Shown in pieces: positions 1 to 64,000 of a DNA stretch of 64,000 bases. Numbering within the stretch: the first letter of the stretch is position 1; every line of letters begins with the position of its first letter. Source of the DNA: Halobaculum sp. MBLA0147 (GTDB taxonomy: Archaea > Halobacteriota > Halobacteria > Halobacteriales > Haloferacaceae); the NCBI RefSeq assembly GCF_041361345.1, contig NZ_JBGKAD010000005.1, positions 62,001-126,000 on the forward strand, in the 5' to 3' direction. A program made the translations under genes and the position numbers. The notes under the pieces are model-generated. The model was not told the DNA's origin, did not search any database, and worked only from the letters and a program-made list of their open reading frames with translations.

Positions 1-2
1 GT

Positions 3-2960
3 GTCGAGATTCGGGACACTGAGGTCTCACTCCGCCTGATGAATGAACCCGTCGGCGGGGAGGAAGACGAGGAGGGCGCGGACGAGCCGCACATCTTCAA
101 CCCGAAAATCGCGACCGAGGCCGCAGTTGACCGCTACGAGTTCGACCTCGGCCCTGACGACTACCGCTTCGACCAGTTCATCTGGGCGAAGGGGCACAAC
201 TGCTCGACAACCGTCGATGAACTCGACGCGGACGCCCAACGATTCCGCGTCGAAACCACCGCGACGCCCAGCGCACCCGTCTTCGAGTTCGAGTTCAACA
301 ACGACCACGAAACCCGGTTCAAGGCGCTCGCAGGGGACGTGTCTGGTGTCTCCACCGTCGACGTGCTGGAGGACATCTCCGAGGGGATGGACGACTACCT
401 CGGAGAGTGGCGCGGCTCGAAGAAGTCGGAGTTCATCCGTGAGTACGGCGAGGACTCCGACGAGTTCACGGAATTCATGGACGCCGCCGACAACTTCGAG
501 GAGGAGGCCAATCGCTTCGACGCGGGCATCGAGGTACTTCGCAACGAGGACGACGTGCGGCGCGCGTTCCAGATGATGAACCGCGTGAACAACACCGTCC
601 ACAACGTCAAGGCCGACGCCTTCGACGGCTGGCGGCTGTTCCAGTTGGTGTTCATCGTCTCGAACCTCTCAAGCATTGTCACCCGCGACCCTGACCCGCG
701 CTTCGAGCAGTATGAGAGTCGATACGACGATATGGCCGAGGTATTATGGTTCCCCACCGGCGGTGGGAAGACGGAGGCGTACCTCGGGCTCGTGCTGTTC
801 AACCTGTTCTTCGACCGGATGCGCGGGAAGGACAATGGGGTCACCGCTTGGATTCGGTTCCCGCTTCGCCTGCTCAGTCGCCAGCAGAAACAGCGATTTA
901 TGGAGGCGATGATGGAGGCCGACGCCATCCGTCGGGCCCCCAAGGACGAGGGAGGACTCGGCGGAAGCGGACGACCGTTCTCGCTGGGCTACTTCGTCGG
1001 CTCGCGCGACTCCCCGAACGACATCGGGAAGAACAACCACCTCGACGAGGACTACCGCGCAAGCCAAGAGAAGCTCGAAGACGACTGTAAACACCTCGAC
1101 GAGTGCCCGCTCTGTGGAAGCGACGTGAACGTCCGGTACGACCAAAACGCCAACAGCGTCTACCATCACTGTACCGAGAGCAACCTCGACGACGACGAGA
1201 AGTGCGTTGGACGACTCCCCATCTACGTCACCGACCACGACATCTACCGCTACACGCCGAGCGTCCTGCTCGGGTCGCTCGACAAAATCGCGGTGATGGG
1301 GATGCAACCGCTGTTCGCCAACCTGCTTGGGAACTTCACCACGAAGTGCCCCGTTCACGGCATCGGCTACTCAGGGCGCTGTCCCGAGAAACACCTCTGC
1401 GAATACGAGGACGACTCCGAGGAGTTCATAGACATCAACCCCGGGACGCGCGACCCGGCACAGCGCGAGGAGACCGAGTACTTCGACCCAGTTCCGACGC
1501 TCCACCTCGTGGATGAGGTTCACCTGCTGAACGAGGAACTCGGCGCGTTCGCCAGCCACTACGAGACGATGTTCCTCACGCTGTGCCAGAAGCTGTTCGA
1601 CGTGACGCCGAAGGTGCTGACCTCGACGGCAACCATCGCGGAGTACGAACGCCAGATTCGCAACCTCTTTCAGATGGAGGCGACGCGCTTCCCCGAGGAG
1701 GGCCCCGAGCTCGGGGAAACGTTCTATGGCGAACTCTCCGAGAGCGAAGTCGAACGCGAGTACCACGGCCTCACGCCGAACAACCGAACCCACCTGTACG
1801 CCGTCCTTGATCTTGTAAAGCAGTACCACGAAGTCATCCGCGACTACTACGACGAGCAACCCGAGACGGTGGCAACGCGGGCAGGACTCGACCCGACGGA
1901 CATTGACGACATCGACGAAACGGTCGCGGGCGTGCTGGACGCCTACGAGACCTCGCTGGTGTACTTCACGAACAAGCGCGAGAAGGACACCTACCGGAAG
2001 AACATCCAGAAGCAGATTAACGACGAAATGCGCGACGAGGGGTACGCACCCCCGATGGAGGCTCAGCAGTTGACAGCGGACACCCGCAATGACGAGATTC
2101 TCCCGCGCCTCGAACGCGAGGGCGAGTTCGCGGACGACCCCTTCGAGGAGCGCATCGACACGGTGCCCGCCACGTCGTTCGTCGGTCACGGCATCGACGT
2201 GGACAGGTTCAATTTCATGCTGTTCTTCGGGTACCCGTCCCAGACGTTCCAGTACATCCAAGCATCTTCGCGGGTCGGGCGACAGGAGGGCGTCCCGGGT
2301 CACGTGCTGGACGTGTTCCGTCCGTTCGACAAGCGCGACCGCCACCGCTTCAAGTACTTCGAGAAGCTCCACGAGTACCTCTCGCGGACGGTCGAGCCGG
2401 TACCCATCGACCGCTGGGCGAAGTTCGCCGTCGAGAAGACCTTCCCCGGCATCCTGATGGCTATCCTCATCCAGTACTACCGCCCGCTGATGTACCGGAA
2501 GACAGACGCCAGCGGCGACCCGATGACCATCACCGCGCAGGGTAATACCAAGCGCGCGAACGTCCAGTCCGCGAACCATCTCTACGAGATGATGAACAAC
2601 GACGCGGACTTTCCCGAACTCACGAAGGACGCGCTGGCCGACGACTTGCGCGACGCCTACGTGATGCGCGACCAGCCCACGTACCTCTCGTACATGCCGA
2701 CCGACGCCGACGGCAACCCCGGCTTCTACACGAACAAGTACTTCGTGGAGAAAGTGCTGACGGGCCGGGGCGAGGAGTCCAGCCGCCTCGACGAGACGTG
2801 GCGACACTGGATGGACAAGCTCGACACCCAGATGGACACGCCGGAGTTCGACGGCGACGTGGAGCCGATGCGGAGTCTCCGTGATATCGGGAAGAGCGCG
2901 AAAATCACCAGCAACGACTACCATGAGGACTTCATCGACGCCCTCACCCGGGCGAACTGA
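3..2960 (+). CDS. drmA: DISARM helicase DrmA, 5' end outside window
   Basis: Large superfamily 2 helicase, the ATPase core of the DISARM anti-phage system. The frame is open from base 3, so the ATG at 39 is internal and the N-terminus is missing. Counting from that ATG, a Walker A motif (PTGGGKT) lies near residue 240, a DEVH box near 491, a TSTAT motif near 528 and a motif VI (ASSRVGR) near 741. Four cysteines near 355-385 (CPLC and similar) suggest a zinc-binding insert. drmB follows after 45 bases and then drmC, which is the core DISARM gene order. The family assignment rests on the helicase motifs plus this order. The methyltransferase and any drmD or drmE gene would lie upstream and cannot be seen. 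Confidence 0.9.
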   Translation, partial: VEIRDTEVSLRLMNEPVGGEEDEEGADEPHIFNPKIATEAAVDRYEFDLGPDDYRFDQFIWAKGHNCSTTVDELDADAQRFRVETTATPSAPVFEFEFNNDHETRFKALAGDVSGVSTVDVLEDISEGMDDYLGEWRGSKKSEFIREYGEDSDEFTEFMDAADNFEEEANRFDAGIEVLRNEDDVRRAFQMMNRVNNTVHNVKADAFDGWRLFQLVFIVSNLSSIVTRDPDPRFEQYESRYDDMAEVLWFPTGGGKTEAYLGLVLFNLFFDRMRGKDNGVTAWIRFPLRLLSRQQKQRFMEAMMEADAIRRAPKDEGGLGGSGRPFSLGYFVGSRDSPNDIGKNNHLDEDYRASQEKLEDDCKHLDECPLCGSDVNVRYDQNANSVYHHCTESNLDDDEKCVGRLPIYVTDHDIYRYTPSVLLGSLDKIAVMGMQPLFANLLGNFTTKCPVHGIGYSGRCPEKHLCEYEDDSEEFIDINPGTRDPAQREETEYFDPVPTLHLVDEVHLLNEELGAFASHYETMFLTLCQKLFDVTPKVLTSTATIAEYERQIRNLFQMEATRFPEEGPELGETFYGELSESEVEREYHGLTPNNRTHLYAVLDLVKQYHEVIRDYYDEQPETVATRAGLDPTDIDDIDETVAGVLDAYETSLVYFTNKREKDTYRKNIQKQINDEMRDEGYAPPMEAQQLTADTRNDEILPRLEREGEFADDPFEERIDTVPATSFVGHGIDVDRFNFMLFFGYPSQTFQYIQASSRVGRQEGVPGHVLDVFRPFDKRDRHRFKYFEKLHEYLSRTVEPVPIDRWAKFAVEKTFPGILMAILIQYYRPLMYRKTDASGDPMTITAQGNTKRANVQSANHLYEMMNNDADFPELTKDALADDLRDAYVMRDQPTYLSYMPTDADGNPGFYTNKYFVEKVLTGRGEESSRLDETWRHWMDKLDTQMDTPEFDGDVEPMRSLRDIGKSAKITSNDYHEDFIDALTRAN

Positions 2961-3005
2961 GCGGAGTCCACCCTAACACACCTTCATAGAAGGACACACG
3001 ATACG

Positions 3006-5048
3006 ATGTCAGACAACAAGACGATGGAACGGTCGCAGTCGAAGTTCATTTACGACTACCTGCCGTGGAACACGTTCAACCACGCGCACAACAACCTCAG
3101 CGGGCGCGTCGCCGGGCTGAAGAACGAACTCGACGAGTACGGGCAGGACGTAGAACTCGACCTGCCCAAGAGCTACGTCATCAGCCGCGTCCACCGCCAC
3201 ATCTCGAAGTGGCCCAACGCTGACGCCATCCGCGACGACCTCACGTACGCCAACACCGAACTCCTCAAGCCGGGCTGGGCGAACTACCTCATCTACCCAC
3301 TCACCTTCGAGTGCGACGCCTGTAAGTCCGTCACGAAGTTCGACCGCGACCAGATGGATGAGATGGCCGAGGAGGGCAACGACGCCCGCGACCTCGCCGT
3401 CTGCCAGAACCCCAATTGTAATCAGCGGCTCACCGACCGTGACCAGTTGCCGTTCGTCGCCATCTGCGAATGCGGCACCATCGACGAGCTCAATGTTCCC
3501 GAGTGTTGCGGCGCAGGGATGCGATTCCGTCGTCCAACCACCCAGATGGCCTCGTGGTACTGGGAGTGTGCCGTGGACCCCTCCCACGACACCACGTCGT
3601 TCTACGGCACGCCTGTCTACTGTCCGAACGGAGACTGCGACAACGAGGACATGGAAGTCCTGAACCACACCTCCAGTAGCGCGTTCTACCCGCAGGTCAA
3701 GAACCTAATCAACGTCCAGCCACAGCTTGACGATCTTCACTCCAGCGAGCACTATCAGGCGCGCATCGTCTCGGACTACCTGCTGGGCGGTGAGGAAACC
3801 GAACCCTCAGACCGCGAGAAGCGCCAGATAGCTGCCGACATCCTCGGAGGCACCGATGCACTCGTCTACGGCGACGAAGAGGAGATCGAGGAGGCACTCG
3901 ACGAGGCGCGCGAGCGACTGATGGTTGACGTGCAGGAACACCGCAACCAGACCGAGGAGTGGCTCGGTGGGTGCTTCGAGGACGACGCCCGGACGACGCT
4001 CGCGGAGGAACTGTACGAACACCTCAGCGTCGTCTCCCCCGAGTACGCCCCCGCCAGCGGTATCGAGTCCGTCTCCTATCAGGAGATGGTAGACAACAAC
4101 GCCGAAGACACCCACCTCTCGCTCCCGAAAGTGCGCAAGTACAACCAATTGCGCGAGGACCTCAACTTCGCGGAGGTCCGCCTCATCAAGGACTTCCCCA
4201 TCACCGCCGCCACGTACGGCTACACGCGCACCGCCCCGAACCCGCCGGGCGAAGACCGCAACCCCGCTGAAGCCAACACCGAGGAGGAGGGGCGGCACGG
4301 CGACGACGCCAGCACGGAAGCGTCCGGCGGCAAAGGCGAAGGCGACGGGCGGCCCGTCGAACTGAATCTGTTCCGAACGGGCGACCACTCCGCCCCACAG
4401 ATATTCGCTCAGACGAACGACGCCGAGGCGGTTCTCGTCCAGTTCGACCACGAAACGGTCGTCGAGTGGCTTGACGAGAACGACCTGTTCGACGCCCCCA
4501 GCGGCCTGCCCGAGACGGTCTCGAAGCCGGACACGGACGACCCAGAGGAGATGCGCCGCTGGTTCGTCGCCAACATCGACCCGCCGGGTCGCTACGACGA
4601 ACTCCCCGACAACGCCCCGCCGGGAACCGCCGAGTGCGTCACCCGACACTGTTACACGCTTCTGAACACGACCGCGCACCTGTTCATCAACGGGATGGGG
4701 GCACTCGCGGGCCACCAGCGCGAGTCGCTCGTCGAACACCTGATGCCCCGGACGATGAGCTTCGTCGTCTACAAGCGTCCAGATACAGATTTCGCGCTCG
4801 GGTCGCTGTGGACGCTGTTTGAGGAGCAGTTCGACGACTTCGCTGCCCACCTCGACGAACTGTACGACTGCTCGTACGACCCGGTGTGTATACACGACGA
4901 GAACGGTGCGTGCGAGGACTGCCTGTACCTCGCCGCCATCTCCACCGAGAACGCCAACCACAATCTCGGACGCGGGACGTTCTACGGCGGCAACTTCGAC
5001 GGGCGCGACCTCACCGGCTACCGGCACGTCGTCCTCGACGACGACTGA
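3006..5048 (+). CDS. drmB: DISARM DUF1998 protein DrmB
   Basis: 680-residue DUF1998 protein, the partner of DrmA; in DISARM the DrmA-DrmB complex binds and inspects invading DNA. Zinc-type cysteine pairs are seen near residue 103 (CDAC), around 140-165 (CECG, CCGAG) and near 205 (CPNGDC). The C-terminal DUF1998 signature sits near 622-665 (CSYDPVC, CEDC, then an asparagine-rich turn and RGTFYGG). A disordered Glu/Gly-rich linker lies near 425-445. The gene begins 45 bases after drmA stops and is probably co-transcribed with it. No enzymatic site is visible, as expected for the family. Confidence 0.88.
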   Translation: MSDNKTMERSQSKFIYDYLPWNTFNHAHNNLSGRVAGLKNELDEYGQDVELDLPKSYVISRVHRHISKWPNADAIRDDLTYANTELLKPGWANYLIYPLTFECDACKSVTKFDRDQMDEMAEEGNDARDLAVCQNPNCNQRLTDRDQLPFVAICECGTIDELNVPECCGAGMRFRRPTTQMASWYWECAVDPSHDTTSFYGTPVYCPNGDCDNEDMEVLNHTSSSAFYPQVKNLINVQPQLDDLHSSEHYQARIVSDYLLGGEETEPSDREKRQIAADILGGTDALVYGDEEEIEEALDEARERLMVDVQEHRNQTEEWLGGCFEDDARTTLAEELYEHLSVVSPEYAPASGIESVSYQEMVDNNAEDTHLSLPKVRKYNQLREDLNFAEVRLIKDFPITAATYGYTRTAPNPPGEDRNPAEANTEEEGRHGDDASTEASGGKGEGDGRPVELNLFRTGDHSAPQIFAQTNDAEAVLVQFDHETVVEWLDENDLFDAPSGLPETVSKPDTDDPEEMRRWFVANIDPPGRYDELPDNAPPGTAECVTRHCYTLLNTTAHLFINGMGALAGHQRESLVEHLMPRTMSFVVYKRPDTDFALGSLWTLFEEQFDDFAAHLDELYDCSYDPVCIHDENGACEDCLYLAAISTENANHNLGRGTFYGGNFDGRDLTGYRHVVLDDD

Positions 5049-5157
5049 CACGACCCGCTCAGGGAGTTCTTCAAACCCAAGGAGGCTTGCACGGTCCAAA
5101 GATGTTCAATATCGTCTTGCTTGGGGGATTCGTCGTTGAAACCCGCTACTATTAACG

Positions 5158-6015
5158 ATGCCATCAAACCCAGCGAACCTCGACCAAGACGCACTACTCG
5201 AAACGGCCCGCATCCTCTCACAGGCTGTCCCAGCCGACGCGCTCGACGGCGTGCGTGCCAGTCTTGAATATCTCCACCACGCTGACTGCGAGGTGACTCC
5301 TGAGGCACTTCGAGATATCGCCCCGTGCGACCTCTCGACAACGAACGCTGAAAATATCGTATACCAACTCGCCGTTGAGGGTGTGTTCGACGACGGGCAC
5401 CTCAACGTCGAGGCGCTTCGGGAGGCATTCGTCGGTGCCCGACTGATCGCCGGGCAGGTCGACCCGCCCAAGAACACTGTCGTTGCTACCATCCCTTATG
5501 ATGATCGGGCACTTGATCCCGGGATGTTCGAGCCACTTCATGCCAATCTGCTCGAACTCATCCGTTCGGCTGAGGATGACCTCGTTTTGATGAGCCCGTT
5601 TCTCAGCGAGCAAGCTTACGAGCGACTCCGACCGGCACTTATTACAGCAGCAGACAACGGCGCGGATATCACACTCATCACGCGGTACCTTACTTATGGT
5701 GATAAGGATTTTAACCGTGAATTCGCCCGGGGAGTGGCTACCAACCAGCGGCTCACATCAGCAACGGCCTACTACGAGTATATTGACGACGAGACATGGA
5801 CGACGTTTCACGCGAAGATGGTCATCGCAGACGGGGAACTGGCCTATCTGGGCACAGCCAACCTGACACACAAAGGGCTCGGGGGCAATCTAGAACTGGG
5901 TGTCATTTTCCGAGACGATACAGCGTCACGACTCACTACGCTTGTCGAAAATCTCCGGCAGTCGGAGTTCTTTTATCAAGTCTCCGTCTCGGGAAAATCG
6001 TTCCACCGGTGCTAA
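5158..6015 (+). CDS. drmC: DISARM phospholipase D-like protein DrmC
   Basis: 285-residue protein of the PLD superfamily, the third core DISARM gene. The C-terminal half carries an HxK-x4-D motif near residue 217 (HAKMVIAD) followed by a GTANLT stretch, as in PLD nucleases. The N-terminal half has the matching fold (LMSPFLS) but no second clear HKD, so activity would need a dimer or the protein may be structural. It starts 109 bases after drmB, a wider gap than between drmA and drmB. Published work found drmC dispensable for protection in some DISARM systems. Confidence 0.85.
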   Translation: MPSNPANLDQDALLETARILSQAVPADALDGVRASLEYLHHADCEVTPEALRDIAPCDLSTTNAENIVYQLAVEGVFDDGHLNVEALREAFVGARLIAGQVDPPKNTVVATIPYDDRALDPGMFEPLHANLLELIRSAEDDLVLMSPFLSEQAYERLRPALITAADNGADITLITRYLTYGDKDFNREFARGVATNQRLTSATAYYEYIDDETWTTFHAKMVIADGELAYLGTANLTHKGLGGNLELGVIFRDDTASRLTTLVENLRQSEFFYQVSVSGKSFHRC

Positions 6016-6066
6016 CACGCAACCAGCTGAGTTATAAAGACTGCTGACGTATTTTATTAGCGATAT

Positions 6067-6086
6067 AGTGGGTGTGGCTACCCACT
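6067..6086 (+). terminator. Hairpin after drmC
   Basis: Perfect 7-bp inverted repeat AGTGGGT/ACCCACT with a 6-base loop, 50 bases after the drmC stop, followed by an AT-rich stretch. It may mark the end of the DISARM transcript. Archaeal termination usually depends on T-runs, so this is only a suggestion. Confidence 0.3.
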
Positions 6087-6183
6087 CTCAGAGAAGACCA
6101 CTACTCCGCGAGATTAGATTTTTAATTTTGTACAGCCCTGCTCCCCCACCGTAGGCAGGTCACCCCTACTCCTCCTGGTATAA

Positions 6184-6663
6184 TGTGGTTGTGCAACTCA
6201 TCGCCTTGAGCAGGCCCGTGCGAACGTCGCCAAGTTCTGGGAGGAACTGAGGGGGTACGCCTAGTACGGTATCCAGTTCGTCGACGAGCTGGCCGCGGAA
6301 CTGGACACAGTCGCGCAGTACGACGAACTGTTCGTGAGAGCGACCGTGGAGGACGCAGACATCTACGGGTTCATCAACCACCTGCTCGTCACGTCGACTG
6401 GATACCACGTCGTCGACTACAAGACAGGTCCAGTGGAGAACGGTGTCGAGGCAGCCGCAAATGAGTACCTTCCGCAGTTACGAGCCTACACCGCTGCACT
6501 CTCCGAGCACGATCCCGACAGCGACGTGACCGTCTCCCTAGTGTTCACCGACGCACGGGCTTCGTGGCAGACGGCGTTCACCTCGGAGGAACTCAGCGGG
6601 ATACGCGCGAGCATCGTAGACCAACTTCGTGAAGAGCCCACAGGCAATAGTTCCCCTGAGTAA
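6184..6663 (+). pseudogene. Remnant of AddA/UvrD helicase C-terminal nuclease
   Basis: Only the C-terminal PD-(D/E)XK nuclease region survives. The frame reads through an in-frame TAG at 6262-6264 and has no helicase part before it. After the stop, residues such as GFINHLLVTSTGYHVVDYKT match the active-site strand of RecB/AddA nucleases (VDYKT), and YLPQLRAY matches the QxxxY motif. The aspartate usually found just before the DYK strand (GxID) is here asparagine (FINH). The fragment lies between DISARM and a complete AddAB-like operon but on the opposite strand to that operon. It is probably the end of an older helicase-nuclease gene. Confidence 0.7.
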
Positions 6664-6760
6664 TGTGAGACAGGGCCCCCATTTGTACAGTATGAGTTTT
6701 AATTGCCAACCTTCCTGTTGGTAAATAGACCTGTCGTGAACTGGGTGCCCCAGAAGCTCT

Positions 6761-7036
6761 CTATCGCGCCCCACCGGACTGCAGGAACCCACCGAGGCCA
6801 CTCCGATAGAGGTACGCCACCAGCCCGTCGACAGGGACGAACAGCAACACCACGGCGGTGATGATGAACCCGGCCCCAGCCACGTCGATCGTGGTCCGGA
6901 TCTGACTCTGATAGGCACCACTCGTCGGGACGTAGCTGACGAACAACCCGACGACGATCATCACGAGGATCAGCACCATCACGCCGATCCCGAACGTGAG
7001 CGCAGTGCCGATCATGTTGTGCGCCCGCTGACGCAC
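6761..7036 (-). CDS. Small two-helix membrane protein, unknown
   Basis: 91 residues from a GTG start. An ATG 21 bases further in (7015) is an equal alternative and would begin just before the first helix. Two hydrophobic helices are seen at about residues 10-33 and 52-70, separated by a short polar loop. The first helix is rich in V, L, I and M and could also act as a signal anchor. The family is not recognised. It is divergent from the small gene at 7229 and stands alone between decayed DNA and the helicase operon. Confidence 0.5.
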   Translation of the reverse strand: MRQRAHNMIGTALTFGIGVMVLILVMIVVGLFVSYVPTSGAYQSQIRTTIDVAGAGFIITAVVLLFVPVDGLVAYLYRSGLGGFLQSGGAR

Positions 7037-7198
7037 ACCACTCGCATCCTGATCGCCACGCGTGGCTTCACCTCTGCCACCCGCTCGTCACCACCGCCGA
7101 ACTGCCTGACGCGCTGTCGCAGCATACCGGACCACCGACACGCTGGCGAGGAAACACCCACCCCGCATCCGGATGCCTGTCCGTCTCAGTGTACCCAT

Positions 7199-7206
7199 TA
7201 TAAAAC
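7199..7206 (+). promoter_or_regulatory. TATA box for gene at 7229
   Basis: TTATAAAA, centred 27 bases before the GTG at 7229. This spacing is the one expected for a leaderless haloarchaeal transcript, so it decides the start codon of the next gene. Confidence 0.6.
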
Positions 7207-7228
7207 GGACAGGACCGGCGCTGACACC

Positions 7229-7507
7229 GTGAAACAACTAAGAGACCCAATGGGCCGACAAGTCGACAGCGACGAACACCTGGAACTGTTGGAGATGCTC
7301 CACGGCGACACAGCCGTGCTGGTCGGCAACTACCGGCCGATCCAGAGTTGGCACTCGCTGGGCGTCCGCGTCCTCAGCAAGACGGCGACGATGCTCAAAC
7401 TGGAGGACTGTTGGAAAGTCGAGACAGCAGTCGATCCGTCGCACAACCTCATTGCGGGCCACGTCCTCATGGCCGAAGACGACGACCGCCTGCTCGATCA
7501 CCTGTGA
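7229..7507 (+). CDS. Small acidic protein of unknown function
   Basis: 92 residues if read from the GTG at 7229, which lies 27 bases after a TATA-like box and fits leaderless transcription. The ATG at 7250 would give 85 residues. The sequence is typical soluble haloarchaeal protein (many D and E, ending EDDDRLLDHL). No domain is recognised. A 15-bp inverted repeat lies 55 bases after the stop. Confidence 0.5.
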   Translation: MKQLRDPMGRQVDSDEHLELLEMLHGDTAVLVGNYRPIQSWHSLGVRVLSKTATMLKLEDCWKVETAVDPSHNLIAGHVLMAEDDDRLLDHL

Positions 7508-7561
7508 GCAGTGATGTTGCTGGCGCTGCATACACCCCCCGCCCCCGCGTCCGGTCCCCAC

Positions 7562-7629
7562 TTGCGCCGGTGCAACGACCCGCTCTGGTCGGTCGCTGGC
7601 TGCCTACCAGTGCTGTTGCACCGGCGCAA
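7562..7629. repeat. 15-bp perfect inverted repeat
   Basis: TTGCGCCGGTGCAAC at 7562-7576 and its exact reverse complement at 7615-7629, separated by 38 bases. It lies between the small gene at 7229 and the 3' end of the addA-like gene. It could be a shared terminator structure or a protein-binding site. No gene lies between 7508 and 7788. Confidence 0.6.
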
Positions 7630-7788
7630 ATTCCCACTGCCCCATGTGTGTCGCGACGGTGTCGACGACCGGTTTTTGGAAACCGTACTCGCGCGGTTCG
7701 TCTATGGATTGAAGATCGTGATCAAACACGGCCCTATACCAAATTGCTAAGATTTAATGTAGGCCAACGACTCAATCGCAAGGTTCAG

Positions 7789-10623
7789 CTACCCAACCAA
7801 GTGCTGTATCTCCTGAGTAGGAAGCGGGTCAACCTGCTGCCGATCGCCAGTCTCCGTATAGAAGATACTAGCAGTGACCTCACGATCAGGGTAGACCTCT
7901 TGCGCAACATGATAGTACACGCTCAGCTGCTTTCGATACTCACTTTCAGCGTGCCGACCATGGTCAGTCTTGTAGTCTACAATCTCAACCTGATCAGGCG
8001 TCACGTGCATGAGGTCGACAATTCCTGAGACCGTCACACGATCATCACCAACGGACACTGGAAGATAGACTTCCTCCTCGACGAGCAGCTCACCCTCCAA
8101 CTGGTCGAGGAATCGCTTGACGTGTTCTTCATCTGCATTCCGGGGCGTACCTGCATCGCCGAGGGCGTACGCCTCGGCGAAGTCATGCACTTGTGAGCCG
8201 AACTCAGTTCCTCTCCCGCCGTCGACATCCTCAAACACGTCGTCATTCATCAGCGTGTGCGGTGTCTGCCCCTGTGGGCCCTCCGGAACAGGAATATCCA
8301 CTTGGAGCGCAGTCTGTTCCGACGGACCCAGCGTCTGCTCGTCGACATCGAGGGAAATCTCCGCAACCTCCACCGGCAGTTCTTCGATGAAACTGTTCGG
8401 GTCCTTACCAGCGCTAAACACGACGTGACTCTCAGCACGGGTGATAGCAACGTAGAGCAGCCGGCGTTCCTCGTCGTAGTTGCGAGGCAGACACTTCCGG
8501 AGGACATCAGCCTGCCAGTTGTCGTAGACGTGTGGACGGCCGTGCGCCTCCTCAGCGTACACTTTGCGCTGTCGCAATCCGATCGGGTCGTCATACGCAA
8601 TACCAGCGCTAGTCCCACCACTCGGCGGGAACCGCCCGCTGTTCATGTTCGCCAGAATGACGATCGGGTACTCAAGACCCTTCGTGGCGTGGATCGTCTG
8701 CACGGTCACTGAGTCCGTCCCGGCACTCGCGTGCACCTCGTGGGTACTCCCAGCCGTAATCGCACGCTCGATGAACTGGATGAGATCGCCGCGCGTCTGC
8801 GTGGTAGCCTCGTGAACCGACTCGAGCGTGTGGAGGACCATGTCGGCCGTTGGACCATCATACCCGTAGCGCGCAAACACGCGTCGTGCAACACCGCCGA
8901 GTGTCTCCAGCGACCGGACATCGTTGCGGAACGCGACCATGTTCTCAGGGTACGTCTCTGCGTCGAGAATCGCATCAATCTCATCGAGTGTGTAGCCCGC
9001 CTGCTCGAGCACCACCGCCCAGCCACGGTCGGTGTCGTCTTCAAGAATCCGGAGCCAAGCCAGCAAGAGCTTCGCTTGGTCTGTCCGGAAGAGCTCGATG
9101 CCACCCTCGTACGCCATGGGCAGTCCGTACTCCTCTGCGGTCTCCAACAGCTCTCGACCAAAGTCACGCGTCCGCGTCAACACGGCGATGTCACCAGGCC
9201 CCGGCGTCCGGAGTTCTCCATCCTCATTCTCTACCCGGTAGTCGTCGTTGTCGACGATTTCCTGGATCTTCGCCAGCACTGCCTCCTGTTCCTCGTCACT
9301 CCGGATCGCCTCGATGGTGGTGTTCTCGTGGTCGGTGTTTGACTGCAGTGAGACAAGCCGATCATCGATCGCAGCAACGTCAACATCGTCGTGCTTGGCT
9401 GCAGGAACACACAGAGCGTGTTCAGAGAACTCAAGAATCTCCTGTGTCGAGCGGTAGTTCTCCTTGAGTTTGACATCGGTCACAGGACGAGTCGGGAACG
9501 AGACACGCTCGTGGTCACTGTTCAGTTGCGCAGCGAACTGCGACAGCCGGTCCTCAAACTCGAGGATGTTGTCGACATCCGCATACTGGAAGCTGTAGAT
9601 ACTCTGCTTCCAGTCCCCGACAACGCAGATGTTGTTCGTGCCTGCGAGGAGCAGTGCGAGTTTGAACTGGATCTCACTCGAGTCCTGGAACTCGTCGATC
9701 ATCAGGTACTCAAATGCCAGCTCATCGCGTACCGAGTGGTCTTCACAGAGGAGAACAAACGCGAACAGCTGGAGCATCCCGAAGTTCAGGTAGTTGCGTC
9801 GCAGGGCAAACTGCAGGTACTCGTAGTAGACGTCGTGGACGAACTGTTTGAGCCCCTCTCGGTCTTCTTCGAAAGCCCGGACAGCCGTCTTGTCGGGGAC
9901 TTGCTTCCCGCTGCCGCGAATCGCTGCCTTCTCGGGTGCATCGGGCAGATAGGTCTTGTTGCGGCCGTAACGGCCAAGTTTCGACCGAAGGCGTGACTGC
10001 TTGCTGCCACCGTTCCGTGGGCGATTCATCGCGTCGAACTGCCGTTTGAACGCGGTGAAGTCTCCATCGAGGTGCTGCTCTCCATCACGGTACCAGCCGT
10101 CCGCGTCAGGGAACACGCCTTTCGCCGCCAACTGGTTGAGTAATCCGAGAAGCTCCGCAGGCTCATCGAGTGCGCGGAAGACGTCGTCATACTCGGGATG
10201 TGCGTCACTGAACCGGTCGATAAACTCGCCGAACAACGCTTGCTCGACGAGTTCGTCCTCGATGATCCGTGTCGATCCGGTGATCCGGTCGTCGATCCCG
10301 AGATAGGTTGGCGCATCGTGGCCGTGTTCGTCGAGCAGGTCGTAACACAGTGAGTGGAAGGTCTGAATCGGTGCATCCGCAAGCTCCCGCATCCCGTAGT
10401 GACAGTGTCCGACGATCCGCTCTTTCATTTCGCTGGCCGCGTTGTCGGTGAACGTCACCAGCAGGACGTCCGAAGGATCAACATCCGTTTGCGAGACGAT
10501 GGTAGCGTACCGACGTGTGACGGTGAAGGTCTTGCCCGTGCCAGCGCCGGCGTCGACGCGATACAATCCATCGATGTTCTCGATCAGATCTCCTTGCTGG
10601 TCGTTCGGCGTAGGCTCACTCAT
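7789..10623 (-). CDS. AddA-like UvrD helicase with PD-(D/E)XK nuclease
   Basis: 944-residue superfamily 1A helicase fused to a C-terminal nuclease, the AddA/RecB architecture for double-strand end processing. Walker A (GAGTGKT) is near residue 29, motif II (IDEFQDSSE) near 310, motif III (GDWKQSIYSF) near 336, motif V (TIHATKGLEYP) near 648 and motif VI (LLYVAITRAE) near 722. The nuclease strand reads GIVDLMHV then EIVDYKTD near 884-902, followed by QLSVYY (QxxxY). The start ATG overlaps the stop of the upstream gene (ATGA), so both are translated from one message. The nearest alternative is a defence-type UvrD helicase. Haloarchaea normally use Mre11-Rad50/HerA-NurA, so this is probably an acquired function. 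Confidence 0.85.
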   Translation of the reverse strand: MSEPTPNDQQGDLIENIDGLYRVDAGAGTGKTFTVTRRYATIVSQTDVDPSDVLLVTFTDNAASEMKERIVGHCHYGMRELADAPIQTFHSLCYDLLDEHGHDAPTYLGIDDRITGSTRIIEDELVEQALFGEFIDRFSDAHPEYDDVFRALDEPAELLGLLNQLAAKGVFPDADGWYRDGEQHLDGDFTAFKRQFDAMNRPRNGGSKQSRLRSKLGRYGRNKTYLPDAPEKAAIRGSGKQVPDKTAVRAFEEDREGLKQFVHDVYYEYLQFALRRNYLNFGMLQLFAFVLLCEDHSVRDELAFEYLMIDEFQDSSEIQFKLALLLAGTNNICVVGDWKQSIYSFQYADVDNILEFEDRLSQFAAQLNSDHERVSFPTRPVTDVKLKENYRSTQEILEFSEHALCVPAAKHDDVDVAAIDDRLVSLQSNTDHENTTIEAIRSDEEQEAVLAKIQEIVDNDDYRVENEDGELRTPGPGDIAVLTRTRDFGRELLETAEEYGLPMAYEGGIELFRTDQAKLLLAWLRILEDDTDRGWAVVLEQAGYTLDEIDAILDAETYPENMVAFRNDVRSLETLGGVARRVFARYGYDGPTADMVLHTLESVHEATTQTRGDLIQFIERAITAGSTHEVHASAGTDSVTVQTIHATKGLEYPIVILANMNSGRFPPSGGTSAGIAYDDPIGLRQRKVYAEEAHGRPHVYDNWQADVLRKCLPRNYDEERRLLYVAITRAESHVVFSAGKDPNSFIEELPVEVAEISLDVDEQTLGPSEQTALQVDIPVPEGPQGQTPHTLMNDDVFEDVDGGRGTEFGSQVHDFAEAYALGDAGTPRNADEEHVKRFLDQLEGELLVEEEVYLPVSVGDDRVTVSGIVDLMHVTPDQVEIVDYKTDHGRHAESEYRKQLSVYYHVAQEVYPDREVTASIFYTETGDRQQVDPLPTQEIQHLVG

Positions 10624-13205
10624 CGGTCACCCTCCAAGAGCAGATCGCGATTGTCCACGTAGCGATAGTTTGGCTCCCCGCCCAATCCCTCAACGGGGAA
10701 CCGTTCCTCGCCGGCGCGCCGGCGGTTCAGCTCTTCCAGTCGTTCGTCGACAAACGTCTCGAAGGCGTCGAGATCGCCTTCGAAGAAGGCTTGCCCCCGA
10801 GTGCGTGTCAGCTGCCGCATCACCTGTTCACAGCCTGTCTCGACGTATTTGTAGTCTCCAACGTGGTCTTTCATCTGGCTCGTCAGTTCTGCGCCGAATG
10901 GTGAGTTGATGAGTTCCTCACTGTCAGTCGTTGCCGGGAGCGAGGCTCCATCGAAGACTGCGGCGTAGTCCGCGTACGCCACCTGCGAGAGTGTCTTTTG
11001 ACACTTGTTCGCTCCATCTGCAACGACCTCCTCGAAGAACGCCTCTGAGGCGGCGTACTCCTTGAACGAGACCGGGTGATACGAGATCGTTGTCAGCGTG
11101 TCCTCGAGATCGGCATCCCCGGTGACGATATCATCGAGCGTCTCGAGGAAGTGGAAGAACGTGAACTCTAGGTGCTGATCAGGCTGCTGTGACCGCCAGT
11201 GGGCGAGATACAACAGCGCTTGGAAGTCAGGCGTATCATTGGGCGGGTCGAGTGCGGAGTTCGTGACAACCTCTGAGGCGCTCTTCCGTGAGCTACTCTT
11301 GTGATCGATCAACTGGGTCGGCGAGTGGACCAGATCGATCTTCCCTTTCAGACCCAGGGTCTCATTCTCGAACCACCGTTCGGTAACAGGCGAGTCAACG
11401 GGCTTGTCGAAACGCTCGGCAAAGGCATTGCTGCCCCACCCGCTTGTCGGAGTGAGAAACTCTCCGTCGACTGGCGTGTTCTCGTCGAAGAAGGCCACGA
11501 TGGTCTCTAACCCAGCGCGATACTTTGTTCGCCGCGTCGCCTCATCCACAGATCGGATGAATGGCCGTGTCTCGGCGAGCATATACGACACGACATCGTC
11601 GATGATCTCGGCGTCGACGAACTCCGGGTGGGTGACGTAGAACTCCGCGAAGTCGTGGAAGAGGTTCCCTTCCTTCAAGTAGTCCTTGTCAGGCCCTTCG
11701 ACGAGCCTGTCAAAGAAGTAGTCGCGCGGCGAGTTCACGTACGTACTCAGAGTCGATTGACTGATCGTCGAGACCTCGTTCGTTGTCACGTCGACCGATT
11801 CCTTTTCGAACCCACGACCGGCGTGCCCATCCCACCGCGTGTGTGAGGTTGCATCGAGGTCGCTGAACCGCTCGAACTCCTCATCGAGCAACTCTTCGAA
11901 ATAGAGACACGGGGTGACTGATGATCCGCCTCGTGCATCTTGAACGAGGTAGTACTGCGTCGCCCCACTCTGGAGTAGGAGTTGGAACTGGGTGATGTTG
12001 CGTGTGTACTGCGCGTCCTGATCGACCCACGGCCGTCGTGGCGGCGAATGCGTCCAGTCCTCATCCAGCCCCAAGTAGAAGACGACTGGCCGGTCGACGT
12101 AGGCTGCCGATTTCGCATCGGCGAGCAGCACGCCTTCGTTGTCACGATCGACAGGCACCTCGTAGCTTTGGAGATAGAAGACAAGTTGCTCCACAGTACG
12201 CTCGGTCGCATTCGCGTCGGCGAGACCGAGTGCGTCGAGTTCATCACGGAATGCGTCAAGACGGCGATCGGTCTTGTCCTCGAATCGAGTGAGCGCATCG
12301 CTAAACGTCCGCTCCTCGATGTGGGTGCAGAAGTCGACAACCCAATCCAGCTCAGCAGCCTCGACCTCGTACAGGCGCTTCTCGTCATGCTCGACAGCAA
12401 GCGAGATATCGAGCCGTGCAAGCAGTGGACGAATGTCGCCTACGCGAGTGTCACTGCCGCCGTGTGCGGCTCGAAGCAACTGTACGAACGTCCGGTGATC
12501 AGGATGGTCTGCAAACCCAGGTCCACCGTAGAACGGGATGTTGTTCGCCTCAAATACAGCCTCGATGAGTGCAGAGAATTCGCTTTCCCGATTGAGCACG
12601 ACGGCGATGTCGTTGGCATTCTCGTCGGTGACGGCGTCCACGACTGTGTCGACAATTGCTGTCGAGGAGTCAAAGATGTGGAACGGTGGGTACTCGAACA
12701 CCTGTTGATCGAAGGTGTCGTAGGCATCGTACTCGGCTGGGAGGATGGAACGTTCAAGTTGCGTCAGCTGGTCCTCACCAACGACGGCAACGTTCTGGCT
12801 GGCGTCGATCCGATACTCAGTGAGCCGCTGTGAGGTCGTCCCGAGATCAGCAATGTGTTCGACCGCTTGGCGCGTGGCGGCGTCAACGTACGCATCGTAG
12901 TCTAGGATCGCCTCACGACTACCCTGGTGCTCCCAGCACTGGAGTATATTCCCGATCGCGTAGGCACCGCGCTTCCAGTCCAAGTCGGTCTGCTCGATCA
13001 GTTCTAAGAACGCGATCCGGTCCTCGGCCTCCTCGCGCCGCCCCGCCGCAAGACGGCGTGGTGTGATCGCAAACGTGCCGAGATGGGGTCTCTTGATCCG
13101 CCGATTCAACGCACTCGCCAGCGGCGCGTCTGGCACCACGACGAGATCGTAGTCTGCGACTTCCTCGTAGAGATCATCAATCGGCTTGGCCCGGGCAAAT
13201 GACAC
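10620..13205 (-). CDS. AddB-like protein with PD-(D/E)XK nuclease
   Basis: 861 residues from the GTG at 13205. A longer frame to 13334 exists, but its extra 43 residues are Cys/Arg/Trp-rich and unlike the rest. A TATA box centred 27 bases upstream fixes the shorter, leaderless start. The N-terminal half has a degenerate helicase fold without Walker A (LVVVPDAPLASALNRR, then DIAVVLNRESEF), as in AddB. The C-terminal nuclease shows GKIDLVHS, LIDHKSS and FQALLYLAHW (QxxxY). AddB normally holds an Fe-S cluster with four cysteines around the nuclease. Here the first position reads NSPRDYFF and the C-terminus has one Cys only, so the cluster is missing. It is the first gene of the operon with the addA-like gene. 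Confidence 0.8.
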   Translation of the reverse strand: MSFARAKPIDDLYEEVADYDLVVVPDAPLASALNRRIKRPHLGTFAITPRRLAAGRREEAEDRIAFLELIEQTDLDWKRGAYAIGNILQCWEHQGSREAILDYDAYVDAATRQAVEHIADLGTTSQRLTEYRIDASQNVAVVGEDQLTQLERSILPAEYDAYDTFDQQVFEYPPFHIFDSSTAIVDTVVDAVTDENANDIAVVLNRESEFSALIEAVFEANNIPFYGGPGFADHPDHRTFVQLLRAAHGGSDTRVGDIRPLLARLDISLAVEHDEKRLYEVEAAELDWVVDFCTHIEERTFSDALTRFEDKTDRRLDAFRDELDALGLADANATERTVEQLVFYLQSYEVPVDRDNEGVLLADAKSAAYVDRPVVFYLGLDEDWTHSPPRRPWVDQDAQYTRNITQFQLLLQSGATQYYLVQDARGGSSVTPCLYFEELLDEEFERFSDLDATSHTRWDGHAGRGFEKESVDVTTNEVSTISQSTLSTYVNSPRDYFFDRLVEGPDKDYLKEGNLFHDFAEFYVTHPEFVDAEIIDDVVSYMLAETRPFIRSVDEATRRTKYRAGLETIVAFFDENTPVDGEFLTPTSGWGSNAFAERFDKPVDSPVTERWFENETLGLKGKIDLVHSPTQLIDHKSSSRKSASEVVTNSALDPPNDTPDFQALLYLAHWRSQQPDQHLEFTFFHFLETLDDIVTGDADLEDTLTTISYHPVSFKEYAASEAFFEEVVADGANKCQKTLSQVAYADYAAVFDGASLPATTDSEELINSPFGAELTSQMKDHVGDYKYVETGCEQVMRQLTRTRGQAFFEGDLDAFETFVDERLEELNRRRAGEERFPVEGLGGEPNYRYVDNRDLLLEGDR

Positions 13206-13228
13206 GCCGGCAAGAGACGGGCGTCGGG

Positions 13229-13235
13229 TATAAAA
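13229..13235 (-). promoter_or_regulatory. TATA box of addB-addA-like operon
   Basis: On the minus strand TTTTATA, centred 27 bases before the GTG at 13205. It fixes the start of the AddB-like gene and implies leaderless transcription of the operon. The rest of the gap 13236-13730 holds no gene that I can support. Confidence 0.65.
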
Positions 13236-13730
13236 TTCAGCACGGTGAAAACTCGAGTGGCAGCAAGGTCTACAACCGAGTGGTCCCGCTCTTCTACCCC
13301 ATTTGTGAATAGCGAAAACAGGTGGGACCCACACCCCTTTTTCGATATGAAATCGGGGGGTGCGTGGGATCTTACCTCAGTCTACTGCTTTTTGAGATGT
13401 GACGCAAAGCTGGACACTTCCATTTTCGCTCTTTCCGACGAGAAGGAGAGACCAGACATCTTTACACTCCACAAACATCATTTCAAATGAATGTGAGTTA
13501 CTGTCTGTATCTTCCAATCGGCACTCGCTGGACAGACAACTGATCACGACGTGTACCGGATGAGGTACTAGTTACATATGGCTGACACTCCGGGTACACT
13601 CGAAAGCCGGGGTACGACTTCTGAAAGATTACGCTGCACGGCTGGGCGTTACACTTGAAATGTGGTGTTTACCCTGATACTCTGGCGTTAGAATAGAGTT
13701 AACAAGAAACCCATACCGCCCTCATATCTC

Positions 13731-14543
13731 TCAGAGGTTGGTTGACCTTCGAACAATCACGTCGTCTTCTACCGCGATGACATCCTTCTCAATGAGGTGT
13801 TCAACAGCATCCTCTATATCCCCGGGGGAAAGGTCGACCGCGGCTTCCAACTCCGACCGCGAAATCGATTTGTCAAAGGTCTGCAACACTTCGAGTTCCC
13901 GGTAGACTCGTTCGGTGATTTCGGAGACCCGCTCGGCCAACGGCGTTGAGATATTGTGCTGCTCTTCGAGTTCCAGTAATGCCCCGTTCGCGTGTGTGAC
14001 GAATAACTCCTGTCCCAGCAAGTCGATCTGCTGTTCCAACTCGTCCTCGATAACGTCGAAATCGAGTTCGGTCTGCACGAGCGAAAACATATCTTCAATG
14101 TCGTCTGTTCGCCCGGCAACTGACTTGAATAGGAAGATGTCCTCGGAACTGACCAGCGCGACTGACAACCTCCCGGCGTCGAGGTAGGCTTCACTTCGCC
14201 GGCGCATCCCTTCAGAGAGAACGAGCTTGTCGATCACTTGTTGGTTGAAGATGTCGATCCGACACCCGTCGTCGTTCTCGAGAATCCGCTGCGCTCCGAG
14301 ATTGTCGTACTCCTCCCCGGGTTCTTTGACGATGTCGTACCCGTTGTCCAGCAAGACTGCCTGTAGGACTCAGAGGTTGTCGGCGTCGGTGACGATCAGA
14401 TCGATGTACTTGGTTGTTTCCTTGAGACCACGGAACGACATCGCACCGCCCCCGATCAGGTAGACGGTCAGGTCGATTTCGAGCTGCCTGCTGACCCGTC
14501 GCAATTCAGACTCGATGTACTCGCTGTCGAGGCGCCCCCTCAT
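13731..14543 (-). pseudogene. Nucleotidyltransferase toxin (MNT/AbiEii-like), nonsense mutation
   Basis: Reading 14543 to 13731 in one frame gives about 270 residues interrupted by TGA at 14367-14369. The N-terminal part has the GGGAMSF motif of MNT-fold nucleotidyltransferases followed by TTKYIDLIV. In the active motif this is KDIDLI, so the first metal-binding aspartate is now tyrosine. The stop reads DNL-stop-VLQAV, and CGA (Arg) to TGA is a simple explanation. The C-terminal 110 residues are helical. This is the toxin partner of the HTH gene at 15030-15950. Two independent lesions suggest the toxin is dead, unless TGA is read through. Confidence 0.8.
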
Positions 14544-14544
14544 A

Positions 14545-15029
14545 GAAATCCCAAGGCGGAAACCCACGACTTCAGTTGTGGGAGGAAGCCGACACGGTAC
14601 TGTGCAACCGCCGGAATAGGGAGGGTCGGGTTTTCTACCGATGCGGAGCTGTTAGGTGGCATGAGTGAGTACAACAGGACGCACTCTGAGCGAGCCAAAC
14701 TGGCTCGCTGGGAGGGGCGTTCGTAGGCACGCCCTGAACTCGGGGTCAGATGACGCGCCGCCGCTCTCGCCACATCTCGTGGCGGTGACGCGGTGGGAGA
14801 CCACCGAGAATTAAAGTGGTGTGAGCCAGCCGGTCGGACGCTTTGCGTCCGAACGTGCCTCTCCATGGGCCAGCGCCTCGCCGGATAAAGCCCGGCGGGA
14901 GTACGCCGGCGGGAACCATCCCGTTCCCACCGGCAGAACGCTGTGCGTGCAACCTGCCTGTGACGGCGGACAAAGCGTGGGCCGAAACCCCACCGTGGGG
15001 GAAAGCCCATGACTTCAGTCATGGGTAGC
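14545..15029. mobile_element. IS200/IS605-derived non-autonomous element (PATE-like)
   Basis: About 485 bases with no credible gene, bounded by two near-identical hairpins with ACTTCAGT loops: CCCACGACTTCAGTTGTGGG at 14563-14582 and CCCATGACTTCAGTCATGGG at 15006-15025. Such end hairpins are typical of IS200/IS605 and tnpB elements. Palindrome-associated non-autonomous derivatives (PATEs) are known in haloarchaea. The element sits exactly between the HTH gene (stop 15030) and the nucleotidyltransferase (start 14543). The inner 270 bases are G+C-rich and could be what is left of a guide-RNA region. Exact ends are estimated. Confidence 0.65.
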
Positions 15030-15950
15030 TTACACTGCCACCCCGTATTCGTCGGCGAGTTCACGGAACTCTTCCCATCGCGGGAGGCGCTCCGCCCGAC
15101 TCTCTCCCTCGGTGTCGAGGTACTCGAAGAGATTCGAGGCCCGCTCGACGACATCGTATTTTTGTGCAGCTCCGAACAACTCGTCGCGGCCGATTGTCGT
15201 CCCGCTGATCAGGAGCAGGCAGTAGGACTGCGAGCGCGGTCCGTCGTCGATTACGAGCATGTGGCAACACAACTCCGCCGGCGATACGTCATCAACCAAC
15301 TCTGAGTACAGGTAGTACCGACGCTGGCGAGCCATCAATGGGAGATCGTACGCTTGGAACAGTTCCGGCCCCGTCAGGTGAAACGCATCGTCCTCAATCT
15401 CGGCGCGAGTCTGGACGAGAACCTCGTCTAGCGACTCCCAGAGGATTGTGAACGACTCGACGTGATCTTCGACACGATGTCTGTGGCGCAGGTGCGCAAA
15501 CTCACGTGCCACAGTAGACAGTTCCTCGAAATCATCGTTGAGTGTGTACTCCCCGTTCGTCTTGTAGATCATCCCTCGGTTCTCTAGTGGGGATAACGAC
15601 CGATGTACTGTGCTCCGATGGACATCGACTTGCTTCGCGAGTTGGGGAGCAGTCGCCGGCGACTGCAGGTGGTACAGAATCCGCAGCGTCGCGCCGCCAA
15701 GCAATTCAGGAAACGGGATGTGGGTGTACTGTTGGACAAACCTTTCGAACAGTTCAATGGCGCGAGCGTCTGACCGATTGATCTGCTTCCGCTTTCCCTC
15801 GCGAGTGGTGTGAACTAGTCCTTTTGATTCCATCCGGCCAACGAGTTCGGACACGTAGCTGCGGCTTCGGTTGAGTTCTTCGGTGAGTCCCGAAACCGTT
15901 GACTCACGCTGAAGAGCTTCTAGCGCCTGAAGCTCTGCCGTCGTGTACAC
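15030..15950 (-). CDS. Two-winged-helix regulator, antitoxin of nucleotidyltransferase
   Basis: 306 residues from a GTG start. A TATA box (TTTATA on the minus strand, 15975-15980) lies 27 bases upstream, so the transcript is leaderless. Two winged-helix units are visible, at about residues 1-60 (TVSGLTEELNRSRSYVSELV) and 85-145 (TAPQLAKQVDVHRSTVHRSL). A C-terminal domain of about 150 residues is of the kind found next to AbiEii/MNT-like toxins. It probably represses its own operon and neutralises the downstream toxin. It remains intact although the toxin gene is broken, and the IS-derived element begins directly at its stop codon. Confidence 0.75.
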   Translation of the reverse strand: MYTTAELQALEALQRESTVSGLTEELNRSRSYVSELVGRMESKGLVHTTREGKRKQINRSDARAIELFERFVQQYTHIPFPELLGGATLRILYHLQSPATAPQLAKQVDVHRSTVHRSLSPLENRGMIYKTNGEYTLNDDFEELSTVAREFAHLRHRHRVEDHVESFTILWESLDEVLVQTRAEIEDDAFHLTGPELFQAYDLPLMARQRRYYLYSELVDDVSPAELCCHMLVIDDGPRSQSYCLLLISGTTIGRDELFGAAQKYDVVERASNLFEYLDTEGESRAERLPRWEEFRELADEYGVAV

Positions 15951-15974
15951 TGTGTTGCGTATTTACGAAGCGAT

Positions 15975-15980
15975 TATAAA
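15975..15980 (-). promoter_or_regulatory. TATA box of the HTH antitoxin gene
   Basis: TTTATA on the minus strand, centred 27 bases before the GTG at 15950. It supports the GTG start and leaderless transcription. Confidence 0.6.
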
Positions 15981-16104
15981 TGAGTTGGGGGTTTTGCAAC
16001 GTCAGACCGCTACATAGGCGGCGTGGCAATCACCACGGAATCTTCCGGTAGTCCATTCACGTTGATTGTGAGACCGTGGATCGTCACCGCGTTGTCGGCT
16101 TCAT

Positions 16105-16124
16105 CCCACCGCTGAAGCGGTGGG
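16105..16124. repeat. Hairpin resembling an IS200/IS605 end
   Basis: CCCACCGCTGAAGCGGTGGG, an 8-bp stem with a 4-base loop, in the gene-free stretch 15981-16337. Haloarchaeal tnpB elements end in hairpins of this form. No transposase remains nearby, so this may be a solo end left after loss of an element, beside a toxin gene that has lost its start. Confidence 0.4.
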
Positions 16125-16337
16125 CCTCCGCTCACTCAATATCACGATGGCAGTCAGCCACGGGCGACCGTGACGGCGGCGATGCGGTCGGACGCATACA
16201 GTGTCGGCGAGTCTGCCAGCGCAAGTATCGTGTGTCATGCGTTCGTCGGTATCGTGGACCGACGCCAGCGCCCAGTTACCGTTGCTATGTCACTGGGTAC
16301 ATAGGCTTATGTCTGTAGAACTAGAAATATAGGGTGA

Positions 16338-16646
16338 CGGACGGCGTCCTACACGACGACCGCAGACTGGCAGGCGGTTGAGGCCGACTATGTCGTCGAC
16401 GTGACCATCTGCCGTACAGAAGACGAGACGTATCCATGCGGGTGGGACTATGCACACCACCTTGGGGAAGTCGGTGGAGAGACCCTCCTGCGATACGACA
16501 ATGCTCACGAACGCACGAGGGGCCACAAGCGTCATACTCAGAATGATACTAAGGAGATCGAGTTTCCCGGGATGCTGACGCTGTACGATCGGTTCAAACA
16601 CGAGGCCGAGGAGATGACACCCATCGAATGGAACTGGCCGACATAG
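16338..16646 (+). pseudogene. TumE-like (DUF6516) toxin, start codon lost
   Basis: The frame is open from 16338 to the stop at 16646, but no ATG, GTG or TTG occurs before GTG at 16401. The family-like sequence starts well before that (TADWQAVEADYVVDV). From 16401 on, GGETLLRYDNAHE, GHKRHT and FPGMLTLYDRF match the TumE/DUF6516 family, presumed RNA-targeting toxins. A product from GTG 16401 would be 81 residues and lack about 16 conserved N-terminal residues. The antitoxin gene follows after 23 bases. The 5' end may have been damaged by an insertion, since an IS-type hairpin lies 210 bases upstream. Confidence 0.65.
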
Positions 16647-16669
16647 GACACCATCAAGAGGATCAAACC

Positions 16670-17074
16670 ATGCCCACGCTCACAGTCACTGTCGGCAATC
16701 ATGATCACCTCAACGAGCGAACGTGTCGTCGGATTGAGGCAGCCCAAGACGGAGAGGAACTCAAAGACGCCCAGCCCGTGTTGAATTTCAGCTCATACGC
16801 AGAGCTGAATCGGCTCCTCAGTCCGGCAAACCTAGAGTTGCTGGAGACGATTGCCCAGCATAGCCCCGAGAGTATCAGTGCCACCGCTGAGTTGGTGGAC
16901 CGTGACTACAAGCAGGTGCATCGCAACCTCACCGAACTCGCAGATATCGGCGTAATCGAATTCGACGAGATGGGACCAGGACAGCCGAAGCAACCACTGC
17001 TCGCTTACGACGGGTTGGAGATTGATATCCCGTTCACGCCGTCAGATGAAGATGTCAATCCTGTCGCTCCCTGA
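16670..17074 (+). CDS. TumA-like antitoxin, HVO_A0114-type HTH protein
   Basis: 134 residues. A winged-helix of the MarR type lies at about residues 55-115 (SPANLELLETIAQHSPES, then VDRDYKQVHRNLTELADIG). The N-terminal 50 residues resemble the region of HVO_A0114-family DNA-binding proteins that binds the partner toxin. It lies 23 bases after the TumE-like gene, in the toxin-then-antitoxin order usual for this pair. It likely represses the module and blocks the toxin. The antitoxin looks intact while its toxin probably is not. Confidence 0.7.
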   Translation: MPTLTVTVGNHDHLNERTCRRIEAAQDGEELKDAQPVLNFSSYAELNRLLSPANLELLETIAQHSPESISATAELVDRDYKQVHRNLTELADIGVIEFDEMGPGQPKQPLLAYDGLEIDIPFTPSDEDVNPVAP

Positions 17075-17173
17075 TCTATGAGAGGTGTCGAGTGAACGCG
17101 TGTGACGGAGGCGCTGTGTAACGGTATATCAGCTCCCTTGTTGTTTTATTAGCTGGCGCACCGATTCGACGAG

Positions 17174-18595
17174 TCAGTCGTTCCCGGAGTGGATAGGCGT
17201 TGAGTGGTCGAATACGTTTTCGGGATCGAACTCGTGTTTGATCTCTTGTAGGCGGTCAAGATTATCACCGTAGGCCTTCTCACTCCAGTCTTCCCAGTCG
17301 GCCTCTTCAACACCGACGTACCCCGGATATGCCCCCTCGCCGCCACGGTCGCGCAGTCGGCGTTCGGTTTCGGTGGCCCACTCGATGTGGGCGCGGTTAT
17401 CGTGTGACTCCCAAGCGGCCTCAATGACGATCAAGTGGGCCTTGTCACTCCACGCGAACGCCGAAGAGTTGCCGCTTCCAACGGCTTCGCCCATCGGCCA
17501 GATCCCGATTCCGTCCATCCGTCCAGGGGCGGCTTTTGTCCGGTCGAGAATGAATTCGTGGAGGTCATCGGTCAACTCGTCGACGAACACCGATCGGTGG
17601 ACGTACTTCCGTCCCCACGGGTGTAGCAGCGTTCCCATTTCGTGGAGCATCTCGTATGGGACGACATCGCTGTTATCGACCAGCGGCTCCGCTGCATCCC
17701 GAAGCGGGGCGAATGTCTCTAGACCAGTCTCAGGGTCGCCGGCATAGCAGCCGATCAGGGCTAGGGCGTCTTCACCGTGGAGTTCCGGCGGCATACCGGG
17801 GACCGCCGGCACCTCCGAGTAGTTACAGATCACTGTCGCCTCCGGCGGGGCGGTTTCAGTGAACTCCCGCAGCGCGGCGAACACCTCGTCAGCGGCAGCT
17901 CGGGGATGGAACACGCTTAGTCCTCCCACCATAGGGCCGACATCGTACAACTCGAACTCGAAGTCAGTAACGACGCCGAAGTTGCCTCCGCCCCCCCGGA
18001 CAGCCCAGTAGAGGTCCGCGTTAGACTCCGGTGAGGCCGTCACCACCTCGCCGTCGGCAGTCACGAGTTCGACGCGTCTGAGTGCATCGACTGACAAGCC
18101 GTGTTTGCCCCGGAGCCAGCCGATCCCACCTCCGAGGGTCGTCCCCCCGATACCGACACAGCCCGCGCTTCCAGTCGGGAACGCTAGCCCGTGTTCCTGT
18201 GTCGCGGCCAAGACATCGGCGGTTGTGTTCCCTGGGCCAACGTTCGCCACCCGGTCGTCGTCGTTTACGTCGAGGTGATCGATGTCCTGGAGGTCGATCA
18301 CAACGCCGTTCTCGGCAATAGCGGTCCCAGACTGGTTGTGAGCGCCAGCTCGGACCGAGAGTGGAAGGTCGTGCTTGCGTGCGAACGCGATGCCCGCAGC
18401 CACGTCGTCACTGTCTGCCGCCTGTACGATCAGCGCCGGATACCGGTTGATCAGCCCGTTCCAGACGTCCCGGGCAGTGTCGTAGCTGTCACCGTCCGGG
18501 GCGACGAGCGCGCCTGTCAACTGTTGTGCGAACTTCCCTACCGTCTCCTCGCCCAGTGTACCCACGACACCGAGCGGGTGCATGTCTGAAGACAC
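17174..18595 (-). CDS. FAD-linked oxidoreductase, berberine-bridge type
   Basis: 473 residues from the GTG at 18595; an AT-rich TATA-like stretch lies 28 bases upstream. An FAD_binding_4 domain covers about residues 45-215, with RAGAHNQSG, whose histidine is the usual covalent FAD site, and GIGGTTLGGG. The cysteine that gives a second flavin bond in some relatives is not at the expected place: the sequence reads SAGCVG. The BBE C-terminal motif YPGYVGVEEADWEDW and LKxxFDPENVF-like ending (HEFDPENVFDH) is present. The substrate is unknown; relatives oxidise sugars or secondary metabolites. It stands alone between a TA module and the orc gene. Confidence 0.85.
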   Translation of the reverse strand: MSSDMHPLGVVGTLGEETVGKFAQQLTGALVAPDGDSYDTARDVWNGLINRYPALIVQAADSDDVAAGIAFARKHDLPLSVRAGAHNQSGTAIAENGVVIDLQDIDHLDVNDDDRVANVGPGNTTADVLAATQEHGLAFPTGSAGCVGIGGTTLGGGIGWLRGKHGLSVDALRRVELVTADGEVVTASPESNADLYWAVRGGGGNFGVVTDFEFELYDVGPMVGGLSVFHPRAAADEVFAALREFTETAPPEATVICNYSEVPAVPGMPPELHGEDALALIGCYAGDPETGLETFAPLRDAAEPLVDNSDVVPYEMLHEMGTLLHPWGRKYVHRSVFVDELTDDLHEFILDRTKAAPGRMDGIGIWPMGEAVGSGNSSAFAWSDKAHLIVIEAAWESHDNRAHIEWATETERRLRDRGGEGAYPGYVGVEEADWEDWSEKAYGDNLDRLQEIKHEFDPENVFDHSTPIHSGND

Positions 18596-18634
18596 TGCAG
18601 CGGAAAGGTCGAGACGTATGATAATAATAGTCCG

Positions 18635-18667
18635 TGTCAGACAACTGTGAAAAACGCAGTGTCTGAC
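18635..18667. repeat. Imperfect inverted repeat between FAD oxidoreductase and orc gene
   Basis: GTCAGACAACT at 18635-18645 faces AGTGTCTGAC ending at 18667, with an A-rich loop. It lies in the 180-base gap between two divergent genes and may be an operator. No clear origin-recognition box with a G-run is visible, so I do not call an origin. Confidence 0.35.
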
Positions 18668-18775
18668 CAGTGACGCTGTCGAGCCCCTCAGGGCTCGCAG
18701 GACGGGCTACCTGAATCCGGAAAACCCGGAAACACCCCCATCGGACCTTTTAGGCTAGCACCGAACCAGGGCAGT

Positions 18776-19795
18776 ATGATCACAGACGCGAGCGTCCTCC
18801 AGAAGGGGTTTGTCCCCGACGACTCTATTCACCGGAACCGCGAGGTGACTGCCCTCTCGCGCTCGCTGGACCCGCTCACACGCGGCCACATCCCGGACCC
18901 AGTCCTCCTGACCGGTCCATCCGGTGCAGGGAAGACGACCTTCACGCGCTTCGTCGTCAACCAGCTCGAAGCAAGCGCCCCCGAGACACAGGCCGTCCAC
19001 GTGAACTGCTGGGAGAGTCACACCCGGAGCGGCGCGCTGTTCGACGCCCTCGAGTCACTCCAGGTGGCGACAGCCCTCCACCGCAACTCGACGAGTCACG
19101 ATGAACTGCTCAACCACCTCGCCGCCATCGACAAGCCGGTAGTGCTGATCCTCGACGAGGTGGATCAGTTGGACGACACCAGTCTGATCTACGACTGCTA
19201 CGCCACGGCAGGCGTGACCACCATCCTGATCACCAACGACAGAGGTGAACTCCTGCGCGAGATGGACGACCGCGTTCGTTCACGCCTCCAGACGGCCGAT
19301 CACATCCACTTCGACGCCTACACCTCCCAGCAACTCGCGGACATCCTCCAAGCGCGTGTCGACCACGGCCTCGTCGCGGACGCGATCTCAGAGCCCCAAC
19401 TCCTCGAGATCGGCGACGCCGCGGCCGGCGACGCCCGCGTGGCACTTTCGATCCTCCGCACAGCCGCCCAAACGGCCGCGTACAACGACCGAACGACGAT
19501 CACCACCAGCGACATCACCGACGCCATCCCGCGCGGGAAACAGAGCGTCCGCGTTCGGACACTCGACTCCCTCCGAGAACCACAACAGGAGCTGTTTCGC
19601 CTGCTTCAAGCAACGGGCGAAACTGCACCTGGCGAGTTGTACGAGGAGTTCGCTGCCACCCGGTCGGATCCACCCACGAAGCGGACTGTCCGGTCCTGGC
19701 TGCAGAAACTCGCTCACTACAACCTCGTCGAATACTCTGGGGAGGGCCCAACGCGAACGTACACCCCGGTGCGAGACGCGCCACAGGCTGTCTGA
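18776..19795 (+). CDS. Orc1/Cdc6-like AAA+ ATPase
   Basis: 339 residues with all main AAA+ marks: Walker A GPSGAGKTTF near residue 46, Walker B VVLILDEVDQL near 121, sensor 1 ILITND near 150, and sensor 2 DARVALSILR near 217. A C-terminal winged helix follows at about 260-335 (EPQQELFRLLQATGE, then VRSWLQKLAHYNLVEY). It is shorter than chromosomal Orc1/Cdc6 proteins. The likely start is the ATG at 18776, with a TTTTAG box 26 bases upstream. It is followed, after 474 bases, by a three-gene helicase-nuclease set on the same strand. It may be a plasmid-type initiator or an ATPase working with those genes. Confidence 0.8.
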   Translation: MITDASVLQKGFVPDDSIHRNREVTALSRSLDPLTRGHIPDPVLLTGPSGAGKTTFTRFVVNQLEASAPETQAVHVNCWESHTRSGALFDALESLQVATALHRNSTSHDELLNHLAAIDKPVVLILDEVDQLDDTSLIYDCYATAGVTTILITNDRGELLREMDDRVRSRLQTADHIHFDAYTSQQLADILQARVDHGLVADAISEPQLLEIGDAAAGDARVALSILRTAAQTAAYNDRTTITTSDITDAIPRGKQSVRVRTLDSLREPQQELFRLLQATGETAPGELYEEFAATRSDPPTKRTVRSWLQKLAHYNLVEYSGEGPTRTYTPVRDAPQAV

Positions 19796-20269
19796 GATGC
19801 GTCTATTCATCCGCGTCCGCGCCAGAAGACGCCATCGTGATCAGGTCGCGACACCTGCTTGCGACCCCGGTCTCGGTCATGGGGCGCCCTCACGACGCCG
19901 TGTTGTAAGGCGCCTGCTCTGGACGATGTCCGACCACTGTCGCCGTGACTTCGACAGGCAGGTGTCTCCGGCTCCGGCGTGTGAGCGCATCCGGTTGCAG
20001 CATACTCCCGGCTCACCCTGGCGGCTTCGAGGATCCCGTCCAGACGAGACTCCCATCGCCGCCCGCGGTATCGCAACCGATATTAGTACGACAGCGTCTC
20101 CGTGGTCAGACGGAGCCGCCCCATCTGACCCGTCATGTCACATCAGTCGGTCTCTCGTCCTGCGATTTGACCGGCATATACGTCCGCGAAATAGTGCCTG
20201 TGAGCCGACCAGTCAGCCAGCGGATGACACTCCAGCGCACAGCAGTCCACCAGCCACCCACGACACATA
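19796..20269. other. Gene-free gap between orc-like gene and split addB
   Basis: 474 bases with no supportable gene. Frames running through it are extensions of shadow frames. A small hairpin (CTCCG/CGGAG, about 20096-20113) is present. No TATA box at the right distance from the ATG at 20270 was found, so the promoter of the next operon is unclear. An origin next to the orc-like gene would be expected here or upstream, but I see no repeated origin-recognition box. Confidence 0.4.
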
Positions 20270-21112
20270 ATGCAACAACTGAATCCCCGCCAACGAGAGC
20301 ACGCCCAGCCTGCGTCCGTGCCGTTCACCGTCCATGTCGACACTGTGCCGCCGCTGCACGCCTGGGCACAACGGACACCGGACACACAGCACCTCGTCGT
20401 GACACCTGTACGAGCACACAGGCGCAATCTCCGGAACCAGCTACGCGAGCACGACTGCCCGCAAACGAATTTCGAGTTCGCCCGGATACTCGAGGTCGCA
20501 CGCCGCGTCAGTGGACGCGACGGACCGACAGAGACACTCGATACCGTTGACCGATTATACCACCTACGCTCTCTTCTAGCAGAGGCGCGCCAAGCCGACG
20601 CCGCGTGGTTTAGGGACCTCGCGGTAGCGACGGGAACCAGGCTCTCGGAGCGACCTGAGGACGCGGAGGCGATCCGCTCAGAGATCGAGCTGATCACCGG
20701 GTTCCACCCAGACCGACTCGCGGCACTCCGTTCGGCAGCAGACGGCATTGGGACGCCAGCCGACCAAGACAGCCACGCGCGCATCACGGCGGCCGTCGCC
20801 ATGCAGCGGGCACTCACACAACGCGTCGACCCAGCGCCGACACCGGACACAGTGATCCGTGCCGCCACGCGGACACTCGCCGCTGAGGGTGCAGCCGCGT
20901 GGCAGGCTGCCTACGAGACCGTCGATCGCGTCACGGTCGCTGGCATGGCGTCACTGCCGGCAGCGTTGGTCGATTTCCTCCGTGTCGTGGCGACCGAGGC
21001 AGCTGTCGATATCCACCTCTACCTTCGTGCGGCGACGGGTCCGACGGCCCGCGACCGACTGCCGGCGTTGTGTGCGGTCGATACCCCCGGCAACGAGGTG
21101 ATCGAGTCGTGA
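20270..21112 (+). CDS. AddB-like N-terminal half (split protein)
   Basis: 280 residues resembling the first helicase-fold half of AddB: LVVTPVRAHRRNLRNQL near residue 44, at the position of the lost Walker A strand, and VTVAGMASLPAALVDFL near 218, at the position of motif II-III. There is no Walker A. The stop TGA overlaps the GTG of the next gene (GTGA at 21109-21112), so the two halves are translated together and probably form one functional unit. The assignment is by pattern and context; sequence similarity to known AddB is weak. Confidence 0.6.
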   Translation: MQQLNPRQREHAQPASVPFTVHVDTVPPLHAWAQRTPDTQHLVVTPVRAHRRNLRNQLREHDCPQTNFEFARILEVARRVSGRDGPTETLDTVDRLYHLRSLLAEARQADAAWFRDLAVATGTRLSERPEDAEAIRSEIELITGFHPDRLAALRSAADGIGTPADQDSHARITAAVAMQRALTQRVDPAPTPDTVIRAATRTLAAEGAAAWQAAYETVDRVTVAGMASLPAALVDFLRVVATEAAVDIHLYLRAATGPTARDRLPALCAVDTPGNEVIES

Positions 21113-22350
21113 CCTGCGATACCGACACGACACAGGTCGAGATCGTCGCAGAGAGCCGTCCGGCGGAGGCACGACGTATCCTGGCAGTGGTCGCCGAGCA
21201 TGCCGACCGCGGCGGGTCACCCAGCGATATCGCCGTCGTCGTCCCGGATCCAGACGCGTACGAACCACCGCTTTCGAACGCGGCGGCGCGACACGGCCTT
21301 GCGACGGCGACATGGACACAACTCCCACTCACCGACACGCTGCCGTATCGGCTCGTCGCCGCCTGCTGTCGCGTGCTCGACGCCACCTCCTGCTCGTGTG
21401 AGACGTTCCTCAAGCCGTTAGTGTACCATTGGACGCCGCCGTCACTGGCGTCCAGTGGCGCGTCGCGAGACGCTGCCACACCGCGTGACCACGACGAGTC
21501 GTCGTCATCCTCAGTCGGGACCCCGAGCGGGGCTGTGGGCGACATGCCGGCAGGCGACACAGCGGTGTCAGCACTTCGCGCGATGGTCCGAGACGCGTTG
21601 CAAGGCGACGAGACATCAACCCGAGACCCTGTGGAGTGGTGTCGCTGGATCACTACCCGCGAGGTGCCGTCGGTGGTAGAGGCGTACTGTGAGTGGGTCA
21701 CCGCGCACCACCACGAGGGCCGCCCGCAGCCAGACGCCGTCGACACAGCGCTGTCACCCGTGTTGGACGCGTACGAAGACGCGGTCCTACCGCTACGGTA
21801 TCAGCGTGATGGCCCGACGTTGAGCCAGACGGCACAGACAGCACGGGGCGTTGTCCGGACCCAAGACCTCGTTGAGGAAGTCGTCACGACGTACGCAGAC
21901 CGGCTCGAGGCCGGCGAGCCGCCGTCGTGGGCTCTTGTTGGTGACCTCGCCGAAACGATCGCGGAGCTTCGTGCCGGCCGCCGCGAGCACGCGAACGCCC
22001 ACGCGCTCGACGTGATCGACGCGAACGACACCTGGGGGCTGTCACGAGACGTGGTGATCGCGGTCGGCCTCAGACACGGCGGCTGGATCGAATCACGCCA
22101 GGGGCGGCTGCCACCCGCACTCCAAGCACGACTGGTGGACCGTGCCGACATCCCGGTCGGGATCCGGGCAGCGTGGTCGGAAGCACAGGTGCGAGACCAC
22201 TTCCAAGACACCGTTTCGGCGGCGTGTGACACGCTCGTCTGTACGCGGCCAGAACGCGACCCCACCGGAACGCCGGTGCCGCCATCGCCGTTGCTCGCAG
22301 CCCTCGACACTGCGACTGTGACGCCCACGGAGGTGTTCGCCGATGACTGA
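21109..22350 (+). CDS. AddB-like second half without nuclease domain
   Basis: 413 residues from the GTG that overlaps the previous stop. The start EIVAESRPAEARRILAVV followed by DIAVVVPDPDAYEPPL matches the domain-2 beginning of AddB/AddA helicases. Near residue 305, DVVIAVGLRHGGWIE resembles the motif V region. A Ser/Asp-rich insert lies near 125-150. There is no PD-(D/E)XK nuclease at the C-terminus, unlike normal AddB, which carries one. It overlaps the next gene by 8 bases. A longer frame back to 20899 exists but lies inside the preceding gene and is rejected. Confidence 0.6.
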   Translation: MTCDTDTTQVEIVAESRPAEARRILAVVAEHADRGGSPSDIAVVVPDPDAYEPPLSNAAARHGLATATWTQLPLTDTLPYRLVAACCRVLDATSCSCETFLKPLVYHWTPPSLASSGASRDAATPRDHDESSSSSVGTPSGAVGDMPAGDTAVSALRAMVRDALQGDETSTRDPVEWCRWITTREVPSVVEAYCEWVTAHHHEGRPQPDAVDTALSPVLDAYEDAVLPLRYQRDGPTLSQTAQTARGVVRTQDLVEEVVTTYADRLEAGEPPSWALVGDLAETIAELRAGRREHANAHALDVIDANDTWGLSRDVVIAVGLRHGGWIESRQGRLPPALQARLVDRADIPVGIRAAWSEAQVRDHFQDTVSAACDTLVCTRPERDPTGTPVPPSPLLAALDTATVTPTEVFADD

Positions 22351-25300
22351 CGCCGAGCCCGCCGCGGGGGCGACGCGCCCACCACTGAACGACGCACAAC
22401 GCGAGATCGTCGACGCCGCCCTCGCGGCTGACGCAGGCCTCTTCGTCCAGGCGTCTGTCCCGGGCTCGGGGAAGACATACGCGAGCAGTCGCTTGTGTGC
22501 TGAGTTTCTGCTTGAGCGTGCCGCCGCCGGCATCGATCGCCCGGCCGCGGGACTGGCGGTCATGGCGTTCAATCGCGACGCTGCGGCGAACCTCCAGCCG
22601 GAAGTGACAGACTGGCTCCGGTATCTCGTCGCCACCGACGCGACGCCGGCCGCTCGCAGTCTCGAGGTAGCCGACGTGTCACGCCTCGCCAGTGCGTTTC
22701 GTCGTTCGGAGACGGTCGGCACGATCGACGCCCTCCTAGCCCACGTGTTCCGCGACATCGCACTTGAACTGGGGTTCGATGACCCGACTGTCGACGCCGG
22801 CCACGCTGTCGACCGCCTCCACCGCGACGCCTTCGAAGTGGTCTGTGGGGACCCCGCGCTCACCGACGAGATTGAGCGTCTCGGCGACGCGTACCCACCG
22901 GAGGACGACGACAGAGACGAGCTGGACAGGGTTGCGGACCTTCTCGAAACGATCACGAAGACGGCGCGTGACCACGGGTGGACACCGTCGGAAGTGAGAG
23001 AACGACTCCACGAGAGTCGACGGGCGTTCTATCCGGACGGTCCGCCGTCATCGCTCGCGGACGTGATCGACGACGCACGCCGATTCGCCGGCGACGGCGC
23101 CGGCGTGTCGCCGACCGAGACGTGGAGCGAGGACGAGATCGTCGCCGCAGACCGCGCACTCCACGACGCCTGGGCGGCACGGATCGACGACCTCGTCGCA
23201 GTCTACCGGTCGTACGTCGCCGCGTACGATCGGGCCTGTCGAGAGCGGGATGTCGTGAGTCACGTCGACTGCGCCCACTGGATCAGGCAGTACTTCGGCG
23301 ACTCCACGTGTCCACACCGGTGGGCCGACGATGCGGTGTCTGAATCGGTCGTCGATCGACGCCGCACCCGCCTCCGTGATCGGTGGCAGAACCGGGTCGA
23401 TCTGCTCGTCGTCGACGAGGCACAGGATATCTCGACCGGTCAACACGACGCACTGGCACAGCTCGTCACTGACGACACGCGGGTAGTGTTGTACGGTGAT
23501 CCGTTCCAGAGCATCTACACCTGGCGGAACGCCCGGCCGTCGTCGTTCGCCGGCGCGATCACCGACGGCACGTACTTCGACCGCGAGTGGGACACGCACG
23601 TCGTTAGGAAAGCCCGAACAACCTACCGGCAACGCCCGGCGCTCACAGACACCGTCGACAGTGTGTTTGGTCCAGCACTGGACGACCCCGGACGTGGTGA
23701 CGCCCCTAGTCTCGATGTCGACTACGATCCGCTGTCGCCCGACCGTGACGCCACAGACGACCCCCGCCTACACCTCGCTACCTACCGACCGCGCTACGAC
23801 AACGACGACGATCACCAGGCGGAAGTGCTCGCACAGTACCTCCGTGGCGCACTCGAAGAAGGCGTGTTCGACGACGGTGACAGTGACGCCGTCACCGACG
23901 ACGACGCCGTCGCCAGTGAACACGGCGATTCCACTGGCACACGCGACGATCGACAGCCGCCGATCCGGGTGTTGTTCCGAAGTGAGTCGTCGATGGGGGC
24001 TGTCCGTGACGCCCTCACGGACGTCGGACTCACCGTCGGGACGGCAGTGCCGGTGTTTGAGCAACCGTTGACGCAGACCATAGTGTCGTTACTCGAGTGG
24101 CTCGTCGACCCGCTCGCTGTCGGGGCGACTGACGCGATACGTGACGCCGCCGCGACGGCTCACAGCGATACGCTGACTGCCGTCGCGGACTACGTTGACG
24201 ACGCCGGGTGGGGCACAGCTGACCGTGCCGGTGACACGGCGCTCGACGGCGACGCCGCGCGACTCTTCACCGAACTGCGGACGCTCGCGACGGACACCGC
24301 CGAGCGTGCGCGGTGTGCGCCGTCAGAACTCGTCGAGCGGTTGTGTCGGGTACTCGCCGTTGACGATGACCCGTTCGGGATTCAGCCGGACAGCACCGTC
24401 CGTCACCGTCGGCGCATTCGTGACGAACTCCGGGCTGCCGCCGCCGACGCCGACGGCCCCGAGGTCCCGCCGTCGTCGGTCGTCAGTGTCCTAACTGCAC
24501 TCTGTGACGACCCCGACGACGGCCCGTCTCTGGCGGTCGATCCAGACGAGTACGATGTCGTCTTCGAGACGATCCACTCGTTCAAAGGCGCGGAGACGCA
24601 GGTCGTCGCACTCGGGGATCCGGCGTCCGACCCGACTGGGTGGTCGTACACGGACTCGGTCGTCGCTCGTGGGACGACGCTTGCCGTCTGTCCCCCCGCG
24701 ACGACCGACGCGTCTGCATCGGCACACGTCCAGAGGGTTCCGGTGAACGGCTACGGCGGTGGCTTGTTCGACTACGAGTCCGAGCGGTCCTCGAGGAAGG
24801 ACTCCGGACTGCGGTGGGTGACGAACCGGTCGCGGACGGACTCGAAGACGACGTTTGTCGGGCCGGAGCGCTTCGCCAAGTGCGCTGCCGAAGAACGCGC
24901 GGAGCACTGGCGTCTCGGGTACGTCGCCGCGACACGCCCCCGAGACCATCTCGTCGTCCCGGTTCCGCGACAGTCCGATCCGGACCCGAGCGACTCCTGG
25001 GCGGCCGCGTTCGCGCATGCGTTCTCGCCCAAGGAGGCCGACGTACAGTCCGAAGTGACGAGGCGACCGGCCGCCGCAGATCGACTGATAAGTGTCTCCA
25101 TCGACGATGTCGCGGCGCGTGACCCCCTCGAGTCACTCTCGGGGCCGTGGACTGGGCGGTCTCCATCGTCGCTACAGTTGCCGACGTACGATTCGACAGC
25201 CCAAGACTGGCTCCCGCGATTCGTCGACGCGAGCACGTTCTTCCCGTTGTCCGAGGACCACGACCAGTACGTCGTCGATCACCTCCTCGGGCGGCAACTC

Positions 25301-25939
25301 GACACGGATAGTGGGACGACGGACACGGACGCCCCACTGGGCGTCGTCGGTCCTAGCGTCCTCGGACAGATCGCCCACGACACGTTCGGCAGTCTAATTC
25401 GATCGGATCCGGACTGTGATCGGGTTCGTGCTGGTCACGCCGACATCACGAATCACGTCGACTGGGCGCTCGATCGAGCGCGGCTCAAGCACGGGCTCGA
25501 CGACACGCAACGAAACCGGATTAGAGACTACCTGTTTGAGGCCGCGCTCCCGGCGTTCGTCGCGACCGACGCCTTCGAGCGACTGTGTCGCGCCGGCACG
25601 GTATTCGTCGAGGAACCATTGGAAACGCGGATCAAAGTCGACGACCTCCGGGTGGAGTTCCGCGGGCAGGCAGACTTCGTCGCCCGCGACGGCGACGAGT
25701 GGCTGATCGAGGATATCAAACTCACCTTCGCAGAGGGGAGTGCCGAGACCGACGACCGCTACAGACACCAGTTGGCCGCCTACCGGTGGATACTGGAACG
25801 ACAGGGTGTTGATCCGTCGGCTCGGGTCGTCGCTCGGATCACGAACATCGGCGAACGCAACAACGAATCAGAGCTCTCGCCCGAGATAGATGTTGACGAG
25901 CGGATCCGCCAACGGCTCCGTCGGCTCGGTCCCGAGTGA
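22343..25939 (+). CDS. UvrD/AddA-type helicase with C-terminal nuclease, 1198 residues
   Basis: Superfamily 1A helicase. Walker A (VPGSGKT) is near residue 38, motif II (LLVVDEAQDIS) near 355, motif III (GDPFQSIYTWRNA) near 384, motif V (ETIHSFKGAE) near 737 and motif VI (GYVAATRPRDH) near 857. The C-terminal PD-(D/E)XK nuclease has VEFRGQADFV, LIEDIKLT and QLAAYRW near 1102-1150. It is about 250 residues longer than the AddA-like gene at 7789, with acidic inserts. It overlaps the split AddB gene by 8 bases, so the three genes form one operon. A double-strand end-processing or defence helicase is the likely role. Confidence 0.82.
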   Translation: MTDAEPAAGATRPPLNDAQREIVDAALAADAGLFVQASVPGSGKTYASSRLCAEFLLERAAAGIDRPAAGLAVMAFNRDAAANLQPEVTDWLRYLVATDATPAARSLEVADVSRLASAFRRSETVGTIDALLAHVFRDIALELGFDDPTVDAGHAVDRLHRDAFEVVCGDPALTDEIERLGDAYPPEDDDRDELDRVADLLETITKTARDHGWTPSEVRERLHESRRAFYPDGPPSSLADVIDDARRFAGDGAGVSPTETWSEDEIVAADRALHDAWAARIDDLVAVYRSYVAAYDRACRERDVVSHVDCAHWIRQYFGDSTCPHRWADDAVSESVVDRRRTRLRDRWQNRVDLLVVDEAQDISTGQHDALAQLVTDDTRVVLYGDPFQSIYTWRNARPSSFAGAITDGTYFDREWDTHVVRKARTTYRQRPALTDTVDSVFGPALDDPGRGDAPSLDVDYDPLSPDRDATDDPRLHLATYRPRYDNDDDHQAEVLAQYLRGALEEGVFDDGDSDAVTDDDAVASEHGDSTGTRDDRQPPIRVLFRSESSMGAVRDALTDVGLTVGTAVPVFEQPLTQTIVSLLEWLVDPLAVGATDAIRDAAATAHSDTLTAVADYVDDAGWGTADRAGDTALDGDAARLFTELRTLATDTAERARCAPSELVERLCRVLAVDDDPFGIQPDSTVRHRRRIRDELRAAAADADGPEVPPSSVVSVLTALCDDPDDGPSLAVDPDEYDVVFETIHSFKGAETQVVALGDPASDPTGWSYTDSVVARGTTLAVCPPATTDASASAHVQRVPVNGYGGGLFDYESERSSRKDSGLRWVTNRSRTDSKTTFVGPERFAKCAAEERAEHWRLGYVAATRPRDHLVVPVPRQSDPDPSDSWAAAFAHAFSPKEADVQSEVTRRPAAADRLISVSIDDVAARDPLESLSGPWTGRSPSSLQLPTYDSTAQDWLPRFVDASTFFPLSEDHDQYVVDHLLGRQLDTDSGTTDTDAPLGVVGPSVLGQIAHDTFGSLIRSDPDCDRVRAGHADITNHVDWALDRARLKHGLDDTQRNRIRDYLFEAALPAFVATDAFERLCRAGTVFVEEPLETRIKVDDLRVEFRGQADFVARDGDEWLIEDIKLTFAEGSAETDDRYRHQLAAYRWILERQGVDPSARVVARITNIGERNNESELSPEIDVDERIRQRLRRLGPE

Positions 25940-26159
25940 TCGAGACGAACTGTCTGTCGTATTCGACATCAAGTAGTTCCGATCAGTCACTACCCCTAGG
26001 AGATGGTACACGTGTCGGCTTGGAGGACAACGGAGGGCAACATCGCCCTAATCAGAGTCACAATCCTGTGACTGATTGTTTCCTGCTCTACCACCGACCG
26101 TATTTTCTCCACAACAAAAACCAACACATAATAGTAGGCTGCATCCGAAACGGTTGTTG

Positions 26160-27680
26160 ACATCCTCCTCCGCCTGAAGGCGGAGGAATCCCACGGTACC
26201 ACACCGCTGGGTTGGGATATTAGGGTTTGCAGTCTACCACCTCTATCCGAGGTTGGAATCCTCGGGAGAGGTCATGAAGGTAGACTCCGGGCTGTGCCAA
26301 CCAGCCGGTACTCCTATCTCCACCCAAATCGGGTGCAGACTCGGAGTTACTTTGGTTGATATCGAGACGGATGTTCTCCGCCCCGTTCACGTCCGCATTG
26401 AATGCCGCGTCACACGACTCACACACGTATAGGCCACGTTCAACACGCTGACTGTCGTCTTCCCTCCCGCAGACGCAACACGTCTTGCTCGTGCCCCGTT
26501 CAGACACGTCCACGACCTCGATGCCCTCGACTTTCACCTTGTATTCGAGGATGTTCGAAAATCTGTCGAACGCCCACCCGTGCAGGTCAAGGTTGCCGTG
26601 CTTGCCCCAGTTTTTCGACTCACCGTTCTTGTCCTCGCGGACACCAGCGAGTTTCCCGATGTTGATTCGGCCCACTTCTTGCTCGACACATCGCTCAACG
26701 ATGTGTTTCGCTAAGGAGTGGAAGAAGTGGGTGCGACGCTCTGACCACTTCCGGTGCAACCGAGTTACCTGCGCACTACTGCTGTCGTCGCACTTGGCAA
26801 TTTCCTTCGGGAAGTAGTAGCCGTCCTGTTTCAGGCGGTTGCCGGGGTACAGGTCTGCCTCTTCGGTGCTGTACGCGACGGCGGCGAAGTTGCTGATACC
26901 GAGGTCAACACCCGCCGTCTCGTCACCGGGAGCATCGGGCGTCTCGATCTCGTCCTTGCAGATGAGGTGAAGCTCCCACCGCTTCTTCGACTGGTCGTAG
27001 ACGGCCCTAACCTGTTGCAGATTCTCAACGGTGACGCCGGGTCGGGTTTCGTATTCGACAAGGATGTATTCCCGCGCTCGGGGGTACTCCTTGTGATTCG
27101 CGCCTTTTGACAGGCGGACACGGTTGTTCTTGGTGTCGTGGCGGAAGCCGTTCTGTTTCCATGTCACCGTCGAACGCGGGTGTTCTTCGTGGACGCGACG
27201 ACCTTGGTTGTCGTAGTAGTTTTCTTTGCGGTAACCGGGTGGGTTATCCCGTTCATCGTCGGAGCCGTACCACGAGTTGAAGGCTTCAGCGAGTTCCTCC
27301 AGAACCCGCTGACTGGACTGACTATGCAGCCCGTTGTACTTTGGATGGGTCTTCAACTCGTCTTTCAAGTCCCCGTGACCGGGAATCTCGCCGGTCTCCT
27401 CCCACACTTGGCGGGAGTGGTAGTTGGCGACGTTCCAGAGTTTGCTAGCACTCCACCCATGTCGGTTGAGCGAGTCCGCTACCTGTGAGTGGTTGCGGAT
27501 TGTCGCTCGGTGAGTGCGGTGGACTTCCAGCATTCTGAACGCGCGTATAACCGCTTATACTTTTGCTTCTTGTAAAGGTTGGTCTTTGGAGTCGGTTGAA
27601 TATCCAGATGTATCATCGGCGGTGGGATGTGGAGTGAGTTGTCGGATTCATCGCGCGCCTAAAGGCGCGGGTATTCTCCT
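26160..27680 (-). mobile_element. IS200/IS605-type tnpB element
   Basis: An element with only a tnpB gene (IS1341-like), bounded by hairpins. CCTCCGCCTGAAGGCGGAGG lies at 26167-26186 after the tnpB 3' end, and a CGCGCC/GGCGCG hairpin lies at 27654-27669 before the gene. No tnpA is present, so movement would need one elsewhere. The right-end hairpin and the 3' end of tnpB are where the guide (omega) RNA of such elements is normally made. The ends are estimated from the hairpins. Confidence 0.75.
26220..27533 (-). CDS. tnpB: TnpB, IS200/IS605 family RNA-guided nuclease
   Basis: 437 residues from the ATG at 27533. The N-terminus MLEVHRTHRATIRNHSQV is the usual start of haloarchaeal TnpB, so the protein is full length. 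The RuvC-like domain shows AGVDLGISN (first Asp) and NADVNGAENI (last Asp). A zinc ribbon CCVCGRE...CESCD lies before it. At the middle catalytic position, where TnpB normally has Glu (EDL), this protein reads INIGKLAGV, so the Glu is absent. It may be inactive or use another residue. It lies within its own element. Confidence 0.88.
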   Translation of the reverse strand: MLEVHRTHRATIRNHSQVADSLNRHGWSASKLWNVANYHSRQVWEETGEIPGHGDLKDELKTHPKYNGLHSQSSQRVLEELAEAFNSWYGSDDERDNPPGYRKENYYDNQGRRVHEEHPRSTVTWKQNGFRHDTKNNRVRLSKGANHKEYPRAREYILVEYETRPGVTVENLQQVRAVYDQSKKRWELHLICKDEIETPDAPGDETAGVDLGISNFAAVAYSTEEADLYPGNRLKQDGYYFPKEIAKCDDSSSAQVTRLHRKWSERRTHFFHSLAKHIVERCVEQEVGRINIGKLAGVREDKNGESKNWGKHGNLDLHGWAFDRFSNILEYKVKVEGIEVVDVSERGTSKTCCVCGREDDSQRVERGLYVCESCDAAFNADVNGAENIRLDINQSNSESAPDLGGDRSTGWLAQPGVYLHDLSRGFQPRIEVVDCKP

Positions 27681-27868
27681 TGTTCTTTATAAACTTGACA
27701 CCAAGCGAGTGGCGTTGTGGATCTACGCCACCTCCCAGCCGATGGGTCGGTCGGTCACATCGCTCGGATGCATCAGCGTTTCCTCGTAGGGTCCTAGCGG
27801 AACGCAGTGTCGAACCACGGCCGAAATGTGATTATCACCTGGCATTTGGTGGCCCTCTCAGTTGACTA

Positions 27869-27910
27869 GCTAACTAACAATGACAGGCTAGAACGGTGAT
27901 GTTAGTTAGC
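27869..27910. promoter_or_regulatory. Long inverted repeat, putative TbsP operator 1
   Basis: GCTAACTAACA at 27869-27879 and its perfect complement TGTTAGTTAGC at 27900-27910, arm centres 31 bp apart (three helical turns). It is 115 bases before the ATG of the first TbsP-type gene. The same motif precedes the second paralogue. AATGACAGGCT next to the left arm also mirrors AGCCTGTTGTTTCATT near the right arm. Confidence 0.65.
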
Positions 27911-28025
27911 CTGTTGTTTCATTGTTTTCTCGGCAGTCACAGTGTCGTTCCAGCCTACTGATCATCTTACAACATACTGTCTACACCGCTAATAGTAAGA
28001 ACCGGGATTTCCAATCATCGATACA

Positions 28026-28832
28026 ATGGCAGATCAGATTAGCGCGGAGACAGCAGCCGAGTTGCTCACGACACTATTTGCCGACGAGGAGGGAGACGCA
28101 CTGCTCGTTGACCCGCCGGTGACGCTCTTAGCGGCTCTCGGGGAGGTTGAGACGGACGCACTCCCGGAGACGCTACATGTGTTGGCTCGAGAGGAGCCGC
28201 TGAAGACTGCTCGCGATGATTTCCTAGTGGCCTCGAATCTTGCAGATCACGTTGAGGCAGATCGAATCGGTGTGCGCGTACTCACTGAGAGTGGTGAGAC
28301 GCCGCTGTTCGCGACTGCAGACTCGGTGTACGCTGTGGTCGATACTGAGGGCCTCCGGTCGATTGCATTCGCGACAGACGACGATGGTGTGATCGGCGAC
28401 GTGTACGAGACGTATCAGGAGCGGTTTGACGAGGCCGAGGCATTCGACCTCCGTACACCAGGTCGCACGCGAGCGATGGAGCAACTCGCAGCTGATGTGG
28501 GTGCAGGTGTCCAGGAGGACTTCCACGCAGTGCTCGCGAGTCTTGGTGAGGTAACCGAGGAGACGATTGACGAGGTAACGCTTGCGCTACTGATCGCGGC
28601 CCGGAATGAGGCCCAGCTCTATGATATTTCGAAGTGGGGCGAAGACACAGGCGTTGCCTCGAAGGCGACGTTCTCCCGGACGAAGGGCGAGCTTGAGGAG
28701 AACGGGTTCATCGAGACGGAGAAGGTGCCGATCGATGTTGGTCGGCCGCGCCTGCGACTGCTGCTGGCTGACGACGATTTCGCGAGCGCTGATCTCGACG
28801 AGTTCGCGACTGTCGCCCAAGAGAAGCTGTAG
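28026..28832 (+). CDS. TbsP-type (DUF5821) transcriptional regulator 1
   Basis: 268 residues, the usual family length. Family marks are TARDDFLVASNLADHV near residue 60, FDLRTPGRTRAM near 140, and the C-terminal winged helix YDISKWGEDTGVASKATFSR followed by VPIDVGRPRLRLLL near 200-250. TbsP in Haloferax acts with TrmB on glycolytic and gluconeogenic promoters. Here the gene is followed by a close paralogue and by a methylaspartate operon, so a role in that pathway is more likely. It has its own upstream inverted repeat. Confidence 0.82.
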   Translation: MADQISAETAAELLTTLFADEEGDALLVDPPVTLLAALGEVETDALPETLHVLAREEPLKTARDDFLVASNLADHVEADRIGVRVLTESGETPLFATADSVYAVVDTEGLRSIAFATDDDGVIGDVYETYQERFDEAEAFDLRTPGRTRAMEQLAADVGAGVQEDFHAVLASLGEVTEETIDEVTLALLIAARNEAQLYDISKWGEDTGVASKATFSRTKGELEENGFIETEKVPIDVGRPRLRLLLADDDFASADLDEFATVAQEKL

Positions 28833-28915
28833 TCGATTCGAGACGCTCGGACTCTCGCTTGAATCGGCAGGCTTCCGCTTGCTCCGCCTCAGTCCTGGCA
28901 GGCAGTGCTGGTCCA

Positions 28916-28957
28916 GCTAACCAACAGACGAGGATCAAACACCGTATGTTGGTTAGT
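28916..28957. promoter_or_regulatory. Long inverted repeat, putative TbsP operator 2
   Basis: GCTAACCAACA at 28916-28926 and TGTTGGTTAGT at 28947-28957, arm centres 31 bp apart, 120 bases before the ATG of the second TbsP-type gene. Sequence, spacing and distance to the gene match operator 1. Confidence 0.65.
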
Positions 28958-29077
28958 AGCTACGCAACCTACCCGCACTCTTCGGAGAACAGTGTGAGAG
29001 ACTCACGCTATGTCATCAACGTGTTTTCACGCACATCAGAAACGGTAAGTAATTCCGCCGTTACCGAGTGTGCGTAT

Positions 29078-29884
29078 ATGGCACATTACATTGGCGACGA
29101 AGCAGGGGTAGAATTGCTCACTGAGTTATTGGCTGAGCTACATGATGACGCACTCCTTGTCGATCCGTCGGCGTCGGTGCTCGCTGCACTCGGGGAGGTC
29201 GAGACAGACACGTTCCCACCGACGCTGGATGTGCTGGCACGAGAGAGCGTGCTGAAGACTGTCCGCGACGACTTTCTGGTCGCCTCGAATCTCGCGGACC
29301 ACATCGCTGCGGATCGCCTCACACTCCGGGTGTTCACCGGCACGCCAGAGACGACCATCCTCGCGACTCCTGAGATCGTGTACGCCATTGTCGGAGGCGA
29401 GGGATTGCAGCCGGTGGCTCTCTCCGAGGACGATGCGAGTGTGACTGCTGACGTGTGTGCGACGTACCGCGAACAGTTCGGTGAAGCAGAGTCGTTCAAT
29501 CTCCGGACACCAGGGCGACTGCGGGCACTTGAGCGGCTCGGGGCTGATGTTGGAACAGGGGTTCGAGAGGATCTTGAGACCATTCTCGGGACACTCGCGG
29601 AGGTGAGTGACGAGACGATTGACGAGGTGACACTTGCGTTGTTGGTGGCTGCCCGCAACGAGGCGCAACTCTACACGATCGGCCACTGGGGGGAAGATGT
29701 CGGGCTTGCCTCTCGAGCGACGTTCTCGCGGATGAAGACCGACCTTGAGGACGCTGGCCTGATCACCACGGAGAAGGTGCCGACCGACGTGGGGCGGCCA
29801 CGACTGCGACTGCTGCTGGCTGACGACGAGCTCGTGAGCGCTGATCTCGACACGTTCGCAGATGTCGCCCAACGGAAGTTGTAG
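29078..29884 (+). CDS. TbsP-type (DUF5821) transcriptional regulator 2
   Basis: 268 residues from the ATG at 29078, exactly the length of the first copy. The frame extends upstream to 28859 but runs across the inverted repeat, and that part has no family similarity. The two proteins are colinear, for example LLVDPSASVLAALGEVETD against LLVDPPVTLLAALGEVETD. The winged helix reads GEDVGLASRATFSR with VPTDVGRPRLRLLL. It is a tandem duplicate lying 157 bases before the glutamate mutase operon on the same strand. Confidence 0.82.
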   Translation: MAHYIGDEAGVELLTELLAELHDDALLVDPSASVLAALGEVETDTFPPTLDVLARESVLKTVRDDFLVASNLADHIAADRLTLRVFTGTPETTILATPEIVYAIVGGEGLQPVALSEDDASVTADVCATYREQFGEAESFNLRTPGRLRALERLGADVGTGVREDLETILGTLAEVSDETIDEVTLALLVAARNEAQLYTIGHWGEDVGLASRATFSRMKTDLEDAGLITTEKVPTDVGRPRLRLLLADDELVSADLDTFADVAQRKL

Positions 29885-30041
29885 GCAGACCGAGCCAGTC
29901 AGTACGTCTTGAGTGCGACGTAGGTCCGATTAGAGGCTTCGTCCCGTAGCGCCAGCTCTGGAACACTCTCCGGCATAGTCGACGCATGACGAACGGCAGT
30001 ACGTTTATCATCGATACGCTTCTGTCGAACGCCTACCGACA

Positions 30042-30512
30042 ATGACATCGACACAGACAGTCGTACTCGGGACGATCGGATCAGACGCGCACGCGGTCGG
30101 CATCACGCTGTTGGAACACGCACTGCGGGAGGGTGGGTTCGAGGTGTACAACCTTGGTGCCCAGACGCCACAGTCAGCGTTCGTCACGGAAGCCGACGAA
30201 CGGGACGCCGACGCGATCCTAGTGTCCTCGTTGTACGGGCACGCCAGACAGGACTGCGAGGGGTTCCACGATAGGCTCGCGGCGGCGGATGTCGACGCGG
30301 TGACGTTCATTGGCGGTAACCTCGCTGTTGGACAGACGACGTTCGAGAGCGTCCGGCAGGAGTTCCACGAGATGGGGTTTGACCGTGTGTTCGGGACTGA
30401 AGTCGGGTTCGACGAGGTGGTCAAGAGCCTCCGGGAGACTGTTAACAACGCCCCAGAACGAGCAGATGAACAAACCGGCGCTCAGACGGAGCCGACACGG
30501 CTCCGGTCGTAG
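30042..30512 (+). CDS. glmS: Methylaspartate (glutamate) mutase, S subunit
   Basis: 156-residue B12-binding subunit. The cobalamin motif DxHxxG is read as GSDAHAVGITLLEHAL near residue 13, followed by FIGGNLAVG near 90. With the E subunit it rearranges L-glutamate to threo-3-methylaspartate, the first special step of the methylaspartate cycle used by haloarchaea to assimilate acetyl-CoA. A TTTATC box lies about 36 bases upstream of the ATG. The C-terminal tail of 20 residues is disordered. This is the first gene of a five-gene operon with overlaps or short gaps. Confidence 0.9.
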   Translation: MTSTQTVVLGTIGSDAHAVGITLLEHALREGGFEVYNLGAQTPQSAFVTEADERDADAILVSSLYGHARQDCEGFHDRLAAADVDAVTFIGGNLAVGQTTFESVRQEFHEMGFDRVFGTEVGFDEVVKSLRETVNNAPERADEQTGAQTEPTRLRS

Positions 30513-30513
30513 C

Positions 30514-31980
30514 GTGGTCGAAGACGTTCGCCTCACGGACGAGGAACTGCGGCAGATCGACAGTGAGGTCCGCGAGGCGTGGCCCACGGCGGAGGCAGCA
30601 GACCCAAGCACGGCTGTGGAGTACCACCGCTCCGTCCCCGAGTCGGAACGGTTCGCGGCCGTCTTGGAGTCGGCAGATCGGGTGTTGCTCCAGCCGCGCG
30701 CCGGCGTTCCGACTGTCGACGGTCAGATCGAATTGCTTCGACAGCTGAAGACGGACGGTGGAGCCGATCTTCTGCCGGCGACTATAGACTCATACACCCG
30801 AGACAATGCCTACAGCGAGGCGGCGGCTGGGCTTGAACGCTCGCGTGAAACGGGCGACAACGAACTCAACGGATTCCCAGCTGTCAACCACGGTGTTGAC
30901 GGCTGTCGTGCTATAGTCGAAGCGACGGACGCCCCTGTTCAAGTACGACACGGGACGCCAGACGCTCGGACACTGGCGGCGGTAACACTCGCAGGTGGGT
31001 TCCAGAGCTTCGAAGGTGGTGGGATTAGCTATAACCTCCCGTACACCTCACACTACTCGTTGGCGGAGACCATCGAGTACTGGCAGTACGTCGACCGGTT
31101 GTGTGGAGCATACACAGAGCGCGGCGTCCGAATCAACAGAGAGCCGTTCGGTCCACTCACAGGGACACTTGTCCCGCCATCCATCTCAATCACCGTCTGT
31201 CTGATTGAGGGGTTGTTAGCGGCGACACAGGGTGTCGAGAGCCTGACGCTCGGTTACGGTCAGGTTGGTAACGTCGTTCAAGATGTGGCTGCGATCCAGG
31301 CGATGGAGTCACTCGGGGAATCAGTGTTACCGAGCTCGGTAACAGTGACGACCGTCTTCCACCAGTGGATGGGGGGGTTCCCCCGCGACGAGGCCCGGGC
31401 ACAGGGCGTGATCGGGCTGGGTGCGGCGACGGCTGCCCTCGCAGAGCCGGACAAGGTCGTGACGAAGTCGCCGCAGGAAGCAGTTGGCGTGCCGACGGCG
31501 GCCGCCAACGCCCGGGGGCTCCGCGCGACCAGACAGACCCTCCGGATGCTGTCGCCTCAAGAGATCGATCCTGACGGCGTCGAACGCGAACGGGATTTGA
31601 TTGAGCGGACGGTGCGATCACTGTTGGCGCGTGTGCGCGAACTCGGTGATGGTGACGTGGCCCAAGGAACGGTTCGAGCGTTCGAGACCGGCGCATTGGA
31701 CGTGCCGTTCCCCCCCAGTGACGCTGCTGCCGGAGACGTGTTGCCCGCCCGAGACGATGACGGCCGGGTGCGACTTCTAAAGTTCGGCAACCTCGCTGTC
31801 GACAACGACGTGGTCGCGACCCACGCCAACAGGCTTGACGAACGGGCTCAAACGGAGGGGCGTGAGCCCTCCTTCCGGATGGTCGCTGATGACGTGTCCG
31901 CGATTAGCCAGGGCCGTCTCGTCGGACGACCCGGTGACGACGCCGACCAGGCCGAGGAGGTGGGGACGGATGCAGATTGA
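30514..31980 (+). CDS. glmE: Methylaspartate (glutamate) mutase, E subunit
   Basis: 488 residues from the GTG at 30514, one base after the glmS stop. An ATG at 30466 would overlap glmS, and the added residues (RRSRHGSGRS) are not family-like. Family stretches include LLQPRAGVPTVDGQIELL, ADLLPATIDSYTRDN, GFPAVNHG, VRHGTPDAR and GGFQSFEGGGISYN. It forms the catalytic TIM barrel that works with GlmS. The stop lies 11 bases into the next gene. Confidence 0.9.
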   Translation: MVEDVRLTDEELRQIDSEVREAWPTAEAADPSTAVEYHRSVPESERFAAVLESADRVLLQPRAGVPTVDGQIELLRQLKTDGGADLLPATIDSYTRDNAYSEAAAGLERSRETGDNELNGFPAVNHGVDGCRAIVEATDAPVQVRHGTPDARTLAAVTLAGGFQSFEGGGISYNLPYTSHYSLAETIEYWQYVDRLCGAYTERGVRINREPFGPLTGTLVPPSISITVCLIEGLLAATQGVESLTLGYGQVGNVVQDVAAIQAMESLGESVLPSSVTVTTVFHQWMGGFPRDEARAQGVIGLGAATAALAEPDKVVTKSPQEAVGVPTAAANARGLRATRQTLRMLSPQEIDPDGVERERDLIERTVRSLLARVRELGDGDVAQGTVRAFETGALDVPFPPSDAAAGDVLPARDDDGRVRLLKFGNLAVDNDVVATHANRLDERAQTEGREPSFRMVADDVSAISQGRLVGRPGDDADQAEEVGTDAD

Positions 31981-33214
31981 ACGCGTGACCGCGACACCGG
32001 GCGTGGCGGGGTTCTTTTTTGACGATCAAGCGGCGATTCGCGATGGGGCGGCACCGGACGGCTTCGTCTACGACGGCAGCCCAGTGACGGACGGTTATCA
32101 AGAAATCCGCGAACCGGGCGAGGCGCTGCTCATCGCGGTGAAGACGAGCGACGGACAGACACATCAGGGAGACTGTGCAGCTGTTCAGTACTCCGGCGTC
32201 GGTGACCGAGACCCACTTTTTCGGGCAGCAGAGCACGCGCCGGTGGTAAACGAAGCAGTCGCGGACGCGCTCGTCGGCCGTGACGCTGCCGCGTTCGCCG
32301 CAAACGTTGACGCGGCGCTGACGGCGGCCGACGACGCCACCGACGACACCGCACACACTGCCCTCCGTTACGGCGTCTCACAGGCGTTGTTGGCGACGGC
32401 CGCGGCGGCGCAGGGGACAACCCGAACGCGGGTGCTCGCGTCAGCGGTTGGGACCGAGCCGGTGATTGAGCCCGTGCCCGTGTTTGGTCAAAGCGGCGAC
32501 GACCGCCGGCGAGGAGCAGAAAAGATGCTGGTCAAGCACGTCCCGGTGCTCCCACACGGACTGTTCAACGCCGTCTCAAAAGTCGGGACGAGCGGAGAAC
32601 GTCTCCGCGAGTACCTCTCATGGTTGTCCGACCGCGCGGACGAACTCGGATCACCGGGCTACACCCCGCGGTTCCACGTCGACGTGTACGGCATCATTGG
32701 TGATCTGTTCGGCCCACCATACGATCGTGCCGCAGTCGTCGACTACTTCGCCGATCTCCGGACAGCCGCTGCGCCGTACCCGCTTCAAATCGAGGGGCCG
32801 GTCGACGCGGGCGACCGTGCATCACAAATCTCCGCGATGGGGGAACTGCGCGATGGGCTGGCCGACGCCGGTGTCAATGTCGACATCGTCGCCGATGAGT
32901 GGTGTGACGACCGGGACGACGTGGCGGCGTTCGTCGACGCCGGCGCCGCCGACGTGGTCCAAGTGAAGACCCCAGACCTCGGTGAGCTCCGGGAGAGCGC
33001 CCGTGCCGTCCGCGACTGTGCGGGAACCGACAGCCGGGCGTATCTGGGAGGAACATGCAACGAGACGACCGTCTCGGCCCGTGCGTGTGCCCACGTCGCG
33101 CTGGCGACCGGCGCCGCCCAACTGCTGGCGAAACCGGGGATGGGATTCGACGAAGGGTACGCGGTCGTCACCAACGAGATGCGCCGGACGCTCGCCCGTC
33201 ACCGTGATCGGTGA
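31970..33214 (+). CDS. mal: Methylaspartate ammonia-lyase
   Basis: 414 residues, the normal length of the enzyme, which removes ammonia from 3-methylaspartate to give mesaconate. The start ATG at 31970 overlaps the end of glmE. Features of this enolase-superfamily enzyme are present: GVSQALL, MLVKHVPVLPHGLFNAV, FHVDVYGIIG, LQIEGPVD, DIVADEWC, and the catalytic lysine in VVQVKTPDLG. The C-terminal LGGTCNET and GMGFDEGY are also typical. A longer frame back to 31835 lies inside glmE and is rejected. Confidence 0.9.
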   Translation: MQIERVTATPGVAGFFFDDQAAIRDGAAPDGFVYDGSPVTDGYQEIREPGEALLIAVKTSDGQTHQGDCAAVQYSGVGDRDPLFRAAEHAPVVNEAVADALVGRDAAAFAANVDAALTAADDATDDTAHTALRYGVSQALLATAAAAQGTTRTRVLASAVGTEPVIEPVPVFGQSGDDRRRGAEKMLVKHVPVLPHGLFNAVSKVGTSGERLREYLSWLSDRADELGSPGYTPRFHVDVYGIIGDLFGPPYDRAAVVDYFADLRTAAAPYPLQIEGPVDAGDRASQISAMGELRDGLADAGVNVDIVADEWCDDRDDVAAFVDAGAADVVQVKTPDLGELRESARAVRDCAGTDSRAYLGGTCNETTVSARACAHVALATGAAQLLAKPGMGFDEGYAVVTNEMRRTLARHRDR

Positions 33215-33314
33215 TGACAGGATGGCGGCGCAACAACACGAGCCCGGATCCGACACCGTCTCAGGGAGTACAGCCACGAGACTGACACGCGGCCATAACA
33301 ACACTTCACAAGCG

Positions 33315-33941
33315 ATGACTGACGACACCCACCAGACTGACACGAACACCACGGACAGCCACACGGACGACGACACGGAAACGGTCACGCTCGCTTCTGG
33401 GTGGCACGGACGGTACTATGAGGACTTCGCCGTTGGAGAAGTGTACAAGCACCCATACGGCCGGACGGTGACGGAAACAGACAACGTCTGGTTCTCCAAT
33501 CTGACGATGAACGTCAACCCGATGCATTTCAACGAGGCGTACGCGGCTGACACGGAGTTCGACGGCCGGATCGTCAACGGACTGTACGTGATCGCACTAG
33601 CAGTCGGGATGAGTGTGATCGACGTGTCAGCCAACGCCACAGCCAACCTGGGATACGACGACATACGCCACCACGCGCCAGTCAGACACGGAGACACAAT
33701 CTTCGCTGAGAGCGAGGTGATCGCCCGACGAGAGTCAGAATCGCGTGACCACGCTGGGATCGTCACGACAGAACTCCGAGCGTACAACCAAGACGGACAG
33801 AAAGTGTTGTCGCTCACCCGGTCACCGATGGTATTGAAACGAGCACACGCAACACCGTCGGCAGAACAGCCGCCAGGCTGGCCGACGGGAGTCGGCACGC
33901 AGTCGGGCGACGAACGGGCAGCAAGGGGTGACGGTCAGTGA
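33315..33941 (+). CDS. mch: Mesaconyl-CoA hydratase-like MaoC/hotdog protein
   Basis: 208 residues from ATG 33315; ATG 33222, only 7 bases after the mal stop, would add 31 disordered residues and is possible. The hotdog hydratase core starts at GRYYEDFAVGEVYKHPYGRT and holds NVNPMHFNEAYAADTEF, the MaoC signature with its His and Asn, then GRIVNGLYVIAL. In the methylaspartate cycle this enzyme hydrates mesaconyl-C1-CoA to beta-methylmalyl-CoA. The N-terminal 30 residues are rich in Thr and Asp. The stop overlaps the next GTG. Confidence 0.82.
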   Translation: MTDDTHQTDTNTTDSHTDDDTETVTLASGWHGRYYEDFAVGEVYKHPYGRTVTETDNVWFSNLTMNVNPMHFNEAYAADTEFDGRIVNGLYVIALAVGMSVIDVSANATANLGYDDIRHHAPVRHGDTIFAESEVIARRESESRDHAGIVTTELRAYNQDGQKVLSLTRSPMVLKRAHATPSAEQPPGWPTGVGTQSGDERAARGDGQ

Positions 33942-35422
33942 CGACACCGACGTTCAGCGAGGACCTCCAGCGGGTCGGCGATGTCCCCGTGACTGACGCC
34001 GCGACGGCCGCCGCGAGCGTCAACGACGATGCTACGCTATTGGTCTCTGGGTTCGGGAGTGTCGGCGATCCAAAGGCAGTCCCGCTGGAGATTGCCAAGG
34101 CAGCCGAAGCAGGGGAACGCGACCCGGAACTGACAGTCGTGTCCGGTGGCAGTGTCGGCGATCCGATCGATACGGCACTGATCCAAGCGGACGCTGTCGC
34201 GCGCCGATACCCATACCAGGCCCGGAGTGCGGCCCGCACGGCCGTTGACGATCGCTCGGTCGCGTTCGCCGACCGCGGGATCGCCGGACTCTCGGACGAG
34301 GTTCGGTTCGGTCGGCTTGTAGACCCAGACATCGCTGTCGTAGAGGCGGTCGCTGTCGGTCACGACTGGCTAGTCCCATCAACCTCACTCGGGCAGACGC
34401 CAGGGTACGTCGCCGCTGCTGACGAGCTCGTCGTTGAGGTGAACGCTGCACAGCCGGTTGCCCTCGGGCAGTTCCACGACGTGTATCTTACGGATGCGCC
34501 GCCAAATCGTGATCCGATCCCGTTATCGGCTCCAGGCGACCGAATCGGTGACCCGTTTGTTCGGTTCGACTCCGAGAAGCTCCGGGCAGTGGTTCAGACA
34601 AATGAACCGGATGATCCCTACAAGTTTCGCGAACCGACAGCGGCTGATCGAGCAATCGCCGACAACGTCGTTCAGTTCCTCCGAACGGAGGCCGACCGCG
34701 ACCCAGTCGTCGCCGACGCGCCGACGCTCCAGTTTGGTGTCGGGAGTCTTGGGAACGCACTGATGGGCGCACTTGCCGACACCGAGCTCCTCAACGGTGA
34801 CGGTCCGCCGCTGCGGTACTTCGGCGAGGTAATCCAAGACGGCCTGCTTGATATCCTTGACACGGGAAGGCTCGCTGCCGCCTCCGCCACCTCGCTCGCC
34901 CTGTCGGCAGACGGCCAAGAACGACTGTTCGCCGAGCCAGAGCGGTACGCTGACCGCATCGTGTTGCGGCCGTCTGCGGTGTCGAACGCGCCCGCGCTCA
35001 TCGATAGGACCGGTGTCGTCGCCATCAACACCGCTGTCGCGGTCGATATCTACGGGCACGTCAACAGCACGCACCTCAACGCCACGCACGTCCTCAACGG
35101 TGTTGGAGGAAGCGTCGACTTCCTCCGGAACGCCCACTGTTCAATCGTCGCAACCCCTGCGACCGCTGCCGATGGCGACGTGTCTACTGTGGTGCCGATG
35201 GTGTCGCACGTCGATCACACGGAACACGACATCGACGTGGTCGTCACCGAACATGGGGTGGCCGACCTCCGCGGGTGTTCGCCCGTTGAGCGCGCCGAGC
35301 GTATACTTCGAATCGCCGACCCGGCTTTCCGCCCTGACCTCCGCCGGTACCTCGACCACGCCCGGACGAGTGGCGGACACGTCCCACACGATCTTGACCG
35401 CGCGTTCGACTGGCAACGTTAA
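33938..35422 (+). CDS. Class I CoA-transferase (acetyl-CoA hydrolase family)
   Basis: 494 residues from a GTG that overlaps the previous stop (GTGA). It belongs to the acetyl-CoA hydrolase/Cat1 transferase family. LVSGFGSVGDPKAVPL is near residue 31, and RYFGEVIQDGLLDIL near 300 contains the glutamate that forms the CoA thioester. VVTEHGVADLRG is near 435. In this operon the likely job is moving CoA from succinyl-CoA to mesaconate. In Haloarcula that step is done by an unrelated class III (CaiB-type) enzyme, so the function here is inferred from position. Confidence 0.8.
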   Translation: MTTPTFSEDLQRVGDVPVTDAATAAASVNDDATLLVSGFGSVGDPKAVPLEIAKAAEAGERDPELTVVSGGSVGDPIDTALIQADAVARRYPYQARSAARTAVDDRSVAFADRGIAGLSDEVRFGRLVDPDIAVVEAVAVGHDWLVPSTSLGQTPGYVAAADELVVEVNAAQPVALGQFHDVYLTDAPPNRDPIPLSAPGDRIGDPFVRFDSEKLRAVVQTNEPDDPYKFREPTAADRAIADNVVQFLRTEADRDPVVADAPTLQFGVGSLGNALMGALADTELLNGDGPPLRYFGEVIQDGLLDILDTGRLAAASATSLALSADGQERLFAEPERYADRIVLRPSAVSNAPALIDRTGVVAINTAVAVDIYGHVNSTHLNATHVLNGVGGSVDFLRNAHCSIVATPATAADGDVSTVVPMVSHVDHTEHDIDVVVTEHGVADLRGCSPVERAERILRIADPAFRPDLRRYLDHARTSGGHVPHDLDRAFDWQR

Positions 35423-35541
35423 CCAACTGTTTCACGTGCGTCTACCGGCATCCAACCCCGATCGACGACACGTACACACCAAGCGAGCAGATGGCACTGC
35501 ACGATGCAATCGCAACCGTGATCGAAGCTACTGATGCGTGG

Positions 35542-35575
35542 GTGAATCGCCTTTGGGGTCAAGCCCCGAGACTCC
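35542..35575. repeat. IS-end-like hairpin, copy 1
   Basis: GTGAATCGCCTTTGGGG followed by TCAAGCCCCGAGACTC. The stem is GGGG/GCCCC around TCAA. Nearly the same sequence occurs on the minus strand at 55474-55502, which shows it is a repeated element end, probably IS200/IS605-type. It follows the methylaspartate operon by 120 bases. Confidence 0.5.
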
Positions 35576-35890
35576 CCGTTTCGATGACGTGACGCACAGA
35601 CACACGCTGGAACCCAGCGGTGTCCGTAGTGGTCAAAAACGCACGACGCGATCTCAAACAGCGTGTCCTGCGCTCGTCAAGGCGGGAAGGCAGAGGTTCA
35701 CCAATTAAGAGTGGTAGCGTTGATCTGAATCTGAGTAGTCTATAGGGCTAGGGTCCGTTCGACTGCTCACCCGCCAATCCGGCAAACAATCGCGTTCTGA
35801 TCAACGAACGGCAGGAGATCTTCGACGCGCCTCACGAGTAGCGAGTCTGCTGTCTGTACAGGCGCGATGGTCGTGTTTTCACCCCGGCTG

Positions 35891-35933
35891 GCTAACCAAC
35901 AACCCGCCTGTCCGCACCCGACTGTTGGCTAGT
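35891..35933. promoter_or_regulatory. Long inverted repeat, orphan TbsP-type operator 3
   Basis: GCTAACCAACA at 35891-35901 and TGTTGGCTAGT at 35923-35933, arm centres 32 bp apart. It has the sequence and spacing of the two operators before the TbsP paralogues but no gene behind it. It may be the remains of a third copy, or a boundary of regulated chromatin. Confidence 0.5.
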
Positions 35934-36379
35934 GTCGACGGGAGCGCTCCTCATTGACGCCTGTGAGACAAGCGGAGCTGCTGGTCCGACGAGCAGGAAT
36001 CAGGAAAGGGATCCATACCGCGGCCGGCAGCCGGTCGCCCCGGCGTAAGACCTACCCCTGTCACACTCTTGTATACGATGTCGGGCTTGTGGACTCCACG
36101 GCGAGCGCGCCAACTCCATTCACCCCGTTGCACCCCCGAGATGCTCGCCGACAGCCCGACCATGCAACGGGATGTTGACGAACCGCGACGCACACGACAG
36201 CCAAGACTCTAAACGGCGTCACCACCTACAGCGGACGCTGGGTGGTATCCCGCCTCACAGGCGGCGGGCCCCTGTCAAAGTTCGACTAATACTCGCCGCC
36301 ACCTGCCCAGCATTCTCCCGGGTGAGTGCTCACGCTACACATCCAAGCCATCAAGTGACTTGATCAGTCAACCACGATA

Positions 36380-36465
36380 CCGGGTGCAGTTCCGCTTCCC
36401 AGCGTCTCGCGTGCCTGCACACCGCTGGCGTAGTGCCTGATTCCCCCTCACCATCCTGCACCCGG
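36380..36465. ncRNA. Structured repeat element, copy 0
   Basis: Outer stem CCGGGTGCA/TGCACCCGG enclosing 68 bases. The inner stem CCAGCG/CGCTGG encloses a conserved GTGCCTGCAC. It is related to copies at 36756 and 39481, whose inner stem has different but still pairing bases. Whether it is an RNA or a DNA element is not known. Strand is not decided by the sequence. Confidence 0.4.
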
Positions 36466-36529
36466 CACGATTCCTATAAGAGGAGTTGGACATAAGCGGC
36501 AATACGCGAATAAGCTGCTGTCAAGTCTG

Positions 36530-36960
36530 GTGACAGCTGGGTGGGTGCGGAAGCCGGTGACGAGACTGTATGAGTTTGTAGCGGACCCGGGAGAGGAGTA
36601 ACTCCTGTTCCAGTGGGCAAGCCACATTCACACGGGAAGTAAGGAGTCGCTGTGGTTCAATCGGCAGGCGTTCACGTCTGCTAGCCCAGTCTTGTGCGGA
36701 TGAGTGCGGGGCTGGCCGCCAAGCACTCAAGTGGTGCACCGGCCTAGTGTGGTTACCGGGTGCATTCCACGTACCAGAACATCGTGTGCCTGCACGTTAC
36801 TGGTGTGGTGCTTCCCTGACTCCTGCACCCGGCCGCTGACAGAGTGGTGAGCGGTAGCTGTCTGTGAGCACCTGCCGGATACATGGGAGTTGAAGCTCAG
36901 AGGGCATCCCACCCCTGTGGTCGCGGTGTGAGCTCTTACAAGCAGGGTAGCTCACGATGG
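36530..36960. repeat. Long direct repeat, copy A
   Basis: About 430 bases diverged from, but clearly related to, the region 39258-39925. Shared landmarks are TGACAGCTGGGTGGGT, GACTGTATGAGTTTGTAG, GAGAGGAGTAACTCCTGTTC, the structured element, GTGAGCGGTAGCTGT and GTGGCTCACGATGGT-like ends. The two copies flank the DUF2264 gene in the same orientation. No gene is supported inside. Confidence 0.7.
36756..36832. ncRNA. Structured repeat element, copy 1
   Basis: 77 bases. Outer stem CCGGGTGCA/TGCACCCGG; inner stem ACCAGAAC/GTTACTGGT with one bulged base; apical GTGTGCCTGCAC. It is almost identical to copy 2 at 39481 and structurally like copy 0. It lies inside long repeat A. Confidence 0.45.
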
Positions 36961-37073
36961 TGTCACGACGCCGATTCCGAGAACGACGAGGTCCCGGATG
37001 GTACCTTCTCGTTCGGCACCCATCGTGCTCGGTGCGGTCCCGACGAGCGAGGCCAGGGCTACTCGGGCCGCTC

Positions 37074-38918
37074 TCAATAGACCCGCTTCCCCTCTGTATC
37101 TGTGACGGTGAATCTACCCTCTTCGAACGACACCGCTGGACGAGACTGCAGCGGTACCTTTATTTCCGAGTCCGGGGTCGCGATCACACCGGTGGCTAAC
37201 CAGGACTCACCGGCGTCAAGTTCCCCAGTGAGTGTGGGCACGACTGTCCGCTGGTGCATGAGATTCACGTTGGAATCCTGGAACACCACCGACGCGTCTC
37301 TCGTGCCGGTGAGATCGGCGACGACACTGGTCCCGGCTGGATACCGAGCGACGGCCGTCGCGTCGTCGGTCTCGTCGGTGTAGCGGTCGCCGTCCTCGCC
37401 ACCCGTTCGGTCGATTGCGAAGCCCCCCTCTGCGCCGACGAACGACTCTGTGGTCTCGACTCGGTGGACGCGCACGTGCCACGGGAGTGTGGGGATCAGC
37501 CACGTGTCTACCGCGACATCGTCGAAGGGTGTCCAGCGAGCGTACGCGGCGTCGGTCGAGACAGACTGTTCGGTCACGTCCTCTCGCATCCGGAAGTGAC
37601 GTCCGTCGCGACTGAGAACGAGCGTGCTGTCGTGGCCGGCGCCAGACAGTCCGAGTTGGCGACTCTCGACACTCACGCCGAACGCGGTCGAGTAGGCGAA
37701 CTTGTTGTACTTCTCGCGTTCTGTGCTGAGCCCACTCGCGATGCCACGCTGTCCGGTCGTCAGGCTGTACTGGTGGCCCATGCTCTCGTCTCGGCAGATG
37801 ATGTGGTTCGCGGCCGGCTGGACGACCGTTGCGTTCGTGTCTGGCCGTCGCTGCTCGGTGGCTCGCCAGAACGGGTGGTCCGACGACAGGGCGAGCGGGA
37901 GCGCCGCCTTGAGCGCCCAGTAGGGACCGCTGGGGGAGTTGTAAATCTCGGCCATCTTCAGATTTGGGTACCGGTACCCGATAGAGAGGGCACCACCGTC
38001 GGTGAAGATCGGCTGTGAAACCCACCAGCGGACGTTTCTCGCCCAGAGCCCGCGGATCTCCCCCCAGTCGAGCGAAGCCGGTGTGACCCCTGCGAACGCA
38101 AGAGCACCCCAAAACGACGCCTGTGCGAACCGATAGGTCAGGCTCCGACCGTACGGGAGTGCCCGCCCCGTGTCGTCGAACCAATGGAGATACTCAGTAG
38201 CGAATCGCCGCGCCCGGTCACGAAACGTCTCCCCGTAGCCGCCCGCCTCGTCGGTGAGTGCGCTGTACAACAGTCCGTTGACGTGCATCTCCCACGCCGT
38301 GTAGTGGTCTCGCGGTCCGATCGCGTCGTCCGTGCCGTCGGCGTACCACCCGTCGGTCAGTGCGTAGCTGTCGAGCCGCTCGAGATCGTCCTCAACCCGG
38401 TCCCAGTCGTGTGTGGCACCGACCGCTCGAAGACCGACGTTCGTCAACACACGGAAGAACAGCCAGTTACAGTCGTGTAACTCGGCGTCGTTGATCTGAC
38501 CGAGCCACGAGGCGACACGACGCCGTTCGTCGACCGCGAGTGGAGTCCAGAGTTCGTCGGGAATGAGTGCCAGCGCGACGCCGATCGCCGCCATCTCGAC
38601 ATGCTGTTGATCGTAGTCTCCTGCAGTCCCCCAGTACTCTGCGTGCTCGGGCGTACAGCCGTTGACCAACCCGGTCCGAAACCGGTCCCAGTCGTCGAAC
38701 GAGTACCCACCGGCAGCGAGAGGCGCGACACCCCACAACAACCGTGAGAACCCTTCGAGCTGAGCGTCCCGCTCCGGGTAAAATGCGCCAGTCACTCCCG
38801 GAGTGACACGCGCGTTCCCACTGCTGAAGTGCGACTGCAGTGGCTCGTACAGGTCGTGGAACAGTTCTCGAAAGTCGCTGCGGCTCTGAAGGGGGGCGTC
38901 CCCAGCGGGGACATTCAT
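37074..38918 (-). CDS. DUF2264 protein, probable glycoside hydrolase-like
   Basis: 614 residues from the ATG at 38918, which begins MNVPAGDAPL shortly before the domain. A frame to 39107 adds 63 residues rich in Arg and Pro that enter another gene remnant and is rejected. The DUF2264 start is clear: ARVTPGVTGAFYPERDAQLEGF and LLWGVAPLAAGG. An alpha/alpha barrel half (to about residue 350) is followed by a beta-rich C-terminal half. I recall this family being linked to uronic-acid-containing glycans, but no activity can be read from the sequence. It has no signal peptide, and no sugar genes lie beside it. It sits between long direct repeats, which suggests transfer. Confidence 0.75.
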   Translation of the reverse strand: MNVPAGDAPLQSRSDFRELFHDLYEPLQSHFSSGNARVTPGVTGAFYPERDAQLEGFSRLLWGVAPLAAGGYSFDDWDRFRTGLVNGCTPEHAEYWGTAGDYDQQHVEMAAIGVALALIPDELWTPLAVDERRRVASWLGQINDAELHDCNWLFFRVLTNVGLRAVGATHDWDRVEDDLERLDSYALTDGWYADGTDDAIGPRDHYTAWEMHVNGLLYSALTDEAGGYGETFRDRARRFATEYLHWFDDTGRALPYGRSLTYRFAQASFWGALAFAGVTPASLDWGEIRGLWARNVRWWVSQPIFTDGGALSIGYRYPNLKMAEIYNSPSGPYWALKAALPLALSSDHPFWRATEQRRPDTNATVVQPAANHIICRDESMGHQYSLTTGQRGIASGLSTEREKYNKFAYSTAFGVSVESRQLGLSGAGHDSTLVLSRDGRHFRMREDVTEQSVSTDAAYARWTPFDDVAVDTWLIPTLPWHVRVHRVETTESFVGAEGGFAIDRTGGEDGDRYTDETDDATAVARYPAGTSVVADLTGTRDASVVFQDSNVNLMHQRTVVPTLTGELDAGESWLATGVIATPDSEIKVPLQSRPAVSFEEGRFTVTDTEGKRVY

Positions 38919-38967
38919 ACGAATGGCACCGCACGACGAGCGCTTAGATTTTGTGGCGAGAACTCCG

Positions 38968-39257
38968 TCACCGGACGTAACTTGGAGGGGATTCGTACAC
39001 TGTCCGTCGATTCTGGTAGGCGTGAAGATTCGACGAGGACGACTGGTCAACCTCCTTTCTGGCGCGTTCGGCACCTTCGGCGACCACCATGGCACTGAGT
39101 AATCCACGCAGGTCGTCCATGTCCTCCGTCTCGAGGGACCGGAGCGTGTCGTCTATGTCGAGTGGGATCTCGTCGTGTGCTTCCTCCCGATTCGTCTCCG
39201 TACTCTCGAGTTCTCGTTTCAGGCGGTCACACTTGGACTCCAACTCGTCGATCTTCT
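38968..39257 (-). pseudogene. Coiled-coil protein fragment cut by repeat B
   Basis: About 95 codons with typical haloarchaeal composition (IDELESKCDRLKRELESTE, later LLSAMVVAEGAERARKEV). The first part is a coiled coil. The frame continues into repeat B without a start of its own, and the residues there (PNPPSCHQ) come from the repeat. The 5' end of the gene was therefore probably replaced by the repeat. Family unknown. Confidence 0.35.
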
Positions 39258-39925
39258 GATGACAGCTGGGTGGGTTCGGGAGCCGGTGATAGGACTGTAT
39301 GAGTTTGTAGTGGACCCACGAGAGGAGTAACTCCTGTTCAAATAAGCGAACCGCACTCACACAAGAGATGGGAGTCGGTTTGACCGGTGGGTGCCCACGT
39401 CTGCTATTTAATTGTTATGTGACTGTGTGCGAGGCGTGATGGTCCAAGCGTTCAAGTAGTGCAAGCATATAACATTAATACCGGGTGCATTCCACATACC
39501 AGAACATCGTGTGCCTGCACGTTACTGGTGTGGTGCTTCCCCGAGCCTTGCACCCGGTTGCTGACGGTGTAGTGAGCGGTAGCTGTCGGTGAGCAACTGT
39601 CGGATACGTGGGAGTTCAGGTAGCGCGTGTGGTCTATCCGTCTGACTCGTTGCACTCGTTGAGTTATTTGCTACCACCCCAGCAGCAGGATCGTGACCAG
39701 TAGTCTGTACCGTACTGAGGCACACCGACAATCTCGTTCACCTCTGTCGACGAGGTGCTCAAATTGTTCGCGTGGTGTACTCTCTGAGACTGAGTGGAGG
39801 ACCACTCTTTCACTCGGTCAGGCCAACGTCTGTTCCCAATGAATGGACAGAACTCTTGGATAGCATCCCACGCTTGTGGTCGGGGTGTGAGGTCTTCTGA
39901 CCGGGGTGGCTCACGATGGTCTCAG
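39258..39925. repeat. Long direct repeat, copy B
   Basis: Related to 36530-36960 in the same orientation, about 2.7 kb apart. Copy B has about 240 extra bases (about 39622-39860) between GGGAGTTCAG and AGCATCCCACG, where copy A is continuous. So either copy B took an insertion or copy A suffered a deletion. No supportable gene lies in it or in the next 700 bases. Confidence 0.7.
39481..39557. ncRNA. Structured repeat element, copy 2
   Basis: 77 bases with the same outer stem (CCGGGTGCA/TGCACCCGG), inner stem ACCAGAAC/GTTACTGGT and apical GTGTGCCTGCAC as copy 1. Differences between copies 1 and 2 fall mostly in unpaired bases. Confidence 0.45.
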
Positions 39926-40661
39926 ACGGGCAGACCTACGAATATATACTATTTCTCATACTTCTGCTTCCGGAGGAGACACTGGCCTTCAAAAGTGCAA
40001 GCGTGCGAACACATAAGCAACCTGGCACTCAACACCCGCATTGTTAAACCACTCAGCGATCTCGGAGATGAAAAGCGGTTGAATATATCCGTTTGTTTAT
40101 TTTATTTCTTTATATTAAACTGTAAAACTGAGTTTTGTCTAGAAAATATAGGAATCTATATGACAATCTATTTACGGAGAGTTCGGTGAGACTACCGCGG
40201 CGTTTCTATCCGTCTAGTTATGGTAGTTGGCACTGGGAGAGTATGCTGGTTGGATCGGTGTCTCGGAGGGACTCGTAAGCGGTGTCGCGGTCGGCTGGAC
40301 GAGGGGAGGCTGGGGGTCGATGGGGAAGACTCCGGGGGAAGGCCTCATGTAGGGTCCTCGTCCAGCATCGTGTGTATCTTGCTTCACGACTTAATAGCTC
40401 TGTGGATGGGCAGTGCGGTGGACTTCCCCGCGGGTGTTTTGAGCGGGTCAACAATAGGCAAGTAGTCGATCGATGGTCCAGCGGACGTGGGTTCGTGTCC
40501 TCCAATGGGCGGTCACTCCCTCGCGTGCGAAGAGATACATCTCGACAGCACATGCTGTCCAGATACGTGTATGCGAGTCTCCCTGAGTTATCGGGGCATC
40601 GCGTCCTTCCGAGGCGAACGGCATGTCTCCAGCCGACTGCAGACTGTGTGCGGTGAGTGTG
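39926..40661. other. Gene-free, partly AT-rich region
   Basis: About 735 bases without a supportable gene. 40080-40180 is unusually A+T-rich for the window. The frames on both strands at 40218-40640 have Arg/Ser/Cys-rich translations unlike haloarchaeal proteins. Confidence 0.5.
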
Positions 40662-41228
40662 ATGATGTCCGGCCCTGATCCTACTACTCCGTCATCGGAT
40701 GACCAAGGAGTAGAGTACGCGACACCGACGAGCGAGTACCTCCGACAGCGACTCCAGACGATGGATCCGTCGCACTTCGAAGAGTTCGTAGCGGATGCCT
40801 GGGGAGAACTCGGCTGGGAGACGCGGACTGTCGGCGAGCCCGGGGACCGCGGCATCGACGTGATCGCGACGGATGGTGATGGAAAGCAACTCATCCAAGC
40901 GAAGCGATACGGGCCTGAGACGACCGTGGGATCGCCGGAGGTCCAACAGTATGCAAGTCTTCAACTCCAGGAAAACGGTGTTGATGACGTGGTGATCGTC
41001 ACAACGGAGACGTTCTCACAGCAGGCAAGGCCGCTCGCTTCAGAGCTGGATGTGACACTCGTCGACGACGAGACGTTGCTGGAGATGCCAGATGAACTGG
41101 AGGGGTATGAAGTGTTTGTCGAGCACTTCGATGATATCCACGTTGCTGGTGACGAACATAGCCGTGGTGGGATGACTGGAACTGAGGCGGGTGTGATGAA
41201 TCGGCTTCGGGAATGGCTCGGGTGGTGA
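40662..41228 (+). CDS. Mrr-like restriction endonuclease
   Basis: 188 residues from ATG 40662. ATG 40623 would add 13 residues with two cysteines that do not fit the family. The Mrr-type PD-(D/E)XK core is plain: FEEFVADAWGELGWETRTV, then DRGIDVIATDGDGKQLIQAKRY. The catalytic Asp lies in GIDV and the Q-x-K in IQAKRY. The C-terminus LVDDETLLEMPD is the usual end of the domain. Such enzymes cut modified or foreign DNA. No methyltransferase is adjacent. It is in an otherwise gene-poor stretch. Confidence 0.8.
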   Translation: MMSGPDPTTPSSDDQGVEYATPTSEYLRQRLQTMDPSHFEEFVADAWGELGWETRTVGEPGDRGIDVIATDGDGKQLIQAKRYGPETTVGSPEVQQYASLQLQENGVDDVVIVTTETFSQQARPLASELDVTLVDDETLLEMPDELEGYEVFVEHFDDIHVAGDEHSRGGMTGTEAGVMNRLREWLGW

Positions 41229-41413
41229 ACGGCTGCCACTACGGCTAGTCCGCACAGCATTCCAGTGAGAGAGGTGCGCTTCAGGCGACTGTGAGCCGCC
41301 TGAGCCGGCGTGAGCGAGTACGGAGTCTACGAGAGCTTCATCCTAAGCACATTTCTCTCGACGGGCGCAAACTTCCCATACACCTGCGAGAGACAGACAG
41401 AAAGTTCACTGGA

Positions 41414-41671
41414 TCACCTTGTCGACTCGGGGCTGTAGGTTAGGTCAGTGTCGAATCGGCGTTGCGACTCGATGAGCGGGATCCACTCGCCGTAGCCGCC
41501 TTCCCGGACTTCGACGACCCACACGCGGTGGCTTGGGCTGTCGGGCGTGTCGTTGTGCACGCGAGCGCCAGTGCGGATCTCAGGGGCGGGATCGGCACGG
41601 TCGTGTTCGACGCGGCGCTTCAGGTGGACGCCGGAACCCGGGTAGAACTGGGTTGTCCAATACTGACTCAC
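41414..41671 (-). CDS. Small conserved-looking protein, unknown
   Basis: 85 residues from the GTG at 41671 (VSQYWTTQFYPGSGVHLKRR). Longer starts at 41692 (GTG) or 41710 (TTG) are possible; an AT-rich TATA-like stretch is centred near 41729. The C-terminal part GYGEWIPLIESQRRFDTDLTY has a normal haloarchaeal composition. Domain not recognised. It may be a plasmid- or virus-derived gene. Confidence 0.45.
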   Translation of the reverse strand: MSQYWTTQFYPGSGVHLKRRVEHDRADPAPEIRTGARVHNDTPDSPSHRVWVVEVREGGYGEWIPLIESQRRFDTDLTYSPESTR

Positions 41672-41928
41672 ACAGACAGAAGCATGGCTCACAGCTGAAT
41701 TTGCCCTCAAGTTATCTTAGTTTAAAATTTTAGTGAAATAATAGGAAGAGAACAAGATTGTGCGATCAGCGGTTGTGGAGTATCGATAAGCGAGGATACT
41801 GGAGAGGCAGTCCTCAGCTAAGCCAAAGAACACGTCGCAGCGGTACCCCTGTACTCGAACTGGACTATGAGGCAGTAAAGGGGCCCCCGGGAGAACACCG
41901 AAGAAGTGTAACCGGTCGTCCAATCACC

Positions 41929-42477
41929 TCAATTCATTTTGAGTGCGTGATACACCATTGGACCGCCTTGGATGACTGCCGCGACAGCGGCGTACACCGT
42001 TCCGAAACCAGGGGCGACAACTCCGAGCGCCGCAATGAGGTTCAAGATACCGGCAACGTTGTACAGTCGGCTACTCCAATTGTTCATGTATTGTCCAGTG
42101 GTAAAGAACCCAACTGCAGGACCAGCGAACCACAGTGATCCGAAGACAAACACGTCTTCCACATTAACTATTCCTCCGATCGCCGCGAAACTAGCGACGA
42201 GCCCAGAGACACCGAGAACGGTCCAGACTGGGAATAGTCCGGTGAATCCGTTCTGTCGCATCCACAACATTGACACTGTAATCGGCACTAGCGACCCGGC
42301 GAGCCAGAACACCGTTAGTCCGCCTTGTATCGTCTCTGTGGTTGACGCCGTGAGGATTGCCAGTTGTGTAACGATCCATCCAGTGGCGACGATGATGCCC
42401 CAGAGACCGACGACTCGCCGTGCGGTGAGCCGTCCCGAGGCCGTCTCACTCTCTGTCGACTGTCGTGTTGCTGCCAT
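41929..42477 (-). CDS. Membrane protein of unknown function
   Basis: 182 residues with five or six hydrophobic helices, at about 22-45, 52-73, 82-103, 107-125 and 138-175. The cytoplasmic N-terminus is rich in Ser, Thr and Glu. The family is not recognised. It is divergent from the HxlR gene at 42671, and the 193-base space between them holds two TTAC/GTAA sites. The HxlR protein may therefore control this gene. Confidence 0.65.
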   Translation of the reverse strand: MAATRQSTESETASGRLTARRVVGLWGIIVATGWIVTQLAILTASTTETIQGGLTVFWLAGSLVPITVSMLWMRQNGFTGLFPVWTVLGVSGLVASFAAIGGIVNVEDVFVFGSLWFAGPAVGFFTTGQYMNNWSSRLYNVAGILNLIAALGVVAPGFGTVYAAVAAVIQGGPMVYHALKMN

Positions 42478-42534
42478 CAGAACAATATAAATCCTGCCTG
42501 CTGATAAGTGTCATCTGACGTAGGATTCAACTGG

Positions 42535-42550
42535 TTACCTTCCGGTAAAC
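42535..42550. promoter_or_regulatory. HxlR-type operator, site 1
   Basis: TTACCTTCCGGTAAAC: TTAC and GTAA half-sites 6 bases apart, between the membrane protein gene and the HxlR gene. It closely resembles site 2, 91 bases away. Confidence 0.5.
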
Positions 42551-42625
42551 GGGGAGAGTTGCTGGGAGCCAATCAGCGTTAACTCTTGCTCGACTGTCAA
42601 CACTCACTAACTATCTGAAAGTGGC

Positions 42626-42640
42626 TTACATTCCGTAAAC
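42626..42640. promoter_or_regulatory. HxlR-type operator, site 2
   Basis: TTACATTCCGTAAAC: the same half-sites 5 bases apart. It lies about 30 bases before the HxlR start, close to or over its promoter, and would allow autoregulation. Confidence 0.55.
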
Positions 42641-42670
42641 CCTTAGTGGTATGAGACCAGATCACATGGT

Positions 42671-43042
42671 GTGAGTAGTGTGGATCAACTTCCTACCTGG
42701 TGTACAGACGAGGAGTGGTGTCCGATGGAGTCTGCGGCCGCAGTGCTAGGCCGGAAGTGGCACCCGGCGATCGTCTATCACCTCTTGGACGAGGAACCGC
42801 TTCGATTCTCACAACTGGAGGATCGGGTGCACACCGTCTCGGGCAAAGTACTGTCCGAGAGCCTCGAAGACTTAGAGGAGAAGCAACTCGTCGAACGACA
42901 CGTCATTGACGACCGGCCGGTGAAAGTGGAGTACGAGTTGACCGACTACGGGGAAAGTCTCCGCCCGGTGATCGAGCAGATGGTGTCGTGGGGCGAGCAG
43001 TACCTCCGTGACGCTGACTCCCCAGAGGAGTCGGTCGTTTGA
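42671..43042 (+). CDS. HxlR-family transcriptional regulator 1
   Basis: 123 residues from a GTG, with GTG 42680 as a later option. The HxlR winged helix is clear: CTDEEWCPMESAAAVLGRKW, HPAIVYHLLDEEPLRFSQL, VLSESLEDLEEKQLVER and YELTDYGESL. The two cysteines near the start (WCT, WCP) are common in redox-sensing HxlR proteins such as HypR, so it may sense oxidants or quinones. It is followed by a dead peroxiredoxin gene and an FAD/NAD reductase. Confidence 0.82.
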   Translation: MSSVDQLPTWCTDEEWCPMESAAAVLGRKWHPAIVYHLLDEEPLRFSQLEDRVHTVSGKVLSESLEDLEEKQLVERHVIDDRPVKVEYELTDYGESLRPVIEQMVSWGEQYLRDADSPEESVV

Positions 43043-43101
43043 TCTGGGAAGACTGAAGCTCAACTGGTTCGGAACGGAAACGACTGTGTGCTGAGACCTC
43101 C

Positions 43102-43575
43102 TTATGTGTCCGCCACGGCGTCAATCACGCCGTCATACGGTGGTTCGTTCGTCGGGTCCTCAACAACACATGAGAACGTGATTGTTCCCCCCTGGTCAAG
43201 AACGAACACGGCGCGGTTGGCAACTTCGAACAGACCGAGGTTCCCGATGTCGATTTCGATGTCGTACCTATGGATCGTGTCGCCGGGCATATTACTCACG
43301 AAGTCAGACTCAATTCTGTGGTCATTACGGAATGCCGCTTACGTGAACGGGGAGTCCGCGCTGATTCCGAAGATGGATCTACCCGCTTCTGTGATCTCGG
43401 CGAGTCGCTCCTAGAACGCGACCATCCCGTTGGCACACGGCGGCGTGACCGCACCGGCGAAGAACGCTAGGACGATTGTGCCGTCACCGAGGTGATCAGC
43501 GAGATCGAAGTCTTCGTGATCGCTCGTTCCGACTGTCGCGGTGAACGTGGGAGCAGCGTCGCCTGGCTCTGGCAT
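43102..43575 (-). pseudogene. Peroxiredoxin (AhpC/TSA type), two nonsense mutations
   Basis: One continuous frame of about 157 codons from ATG 43575, with in-frame TAG at 43408-43410 and TAA at 43336-43338. The parts read PEPGDAAPTFTATVGTSD, LAFFAGAVTPPCANGM (peroxidatic Cys kept), ERLAEITEAGRSIFGISADS and VANRAVFVLDQGGTITF. CAG to TAG explains the first stop. The reading frame is otherwise undamaged, so decay is recent. It lies between the HxlR regulator and the reductase, in reverse orientation. Confidence 0.8.
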
Positions 43576-43875
43576 CAAGAATGCAAAGTGGTCTGATTCA
43601 GAAAACCACCGGTGGTCCCTCGATCCCACTGTCCACAGTTGCTGACAGATTCTTTTCCTCTATAGACTGGTCGGTCGTTGCTCCGGTTGCGTTGACCTCG
43701 AGGTAACCGGGTGACTCGACAGTCGGCTACCGCTTATCCATTTCTAGGCCTCAGATACAGTGTGTATGATACTGACCGAACAAGTTGACATTCGAGCTGG
43801 GTACTTCGGTCTGGGCGTTCTCCGGACGGTGGCACCTGACACGGCTCGGTGTCTCTCGGAGGAGGTGTCTGCTGA

Positions 43876-44586
43876 ATGACGTACACAGCAGAAGTCGTAG
43901 ACGTGTACGAGATCACTCCTAGAGTGAAAGGATTCCGTCTCCGTGTCCCGGGACGTGAGTTCGAATTCGAACCAGGGCAACATACGACTGTGCGGTTCGA
44001 ATCCGGTGGCGAGACCGTCGTTCGACCGTACACGCCGACGAACCTTCCGGGAACAGACGAACTGACGTTGACGATCCGGCGGTACGAGGATGGATTGGCT
44101 TCGTCGTACATGCACACGAAGCGGCCTGGTGACGTGGTGACGCTCGGTCCGATTGAAGGCAACCTGACGCTGGCCGATCAGGATCGAGATATCGCTCTCC
44201 TCGCCAGCGGCACCGGGATCACTCCCCTTCTCTCCATCCTTCGACAGTATCTCCAAGAGGGAACAGGGCACGCACACGTAGTGTTCGGTGAGAGTCGTGA
44301 GGAGACAATCATCCACCGAGAGACGCTGAACGAGTTGGCTGCGAACCACGGATCGCTTGACGTGACGGTGACACTCTCTGCCCCGAACTGGGAGTGGACA
44401 GGACGAAAGGGCTACGTTCAAGAACACCTCTCGGACCTGTTCTCCGAATTCGCCGAGCGTGACTTCTACGTCTGTGGTGTGCCGCCGATGGTAGTCGAGA
44501 CGAAAGAGACGCTTCGAGACCTCGGGGCGCCCGAAGAACGCATCCATAGCGAAGGCTGGGAAGACGACGTAGTCGAAGATATCTGA
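43876..44586 (+). CDS. FAD/NAD(P)-binding ferredoxin reductase-like protein
   Basis: 236 residues. The FAD-binding barrel has VRPYTPTNL near residue 50 (RPYT motif). The nucleotide-binding domain has LASGTGITPLLSIL near 110 and FYVCGVPPMV near 196. No 2Fe-2S domain is attached, so electrons must go to a separate carrier; the cupredoxin-like lipoprotein four bases downstream is a candidate. Start ATG 43876. The preceding 300 bases (43576-43875) hold no gene. Confidence 0.83.
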   Translation: MTYTAEVVDVYEITPRVKGFRLRVPGREFEFEPGQHTTVRFESGGETVVRPYTPTNLPGTDELTLTIRRYEDGLASSYMHTKRPGDVVTLGPIEGNLTLADQDRDIALLASGTGITPLLSILRQYLQEGTGHAHVVFGESREETIIHRETLNELAANHGSLDVTVTLSAPNWEWTGRKGYVQEHLSDLFSEFAERDFYVCGVPPMVVETKETLRDLGAPEERIHSEGWEDDVVEDI

Positions 44587-44589
44587 TCA

Positions 44590-45198
44590 ATGGACGAACG
44601 ACGGCGAACACTTCTTCGGGCGACAGGAATCGCATTCGTCCCGGCTGTAGCGGGGTGTGCTGACCAATCCATCGGCTCAACTGACGCCGTGACAGACGAG
44701 GGGAGTTCGACGCCGACGAATACAGCAACCAGTACAGCCTCCGCGACCGAGACGCAGTCGGACACCCCTACTTCGACTGAAACCGAGACCGCCAGTCCAA
44801 CCGAAACAGCGACGCCAACAGAGACCGCAGCGTCCCCAGCGTCGGTCACAATCGTGATCGACAACGTCGGTGCCCGGGCTTGGGAAGTCGTCAAGGACGA
44901 GAGCGGCTCTGTCGCTCCAACAAACGAGAGCAATCCAATCTTCAGTCTCGAAGTCGGACAGCGATATGCGGTTGAGAATGGCGGCTGGAGCGCTCACCCG
45001 TTCGCAATCCGCAACGCCGACGATACGCCGTTACTCTCACAGTCGGCCGACGGCCAGTTCGAGGGTGACGACAGCGTCGATTGGACCGACGACGGTCAGA
45101 CGTTCGCATTTACGTACACGGAGGAGTTGGCAGCAGAAGCCGACTACTACATCTGCACCATCCACTCCCGGATGCGTGGTGATATCGAAACCATCTGA
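44590..45198 (+). CDS. Tat-exported cupredoxin-like lipoprotein
   Basis: 202 residues. The N-terminus has twin arginines (ERRRTLLRATG) and a lipobox AVAGC, so it is exported folded by Tat and lipid-anchored at Cys 23. A Thr/Ser/Glu-rich linker covers about residues 35-82. The cupredoxin-like domain ends in YYICTIHSRMRG, where Cys-x2-His-x2-Met are type 1 copper ligands, and HPFAIR supplies the other His. It is a small electron carrier outside the membrane. It starts three bases after the reductase and is surely co-transcribed with it. Confidence 0.8.
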   Translation: MDERRRTLLRATGIAFVPAVAGCADQSIGSTDAVTDEGSSTPTNTATSTASATETQSDTPTSTETETASPTETATPTETAASPASVTIVIDNVGARAWEVVKDESGSVAPTNESNPIFSLEVGQRYAVENGGWSAHPFAIRNADDTPLLSQSADGQFEGDDSVDWTDDGQTFAFTYTEELAAEADYYICTIHSRMRGDIETI

Positions 45199-45341
45199 CC
45201 TCGCGTCAGACCGGGGCGTAGTGGACAGAAACCTGCGGTTCCGCTGGCTCCGATTGCTCGAACCCCCACCGCCAAGACGAGCGGACCAATCGTCGTCGAA
45301 CAGGCTCACAGACAGTTCAACGACAGATCACTCGATACACG

Positions 45342-45773
45342 ATGACAGTCCCAGTGACCAACACCTACGTCGAATCGACCGAGCGAATCCAGCCGAATCA
45401 GGCGAACAACTACGAGAATACACACGGAGGAGAAGTCGTCCGATTGATGGACGAACTGGCTGCAATCGCGGCGATGACAGTCGCAGGAGAGACATGTGTG
45501 ACGGCACACATCGGTAGCGTGGACTTCCAGAATCCGATCCCGGTCGGAAGCGTCGCAGAATTGTCCGCATACGTCTACGAGACGGGGAGCAGTAGTCTGG
45601 AGGTCCGTGTCGATGTCGAGAGTCGTGACCCTCGTGAAGAGGAGACTGTACAGACGACCGCAGCCTGCTTCACGATGGTCGCTGTGGACGAGGCGGGTGA
45701 TCCAGTCGAGGTCCCATCGGTCGTCCCAGAGACAGACCGTGGTGAGCGACTCGTAGAGAGTGCTCCCTGTTGA
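45342..45773 (+). CDS. Acyl-CoA thioesterase, hotdog fold
   Basis: 143 residues. NYENTHGGEVVRLMDELAAIAA is the YciA/BACH-type active-site helix, followed by VTAHIGSVDFQNPIPVG. It cleaves acyl-CoA esters; the true substrate is unknown. It follows the cupredoxin gene by 143 bases in the same direction. The start ATG is supported by the family N-terminus. Confidence 0.83.
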   Translation: MTVPVTNTYVESTERIQPNQANNYENTHGGEVVRLMDELAAIAAMTVAGETCVTAHIGSVDFQNPIPVGSVAELSAYVYETGSSSLEVRVDVESRDPREEETVQTTAACFTMVAVDEAGDPVEVPSVVPETDRGERLVESAPC

Positions 45774-45797
45774 GGTACTACGCCAGTTGGAGGTTTC

Positions 45798-45992
45798 TCA
45801 CGACAGTCGAGAGGCAGCAGGCTCTGCGACCGTCAGACGATGTTCGTCTCTGACTGCTGTGGGTTCGTGTCGGTCGAGTTGGCGGTGTCCTACTGGACGA
45901 GGGAGAGGGACGAACCGTCCCTCGGAGGCGTCGGGCTCTAATAGCGTCTCACAGGCGGGGCAGGTGCCTGTGGCTGCAACCAGAACCAACAT
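45798..45992 (-). CDS. Possible small zinc-binding protein
   Basis: 64 residues from ATG 45992 with one CPAC motif (ATGTCPACETLLEPDASEG). Haloarchaea have many tiny CPxCG zinc proteins, but those carry two such motifs. This one has only one and an Arg/Pro/His-rich tail. It may be a real small gene, a fragment, or chance. The remaining gap, 45993-46170, shows nothing. Confidence 0.3.
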   Translation of the reverse strand: MLVLVAATGTCPACETLLEPDASEGRFVPLPRPVGHRQLDRHEPTAVRDEHRLTVAEPAASRLS

Positions 45993-46170
45993 ACTATGCT
46001 CGGGTTCAAATCAAAAACACCTGCCGGGTGTGTATTTGCGACTCATTCGCAAGTACGATTCTTATGACCGTGAGTCAGATAATTCTGCGAAACCATTACT
46101 ATCTACTCCTTTCGTCTTTGAACATCTAGAGAGGTCACAACTGGATCCGGTTTGCAAGACTCCCCGGTGG

Positions 46171-46542
46171 TCAGACGATAGACTGCTCCTCGTTAGAAGC
46201 AGGCCGGAGGTGCGTTCGTCCCCACTCGTCCATCGCCTCGATCACTGGCTCCAGTTCCGCCCCCCGGTCGGTGAGTGAGTAACTGACTCGGAACGGTTTT
46301 TCGCTGACGATCTCTCGTGAAACGAGTTGCTTCTCTTCTAAGTCTTCTAGCACGTCGGAGAGCACTTTGCTGGAAACACCATCTACCGCGTCTTGGAGTT
46401 CACTGAACCCCATCGGTCCATCCGCCAAGAGTCGCTGGACAACAACCGGATGCCACTTTTTTCCGATCAACAACGCAGTCGAGGTGACCGGACACCACTC
46501 CTCACCTCGACACCACACTGGAAGGCAGTCTTTACTGGACAT
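46171..46542 (-). CDS. HxlR-family transcriptional regulator 2
   Basis: 123 residues, the same length as the HxlR protein at 42671, and similar throughout: CRGEEWCPVTSTALLIGKKW, HPVVVQRLLADGPMGFSEL and VLSDVLEDLEEKQLVSRE. It has the same cysteine pair near the N-terminus (VWCR, WCP). It is divergent from the isochorismatase-family gene. The 211-base space between them holds TTAC/GTAA-type repeats, so it probably controls that gene. Confidence 0.82.
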   Translation of the reverse strand: MSSKDCLPVWCRGEEWCPVTSTALLIGKKWHPVVVQRLLADGPMGFSELQDAVDGVSSKVLSDVLEDLEEKQLVSREIVSEKPFRVSYSLTDRGAELEPVIEAMDEWGRTHLRPASNEEQSIV

Positions 46543-46668
46543 ACGAGTGTACAGAATCTGGGCTGTCGAAAGGGTTTCCCTACGTTACGAGATTACGTCT
46601 GGTAGTGGACAACGATGGATCAGAAATTCACCGGTCAGGAACCGAGACAGGTGTTCAAAACCTGTGAC

Positions 46669-46749
46669 GTAACCGGTAGCACAGGAGGTTACCATCTCCT
46701 CACCTCGGACTCTTACATTACCGACCCGTACCAAGTTACTGGAGGTAAC
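46669..46749. promoter_or_regulatory. HxlR-type operator region
   Basis: GTAACC at 46669-46674 faces GGTTAC at 46687-46692, and GTTACTGGAGGTAAC occurs at 46735-46749. The second site overlaps the ribosome binding site GGAGGT (46741-46746) of the next gene, so a bound protein could also block translation. A separate ACAGGT/ACCTGT repeat lies at 46647-46665. Confidence 0.5.
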
Positions 46750-46753
46750 CCAG

Positions 46754-47407
46754 ATGGCAGACGTAGACATCGACGCGAGCAGCACCGCACTCCTGATCAC
46801 GGACCCGCAGGTGGATTTCCTGAAACCCGACAGCGTCGTGTGGGACAAAGTCGGTGAGACAGTTGAGGAGAACGCAGTCGTCGAGAAATTGGTCTCACTC
46901 CGTGAGGCAGCCCGCGAGGGTAATGTGCCGGTGATCTACTCACCACATGAGTACACCGACGATGAGTTCGACAGCTGGCAGAAACTGAACACGATCGATC
47001 AGATCATGTTCGACACGCGGATGTTCGACGCGGACGGGACTGGCAGTGACTTCGTGCCAGAACTCAAACCGGACGACAACACGTTCGTCCTCTCCCCGCA
47101 CAAGCAACTCTCGGGGTTCTGGAGTAACGACGTCGGAACGCAGCTCCGCCAGCGTGGGATCGACACCCTCGTTCTCGCAGGGATGAGCGCGAACCTCTGT
47201 GTCGAGTCCCACCTCCGAGACGCCGTCGAGAACGGTTTCGAGGTGATCACCGTGACAGACGCGACGGCAGCAGCGGGGGAAGAAGCTCTAGAGGCCGCCC
47301 ACACTAATTTCGGATTCATTGCTCACGAAACAGTCACGACAGAAGACGTGACCGAGAGGCTGGCAACTGCCGACAGTGAGACGGCGGCCACTTCGGCCGA
47401 CGACTGA
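46754..47407 (+). CDS. Isochorismatase-family cysteine hydrolase
   Basis: 217 residues. The catalytic triad is readable: Asp in ITDPQVDF near residue 20, Lys in LSPHKQLSGF near 117 and Cys in ANLCVESHLRDA near 152. These enzymes cleave C-N or ether bonds (nicotinamidase, isochorismatase, carbamoylase). The substrate cannot be told. The start has a good ribosome binding site (GGAGGT, 7 bases before the ATG), which is unusual in this window. It is divergent from an HxlR regulator. Confidence 0.85.
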   Translation: MADVDIDASSTALLITDPQVDFLKPDSVVWDKVGETVEENAVVEKLVSLREAAREGNVPVIYSPHEYTDDEFDSWQKLNTIDQIMFDTRMFDADGTGSDFVPELKPDDNTFVLSPHKQLSGFWSNDVGTQLRQRGIDTLVLAGMSANLCVESHLRDAVENGFEVITVTDATAAAGEEALEAAHTNFGFIAHETVTTEDVTERLATADSETAATSADD

Positions 47408-47496
47408 GGCCCCTGAATCGGGCGAGACTGTGAGGACATCGCCGTCGGGTGGTAATGTGAGACTGCCAGCCTGCATATTTTTCAATAATCGAAAAG

Positions 47497-47712
47497 CAGC
47501 AGCTCACATCCAGCACGGTCGCGCCGGTCTTCCCGAACGCGTCAGGATGATTTTGGAGCATGGTCTCCCGTTAGTACACGACGATGTGAAGCGCTGGGAA
47601 AGAAGACCAACACCACCGCCGTGTCGCTGAGGTAGTCCGTTAATTTGAACAGTTCGTGGTCGCACCTTCCGACCGCCGCCGAGAATGTCGGGACCGCATC
47701 GTCTGTCGGTGT
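47497..47712 (-). pseudogene. Second peroxiredoxin remnant, frameshifted
   Basis: The minus strand reads DDAVPTFSAAVGRCDHELF and TDYLSDTAVVLVFFPSA, matching the start of the peroxiredoxin at 43102-43575 (PTFTATVGTSDHEDF, LAFFAGA). It then shifts frame to LQNHPDAFGKTGATVLDVS, which matches the helix after the active site. The cysteine region between is lost. The rest of the gap 47408-47785 holds nothing else. Confidence 0.6.
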
Positions 47713-47785
47713 CGTCAGGGCATCTTGGGATAATCGGGTGAGAGACTCTAGCGCTCCCGTCCTTATCGATATACGACCGATGGGG

Positions 47786-48211
47786 CTAGATGCGGTTCGT
47801 ACACGCCGGTGACTGGCAGGTTCGGTGGAGTGATTCGGCGTGGGCCCGTGCCGCTTTGGTCAAAGAGAAGACCCCGTCAAGATCAGCCGGTTCACGACCG
47901 TGGAGACGACGCCCGACCGGGTTCGCGACTGTTCGGTAGGCGTTCTCGAACAACTCGGCGACTACGGTCGGCACGCCCCACTGTCGGAAGAGGCGACCCA
48001 CAGTCTCACTGCCCGCATACACCGTGTCACATTCGAGATCAACCACTAAGAAGACAAACGGTTGACTGTCAAACTGCGCATTCAATAACGCTTGCACCCC
48101 GGGTGCCTGCCATGGTACGAGTTCGAGTTCCACCGCCGTCCGCTCAACTAACGACGCGACGCGTCGTGCCCACGCCGGTTCAGCGTCGTATACTAGGAGT
48201 CTGTCTGTCAC
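47786..48211 (-). CDS. DUF393 (DCC-type) protein lacking its cysteines
   Basis: 141 residues from the GTG at 48211; a TTTAAT-type box inside a perfect palindrome is centred 27 bases upstream. The DUF393 pattern is LLVYDAEPAWARRVASLV, LELVPWQ, VFLVVD, VYAGSETVGRLFRQWG. Normal members have Asp-x2-Cys-x2-Cys after LVYD; here DAEPAWA has neither cysteine. So a disulfide oxidoreductase role is unlikely unless other residues serve. A Cys-containing tail (CQSPAC) lies at the very end. Confidence 0.65.
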   Translation of the reverse strand: MTDRLLVYDAEPAWARRVASLVERTAVELELVPWQAPGVQALLNAQFDSQPFVFLVVDLECDTVYAGSETVGRLFRQWGVPTVVAELFENAYRTVANPVGRRLHGREPADLDGVFSLTKAARAHAESLHRTCQSPACTNRI

Positions 48212-48230
48212 ATATATATTGAATGTTCCA

Positions 48231-48245
48231 CCCAATTTAATTGGG
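48231..48245. promoter_or_regulatory. Palindrome over the TATA box of the DUF393 gene
   Basis: CCCAATT-T-AATTGGG, a perfect 7-bp palindrome around one base. The AT centre also serves as the TATA box, 27 bases before the GTG at 48211. A protein bound here would block transcription. Confidence 0.55.
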
Positions 48246-49706
48246 GGCCGATATGTCCAGCCGAGACATAACCGTTGCTACCACGGTCATAGTCACGGTG
48301 TTGCTGGGTCACGACGTGTTGGAACGGTTCCGAATCAATCTACGTGCAGGCTCCGGATCCGACACAAGAGACAGGCAGACGACCTCGTTCAAGGAATAAT
48401 ACTCACGGTCATCCGGTGTGAGCGTTCGATGGTCAAACCCGTCCAGTGAGTATGCTGTCAGGGAGTTACGGTCACGTTACCGGGTGAGCGAGTCGTCAAT
48501 TTGGGTTTCAAATGTGTGGGGACATTATATGTTTGTGGGTGGCAGGAGTACTTCAACACGTCCGGCTACGGGTCACCTTACCCCGGTGCCCCCGGCTCCT
48601 CGCCACCCCTTCCCCCTGTTCCCGAGGGAAACGCGAACGTGCCCGTGTGGGGATACGGGTGCACTAGCTCGGTTACTGGCCGGGCATCCTGGAACCCGGC
48701 CAGTCGCCGTCGGCGACACCGGTATGCGACTCCTGGCGGCGCTCCGCACACCCTCGCCGACGATGGCAATGACTTTGATTTCTCGGCACCCGTGACGTTC
48801 ACTATCTCGCATTGAGGATTCGAGTATGTAATGGAGTCGCGGTGCCGTGTAGTGTTCATCAGTCGACTCCGTGTGGTGCCTTCCTGGTGATGGTCACAGG
48901 ACTCGTAGGGGTCAGGAGGGTCAGTGTCGGTGGCTCCCACGCGGTCGTCAAAGTAGCGTACGGACTTACACAGATTATCGTGCCGGGGTTCCAGTCGATC
49001 AGTTCCCCACATACTGGTGGGTGTTCCCGGCGTCGATCCTCTTTTCGCTGACCGCATTGGCCCCGAGTGTCTCGGGTACACTGTTTTTCCAGCCCGTTTT
49101 TATATCGATGTCGGGTGAGTCTGACACAGACAATCGTAGCCTTCTAGGGGTTATTTGGGTGGAGAACGGACTGGCGAACCACATTCGTCAACAAATGGTC
49201 AGCTACCAGCCGTAAAGTGGCTCCTATCAGGCGAGGTGCCGTCCGTCGTAGCCGGTGTGTTCGTCACCCACTTCGTCACGCTTGAGATCCACTGACGTGC
49301 ACGTCGTTCATCGCGTACTCGCTGTCCATCAGCGTGTCTCGAATCGTCTTACGCTCGGTGTCTGTCATGTCGGCACTGGTACCACCCTCTTTTTGCTGTC
49401 TTCCCATCTGTCTCAGCGGGACCTCGCGCTGTCTCACCGTCGCCAGTAGTGCGTGCAATCGCTCGTCGCTCGCGATAGGAATTGTCCACCTGACTGCGTG
49501 AGCGAGTACCTCGCGACCACTTCGATCACTGAATTCGCTCTACGACAGCAGATCGCTGTGCCCCCGTGTGGGGGGTCGCGGGTGGTGATACTGTAATTTT
49601 AGAGATAAAAATTAATGCGTGACCCATTCCCAACCCCATTCATTATTATCAATCATGATAGATTTCGGGAGTCATTTATACCGAAGCGTTCAGAGTAGAC
49701 CATAAA
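48246..49706. other. Gene-free region before the transducer gene
   Basis: About 1.46 kb without a gene that I can support. The frames at 48501-48815 (+) and 48578-49081 (-) have Pro/Arg/Cys-rich translations. Noteworthy are the perfect hairpin at 48674-48703 and a T-rich stretch (49081-49106). The last 120 bases are A+T-rich and hold the TATA box for the next gene (TTTATA, about 49675-49680, 29 bases before its ATG). Confidence 0.45.
48674..48703. repeat. Strong GC-rich hairpin
   Basis: ACTGGCCGGG, 10-base loop CATCCTGGAA, then CCCGGCCAGT: a perfect 10-bp stem, followed by a second small hairpin GTCGCCGTCGGCGAC-like. It lies in DNA without genes and could be part of a small RNA or an element end. 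Confidence 0.5.
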
Positions 49707-52064
49707 ATGTCGGGAGGAGCGTCGACCGTTCCGGGAACAGTCCGTGAAGCGTTCTTATCGAACTACCAGCGAAAGCTCCTGGTCGGTGTGACACTGATCT
49801 TTTCCATCGTGGCTCTTGCGGGCGCGTACACCTACCAGACGACACAGGACAATGTTCGCACATCAACGAACGAGGAACTGACCCGGGAGGCGGAACTCCA
49901 GTCGGTAGCGTTGGAAAAGGAGGTCCAGGGCATCCGGTCACAGGCGGTTTTGTTGTCTGGCGCACCGACGCTCAACTCGATACAGGATGGGTCGTATGAT
50001 TCGGGGTCAGACTCGATTTCCGAGTTTCTCCGTTCACAGCTCGACTCGGACAGAATCTCGGAGCGTGTGGCCGCGATCCACCTCGTCGAGCCGCGAGACG
50101 GCGCGTTGACGATCACGAAAAGCACCAACGACCAGTTCGTCGGCGAACGCCCAGAGGATAACGACGTGCCGTGGGCGACGAAGGTCGACGAGCTGTCGGC
50201 CGGTCAGGCGATGGTCTCGGACACGTTCACCGCGCCGAGCGGGAGAGACGTGATCGCCGTAATCAGTCCGGTTCCCGACACCGATCGGTACGTGGTGATG
50301 ATGGTGGATCTCAAGCGGTGGGCCAAGACGCTCACGAAACCGTCCGCGGACGGCGGGTGGATGCATATCGTGGACTCGAACGGGGAGGTAGTGCTCTCGA
50401 CGCGAAGCGACCAGGTCGGGACACAGAACATGGGACCGTCGGACGACCAGTCGGTCGATTCGATGGCCGTCAAGCGCGGACTCGCCGGGCGCACGGGCGT
50501 CGTGCAGATGACGATGAACGGACAACAACTAGTCATGGGACACGCGCCGGTGGCCAGCACGGACTGGGTCGTCATGACGCACGTTCCGCGGTCGAACGCG
50601 TACGCGCTCAGCCAGGTCGTCGGACTCGATCTGTTGCTCCTGCTCGGCGTGGTGGGCGTGACGACTGCCGTCGGAGCCGTCGGCTTCGCCCGTCACACGG
50701 TTCGGCCGCTTCGCCGGCTCCAGTCGCTTGTGGCCCGCATCGAGGACGGTGAGTTAGACGTGCGGGTGTCCTCCGACCGAACGGACGAGATCGGGGATTT
50801 GTACGGCGGTGTCGACGAAATGCGCCGAGAACTCCAAGACGAGATCGAGGCGACACAACGGGCACAACGGGACGCGGAACGGGCCCGGTCCGAGGCCGAG
50901 GAGATGTCGACACACCTCCGGTCGAAGGCGGACGAGTATCAGGACGCGCTCGCGGCGATCGCCAGCGGCGATCTGACCGTTCAGGTCGATCCTGACGCCA
51001 ACCACGAGAGCATGCGCCAGCTGGGGGTTGCGATCAACGACGTCTCCGATCAGCTGGCGGAAACGGTCGGTGATCTGCGAACGTTCGCCGATCAGGTCGC
51101 CGACTCGATGGACAGCCTCTCGGAGAACGCCGATCAGGTCGCACGCGCAGGCGAGAACGTCTCTGCGACCGTCCGTTCGATCAGTGACGACGCCGACACG
51201 CAGCGTGCGGAACTCCAATCGGCGGTCGACGAGATGAACGCGTTATCAGCGACCGTCGAGGAGATCGCCTCGACCACCGACGAGATCGCCGAGGGAGCAG
51301 AGACCGCGGTCGAACTCTCCGACCGGGGGGAAGACGCCGCACGGGGGGCGACCGTTGCACTGGACGAGGTGGAGACGGTGACGAGCGAGGCGGTCGAACA
51401 GGTCGAACAACTGGTCGCACACGTCGAGCAGATCGAAGCGTTCGCCGACGTGATCGGCGACGTGGCCGAGCAGACGGACATGTTAGCGTTGAACGCCAAC
51501 ATCGAAGCAGCGCGGGCGGACACGGACGGCGGAAACGACGGGTTCGCCGTGGTGGCAGACGAGATCAAGTCACTGGCGGCGGAGGCGGGCGACCGTGCCG
51601 ACGACATCGAGCAGCTGGTGACGGAGGTGAGCGACCAGACAGAAAACACCGCCGAGCGGATGCAGACGGCGAACGCCCGACTCCGCGAGTCGAACGAGAC
51701 GACTCAGACGGCGATCGAGATGTTAGAACGAATCGGGGAGTCGGTCAGAGAAACGAACCAGCGCATTCAGAACATCAACCGGGCGACGGACGATCAGGCT
51801 GCGACGACCGAACAGGTGACGGCGATGATCGAGGAGGTTGAAGAGATCAGCTCACAGAACGCGGCGGACGCGAAAGAGGCGGTCGACGCGACCGACCGAC
51901 AGGTGGAGACGATCACCGAGGTCGCCGAAACCGTGGACGGGATCGCACAAAAAGCCGAGACGCTGCGTGTAACCGCCGAACAGTTCGAGCTCACGGACCG
52001 GACCGTCGACGGCGGACAGTCTCCCGTCGTGGCCGACGGCGGTCGCCACGACGACGGCGACTGA
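49707..52064 (+). CDS. Methyl-accepting chemotaxis transducer
   Basis: 785 residues. A short cytoplasmic start is followed by a membrane helix at about 24-41, then an extracellular sensing domain of the Cache type (about 45-305) and a second helix at about 307-328. Two HAMP-like parts follow (VRPLRRLQSLVARIEDGEL and ALAAIASGDLTVQVDP). The signalling tip reads DVAEQTDMLALNANIEAARA and GFAVVADEIKSLA. It would control CheA and flagellar rotation in response to an unknown external ligand. No other chemotaxis genes lie beside it. Confidence 0.9.
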   Translation: MSGGASTVPGTVREAFLSNYQRKLLVGVTLIFSIVALAGAYTYQTTQDNVRTSTNEELTREAELQSVALEKEVQGIRSQAVLLSGAPTLNSIQDGSYDSGSDSISEFLRSQLDSDRISERVAAIHLVEPRDGALTITKSTNDQFVGERPEDNDVPWATKVDELSAGQAMVSDTFTAPSGRDVIAVISPVPDTDRYVVMMVDLKRWAKTLTKPSADGGWMHIVDSNGEVVLSTRSDQVGTQNMGPSDDQSVDSMAVKRGLAGRTGVVQMTMNGQQLVMGHAPVASTDWVVMTHVPRSNAYALSQVVGLDLLLLLGVVGVTTAVGAVGFARHTVRPLRRLQSLVARIEDGELDVRVSSDRTDEIGDLYGGVDEMRRELQDEIEATQRAQRDAERARSEAEEMSTHLRSKADEYQDALAAIASGDLTVQVDPDANHESMRQLGVAINDVSDQLAETVGDLRTFADQVADSMDSLSENADQVARAGENVSATVRSISDDADTQRAELQSAVDEMNALSATVEEIASTTDEIAEGAETAVELSDRGEDAARGATVALDEVETVTSEAVEQVEQLVAHVEQIEAFADVIGDVAEQTDMLALNANIEAARADTDGGNDGFAVVADEIKSLAAEAGDRADDIEQLVTEVSDQTENTAERMQTANARLRESNETTQTAIEMLERIGESVRETNQRIQNINRATDDQAATTEQVTAMIEEVEEISSQNAADAKEAVDATDRQVETITEVAETVDGIAQKAETLRVTAEQFELTDRTVDGGQSPVVADGGRHDDGD

Positions 52065-52124
52065 CGGCCCGACAAGCTCGCCGATCCTGACCGACGGCAA
52101 AAAACGCTTCAGAAACGCCTCAAA

Positions 52125-52432
52125 ACGTAGTTCGAGATCGCATCGAGACGTATCAGGAGGAGGACGGCTGGGAGTTCCTATTCATCGGTGCGAACCAAGA
52201 CGCTGCACTGACAGCCGAAACGATAGGGATGGACGACCAGCAAGCACTGAGTATGAATCACAGTGACGAGGGCACGCGAGAAGCGTACGATGCGGTCTCT
52301 CGGAGCTCGGACACTGTCACGTCCAACTCACTCACAAGGACACAACGGTCGATCGGTACGGTGCAACGTTTCTCGATGCACACCCCCTCCCAGTTCTCGA
52401 TGACCGATTACGATAGTTCCCGGCGGCGATAG
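52125..52432 (+). pseudogene. C-terminal remnant of a VWA-domain protein
   Basis: The frame reads VRDRIETYQEEDGWEF, FIGANQDAALTAETIGMD and ALSMNHSDEGTREAY. This matches the end of haloarchaeal and viral von Willebrand factor A proteins (GANQDAALTA is typical). No start or MIDAS motif is left. The transducer gene ends just upstream, so an insertion or deletion probably removed the 5' part. The rest, 52433-52706, holds no gene. Confidence 0.6.
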
Positions 52433-52706
52433 AGGCGATTCAGTGGAAAGACGGAGTGCCCTTGCTTCCTACGTGGCCAGTCTAGGCAGTGAGTTCATCG
52501 AGTGCCTGGTTCGCTGTGATCCAACGATTCGCTGTCCTCCTATGTGGGCCCCTATGTGGTCATACTGTGGTTTCAAAATCAAGGCCGATCGACTCGCTGT
52601 GGCACCCGTCGCGGTTACTGTCGTTTAGTTTAGCCAGTTGCCCCGCTTGGACTCGAGAAAGCGATCGGTGAGACGGTGGAGCCGAGAATCGATATGAACG
52701 GATGAC

Positions 52707-53348
52707 TCAGTCATCGACCTGCCGAGCGGCCCCTCTGATGTGTGTCGTCGGTGGGACACGGCCAAGCGACAACCGTTCGACATCAGTCACAGTGAGCGGG
52801 CTGGCCTCGATCCGGGAGAGAGTGTCACGATTCAACCGACACCCGTCTGCGACACGCTTCCAAAGTGGGGTCAGAACTGACTCGACGTGACCCGCCACCC
52901 CGTCGGAATGGACGTGTTCCAGAAAGTGGAGGCGGCCGTCGGAACACAAGACACGGGCGATCTCGTCGAGTGCGGTGGGAACGTCGTCGACGGAACACAG
53001 CACTTGTGAACAGACGACGGCGTCGAACGTGTCTGCAGAGTAGGGTAACGACTCTGCTTGGCCGGCAGCGAGGTGGACTCCGTCCGTCTTCGTCGTCGCC
53101 CACGCGAGGTAGTCACGTTCTGGATCAAGCGCGTGGACTTCGGCCTCCTCCGGGAACTGCTCGAAAGCAGTGCCGGTGCCACAGCCCAAATCGAGTACCT
53201 GACCATCTACGTCGGCGACCAGCGCCTCTCGGTGGTCAGCGACCTCGTCTTCCAGGTACGCCAGTGAGCGGTCGTACCACTGACCACGTGTCGGATTCAC
53301 GTCGGGATGATCGGCTAGTGGCACGTCTTCGGCCGATTCGGCCGTCAT
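52707..53348 (-). CDS. SAM-dependent methyltransferase, class I
   Basis: 213 residues from the ATG at 53348; a T-rich box lies 27 bases upstream. A TTG at 53375 would add nine residues. Motif I is VLDLGCGTGTAFEQF near residue 49, the acidic residue follows in HALDPE, and FDAVVCSQVLCSVDD is motif IV. The family is UbiE/COQ5-like and the substrate is unknown. Downstream and upstream genes are unrelated. Confidence 0.82.
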   Translation of the reverse strand: MTAESAEDVPLADHPDVNPTRGQWYDRSLAYLEDEVADHREALVADVDGQVLDLGCGTGTAFEQFPEEAEVHALDPERDYLAWATTKTDGVHLAAGQAESLPYSADTFDAVVCSQVLCSVDDVPTALDEIARVLCSDGRLHFLEHVHSDGVAGHVESVLTPLWKRVADGCRLNRDTLSRIEASPLTVTDVERLSLGRVPPTTHIRGAARQVDD

Positions 53349-53890
53349 GTCACCAGCGACGGACCCGACGTTCAAAAAGTCTATTCGATTACCAACAGCG
53401 CAGTCACGACGACATTAATCAATCAGCGGCAGGTGGTGTCGCTCACGTCGTCGACTTCTGCAATGTTCTCCCGCAGGACAGGCTCGCTGAGGGACAACCA
53501 GTTGCCGCCGACCATCAGTGGTCGTCTTCCACAGAAATCCCGGTGACCGACGACCGTCTGTTCAGTGTTGGCGCTCGTCACTCGTGAACAGACACCACCG
53601 CACGGATAGGGGTAGCGGTCATTCGTCGGCCGTCTTCCGACGGTGGCCCATCTGAGACAGTTCACGAATGCCGTCGTAGTGTTCGTATGAGGCCGGCACC
53701 TCACTCACGAGCGGTGCGACCGTGTTGGCTAGCTTCGTCCCTCTGGATGAACTTCTGTAGTTCCTGTCAGAGCGGTCACCGACATTTGCTCTCAACGCCG
53801 ATTGCCGCGGCTGGCATCGCGATATCGCAACTTGGGGTACCATCGACCGGAGGTACGTAACTAGCCACGAGGCAGCGCAATGACACAGAA
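53349..53890. other. Gap, possibly decayed coding DNA
   Basis: About 540 bases. Short minus-strand stretches have protein-like character (LVSEVPASYEHYDGIRELSQ near 53650-53710, and WLSLSEPVLRENIAEVDDVS near 53440-53500), but they are in different frames with stops between. This may be an old pseudogene. I do not recognise the family. Confidence 0.3.
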
Positions 53891-55273
53891 TCAGAATGCG
53901 GCCACGATGTCTTCGATGGAGAACAGGCGGAGATCATCGCGTTCTGCTGCGGCCTCGATCAGACTCCGGCTGAAGCCGCTTCGAGTGAACAGACAGAACT
54001 CATGATCGACATCCGCGCCGCCCTGTGGTGTCCAGCGGATGTCTTCGACGTCGGTTTCGAGGTCGCTCAGCACGTCGTATCCCATCGGCTGGCTCGTGAA
54101 TTTGCACTCTCCGGCGACCACCGTATCGCCGGCCGTCAAGCCGATCACGTCGACCTCCTGCTCCTGATACCACCAGCGGCCGATTCGGTCGAACGTGTAT
54201 TCCTCGTAGAGGTGGGGTACGGCTGTCTGACACAGTTCCTCAAACTTCGAGCTGACGGCGTCCGCGAGGTGTGGTTCGATCAAGTCCTCGTAAGCGTCAG
54301 TGCCTGCTCGGTCGTACTTCTCGCCCTGGCCGTAGACAAACCGGAACCAGAACCGGAACAGTGCGTCCTGTAACACGTACTGCCCGCGGCGAGATTGTGC
54401 GGGATTCTGGGTCACCGGAACCTCTCGACGGACGATCTCTAGGTCTCGGAGGTTCTTCAGGTAGTGGCTGATCTGATCCGAGTCGATACCGGCCGCCTGT
54501 GCGATCTCGTTGGAGGTCTTGTTTCCGGCAGCGATCGTCTTCAGGATCGAAAAGTACCGATTCGGCTCCTCCAGTTCGGTACGCAAGACGTACTCGGGTT
54601 CGTCGTGGAGGAAGCCACGCTTCGAGAGAACGGCCTCCCGGATGTTCCTCTGCAGCGGGCGGTCGTCGTCAACGGCTTGGAGGTAATGCGGGGTCCCGCC
54701 GAAAACACTCCACGCCAGTACCATCTCCTCGGGGTCGTAGTCAGGGAAGAACTCCGCCGCGGCGTCGAACGGCAGTTCCGTCAGTTGCAAGCGCATATCG
54801 AATCGGCCATGAAGTGGACTTCCGCCGCTCATCACTTTCTCTTTCATCATACTGATCGACGATCCGACCAGTACCAACGTGGTGCTCGTGCCGTCGACGT
54901 CGTGATCCCACAGTCGTTGGACGACCGACGGAAGGCTCTCGTCGGCCTCAATCAGGAACGGGAACTCGTCGAGGACGATCAACGCGTCTTGTTCGAAGAG
55001 ATAACCGAGCACATCTTCCCACTCGCGCCGGATGCGTTCGATGCCCGAGAAGGTCCGAGCGGCCTCGGCGACGAAGTCGTCGAGTTGCACCTGCTTGGTC
55101 GTCTCGGTGGCCTGGTAGTAGACGACATCGTCTCGGTCACGGATCGAGTGTTCGACTAACTCTGTCTTCCCGACCCGGCGACGGCCCCAGACGGTAATCA
55201 GCGAGGGTTCGTCAGTATCGTACCGCTCTTGGAGGGCCGCAATATCGGTATTCCGGTCGACGAACGCGTCCAT
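53891..55273 (-). CDS. Archaeal AAA ATPase with DUF234 nuclease-like domain
   Basis: 460 residues. The P-loop WGRRRVGKTELVEH is near residue 29 and Walker B ALIVLDEFPFL near 96, followed by the sensor LVLVGSSISMM. A winged helix (AGNKTSNEIAQAAGIDSDQISHYL split by two linkers) covers about 250-310. The C-terminal DUF234 part reads QEVDVIGL and VVAGECKF, which gives the D-ExK pattern of PD-(D/E)XK nucleases. Such genes are common in archaeal accessory DNA, and their role is uncertain (DNA binding, transposon- or TA-like). It has a striking palindrome in its promoter region. Confidence 0.82.
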   Translation of the reverse strand: MDAFVDRNTDIAALQERYDTDEPSLITVWGRRRVGKTELVEHSIRDRDDVVYYQATETTKQVQLDDFVAEAARTFSGIERIRREWEDVLGYLFEQDALIVLDEFPFLIEADESLPSVVQRLWDHDVDGTSTTLVLVGSSISMMKEKVMSGGSPLHGRFDMRLQLTELPFDAAAEFFPDYDPEEMVLAWSVFGGTPHYLQAVDDDRPLQRNIREAVLSKRGFLHDEPEYVLRTELEEPNRYFSILKTIAAGNKTSNEIAQAAGIDSDQISHYLKNLRDLEIVRREVPVTQNPAQSRRGQYVLQDALFRFWFRFVYGQGEKYDRAGTDAYEDLIEPHLADAVSSKFEELCQTAVPHLYEEYTFDRIGRWWYQEQEVDVIGLTAGDTVVAGECKFTSQPMGYDVLSDLETDVEDIRWTPQGGADVDHEFCLFTRSGFSRSLIEAAAERDDLRLFSIEDIVAAF

Positions 55274-55315
55274 ACATTCACAGTTCGGGGCCTCCCCGAT
55301 AGTACTGCTGATTAA

Positions 55316-55361
55316 GGTAGTTTGAGATAGGGTAGTTTGAACTACCCTACGCTCAACTACC
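55316..55361. promoter_or_regulatory. Nested palindrome before the AAA ATPase gene
   Basis: Inner arms TAGGGTAGTT (55328-55337) and AACTACCCTA (55340-55349) around TG. Outer arms GGTAGTTTGAG (55316-55326) and CTCAACTACC (55352-55361). GGTAGTT thus occurs as four half-sites over 46 bases. It starts 43 bases upstream of the ATG at 55273 and is a likely autoregulatory operator. Confidence 0.65.
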
Positions 55362-55473
55362 TCAGCGTGTCAGATACGGAGTTGCCTAGCACTGATCCGA
55401 ACCGAGTGACGTTGTCGCAATACACGAGACGACAGTTTGCTTCTCGGCGTTCTACAGATCAGCAAGGCGAGTG

Positions 55474-55502
55474 CCTCGGGGCTTGACCCCGAGGCGGTTC
55501 AC
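55474..55502. repeat. IS-end-like hairpin, copy 2
   Basis: CCTCGGGG, loop CTTGA, CCCCGAGG: a perfect 8-bp stem (55474-55494), flanked by GCGGTTCAC. On the minus strand it matches the sequence at 35542-35575. It lies four bases after the stop of the metallophosphoesterase pseudogene. Confidence 0.55.
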
Positions 55503-56086
55503 TCCACCTGTAGCCCGACATCGGCTGCCCATGACCGAAGGTCGGAGATCGTTTCGAGATGTGTCTGTTCGGGCCACTCGCCGAGAACGGTGGTGAGCGT
55601 GCCGAGGGTGAGGGGGCTGTATTCGAGGAGTTCGACGCTGACGTTGACGCGTCGGGCGGAAGCGTCGATCAGCGGGAAGGTGTCGGTGTCGTTGTTGTGG
55701 TGGTGCCCGTGGATCACCCAGCCGGGCCAAGAGTCCGGAACGTTCTGTGGACGGTGGACACAGAGAAACTCGTAGCCGTCGTGCGAGAGGCAACACTGAT
55801 CGACGACTGGGCTGGGAGCCTGTCCGTCCGAGAGACCGACATCGTGGTTCCCCTAGACGAGGAGATCGACACCGAGCGCGTTCATGCGCTCGGCCGTCTC
55901 GGTTCCGTCCTGCATGTCCATCGCGATGTCGCCGAGGTGGATCACCGTGTCCTCGGGGTCGACAGTCTCGAAGTGGCGGTCCGTTAGGACAGTGTTCATC
56001 TCACCGACCGAGGTAAACGGCCGGTCGCAGTAGTCGATGATGTTCGCGTGCCCAAAGTGGTGATCTGAGACGACGTACCGCGACAT
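55499..56086 (-). pseudogene. Metallophosphoesterase, one nonsense mutation
   Basis: A frame of 195 codons from ATG 56086, broken only by TAG at 55853-55855. Metal-binding motifs are SDHHFGHANII near residue 7, HLGDIAMD near 50, GNHDVGL directly after the stop, and VIHGHHHNND near 125. The stop falls just before GNHD (LLV-stop-GNHD, where Lys or Arg is usual), so the truncated product has no active site. Everything else is intact, so the loss is recent or a sequencing error. Confidence 0.8.
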
Positions 56087-56165
56087 ATAGCGTTCTTCAC
56101 CGTGGCTCAGAGTAAAGCCTCGCCGGGTGTGAGAGTAATCCCATAGGCACTCCAGATGATACACA

Positions 56166-56447
56166 TCACCCGCCACCACGGGGTCGGAACCACACCGACT
56201 CGCCGATCGGTGAGTCCTCTGCGTCCCCGTCCACCCGTGACACGACAAGATCACGAACGGCGTACGTCACGGTCAACTCGACCGTCTCTGGGGTCGAGCC
56301 GTCGTCACCACTATCGGCTGTCGCGTCCGTGACGGCGACCGTAAAGACGGCGTGGCCGTCACGCTCGGTGATGTCGGTGATCTCCCCAGTCCGCCACGTC
56401 TCGGGATCCGTCTTCGGCGGCTGGGCGTGGATCCTGTCGTGGTTCAC
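56166..56447 (-). CDS. Small hypothetical protein
   Basis: 93 residues from the GTG at 56447 (VNHDRIHAQPPKTDPETW); a frame to 56507 adds Cys/Arg-rich residues and is less likely. The middle is a beta-strand-rich acidic segment (GHAVFTVAVTDATADSGDDG, VELTVTYAVRDLV). It lies between the metallophosphoesterase pseudogene and the NDUFA9-like gene, all on the minus strand. Family not recognised. Confidence 0.5.
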   Translation of the reverse strand: MNHDRIHAQPPKTDPETWRTGEITDITERDGHAVFTVAVTDATADSGDDGSTPETVELTVTYAVRDLVVSRVDGDAEDSPIGESVWFRPRGGG

Positions 56448-56515
56448 ACCATCCCTCCGCGCTCGATAGGCCTGTGAGCATCGATCAGAGAGCACCGCAC
56501 GCAACAATCGACGGG

Positions 56516-57376
56516 TCAGCTTAGGTACGAACGGAGCGAGCGCAGATTCGCTTCCGTGACGTCGAATGCAGCCAGCGCCTCGTTCGACGTCGTGTTGTCG
56601 AGGTCGAACACGCGGTACTGGTCGACACCGATCGGGACACCGGGAATCGCGTTGACGACTCGTGCGCCGACCGCTGCCACCGACCCGGGAACCGGAATCA
56701 CGACGGCGTCCTCGCGGACCAGAGAGACCACGTCCCGAAGCGACAGGCGGTCTGGGCCACCGAGTGCGTACGTCTCACCGACGTGTCGTCCGGACGTACA
56801 GCCGTCGGCGAGCATCGGTGCGAGGTCACCGATCCACAGCGGTTGCACGGGCAGAGCACCACCCTCCGGGAGCGGAACGACGCGTGCAGCTGTGAGTCGC
56901 TCCAGAAACGGCAGGAACGCACACCCGTCTCCGAAGATGATCGACGGACGGTAGATCGCCCAGTTCAGATCCGCCTCGCGGACACACCGTTCCGCGCCAC
57001 GCTTGGCATCGAAGTACGCAGTCGAGATGTCTGCGTCGACACCCAACGCACTCATCTGAACGAAGCGCTCGACGCCAGTGCGTTCACACGCGTCGACGAG
57101 GTGTCGTGTGCCGGCCAAGTGGACGTCGCTGTGACGCTGCTCCGTCGGCTCCACGTGTGAAGGGAGGGCGACGAGGTTTACCACCGTGTCGAACCCCCGG
57201 ACTACGTCGTCGAGTTCGGGATTGGTCACGTCAACCGAAGTCGTCGCGACACTGTCGGGAAGCACACCGTCGTCCGGCGACCGAGAAGCGGCCGTGACGG
57301 CGTGACCACGCTCGTCCAGCACGGTGCAAAGTGAGCGACCGACGAACCCGGTGCCGCCTGCGACGAGGACGTTCAC
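56516..57376 (-). CDS. NDUFA9-like NAD(P)-binding protein
   Basis: 286 residues, an atypical short-chain dehydrogenase. It starts MNVLVAGGTGFVGRSL, the Rossmann motif GxxGxxG. FVQMSALGVD is near residue 104, then AYFDAKRGAERCV holds the lysine, although the usual YxxxK reads YFDAKRG. IYRPSIIFG follows. In haloarchaea such proteins are annotated as complex I NDUFA9-like or nucleoside-diphosphate-sugar epimerase-like. The true function is unknown. It is divergent from the RNase Z-like gene. Confidence 0.82.
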   Translation of the reverse strand: MNVLVAGGTGFVGRSLCTVLDERGHAVTAASRSPDDGVLPDSVATTSVDVTNPELDDVVRGFDTVVNLVALPSHVEPTEQRHSDVHLAGTRHLVDACERTGVERFVQMSALGVDADISTAYFDAKRGAERCVREADLNWAIYRPSIIFGDGCAFLPFLERLTAARVVPLPEGGALPVQPLWIGDLAPMLADGCTSGRHVGETYALGGPDRLSLRDVVSLVREDAVVIPVPGSVAAVGARVVNAIPGVPIGVDQYRVFDLDNTTSNEALAAFDVTEANLRSLRSYLS

Positions 57377-57545
57377 ACCGAGGCGAGGTACTGGCTGAGG
57401 ATGAATTGTCCGTTCTCTCGGGAGCTGGCGACAGCTCGATCCCGAGACACATACTCCAGCACTCCCGTCTCAAGGGATACGACCCTCACATCGCGAAGCC
57501 GTCCGTCTTCTCAACGTTTAGGTGGATCTCGGCCCAGAACGGGAT

Positions 57546-58457
57546 ATGCGAGTGACGGCCGTCGGAACGAGTGGCGGTGTCCCGACCGCGAGGTACGGGA
57601 CGAGTTGCGTGTCGATGGAGTTGTTCGGCGACAGATTCCTTCTCGACTGCGGTGAAGGCTCGAGTCAGCGGCTGATGCGGCACGCGTCGGTGAACGTCGA
57701 TAGCATCCTGATCAGCCACTTCTACGCCGACCACACGCTCGGGCTCCCCGGCGTGATCCAGGCGTTGGAGATGGACGACCGTGACCGCCAACTCGACGTG
57801 CACGTTCCCGCGGGACGGTACGATCGCGCTGTCGATCTGATCGAGGGCGCGTACGGAGAGCCCAGCTACCCGGTCGAGATCCACACCTACACCAGCGACG
57901 AGCCGGCCGTCGAGACGGACGAGTACAGTGTCACCCCGTTCGCCACCCCATACACAGACTACTCACACGGATTCGTCGTCCAGGAGGCGGCAAAACGCGA
58001 GTTCGACCCCGAACGAGCACAGGAACTCGGCATCAGTCCGGGCCCGAAGTACGGCCAGCTGCAGGCCGTTCAGTCCGTCGAGACACCCGATGGGGAGACA
58101 GTCCAGCCCGACGACGTCCTGTCCGAGCCACAACCGGGGCGCAAGCTGGTCTACACCGGCGATACGAGACCAACGCAGGCAGTCGTCGACGCAGCGGCAG
58201 ACGCCTCGTTGGTGATTTACAGCGCGATGTTCAGCGAGGATCTAGCAGGACACGCCCGCTCGACAGGCCACTCGACGGCACGCGAGGCAGGTGAGGTCGC
58301 TACCGAGGCGAACGCGGACCGGCTCTGGCTCACGCACATCTCCCCACGACACGAGGGCGACGAAGAGCAACTCGTCACACAGGCGGCGTCGGCGTTCGAC
58401 GGAGATGTCGTCGCCGTCAGAGACGGTGACACGACAGGGATCACGCGGAGTCGGTGA
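57546..58457 (+). CDS. RNase Z-like metallo-beta-lactamase, altered metal site
   Basis: 303 residues from the ATG at 57546; a TTTAG box lies 28 bases upstream. The order of motifs is that of ribonuclease Z: RVTAVGTSGGVPT, LLDCGEGSSQRL, the metal motif, KLVYTGDTRP, GHSTAREA and LTHISPRHEGDE. The usual HxHxDH motif reads HFYADH, so the second His is Tyr. The usual HEATF reads YSAMF, so its Glu is lost. It may be a non-catalytic paralogue, while the genuine RNase Z should be elsewhere in the genome. Confidence 0.78.
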   Translation: MRVTAVGTSGGVPTARYGTSCVSMELFGDRFLLDCGEGSSQRLMRHASVNVDSILISHFYADHTLGLPGVIQALEMDDRDRQLDVHVPAGRYDRAVDLIEGAYGEPSYPVEIHTYTSDEPAVETDEYSVTPFATPYTDYSHGFVVQEAAKREFDPERAQELGISPGPKYGQLQAVQSVETPDGETVQPDDVLSEPQPGRKLVYTGDTRPTQAVVDAAADASLVIYSAMFSEDLAGHARSTGHSTAREAGEVATEANADRLWLTHISPRHEGDEEQLVTQAASAFDGDVVAVRDGDTTGITRSR

Positions 58458-58612
58458 CAGCCCCGACTTCGGTGTGGGTTCGTCGCGGTAGGCTTTCACC
58501 CAGTTGGGCAAGCGACATCGAGTCGGTCGATAGGAGCCCCCGACAGTAGCCAGCGAGCCCGTGGCTGACACTACCTTCGAGCCGCTTTCCGAGAGTGTTC
58601 GGCACCGCCACG

Positions 58613-59530
58613 CTACTCTTCGATCGCGACCACATTGAGAGTCTCGTCGACGACGAGCGTCAGCGTCTCCTCGCCACACTCGTACGTCACACCCACGCGA
58701 AACGGATCCCGTCCACGGACGGTCTGGTAGTCCGGGTCGGTGAGGTTGAATTCCCAGACAGGCCGGTCACGGACATCGACACCGTGGTCGTAGTAGAAAC
58801 TGACCACGGCGGGATGGTGGAGAAACACCTGGGGCAACCCGATCGTCAAGTCGGAGCCACATTGCTGACAGGTGTACTGGGCCAGCAGAACGGTCGACGG
58901 TTGCGCGGAATCGTCACCGGCGTCGGCGGCCGACTCGTCGGACGGCACGTCTCCATCGGGTGCCGGAGGCTCCTCTACCTCGACGGTCGGCGCTACCGGG
59001 CCGTCGCAGAACGAACAGAACCCGTTGGTGATGTGGTGAAACGTCGTCCGGAGATACCGGTCGGCGACACGTGGAATCTCGTCGCGGCTGTGCCCGGCGA
59101 ACACCGCCGGTGGAACACCGATCCGATACTCGACCGGGCACGACTGACAGCTGATTCGGACGGTTTCGTCGTCGTACTCGAGTGTCCGGTCCCCTCCACA
59201 AGTGGGACACGGGTCCGTCAGTGTGACTGGCTCCAGCGAGCCTGCAGCCGTGTACGCTCCCGCCTCAATCGCGCCGTTGATCTGGATACCCGCTTGGGTG
59301 AGTTCGTACGCATCCTCGGTGTTGGTGACGAACTGTCCGACCAGCTTGCCGAGGTGGTAGTTGAACTGCCCAGAGTCACGCATCACAACCGCGTCACGGA
59401 GTTCCGAGAACGTCGCCTCGTGCCCATCGGCCTCCCACAGCGCTCGCAGAATAGCGACACGACTGTCGTCCGACAGGAGGCCGAACACCTCGTCCGGATC
59501 GGACCGTTCGACAACCGCTGGATCGGCCAT
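58613..59530 (-). CDS. HTH regulator with zinc ribbons
   Basis: 305 residues. An ArsR-like winged helix covers about 8-85 (EVFGLLSDDSRVAILRALWE, FNYHLGKLVG). It is followed by a zinc ribbon CPTCGG...CQSC near 107-130 and a second pair CSFC...CQQC near 170-225, split by a disordered acidic insert. The C-terminus is rich in beta strands. Proteins of this build are common regulators in haloarchaea; the target is unknown. Confidence 0.78.
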   Translation of the reverse strand: MADPAVVERSDPDEVFGLLSDDSRVAILRALWEADGHEATFSELRDAVVMRDSGQFNYHLGKLVGQFVTNTEDAYELTQAGIQINGAIEAGAYTAAGSLEPVTLTDPCPTCGGDRTLEYDDETVRISCQSCPVEYRIGVPPAVFAGHSRDEIPRVADRYLRTTFHHITNGFCSFCDGPVAPTVEVEEPPAPDGDVPSDESAADAGDDSAQPSTVLLAQYTCQQCGSDLTIGLPQVFLHHPAVVSFYYDHGVDVRDRPVWEFNLTDPDYQTVRGRDPFRVGVTYECGEETLTLVVDETLNVVAIEE

Positions 59531-60074
59531 ACAGACGATAGAACCGCGATTGCAATAGGAATAGTGGAGAGCAAAGTGCTACAGCACACCCGTGGTCGCA
59601 AGCCCTCGTCGAATGCGCTCAACGACGCTTCACTGCTGCAGCGTCTCTGTGCGGCACATTATCGTCACCACGCTCGGGTGACGAGAGTGGCCAGCCAGGA
59701 GTTTCGAAAAAAGACCCCCGACGGAGCGCGATCATCGGTAAACAGGCTGGTGACGGCCGGTGTCTGTCGGGAGAGAGGTCAGGTGCGGAAAGGGGGGTCA
59801 GTGATCTCGGCCACAGTGTGCAGGCACACGACACGGTGGCAGGCGGGACACACCTGACGTGACAATTTGGTGGTTACACTAACTAATGTCTTGTGCCGGG
59901 TAGCGACACTCTGTGCCCAGAACACCCTCGCTAGCTAGACCAATCCTCCAATCGTCACGTCCCTCACGAGCGCCGGTTTTGATCGAGCACGTACTGAAGT
60001 GTAGCTGAATTACAATCAGATATGAAAGTGAGATATCACAAACATAATGTTGGCTCGTACCTGGTAATGAAGTG
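59531..60074. other. Gene-free gap before the sensor kinase
   Basis: About 540 bases. A 28-codon minus-strand frame near 59782-59865 reads VCPACHRVVCLHTVAEITD and may be a tiny zinc protein or a fragment, but it has only a TTG start. The last 100 bases are A+T-rich, as expected for a promoter. Nothing else is seen. Confidence 0.35.
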
Positions 60075-61785
60075 ATGCTGCAGGTCCCGCCGGGAGTACC
60101 GCTTCTCGTGGTTTCCCTGTTCATCACAGCATCATTAGCGGGCTACGGACGACGCCAGTACCTGCAGCGCGTTCGACGGAACGATCTACTCGCGTTCGTC
60201 GTGCTGATGGGGGCACTGAGTCTTTCGCTGCTCGCAGAGACCTTCCTCCGAGTCGTAACGTCGCCGGCGCTGAAGCTCCTCGGATTCAACTTCCTCAACA
60301 CCATCTGTATCTGGGTGTCGAGTTACGCGCTTCTCTGGTTCGCGTTGGCGTATACGAACAACACCCAGTGGGTCAATCGGTGGACGGTCGGCATCGCGGT
60401 CGCGACGCCGATCACGTTCGGTACGATCGGAACTGTCGCCCCCAGAGTTTCTGTACGAGGCCCACGGGCTCGTCACACACGGCCCTGTGACGATTCTGGG
60501 GGTCAGGTTCGGAGAGTGGTACACACTCGATCGGACGCTCAAGCCGCCGTTCTTGATTCTGAACCTCTACATCTACGCATTGGGGCTTCTCGCAACTGGC
60601 GTGCTCGGTCGGTACCTTCTCCGGCGTCGCGGAGACGTCGAGTCGGGTCACGCTGTCGCAATCGCTATCGGAGCAGGGGCACCGCTGGTGGCAGGCGCAT
60701 CACTGATCAGCGGGATCGTTCCACCGGAGTTGAGTGTGACAGGTGTATCGTACGGTATCACAGCCGTGGCGTTCGCCGTGGCGACGTTCCGGTACCGACT
60801 CTTCGAGATCGCGCCGGTCGGACGGCAGCAACTCGTCAGAGAGATGCCCGACCCAGTTATCATGCTCGACGACGACGAGACGGTCGTCGACTGTAACCCA
60901 GCGGCACGAGCGATCGTGGGCGCTCCCCCCGACTGGCACGGGACCCCTGCAGAGGCGTTCTTCGCACCACTCCCCGACGACGCTCGCCGCGTCGTTACCG
61001 GTGAGACCGATACTCACACGATCAGCATCGTAGACGGCGAGACAGAGCGGTACTTCACACCCGATATCGCACCGATCGGCAATGGCCGAGGGACGACACA
61101 AGGGCAGCTGATCGTCCTTCGAGAGATCACCGCGCAAAAGCATCGAGAGCAGGAACTCGAACGACAGAACGAACGCCTCGATCAGTTCGCCAGCACAGTC
61201 TCACACGATCTACGGAACCCGTTGAACGTCGCACAGGGGCGGGTCACGCTCGCTCAAAAAGAAGTGGACAACGATCATCTCGAGGCTGCAGCGGACGCAC
61301 ACGAGCAGATGGCAGCCCTGATCGACGACCTGCTGACCTTCGCACGGTCGGGCACTGCGGTCGAGGAGACGACTGCCGTCGAGTTGTCGACCGTCGCACG
61401 GACAGGCTGGCAGACAGTCAAGACGCCGGAGGCGACACTCGAGATCGAGACCGACCAAGTCATCAGGGCCGACCGGGACCGGACGCGGCAACTGCTGGCG
61501 AATCTCTTCCGGAACGCGATCGAACACGTCGGGGCCGATGTGACGGTCACCGTCGGTTCAGTCGACGGTGGTTTTTACGTGTGTGACGACGGTCCTGGAA
61601 TTCCCGAAGCGGACCGCTCGGACATCTTCGATCGTGGGTACTCGACGTCGGAAGACGGAACGGGGTTTGGACTAGCGATCGTCGAGGTGATCGCTGACGC
61701 GCATGGGTGGGATGTCCAGGTTGTCGATAGTTCCGATGGTGGTGCTCGGTTCGAGATCACACAGGTTACGGTTGTATCTGAGTAG
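60075..61785 (+). pseudogene. Sensor histidine kinase, frameshift in a C5 run
   Basis: Two frames cover one protein of about 570 residues. The first (from ATG 60075) gives membrane helices of the 7TM histidine-kinase N-terminal domain (VSLFITASLAGYGRRQYLQR). The second continues with LILNLYIYALGLLATGV, a PAS domain (MLDDDETVVDCNPAARAIVG), the H box VSHDLRNPLNVAQG, the N box ANLFRNAIEHVG and the G/F boxes CDDGPGIPEAD and FDRGYSTSEDGTGFGLAIV. Removing one C from CCCCC at 60439-60443 restores GTVAPEFLYEAHGLVTHG. It is a pseudogene, a sequencing error or a phase-variable switch. Confidence 0.82.
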
Positions 61786-61970
61786 TGCAGTCACCGGAGG
61801 TGGCTCTCGGTCGGCCCAACAGACCATCGACGCATTCTGCTGTTGATTTCCACAGAACCTTGTAATACGGAGATGGTATTCGGAAGAAAAGAAGAATTTT
61901 CGACTGGCTTCCTGCTGAACCCCTGAGTTCAACACCAACCTATTTCTAAATCCAGTGTATTTGTTGAGAT

Positions 61971-64000
61971 ATGACTGAGACAAGGAATCTCGATGACATT
62001 GCGGACTCGTACAGTTTATGGGGTGAGCACATTCAGCACCTGCAGGATGATCGTGGTATCACGGATTTGTGGCCGCCTCAAGTCAAATCGTTCGAGGATG
62101 GAGCCAATGGCGATTCAAATTTCTTGATGGTTTCTCCGCCAGGAACTGGGAAGACACTGGTTGCAGAGCTTATCTCAGTCAACGAATGGGTTTCATCTGG
62201 TGATCCCGTGGTTTACTTGGTTCCATATGTGGCTATTGCCGAAGAAAAGTACGATGAGTTCGATCAGAACCTCGGCGGGATGATGGGACTTGAGATCGAG
62301 AAAGCCACGGAGACTGAATATCCGAATCCCAAAGATCTGTTCGAGTCACAGGTTATCGTCATGACCTACGAGAAATTCGACTATTACCTCCGCAACTACC
62401 CTGACTACGTCGGCGATATTAGCTGTGCCGTCGTCGACGAGTTCCATATGATCTCCGACGAGACTCGTGGTCCCAATCTCGAGGTTTCTATCACCGACTT
62501 GATGGCAAATCATCCCAGTGTACGCATCGTCGGACTCAGTGCAACCACGCCCAACCCAGAAGAGGTCAGTGATTGGCTTGGCGGGTCCTTCAGCTACTCT
62601 CCCGACTGGCGGCATAACGACCTTCACGAGGGAATTTCTCTCGCGCAGGAACAGGAAATTCGATTTTACAACGACGACTCGCAGATCCGAACAGAAGCCG
62701 TTGGAAACCATTTCGATGGGAATGCCAAGACAAATGCCATTTACGACTTCCTTGTTAGCGAAACTGATCGCGAAGAAATGGGGCAAGCCCTCGTCTTCGC
62801 TCCGACCAGAAACGACACGAAGCAGACTGCAACCAGCCTGGCTAATTTCATCGACTCTCGCAAACGATCCCACGATTTTGGACTGGACAGAGAAGCACTG
62901 AAGACGCTCAAAGAACGCATTGAGGCAGGACCGGATGGTGGAAAGACGGAAGGCGAGCTCAAGAACTGCCTCAACAGCGGCATCGGATTCCATCACGCTG
63001 GCCTCTCACGTCATGCTAAATCCGTGCTAGAAGAGGGGTTCGACGATGGACATATCAAGGCTGTCGTCGCTACAAGTACACTCGCTGCCGGCGTCAATCT
63101 CCCCATCAAACGCGTGTTCGTCCTCGAGCCGAAGCTCGGACGATCAGAGATGCTCGTCAGCCAGTACAAGAACCTGGCTGGACGCGCTGGCCGCCCCCGC
63201 TTGGATGAACCGGGTGAAGCTGTCCTGTTTGCTCAGAACGAGAACCAGTCTATCCCTATCGTCTCTAACTACATTCAGGGGAGGATAGACCCGCTCCAGT
63301 CCCAAATCGATTTCGAGGAACACTATGGTGTACTGCTGAATTTGGTCCGCAAGTATTCGTCGATGCCAGATCTGCTTGAATTTCTGAACCGGACCTATTT
63401 CGGTCACGAACAGTCAGTAACTCACGCTGACATCGGTGACAGCGTCGGCGAGGCCGTCAGCGATCTCAGTCGCTGGAATATGTTGGACTTGGAATCGGGG
63501 GAATTCCGCTTGTCTCAGCTTGGCACAGCCACCTCCAAGCAACTCGTCAGCCCACAGTCTATTCATCTCGTAATCGATTATCTCCAGACCGCCGACAAAA
63601 TCGATATTCAGGACCTGCTGGTAACCATTGCGACAGCCCCGGAATTCGATCTCGGATATCGCCTGTTTATGAATGGCAACCGATACTGGGAACAGCGAGA
63701 TGAGATCAGGGAAACGCTCGGGCTCACCCACATCGAGCTCGACGAGTTCGATAAGGTCATAACGACGGCGCTCGTGATATACGACTGGATTAACGAACAG
63801 GAACTGCCCACAATTTATAACGAGCGGGCGGTCGACGACGATTACTGGGGGACCGCCGATGTGCGCGAACGAATCGCTCCTATTTTCGTTCGTATCCTCA
63901 CCTCCGTGGTAGAAGTGCTCGAAGAGGCACGGCCAGATTTCCACCTCGAATACGGTGAAAACCTAACCCAGCTTGCCCAGCGCATCGACTACGGACTCAG
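61971..64000 (+). CDS. Ski2-like DEAD/DEAH-box helicase, 3' end outside window
   Basis: The frame is open from ATG 61971 to the window end (676 codons). It has Walker A SPPGTGKTLVAEL near residue 59, motif II VVDEFHMISDETRG near 150, motif III GLSATTPNPEEV near 184, HHAGLSRHAKSVLEEGF near 340, VVATSTLAAGVNLP near 362 and motif VI QYKNLAGRAGRPR near 394. The wobble positions are much richer in A and T than in the rest of the window, which suggests transfer. Helicases of this type are found in several archaeal defence loci as well as in RNA turnover. The downstream partner is not visible. Confidence 0.85.
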   Translation, partial: MTETRNLDDIADSYSLWGEHIQHLQDDRGITDLWPPQVKSFEDGANGDSNFLMVSPPGTGKTLVAELISVNEWVSSGDPVVYLVPYVAIAEEKYDEFDQNLGGMMGLEIEKATETEYPNPKDLFESQVIVMTYEKFDYYLRNYPDYVGDISCAVVDEFHMISDETRGPNLEVSITDLMANHPSVRIVGLSATTPNPEEVSDWLGGSFSYSPDWRHNDLHEGISLAQEQEIRFYNDDSQIRTEAVGNHFDGNAKTNAIYDFLVSETDREEMGQALVFAPTRNDTKQTATSLANFIDSRKRSHDFGLDREALKTLKERIEAGPDGGKTEGELKNCLNSGIGFHHAGLSRHAKSVLEEGFDDGHIKAVVATSTLAAGVNLPIKRVFVLEPKLGRSEMLVSQYKNLAGRAGRPRLDEPGEAVLFAQNENQSIPIVSNYIQGRIDPLQSQIDFEEHYGVLLNLVRKYSSMPDLLEFLNRTYFGHEQSVTHADIGDSVGEAVSDLSRWNMLDLESGEFRLSQLGTATSKQLVSPQSIHLVIDYLQTADKIDIQDLLVTIATAPEFDLGYRLFMNGNRYWEQRDEIRETLGLTHIELDEFDKVITTALVIYDWINEQELPTIYNERAVDDDYWGTADVRERIAPIFVRILTSVVEVLEEARPDFHLEYGENLTQLAQRIDYGL

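Follow-up and report, generated by a model that had tools for sequence, protein, structure and literature searches.

The window, a stretch of 64,000 nucleotides from Halobaculum sp. MBLA0147, contains three consecutive genes, termed B1, B2 and A, which constitute a conserved three-gene module of haloarchaea. This module very probably encodes a DNA-end helicase-nuclease of the AddAB/RecBC kind, combining one motor, one nuclease and an inactive B arm in an accessory and mobile gene set. To our knowledge, it would have the fewest active sites among enzymes of this kind. An earlier reading of the window, based on the letters alone (the sequence-only reading), had stated that no named system of this composition was known, which holds for the three-gene core, whereas the AddAB/RecBC kind itself is already known.

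All three genes are located on the forward strand. B1 (20270–21112, 280 aa) corresponds to the N-terminal half of an AddB-like protein, comprising a RecA-like domain 1A with a 1B insertion, and B2 (21109–22350, 413 aa) to the C-terminal half with domains 2A and 2B. A (22343–25939, 1198 aa) is an AddA-like SF1A helicase with one C-terminal PD-(D/E)XK nuclease. B1 and B2 overlap by the four bases GTGA at 21109–21112, and B2 and A by eight bases at 22343–22350. Further upstream on the same strand, an Orc1/Cdc6-like ATPase gene (18776–19795, 339 aa) was judged to lie outside the module. The four reading frames and both overlaps were already described in the sequence-only reading and were confirmed at their positions. 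While A matches the Pfam families UvrD_N (E 3e-16) and PDDEXK_1 (E 6e-9), no family match of B1 or B2 was obtained in Pfam, NCBIfam or PADLOC, and the plasmid records examined annotate the B genes as 'hypothetical protein'.

A comparison of the A profile with the PDB identified AddA (3u44_A, E 4e-29), and AdnB could also be aligned. The window A displays the helicase motifs GSGK44, D358-E-A-Q-D, GDPFQSIYTWR, TIHSFKG and VAxTR as well as the nuclease residues His1012, Asp1111, Asp1124-x-Lys1126 and Gln1143-x3-Tyr1147. The motifs G-x-GK and DEAQD are present in all 38 of 38 A homologues, with stricter regular expressions being satisfied by fewer. The profile match and the motifs thus bear out the proposal that A resembles AddA with one nuclease. 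In B, by contrast, a Walker A motif of the form [G/A]x4GK[S/T] is absent from all 40 homologues and no nuclease family was detected with Pfam. Since complete motor and nuclease motifs are found in A and neither in B, the module comprises one motor and one nuclease.

Evidence for the nature of B was obtained from fold and profile comparisons. The AlphaFold model of a naturally fused B (locus L046, 36 rows) reached a pLDDT of 89.6 and a pTM of 0.83. In a Foldseek search of the PDB, AddB chains took the first five places, with E values of 1e-17 to 2e-16 and TM scores of 0.64–0.68 by query; 3u4q_B came first (E 1e-17), and UvrD, RecC and AdnA/AdnB followed. The model of the window B2 (pLDDT 80.9) matched UvrD chains best, with AddB just behind. 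At the profile level, the alignment of the fused short B with a long haloarchaeal AddB-like family extends over 639 columns, from column 34 to column 728 of 1173 (E 3.6e-40). Aligned separately with hhalign, B1 occupies positions 35–298 (E 1e-11) and B2 positions 336–744 of 1173 (E 3e-28). The profile of the long family matches AddB in the PDB (E 9e-11) and, when run over all genomes, recovers fused short B proteins over their full length and the split ones mostly via B2, in each case stopping near position 700. Because the profile of short B itself yielded no direct AddB match in the PDB, short B is linked to AddB by way of the long haloarchaeal family and by its fold. Short B lacks the remaining third of the long family, where AddB carries its nuclease and Fe-S cysteines, and B2 ends at the position where the nuclease part of AddB would begin. 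Fold search, profile comparisons and natural fusions together support the assignment of B1 and B2 as the two halves of a nuclease-less AddB-like protein, as had been supposed for the window from motif positions.

B1 and B2 form a single open reading frame of 670–746 aa in 11 of 40 loci and are separate in the other 29, often with a 4-base overlap. In the L046 model, residues 1–265 (B1) appear as one RecA-like unit, which carries a helical insertion, and residues 266–678 (B2) as a second unit, these boundaries being our reading of the secondary-structure string of the model. Read in this way, the model has the split point separating the 1A/1B half of the helicase fold from the 2A/2B half. Loci with split and with fused B group strongly on a tree built from A, with 3 label changes and none of 200 shuffles giving a number as low, and the split is therefore old and has been kept. 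A single origin of the split is not clear-cut, as the tree requires 2–3 label changes. The clade of the window copy sits on a long branch and, since A is also located apart from B in its Halobaculum relatives, the window copy has drifted. In Halobaculum marinum (G222), A is found 7 kb downstream of B on the same plasmid, and in H. litoreum (G386) about 15 kb from B.

To what extent the module is conserved can be seen from searches of 392 haloarchaeal species genomes. The B2 protein matched in 66 of these, 63 of them strongly, and the A protein in 71, 63 of them above the threshold for a strong match of 200 bits. The genomes with strong B2 matches and those with strong A matches are identical (63 of 392, about one in six species), as judged by handle from the two tables compared by eye. 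Haloferax and Halobacterium species are among the carriers, and the window genome possesses only one B2 match. In nearly all of the 40 loci fetched, B1, B2 and A are adjacent and in the same order. The exceptions are the two Halobaculum loci named above and L070, where the contig ends and the A match of that genome lies at the other end of the same contig. Protein identities of B1, B2 and A range from 29 to 53% across the 40 loci, and the 4-base overlap between B1 and B2 is recurrent. Given that proteins and order are conserved and the overlap recurs, the arrangement reflects more than chance. The sequence-only reading had proposed a system of four genes, to be abandoned if these were rarely found together. 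This is indeed the case for the set of four including the Orc1/Cdc6-like gene, but not for the B1-B2-A core. No third gene, next to B and A, was general to the module loci in the neighbourhoods examined.

When the B2 profile was run over GTDB genome contigs, it picked up 42 loci, all of which belong to haloarchaea. Relatives of B1-B2-A were found neither in phage records nor in viral contigs, and a viral origin of the module was rejected. Several module copies reside on plasmids. A stretch of 7.27 kb is 98.4% identical between the loci of Halobacterium salinarum (L059) and Halohasta litorea (L061); as the two species belong to different families, this demonstrates transfer of the module between families. 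The module is an accessory gene set passed among haloarchaeal lineages on megaplasmids and chromosomes.

Of the systems already described, AddAB of bacteria (Bacillus subtilis; PDB 3u44/3u4q) is similar in that A carries the AddA helicase and nuclease motifs, B folds like the helicase-like part of AddB, and the genes are adjacent and co-occur. However, AddB has an ATP site of its own, the second in the complex, as well as a nuclease domain (PMC4824097), whereas short B has neither and is usually split; likewise, the C-terminal nuclease domain of AddB with its Fe-S cysteines was not encountered in short B. With RecBC the module shares the combination of one motor and nuclease subunit (RecB) with one inactive helicase-like partner (RecC). 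RecC, however, comprises 1122 residues and retains an inactivated nuclease-like domain (PMC1185551), while in short B, with about 680–690 residues, this domain is absent. In contrast to RecBCD, the module operon contains no RecD, and no third recurrent helicase gene was present in the operons examined. AdnAB of mycobacteria is likewise a two-subunit SF1A helicase-nuclease, and A aligns with AdnB. AdnAB carries a nuclease in each subunit, both of which are mutated in the PDB constructs, whereas in the module a nuclease is found in A only. Gabija resembles the module insofar as GajB is the UvrD-type helicase of a defence pair, and the GajB models of PADLOC match A (E 2.5e-18). Unlike in Gabija, neither the module nor its recurrent neighbours include an OLD/TOPRIM GajA gene, A carries its own nuclease, and B is AddB-like.

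A further comparison is offered by the long haloarchaeal AddB-like family itself (about 1130–1210 aa, in 11 of 392 genomes), which has the same fold over the region of B1 and B2 and is paired with an AddA-like gene. Unlike short B, it keeps the C-terminal part with a C-x2-C-x5-C cluster of Fe-S-type cysteines, though without a recognisable nuclease signature, and its sequences suggest a RecC-like nuclease inactivation in archaea. In the respective loci (L128–L133, L163, L164) a DYK-type nuclease signature is not recognisable, and some display an extra inserted cysteine cluster. A third class (L160, L161, L162) consists of canonical-looking haloarchaeal AddB proteins of 1061–1131 aa with an intact PDDEXK domain (E 1e-30) and a DYKTG motif, adjoined in L160 and L161 by a UvrD-type AddA-like gene. 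An extended series can thus be laid out from AddB with a nuclease, via RecC with a dead nuclease and long haloarchaeal B without a recognisable signature, to short B without the domain and finally split B. This series tests which parts an inactive subunit must keep.

In the proposed mechanism, B1 and B2 would each supply one half of an inactive helicase fold and together give rise to an AddB/RecC-like arm that binds the DNA end, separates the two strands and directs one of them towards the nuclease of A. A would move in 3'→5' direction using ATP and cut. The likely task of such a complex would be to process or destroy linear DNA ends, whether those of broken chromosomes or those of phage and plasmid DNA entering the cell. 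Of the two nucleases of B. subtilis AddAB, that of AddA cuts the 3' strand and that of AddB the 5' strand (PMC4824097). With this geometry kept, the module enzyme would spare the 5' strand and be ill-suited to recombination unless assisted by a 5'–3' exonuclease; if the nuclease of A is RecB-like, it may instead cut both strands.

Two readings of the cellular role have to be weighed. The module may chiefly act against phages and plasmids by degrading foreign linear DNA and belong to haloarchaeal defence islands, which is plausible but somewhat short of an even chance. It would agree with the DISARM core drmA/B/C at 39–6015 of the window, about 14 kb upstream of B1, with the proximity of other module copies to PDC-M33A/C (L115), a Dsr1-like STAND protein (L101) and a PLD/DrmD-like helicase (L085), with a tyrosine integrase directly downstream in one sub-clade, and with the patchy distribution and movement between families. 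Moreover, by the published AddAB strand assignment, loss of the AddB nuclease would disfavour a recombinogenic 3' tail (PMC4824097). However, in a comparison of 124 neighbouring with 124 random proteins from the same genomes, which left out 15 of 60 non-redundant loci where B was not located, a handful of strong PADLOC matches was obtained for each set without clear enrichment. Matches were slightly more numerous near the module but came from different systems, and the control set includes one CRISPR locus by chance. A general defence-island enrichment is consequently not supported by the few PADLOC matches in both sets. In addition, module copies of other genomes have no DISARM genes nearby, and the variable neighbourhoods include many loci among metabolic genes. 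An unnamed haloarchaeal class of mobile end helicase-nucleases, with B as two polypeptides without ATP site or nuclease and directed mainly against invaders, is a tentative extension of this reading.

Alternatively, the module could serve as an accessory end-resection enzyme for homologous recombination in place of HerA-NurA, a possibility to be taken seriously, although we would stop short of calling it probable. The AddAB/RecBC fold and motifs point in this direction, as does the reported absence of the HerA-NurA end-resection machine from haloarchaea (PMC12977600, PMC7776575), and B retains the helicase-like part, the region where the Chi site and the latch reside in AddB (PMC4824097). On the other hand, the module is limited to 63 of 392 species, and other helicase-nuclease pairs are common. 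One such pair is encoded on the reverse strand of the window, where a 944-aa protein with UvrD and PDDEXK domains (7789–10623) overlaps a 904-aa protein that likewise contains a PDDEXK domain (10620–13334). The 904-aa type occurs in 156 of 382 haloarchaeal genomes. As many haloarchaea carry other helicase-nuclease pairs, resection would be independent of the module. With a control lacking clear enrichment and DISARM not near the module elsewhere, defence and repair are nearly equal as readings. A Haloferax repair review does not mention AddAB, and a literature search with the terms tried found no description of AddB in haloarchaea. The module offers a concrete, genetically tractable end-resection candidate in organisms without HerA-NurA.

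Several features of the neighbourhoods were observed in passing. The DISARM core of the window is encoded on the forward strand (DrmA, E 4e-121; DrmB, 4e-36; DrmC, 3e-17), and upstream of this core an ORF (15745–16755 of L169) resembles a C5 DNA methylase, DrmMII-like by eye. The gene at 53891–55273 on the reverse strand of the window matches the PADLOC candidate defence family PDC-S27 (E 6e-44). In a sub-clade of modules (L114, 7115–9060; L045, L072, L091, L096, L115), a cassette encoding a small HTH protein, a DUF7344 protein, a 175-aa protein and an HNH endonuclease precedes B1, with one gene missing in some members; in L114 the HNH gene overlaps B1 by 4 bases. A tyrosine recombinase gene is located downstream of the module in L045, L101, L114 and L115.

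That the split B with its lost active sites marks a decaying pseudogene remnant is very unlikely. A congener (G124, locus L138) retains only a 107-residue piece of A with 72% identity, indicating loss of the module within the genus, and a few A copies elsewhere seem to contain a stop. However, the window genes are full-length with the A motifs kept, and deeply separated branches of the tree still share open B1 and B2 frames with the 4-base overlap.

Least probable of all is a plasmid replication or repair unit of four genes including the ATPase. In its favour, the Orc gene and B1 are adjacent on the same strand, and at one other locus (L057) the fused B is directly preceded by an Orc1-like gene. 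Yet, among the 40 module loci, just 2 have an Orc1 gene within about 10 kb, in each case a distant homologue of 25–26% identity. The Orc gene and B1 do not overlap but are separated by 474 bases, in which no convincing origin-like repeats were found, and an 83% identical paralogue on another contig (C2) adjoins no module. The proposed role of the ATPase as a system component was accordingly rejected, and the Orc1/Cdc6 gene is a chance neighbour of the module. Its assignment as Orc1/Cdc6-like proved correct, with matches to Cdc6_lid (E 9e-12) and, slightly below the family cut-off, to TIGR02928 (E 2.5e-51). The stretch shared with the paralogue is limited to the Orc gene itself plus some 65 bases ahead of it.
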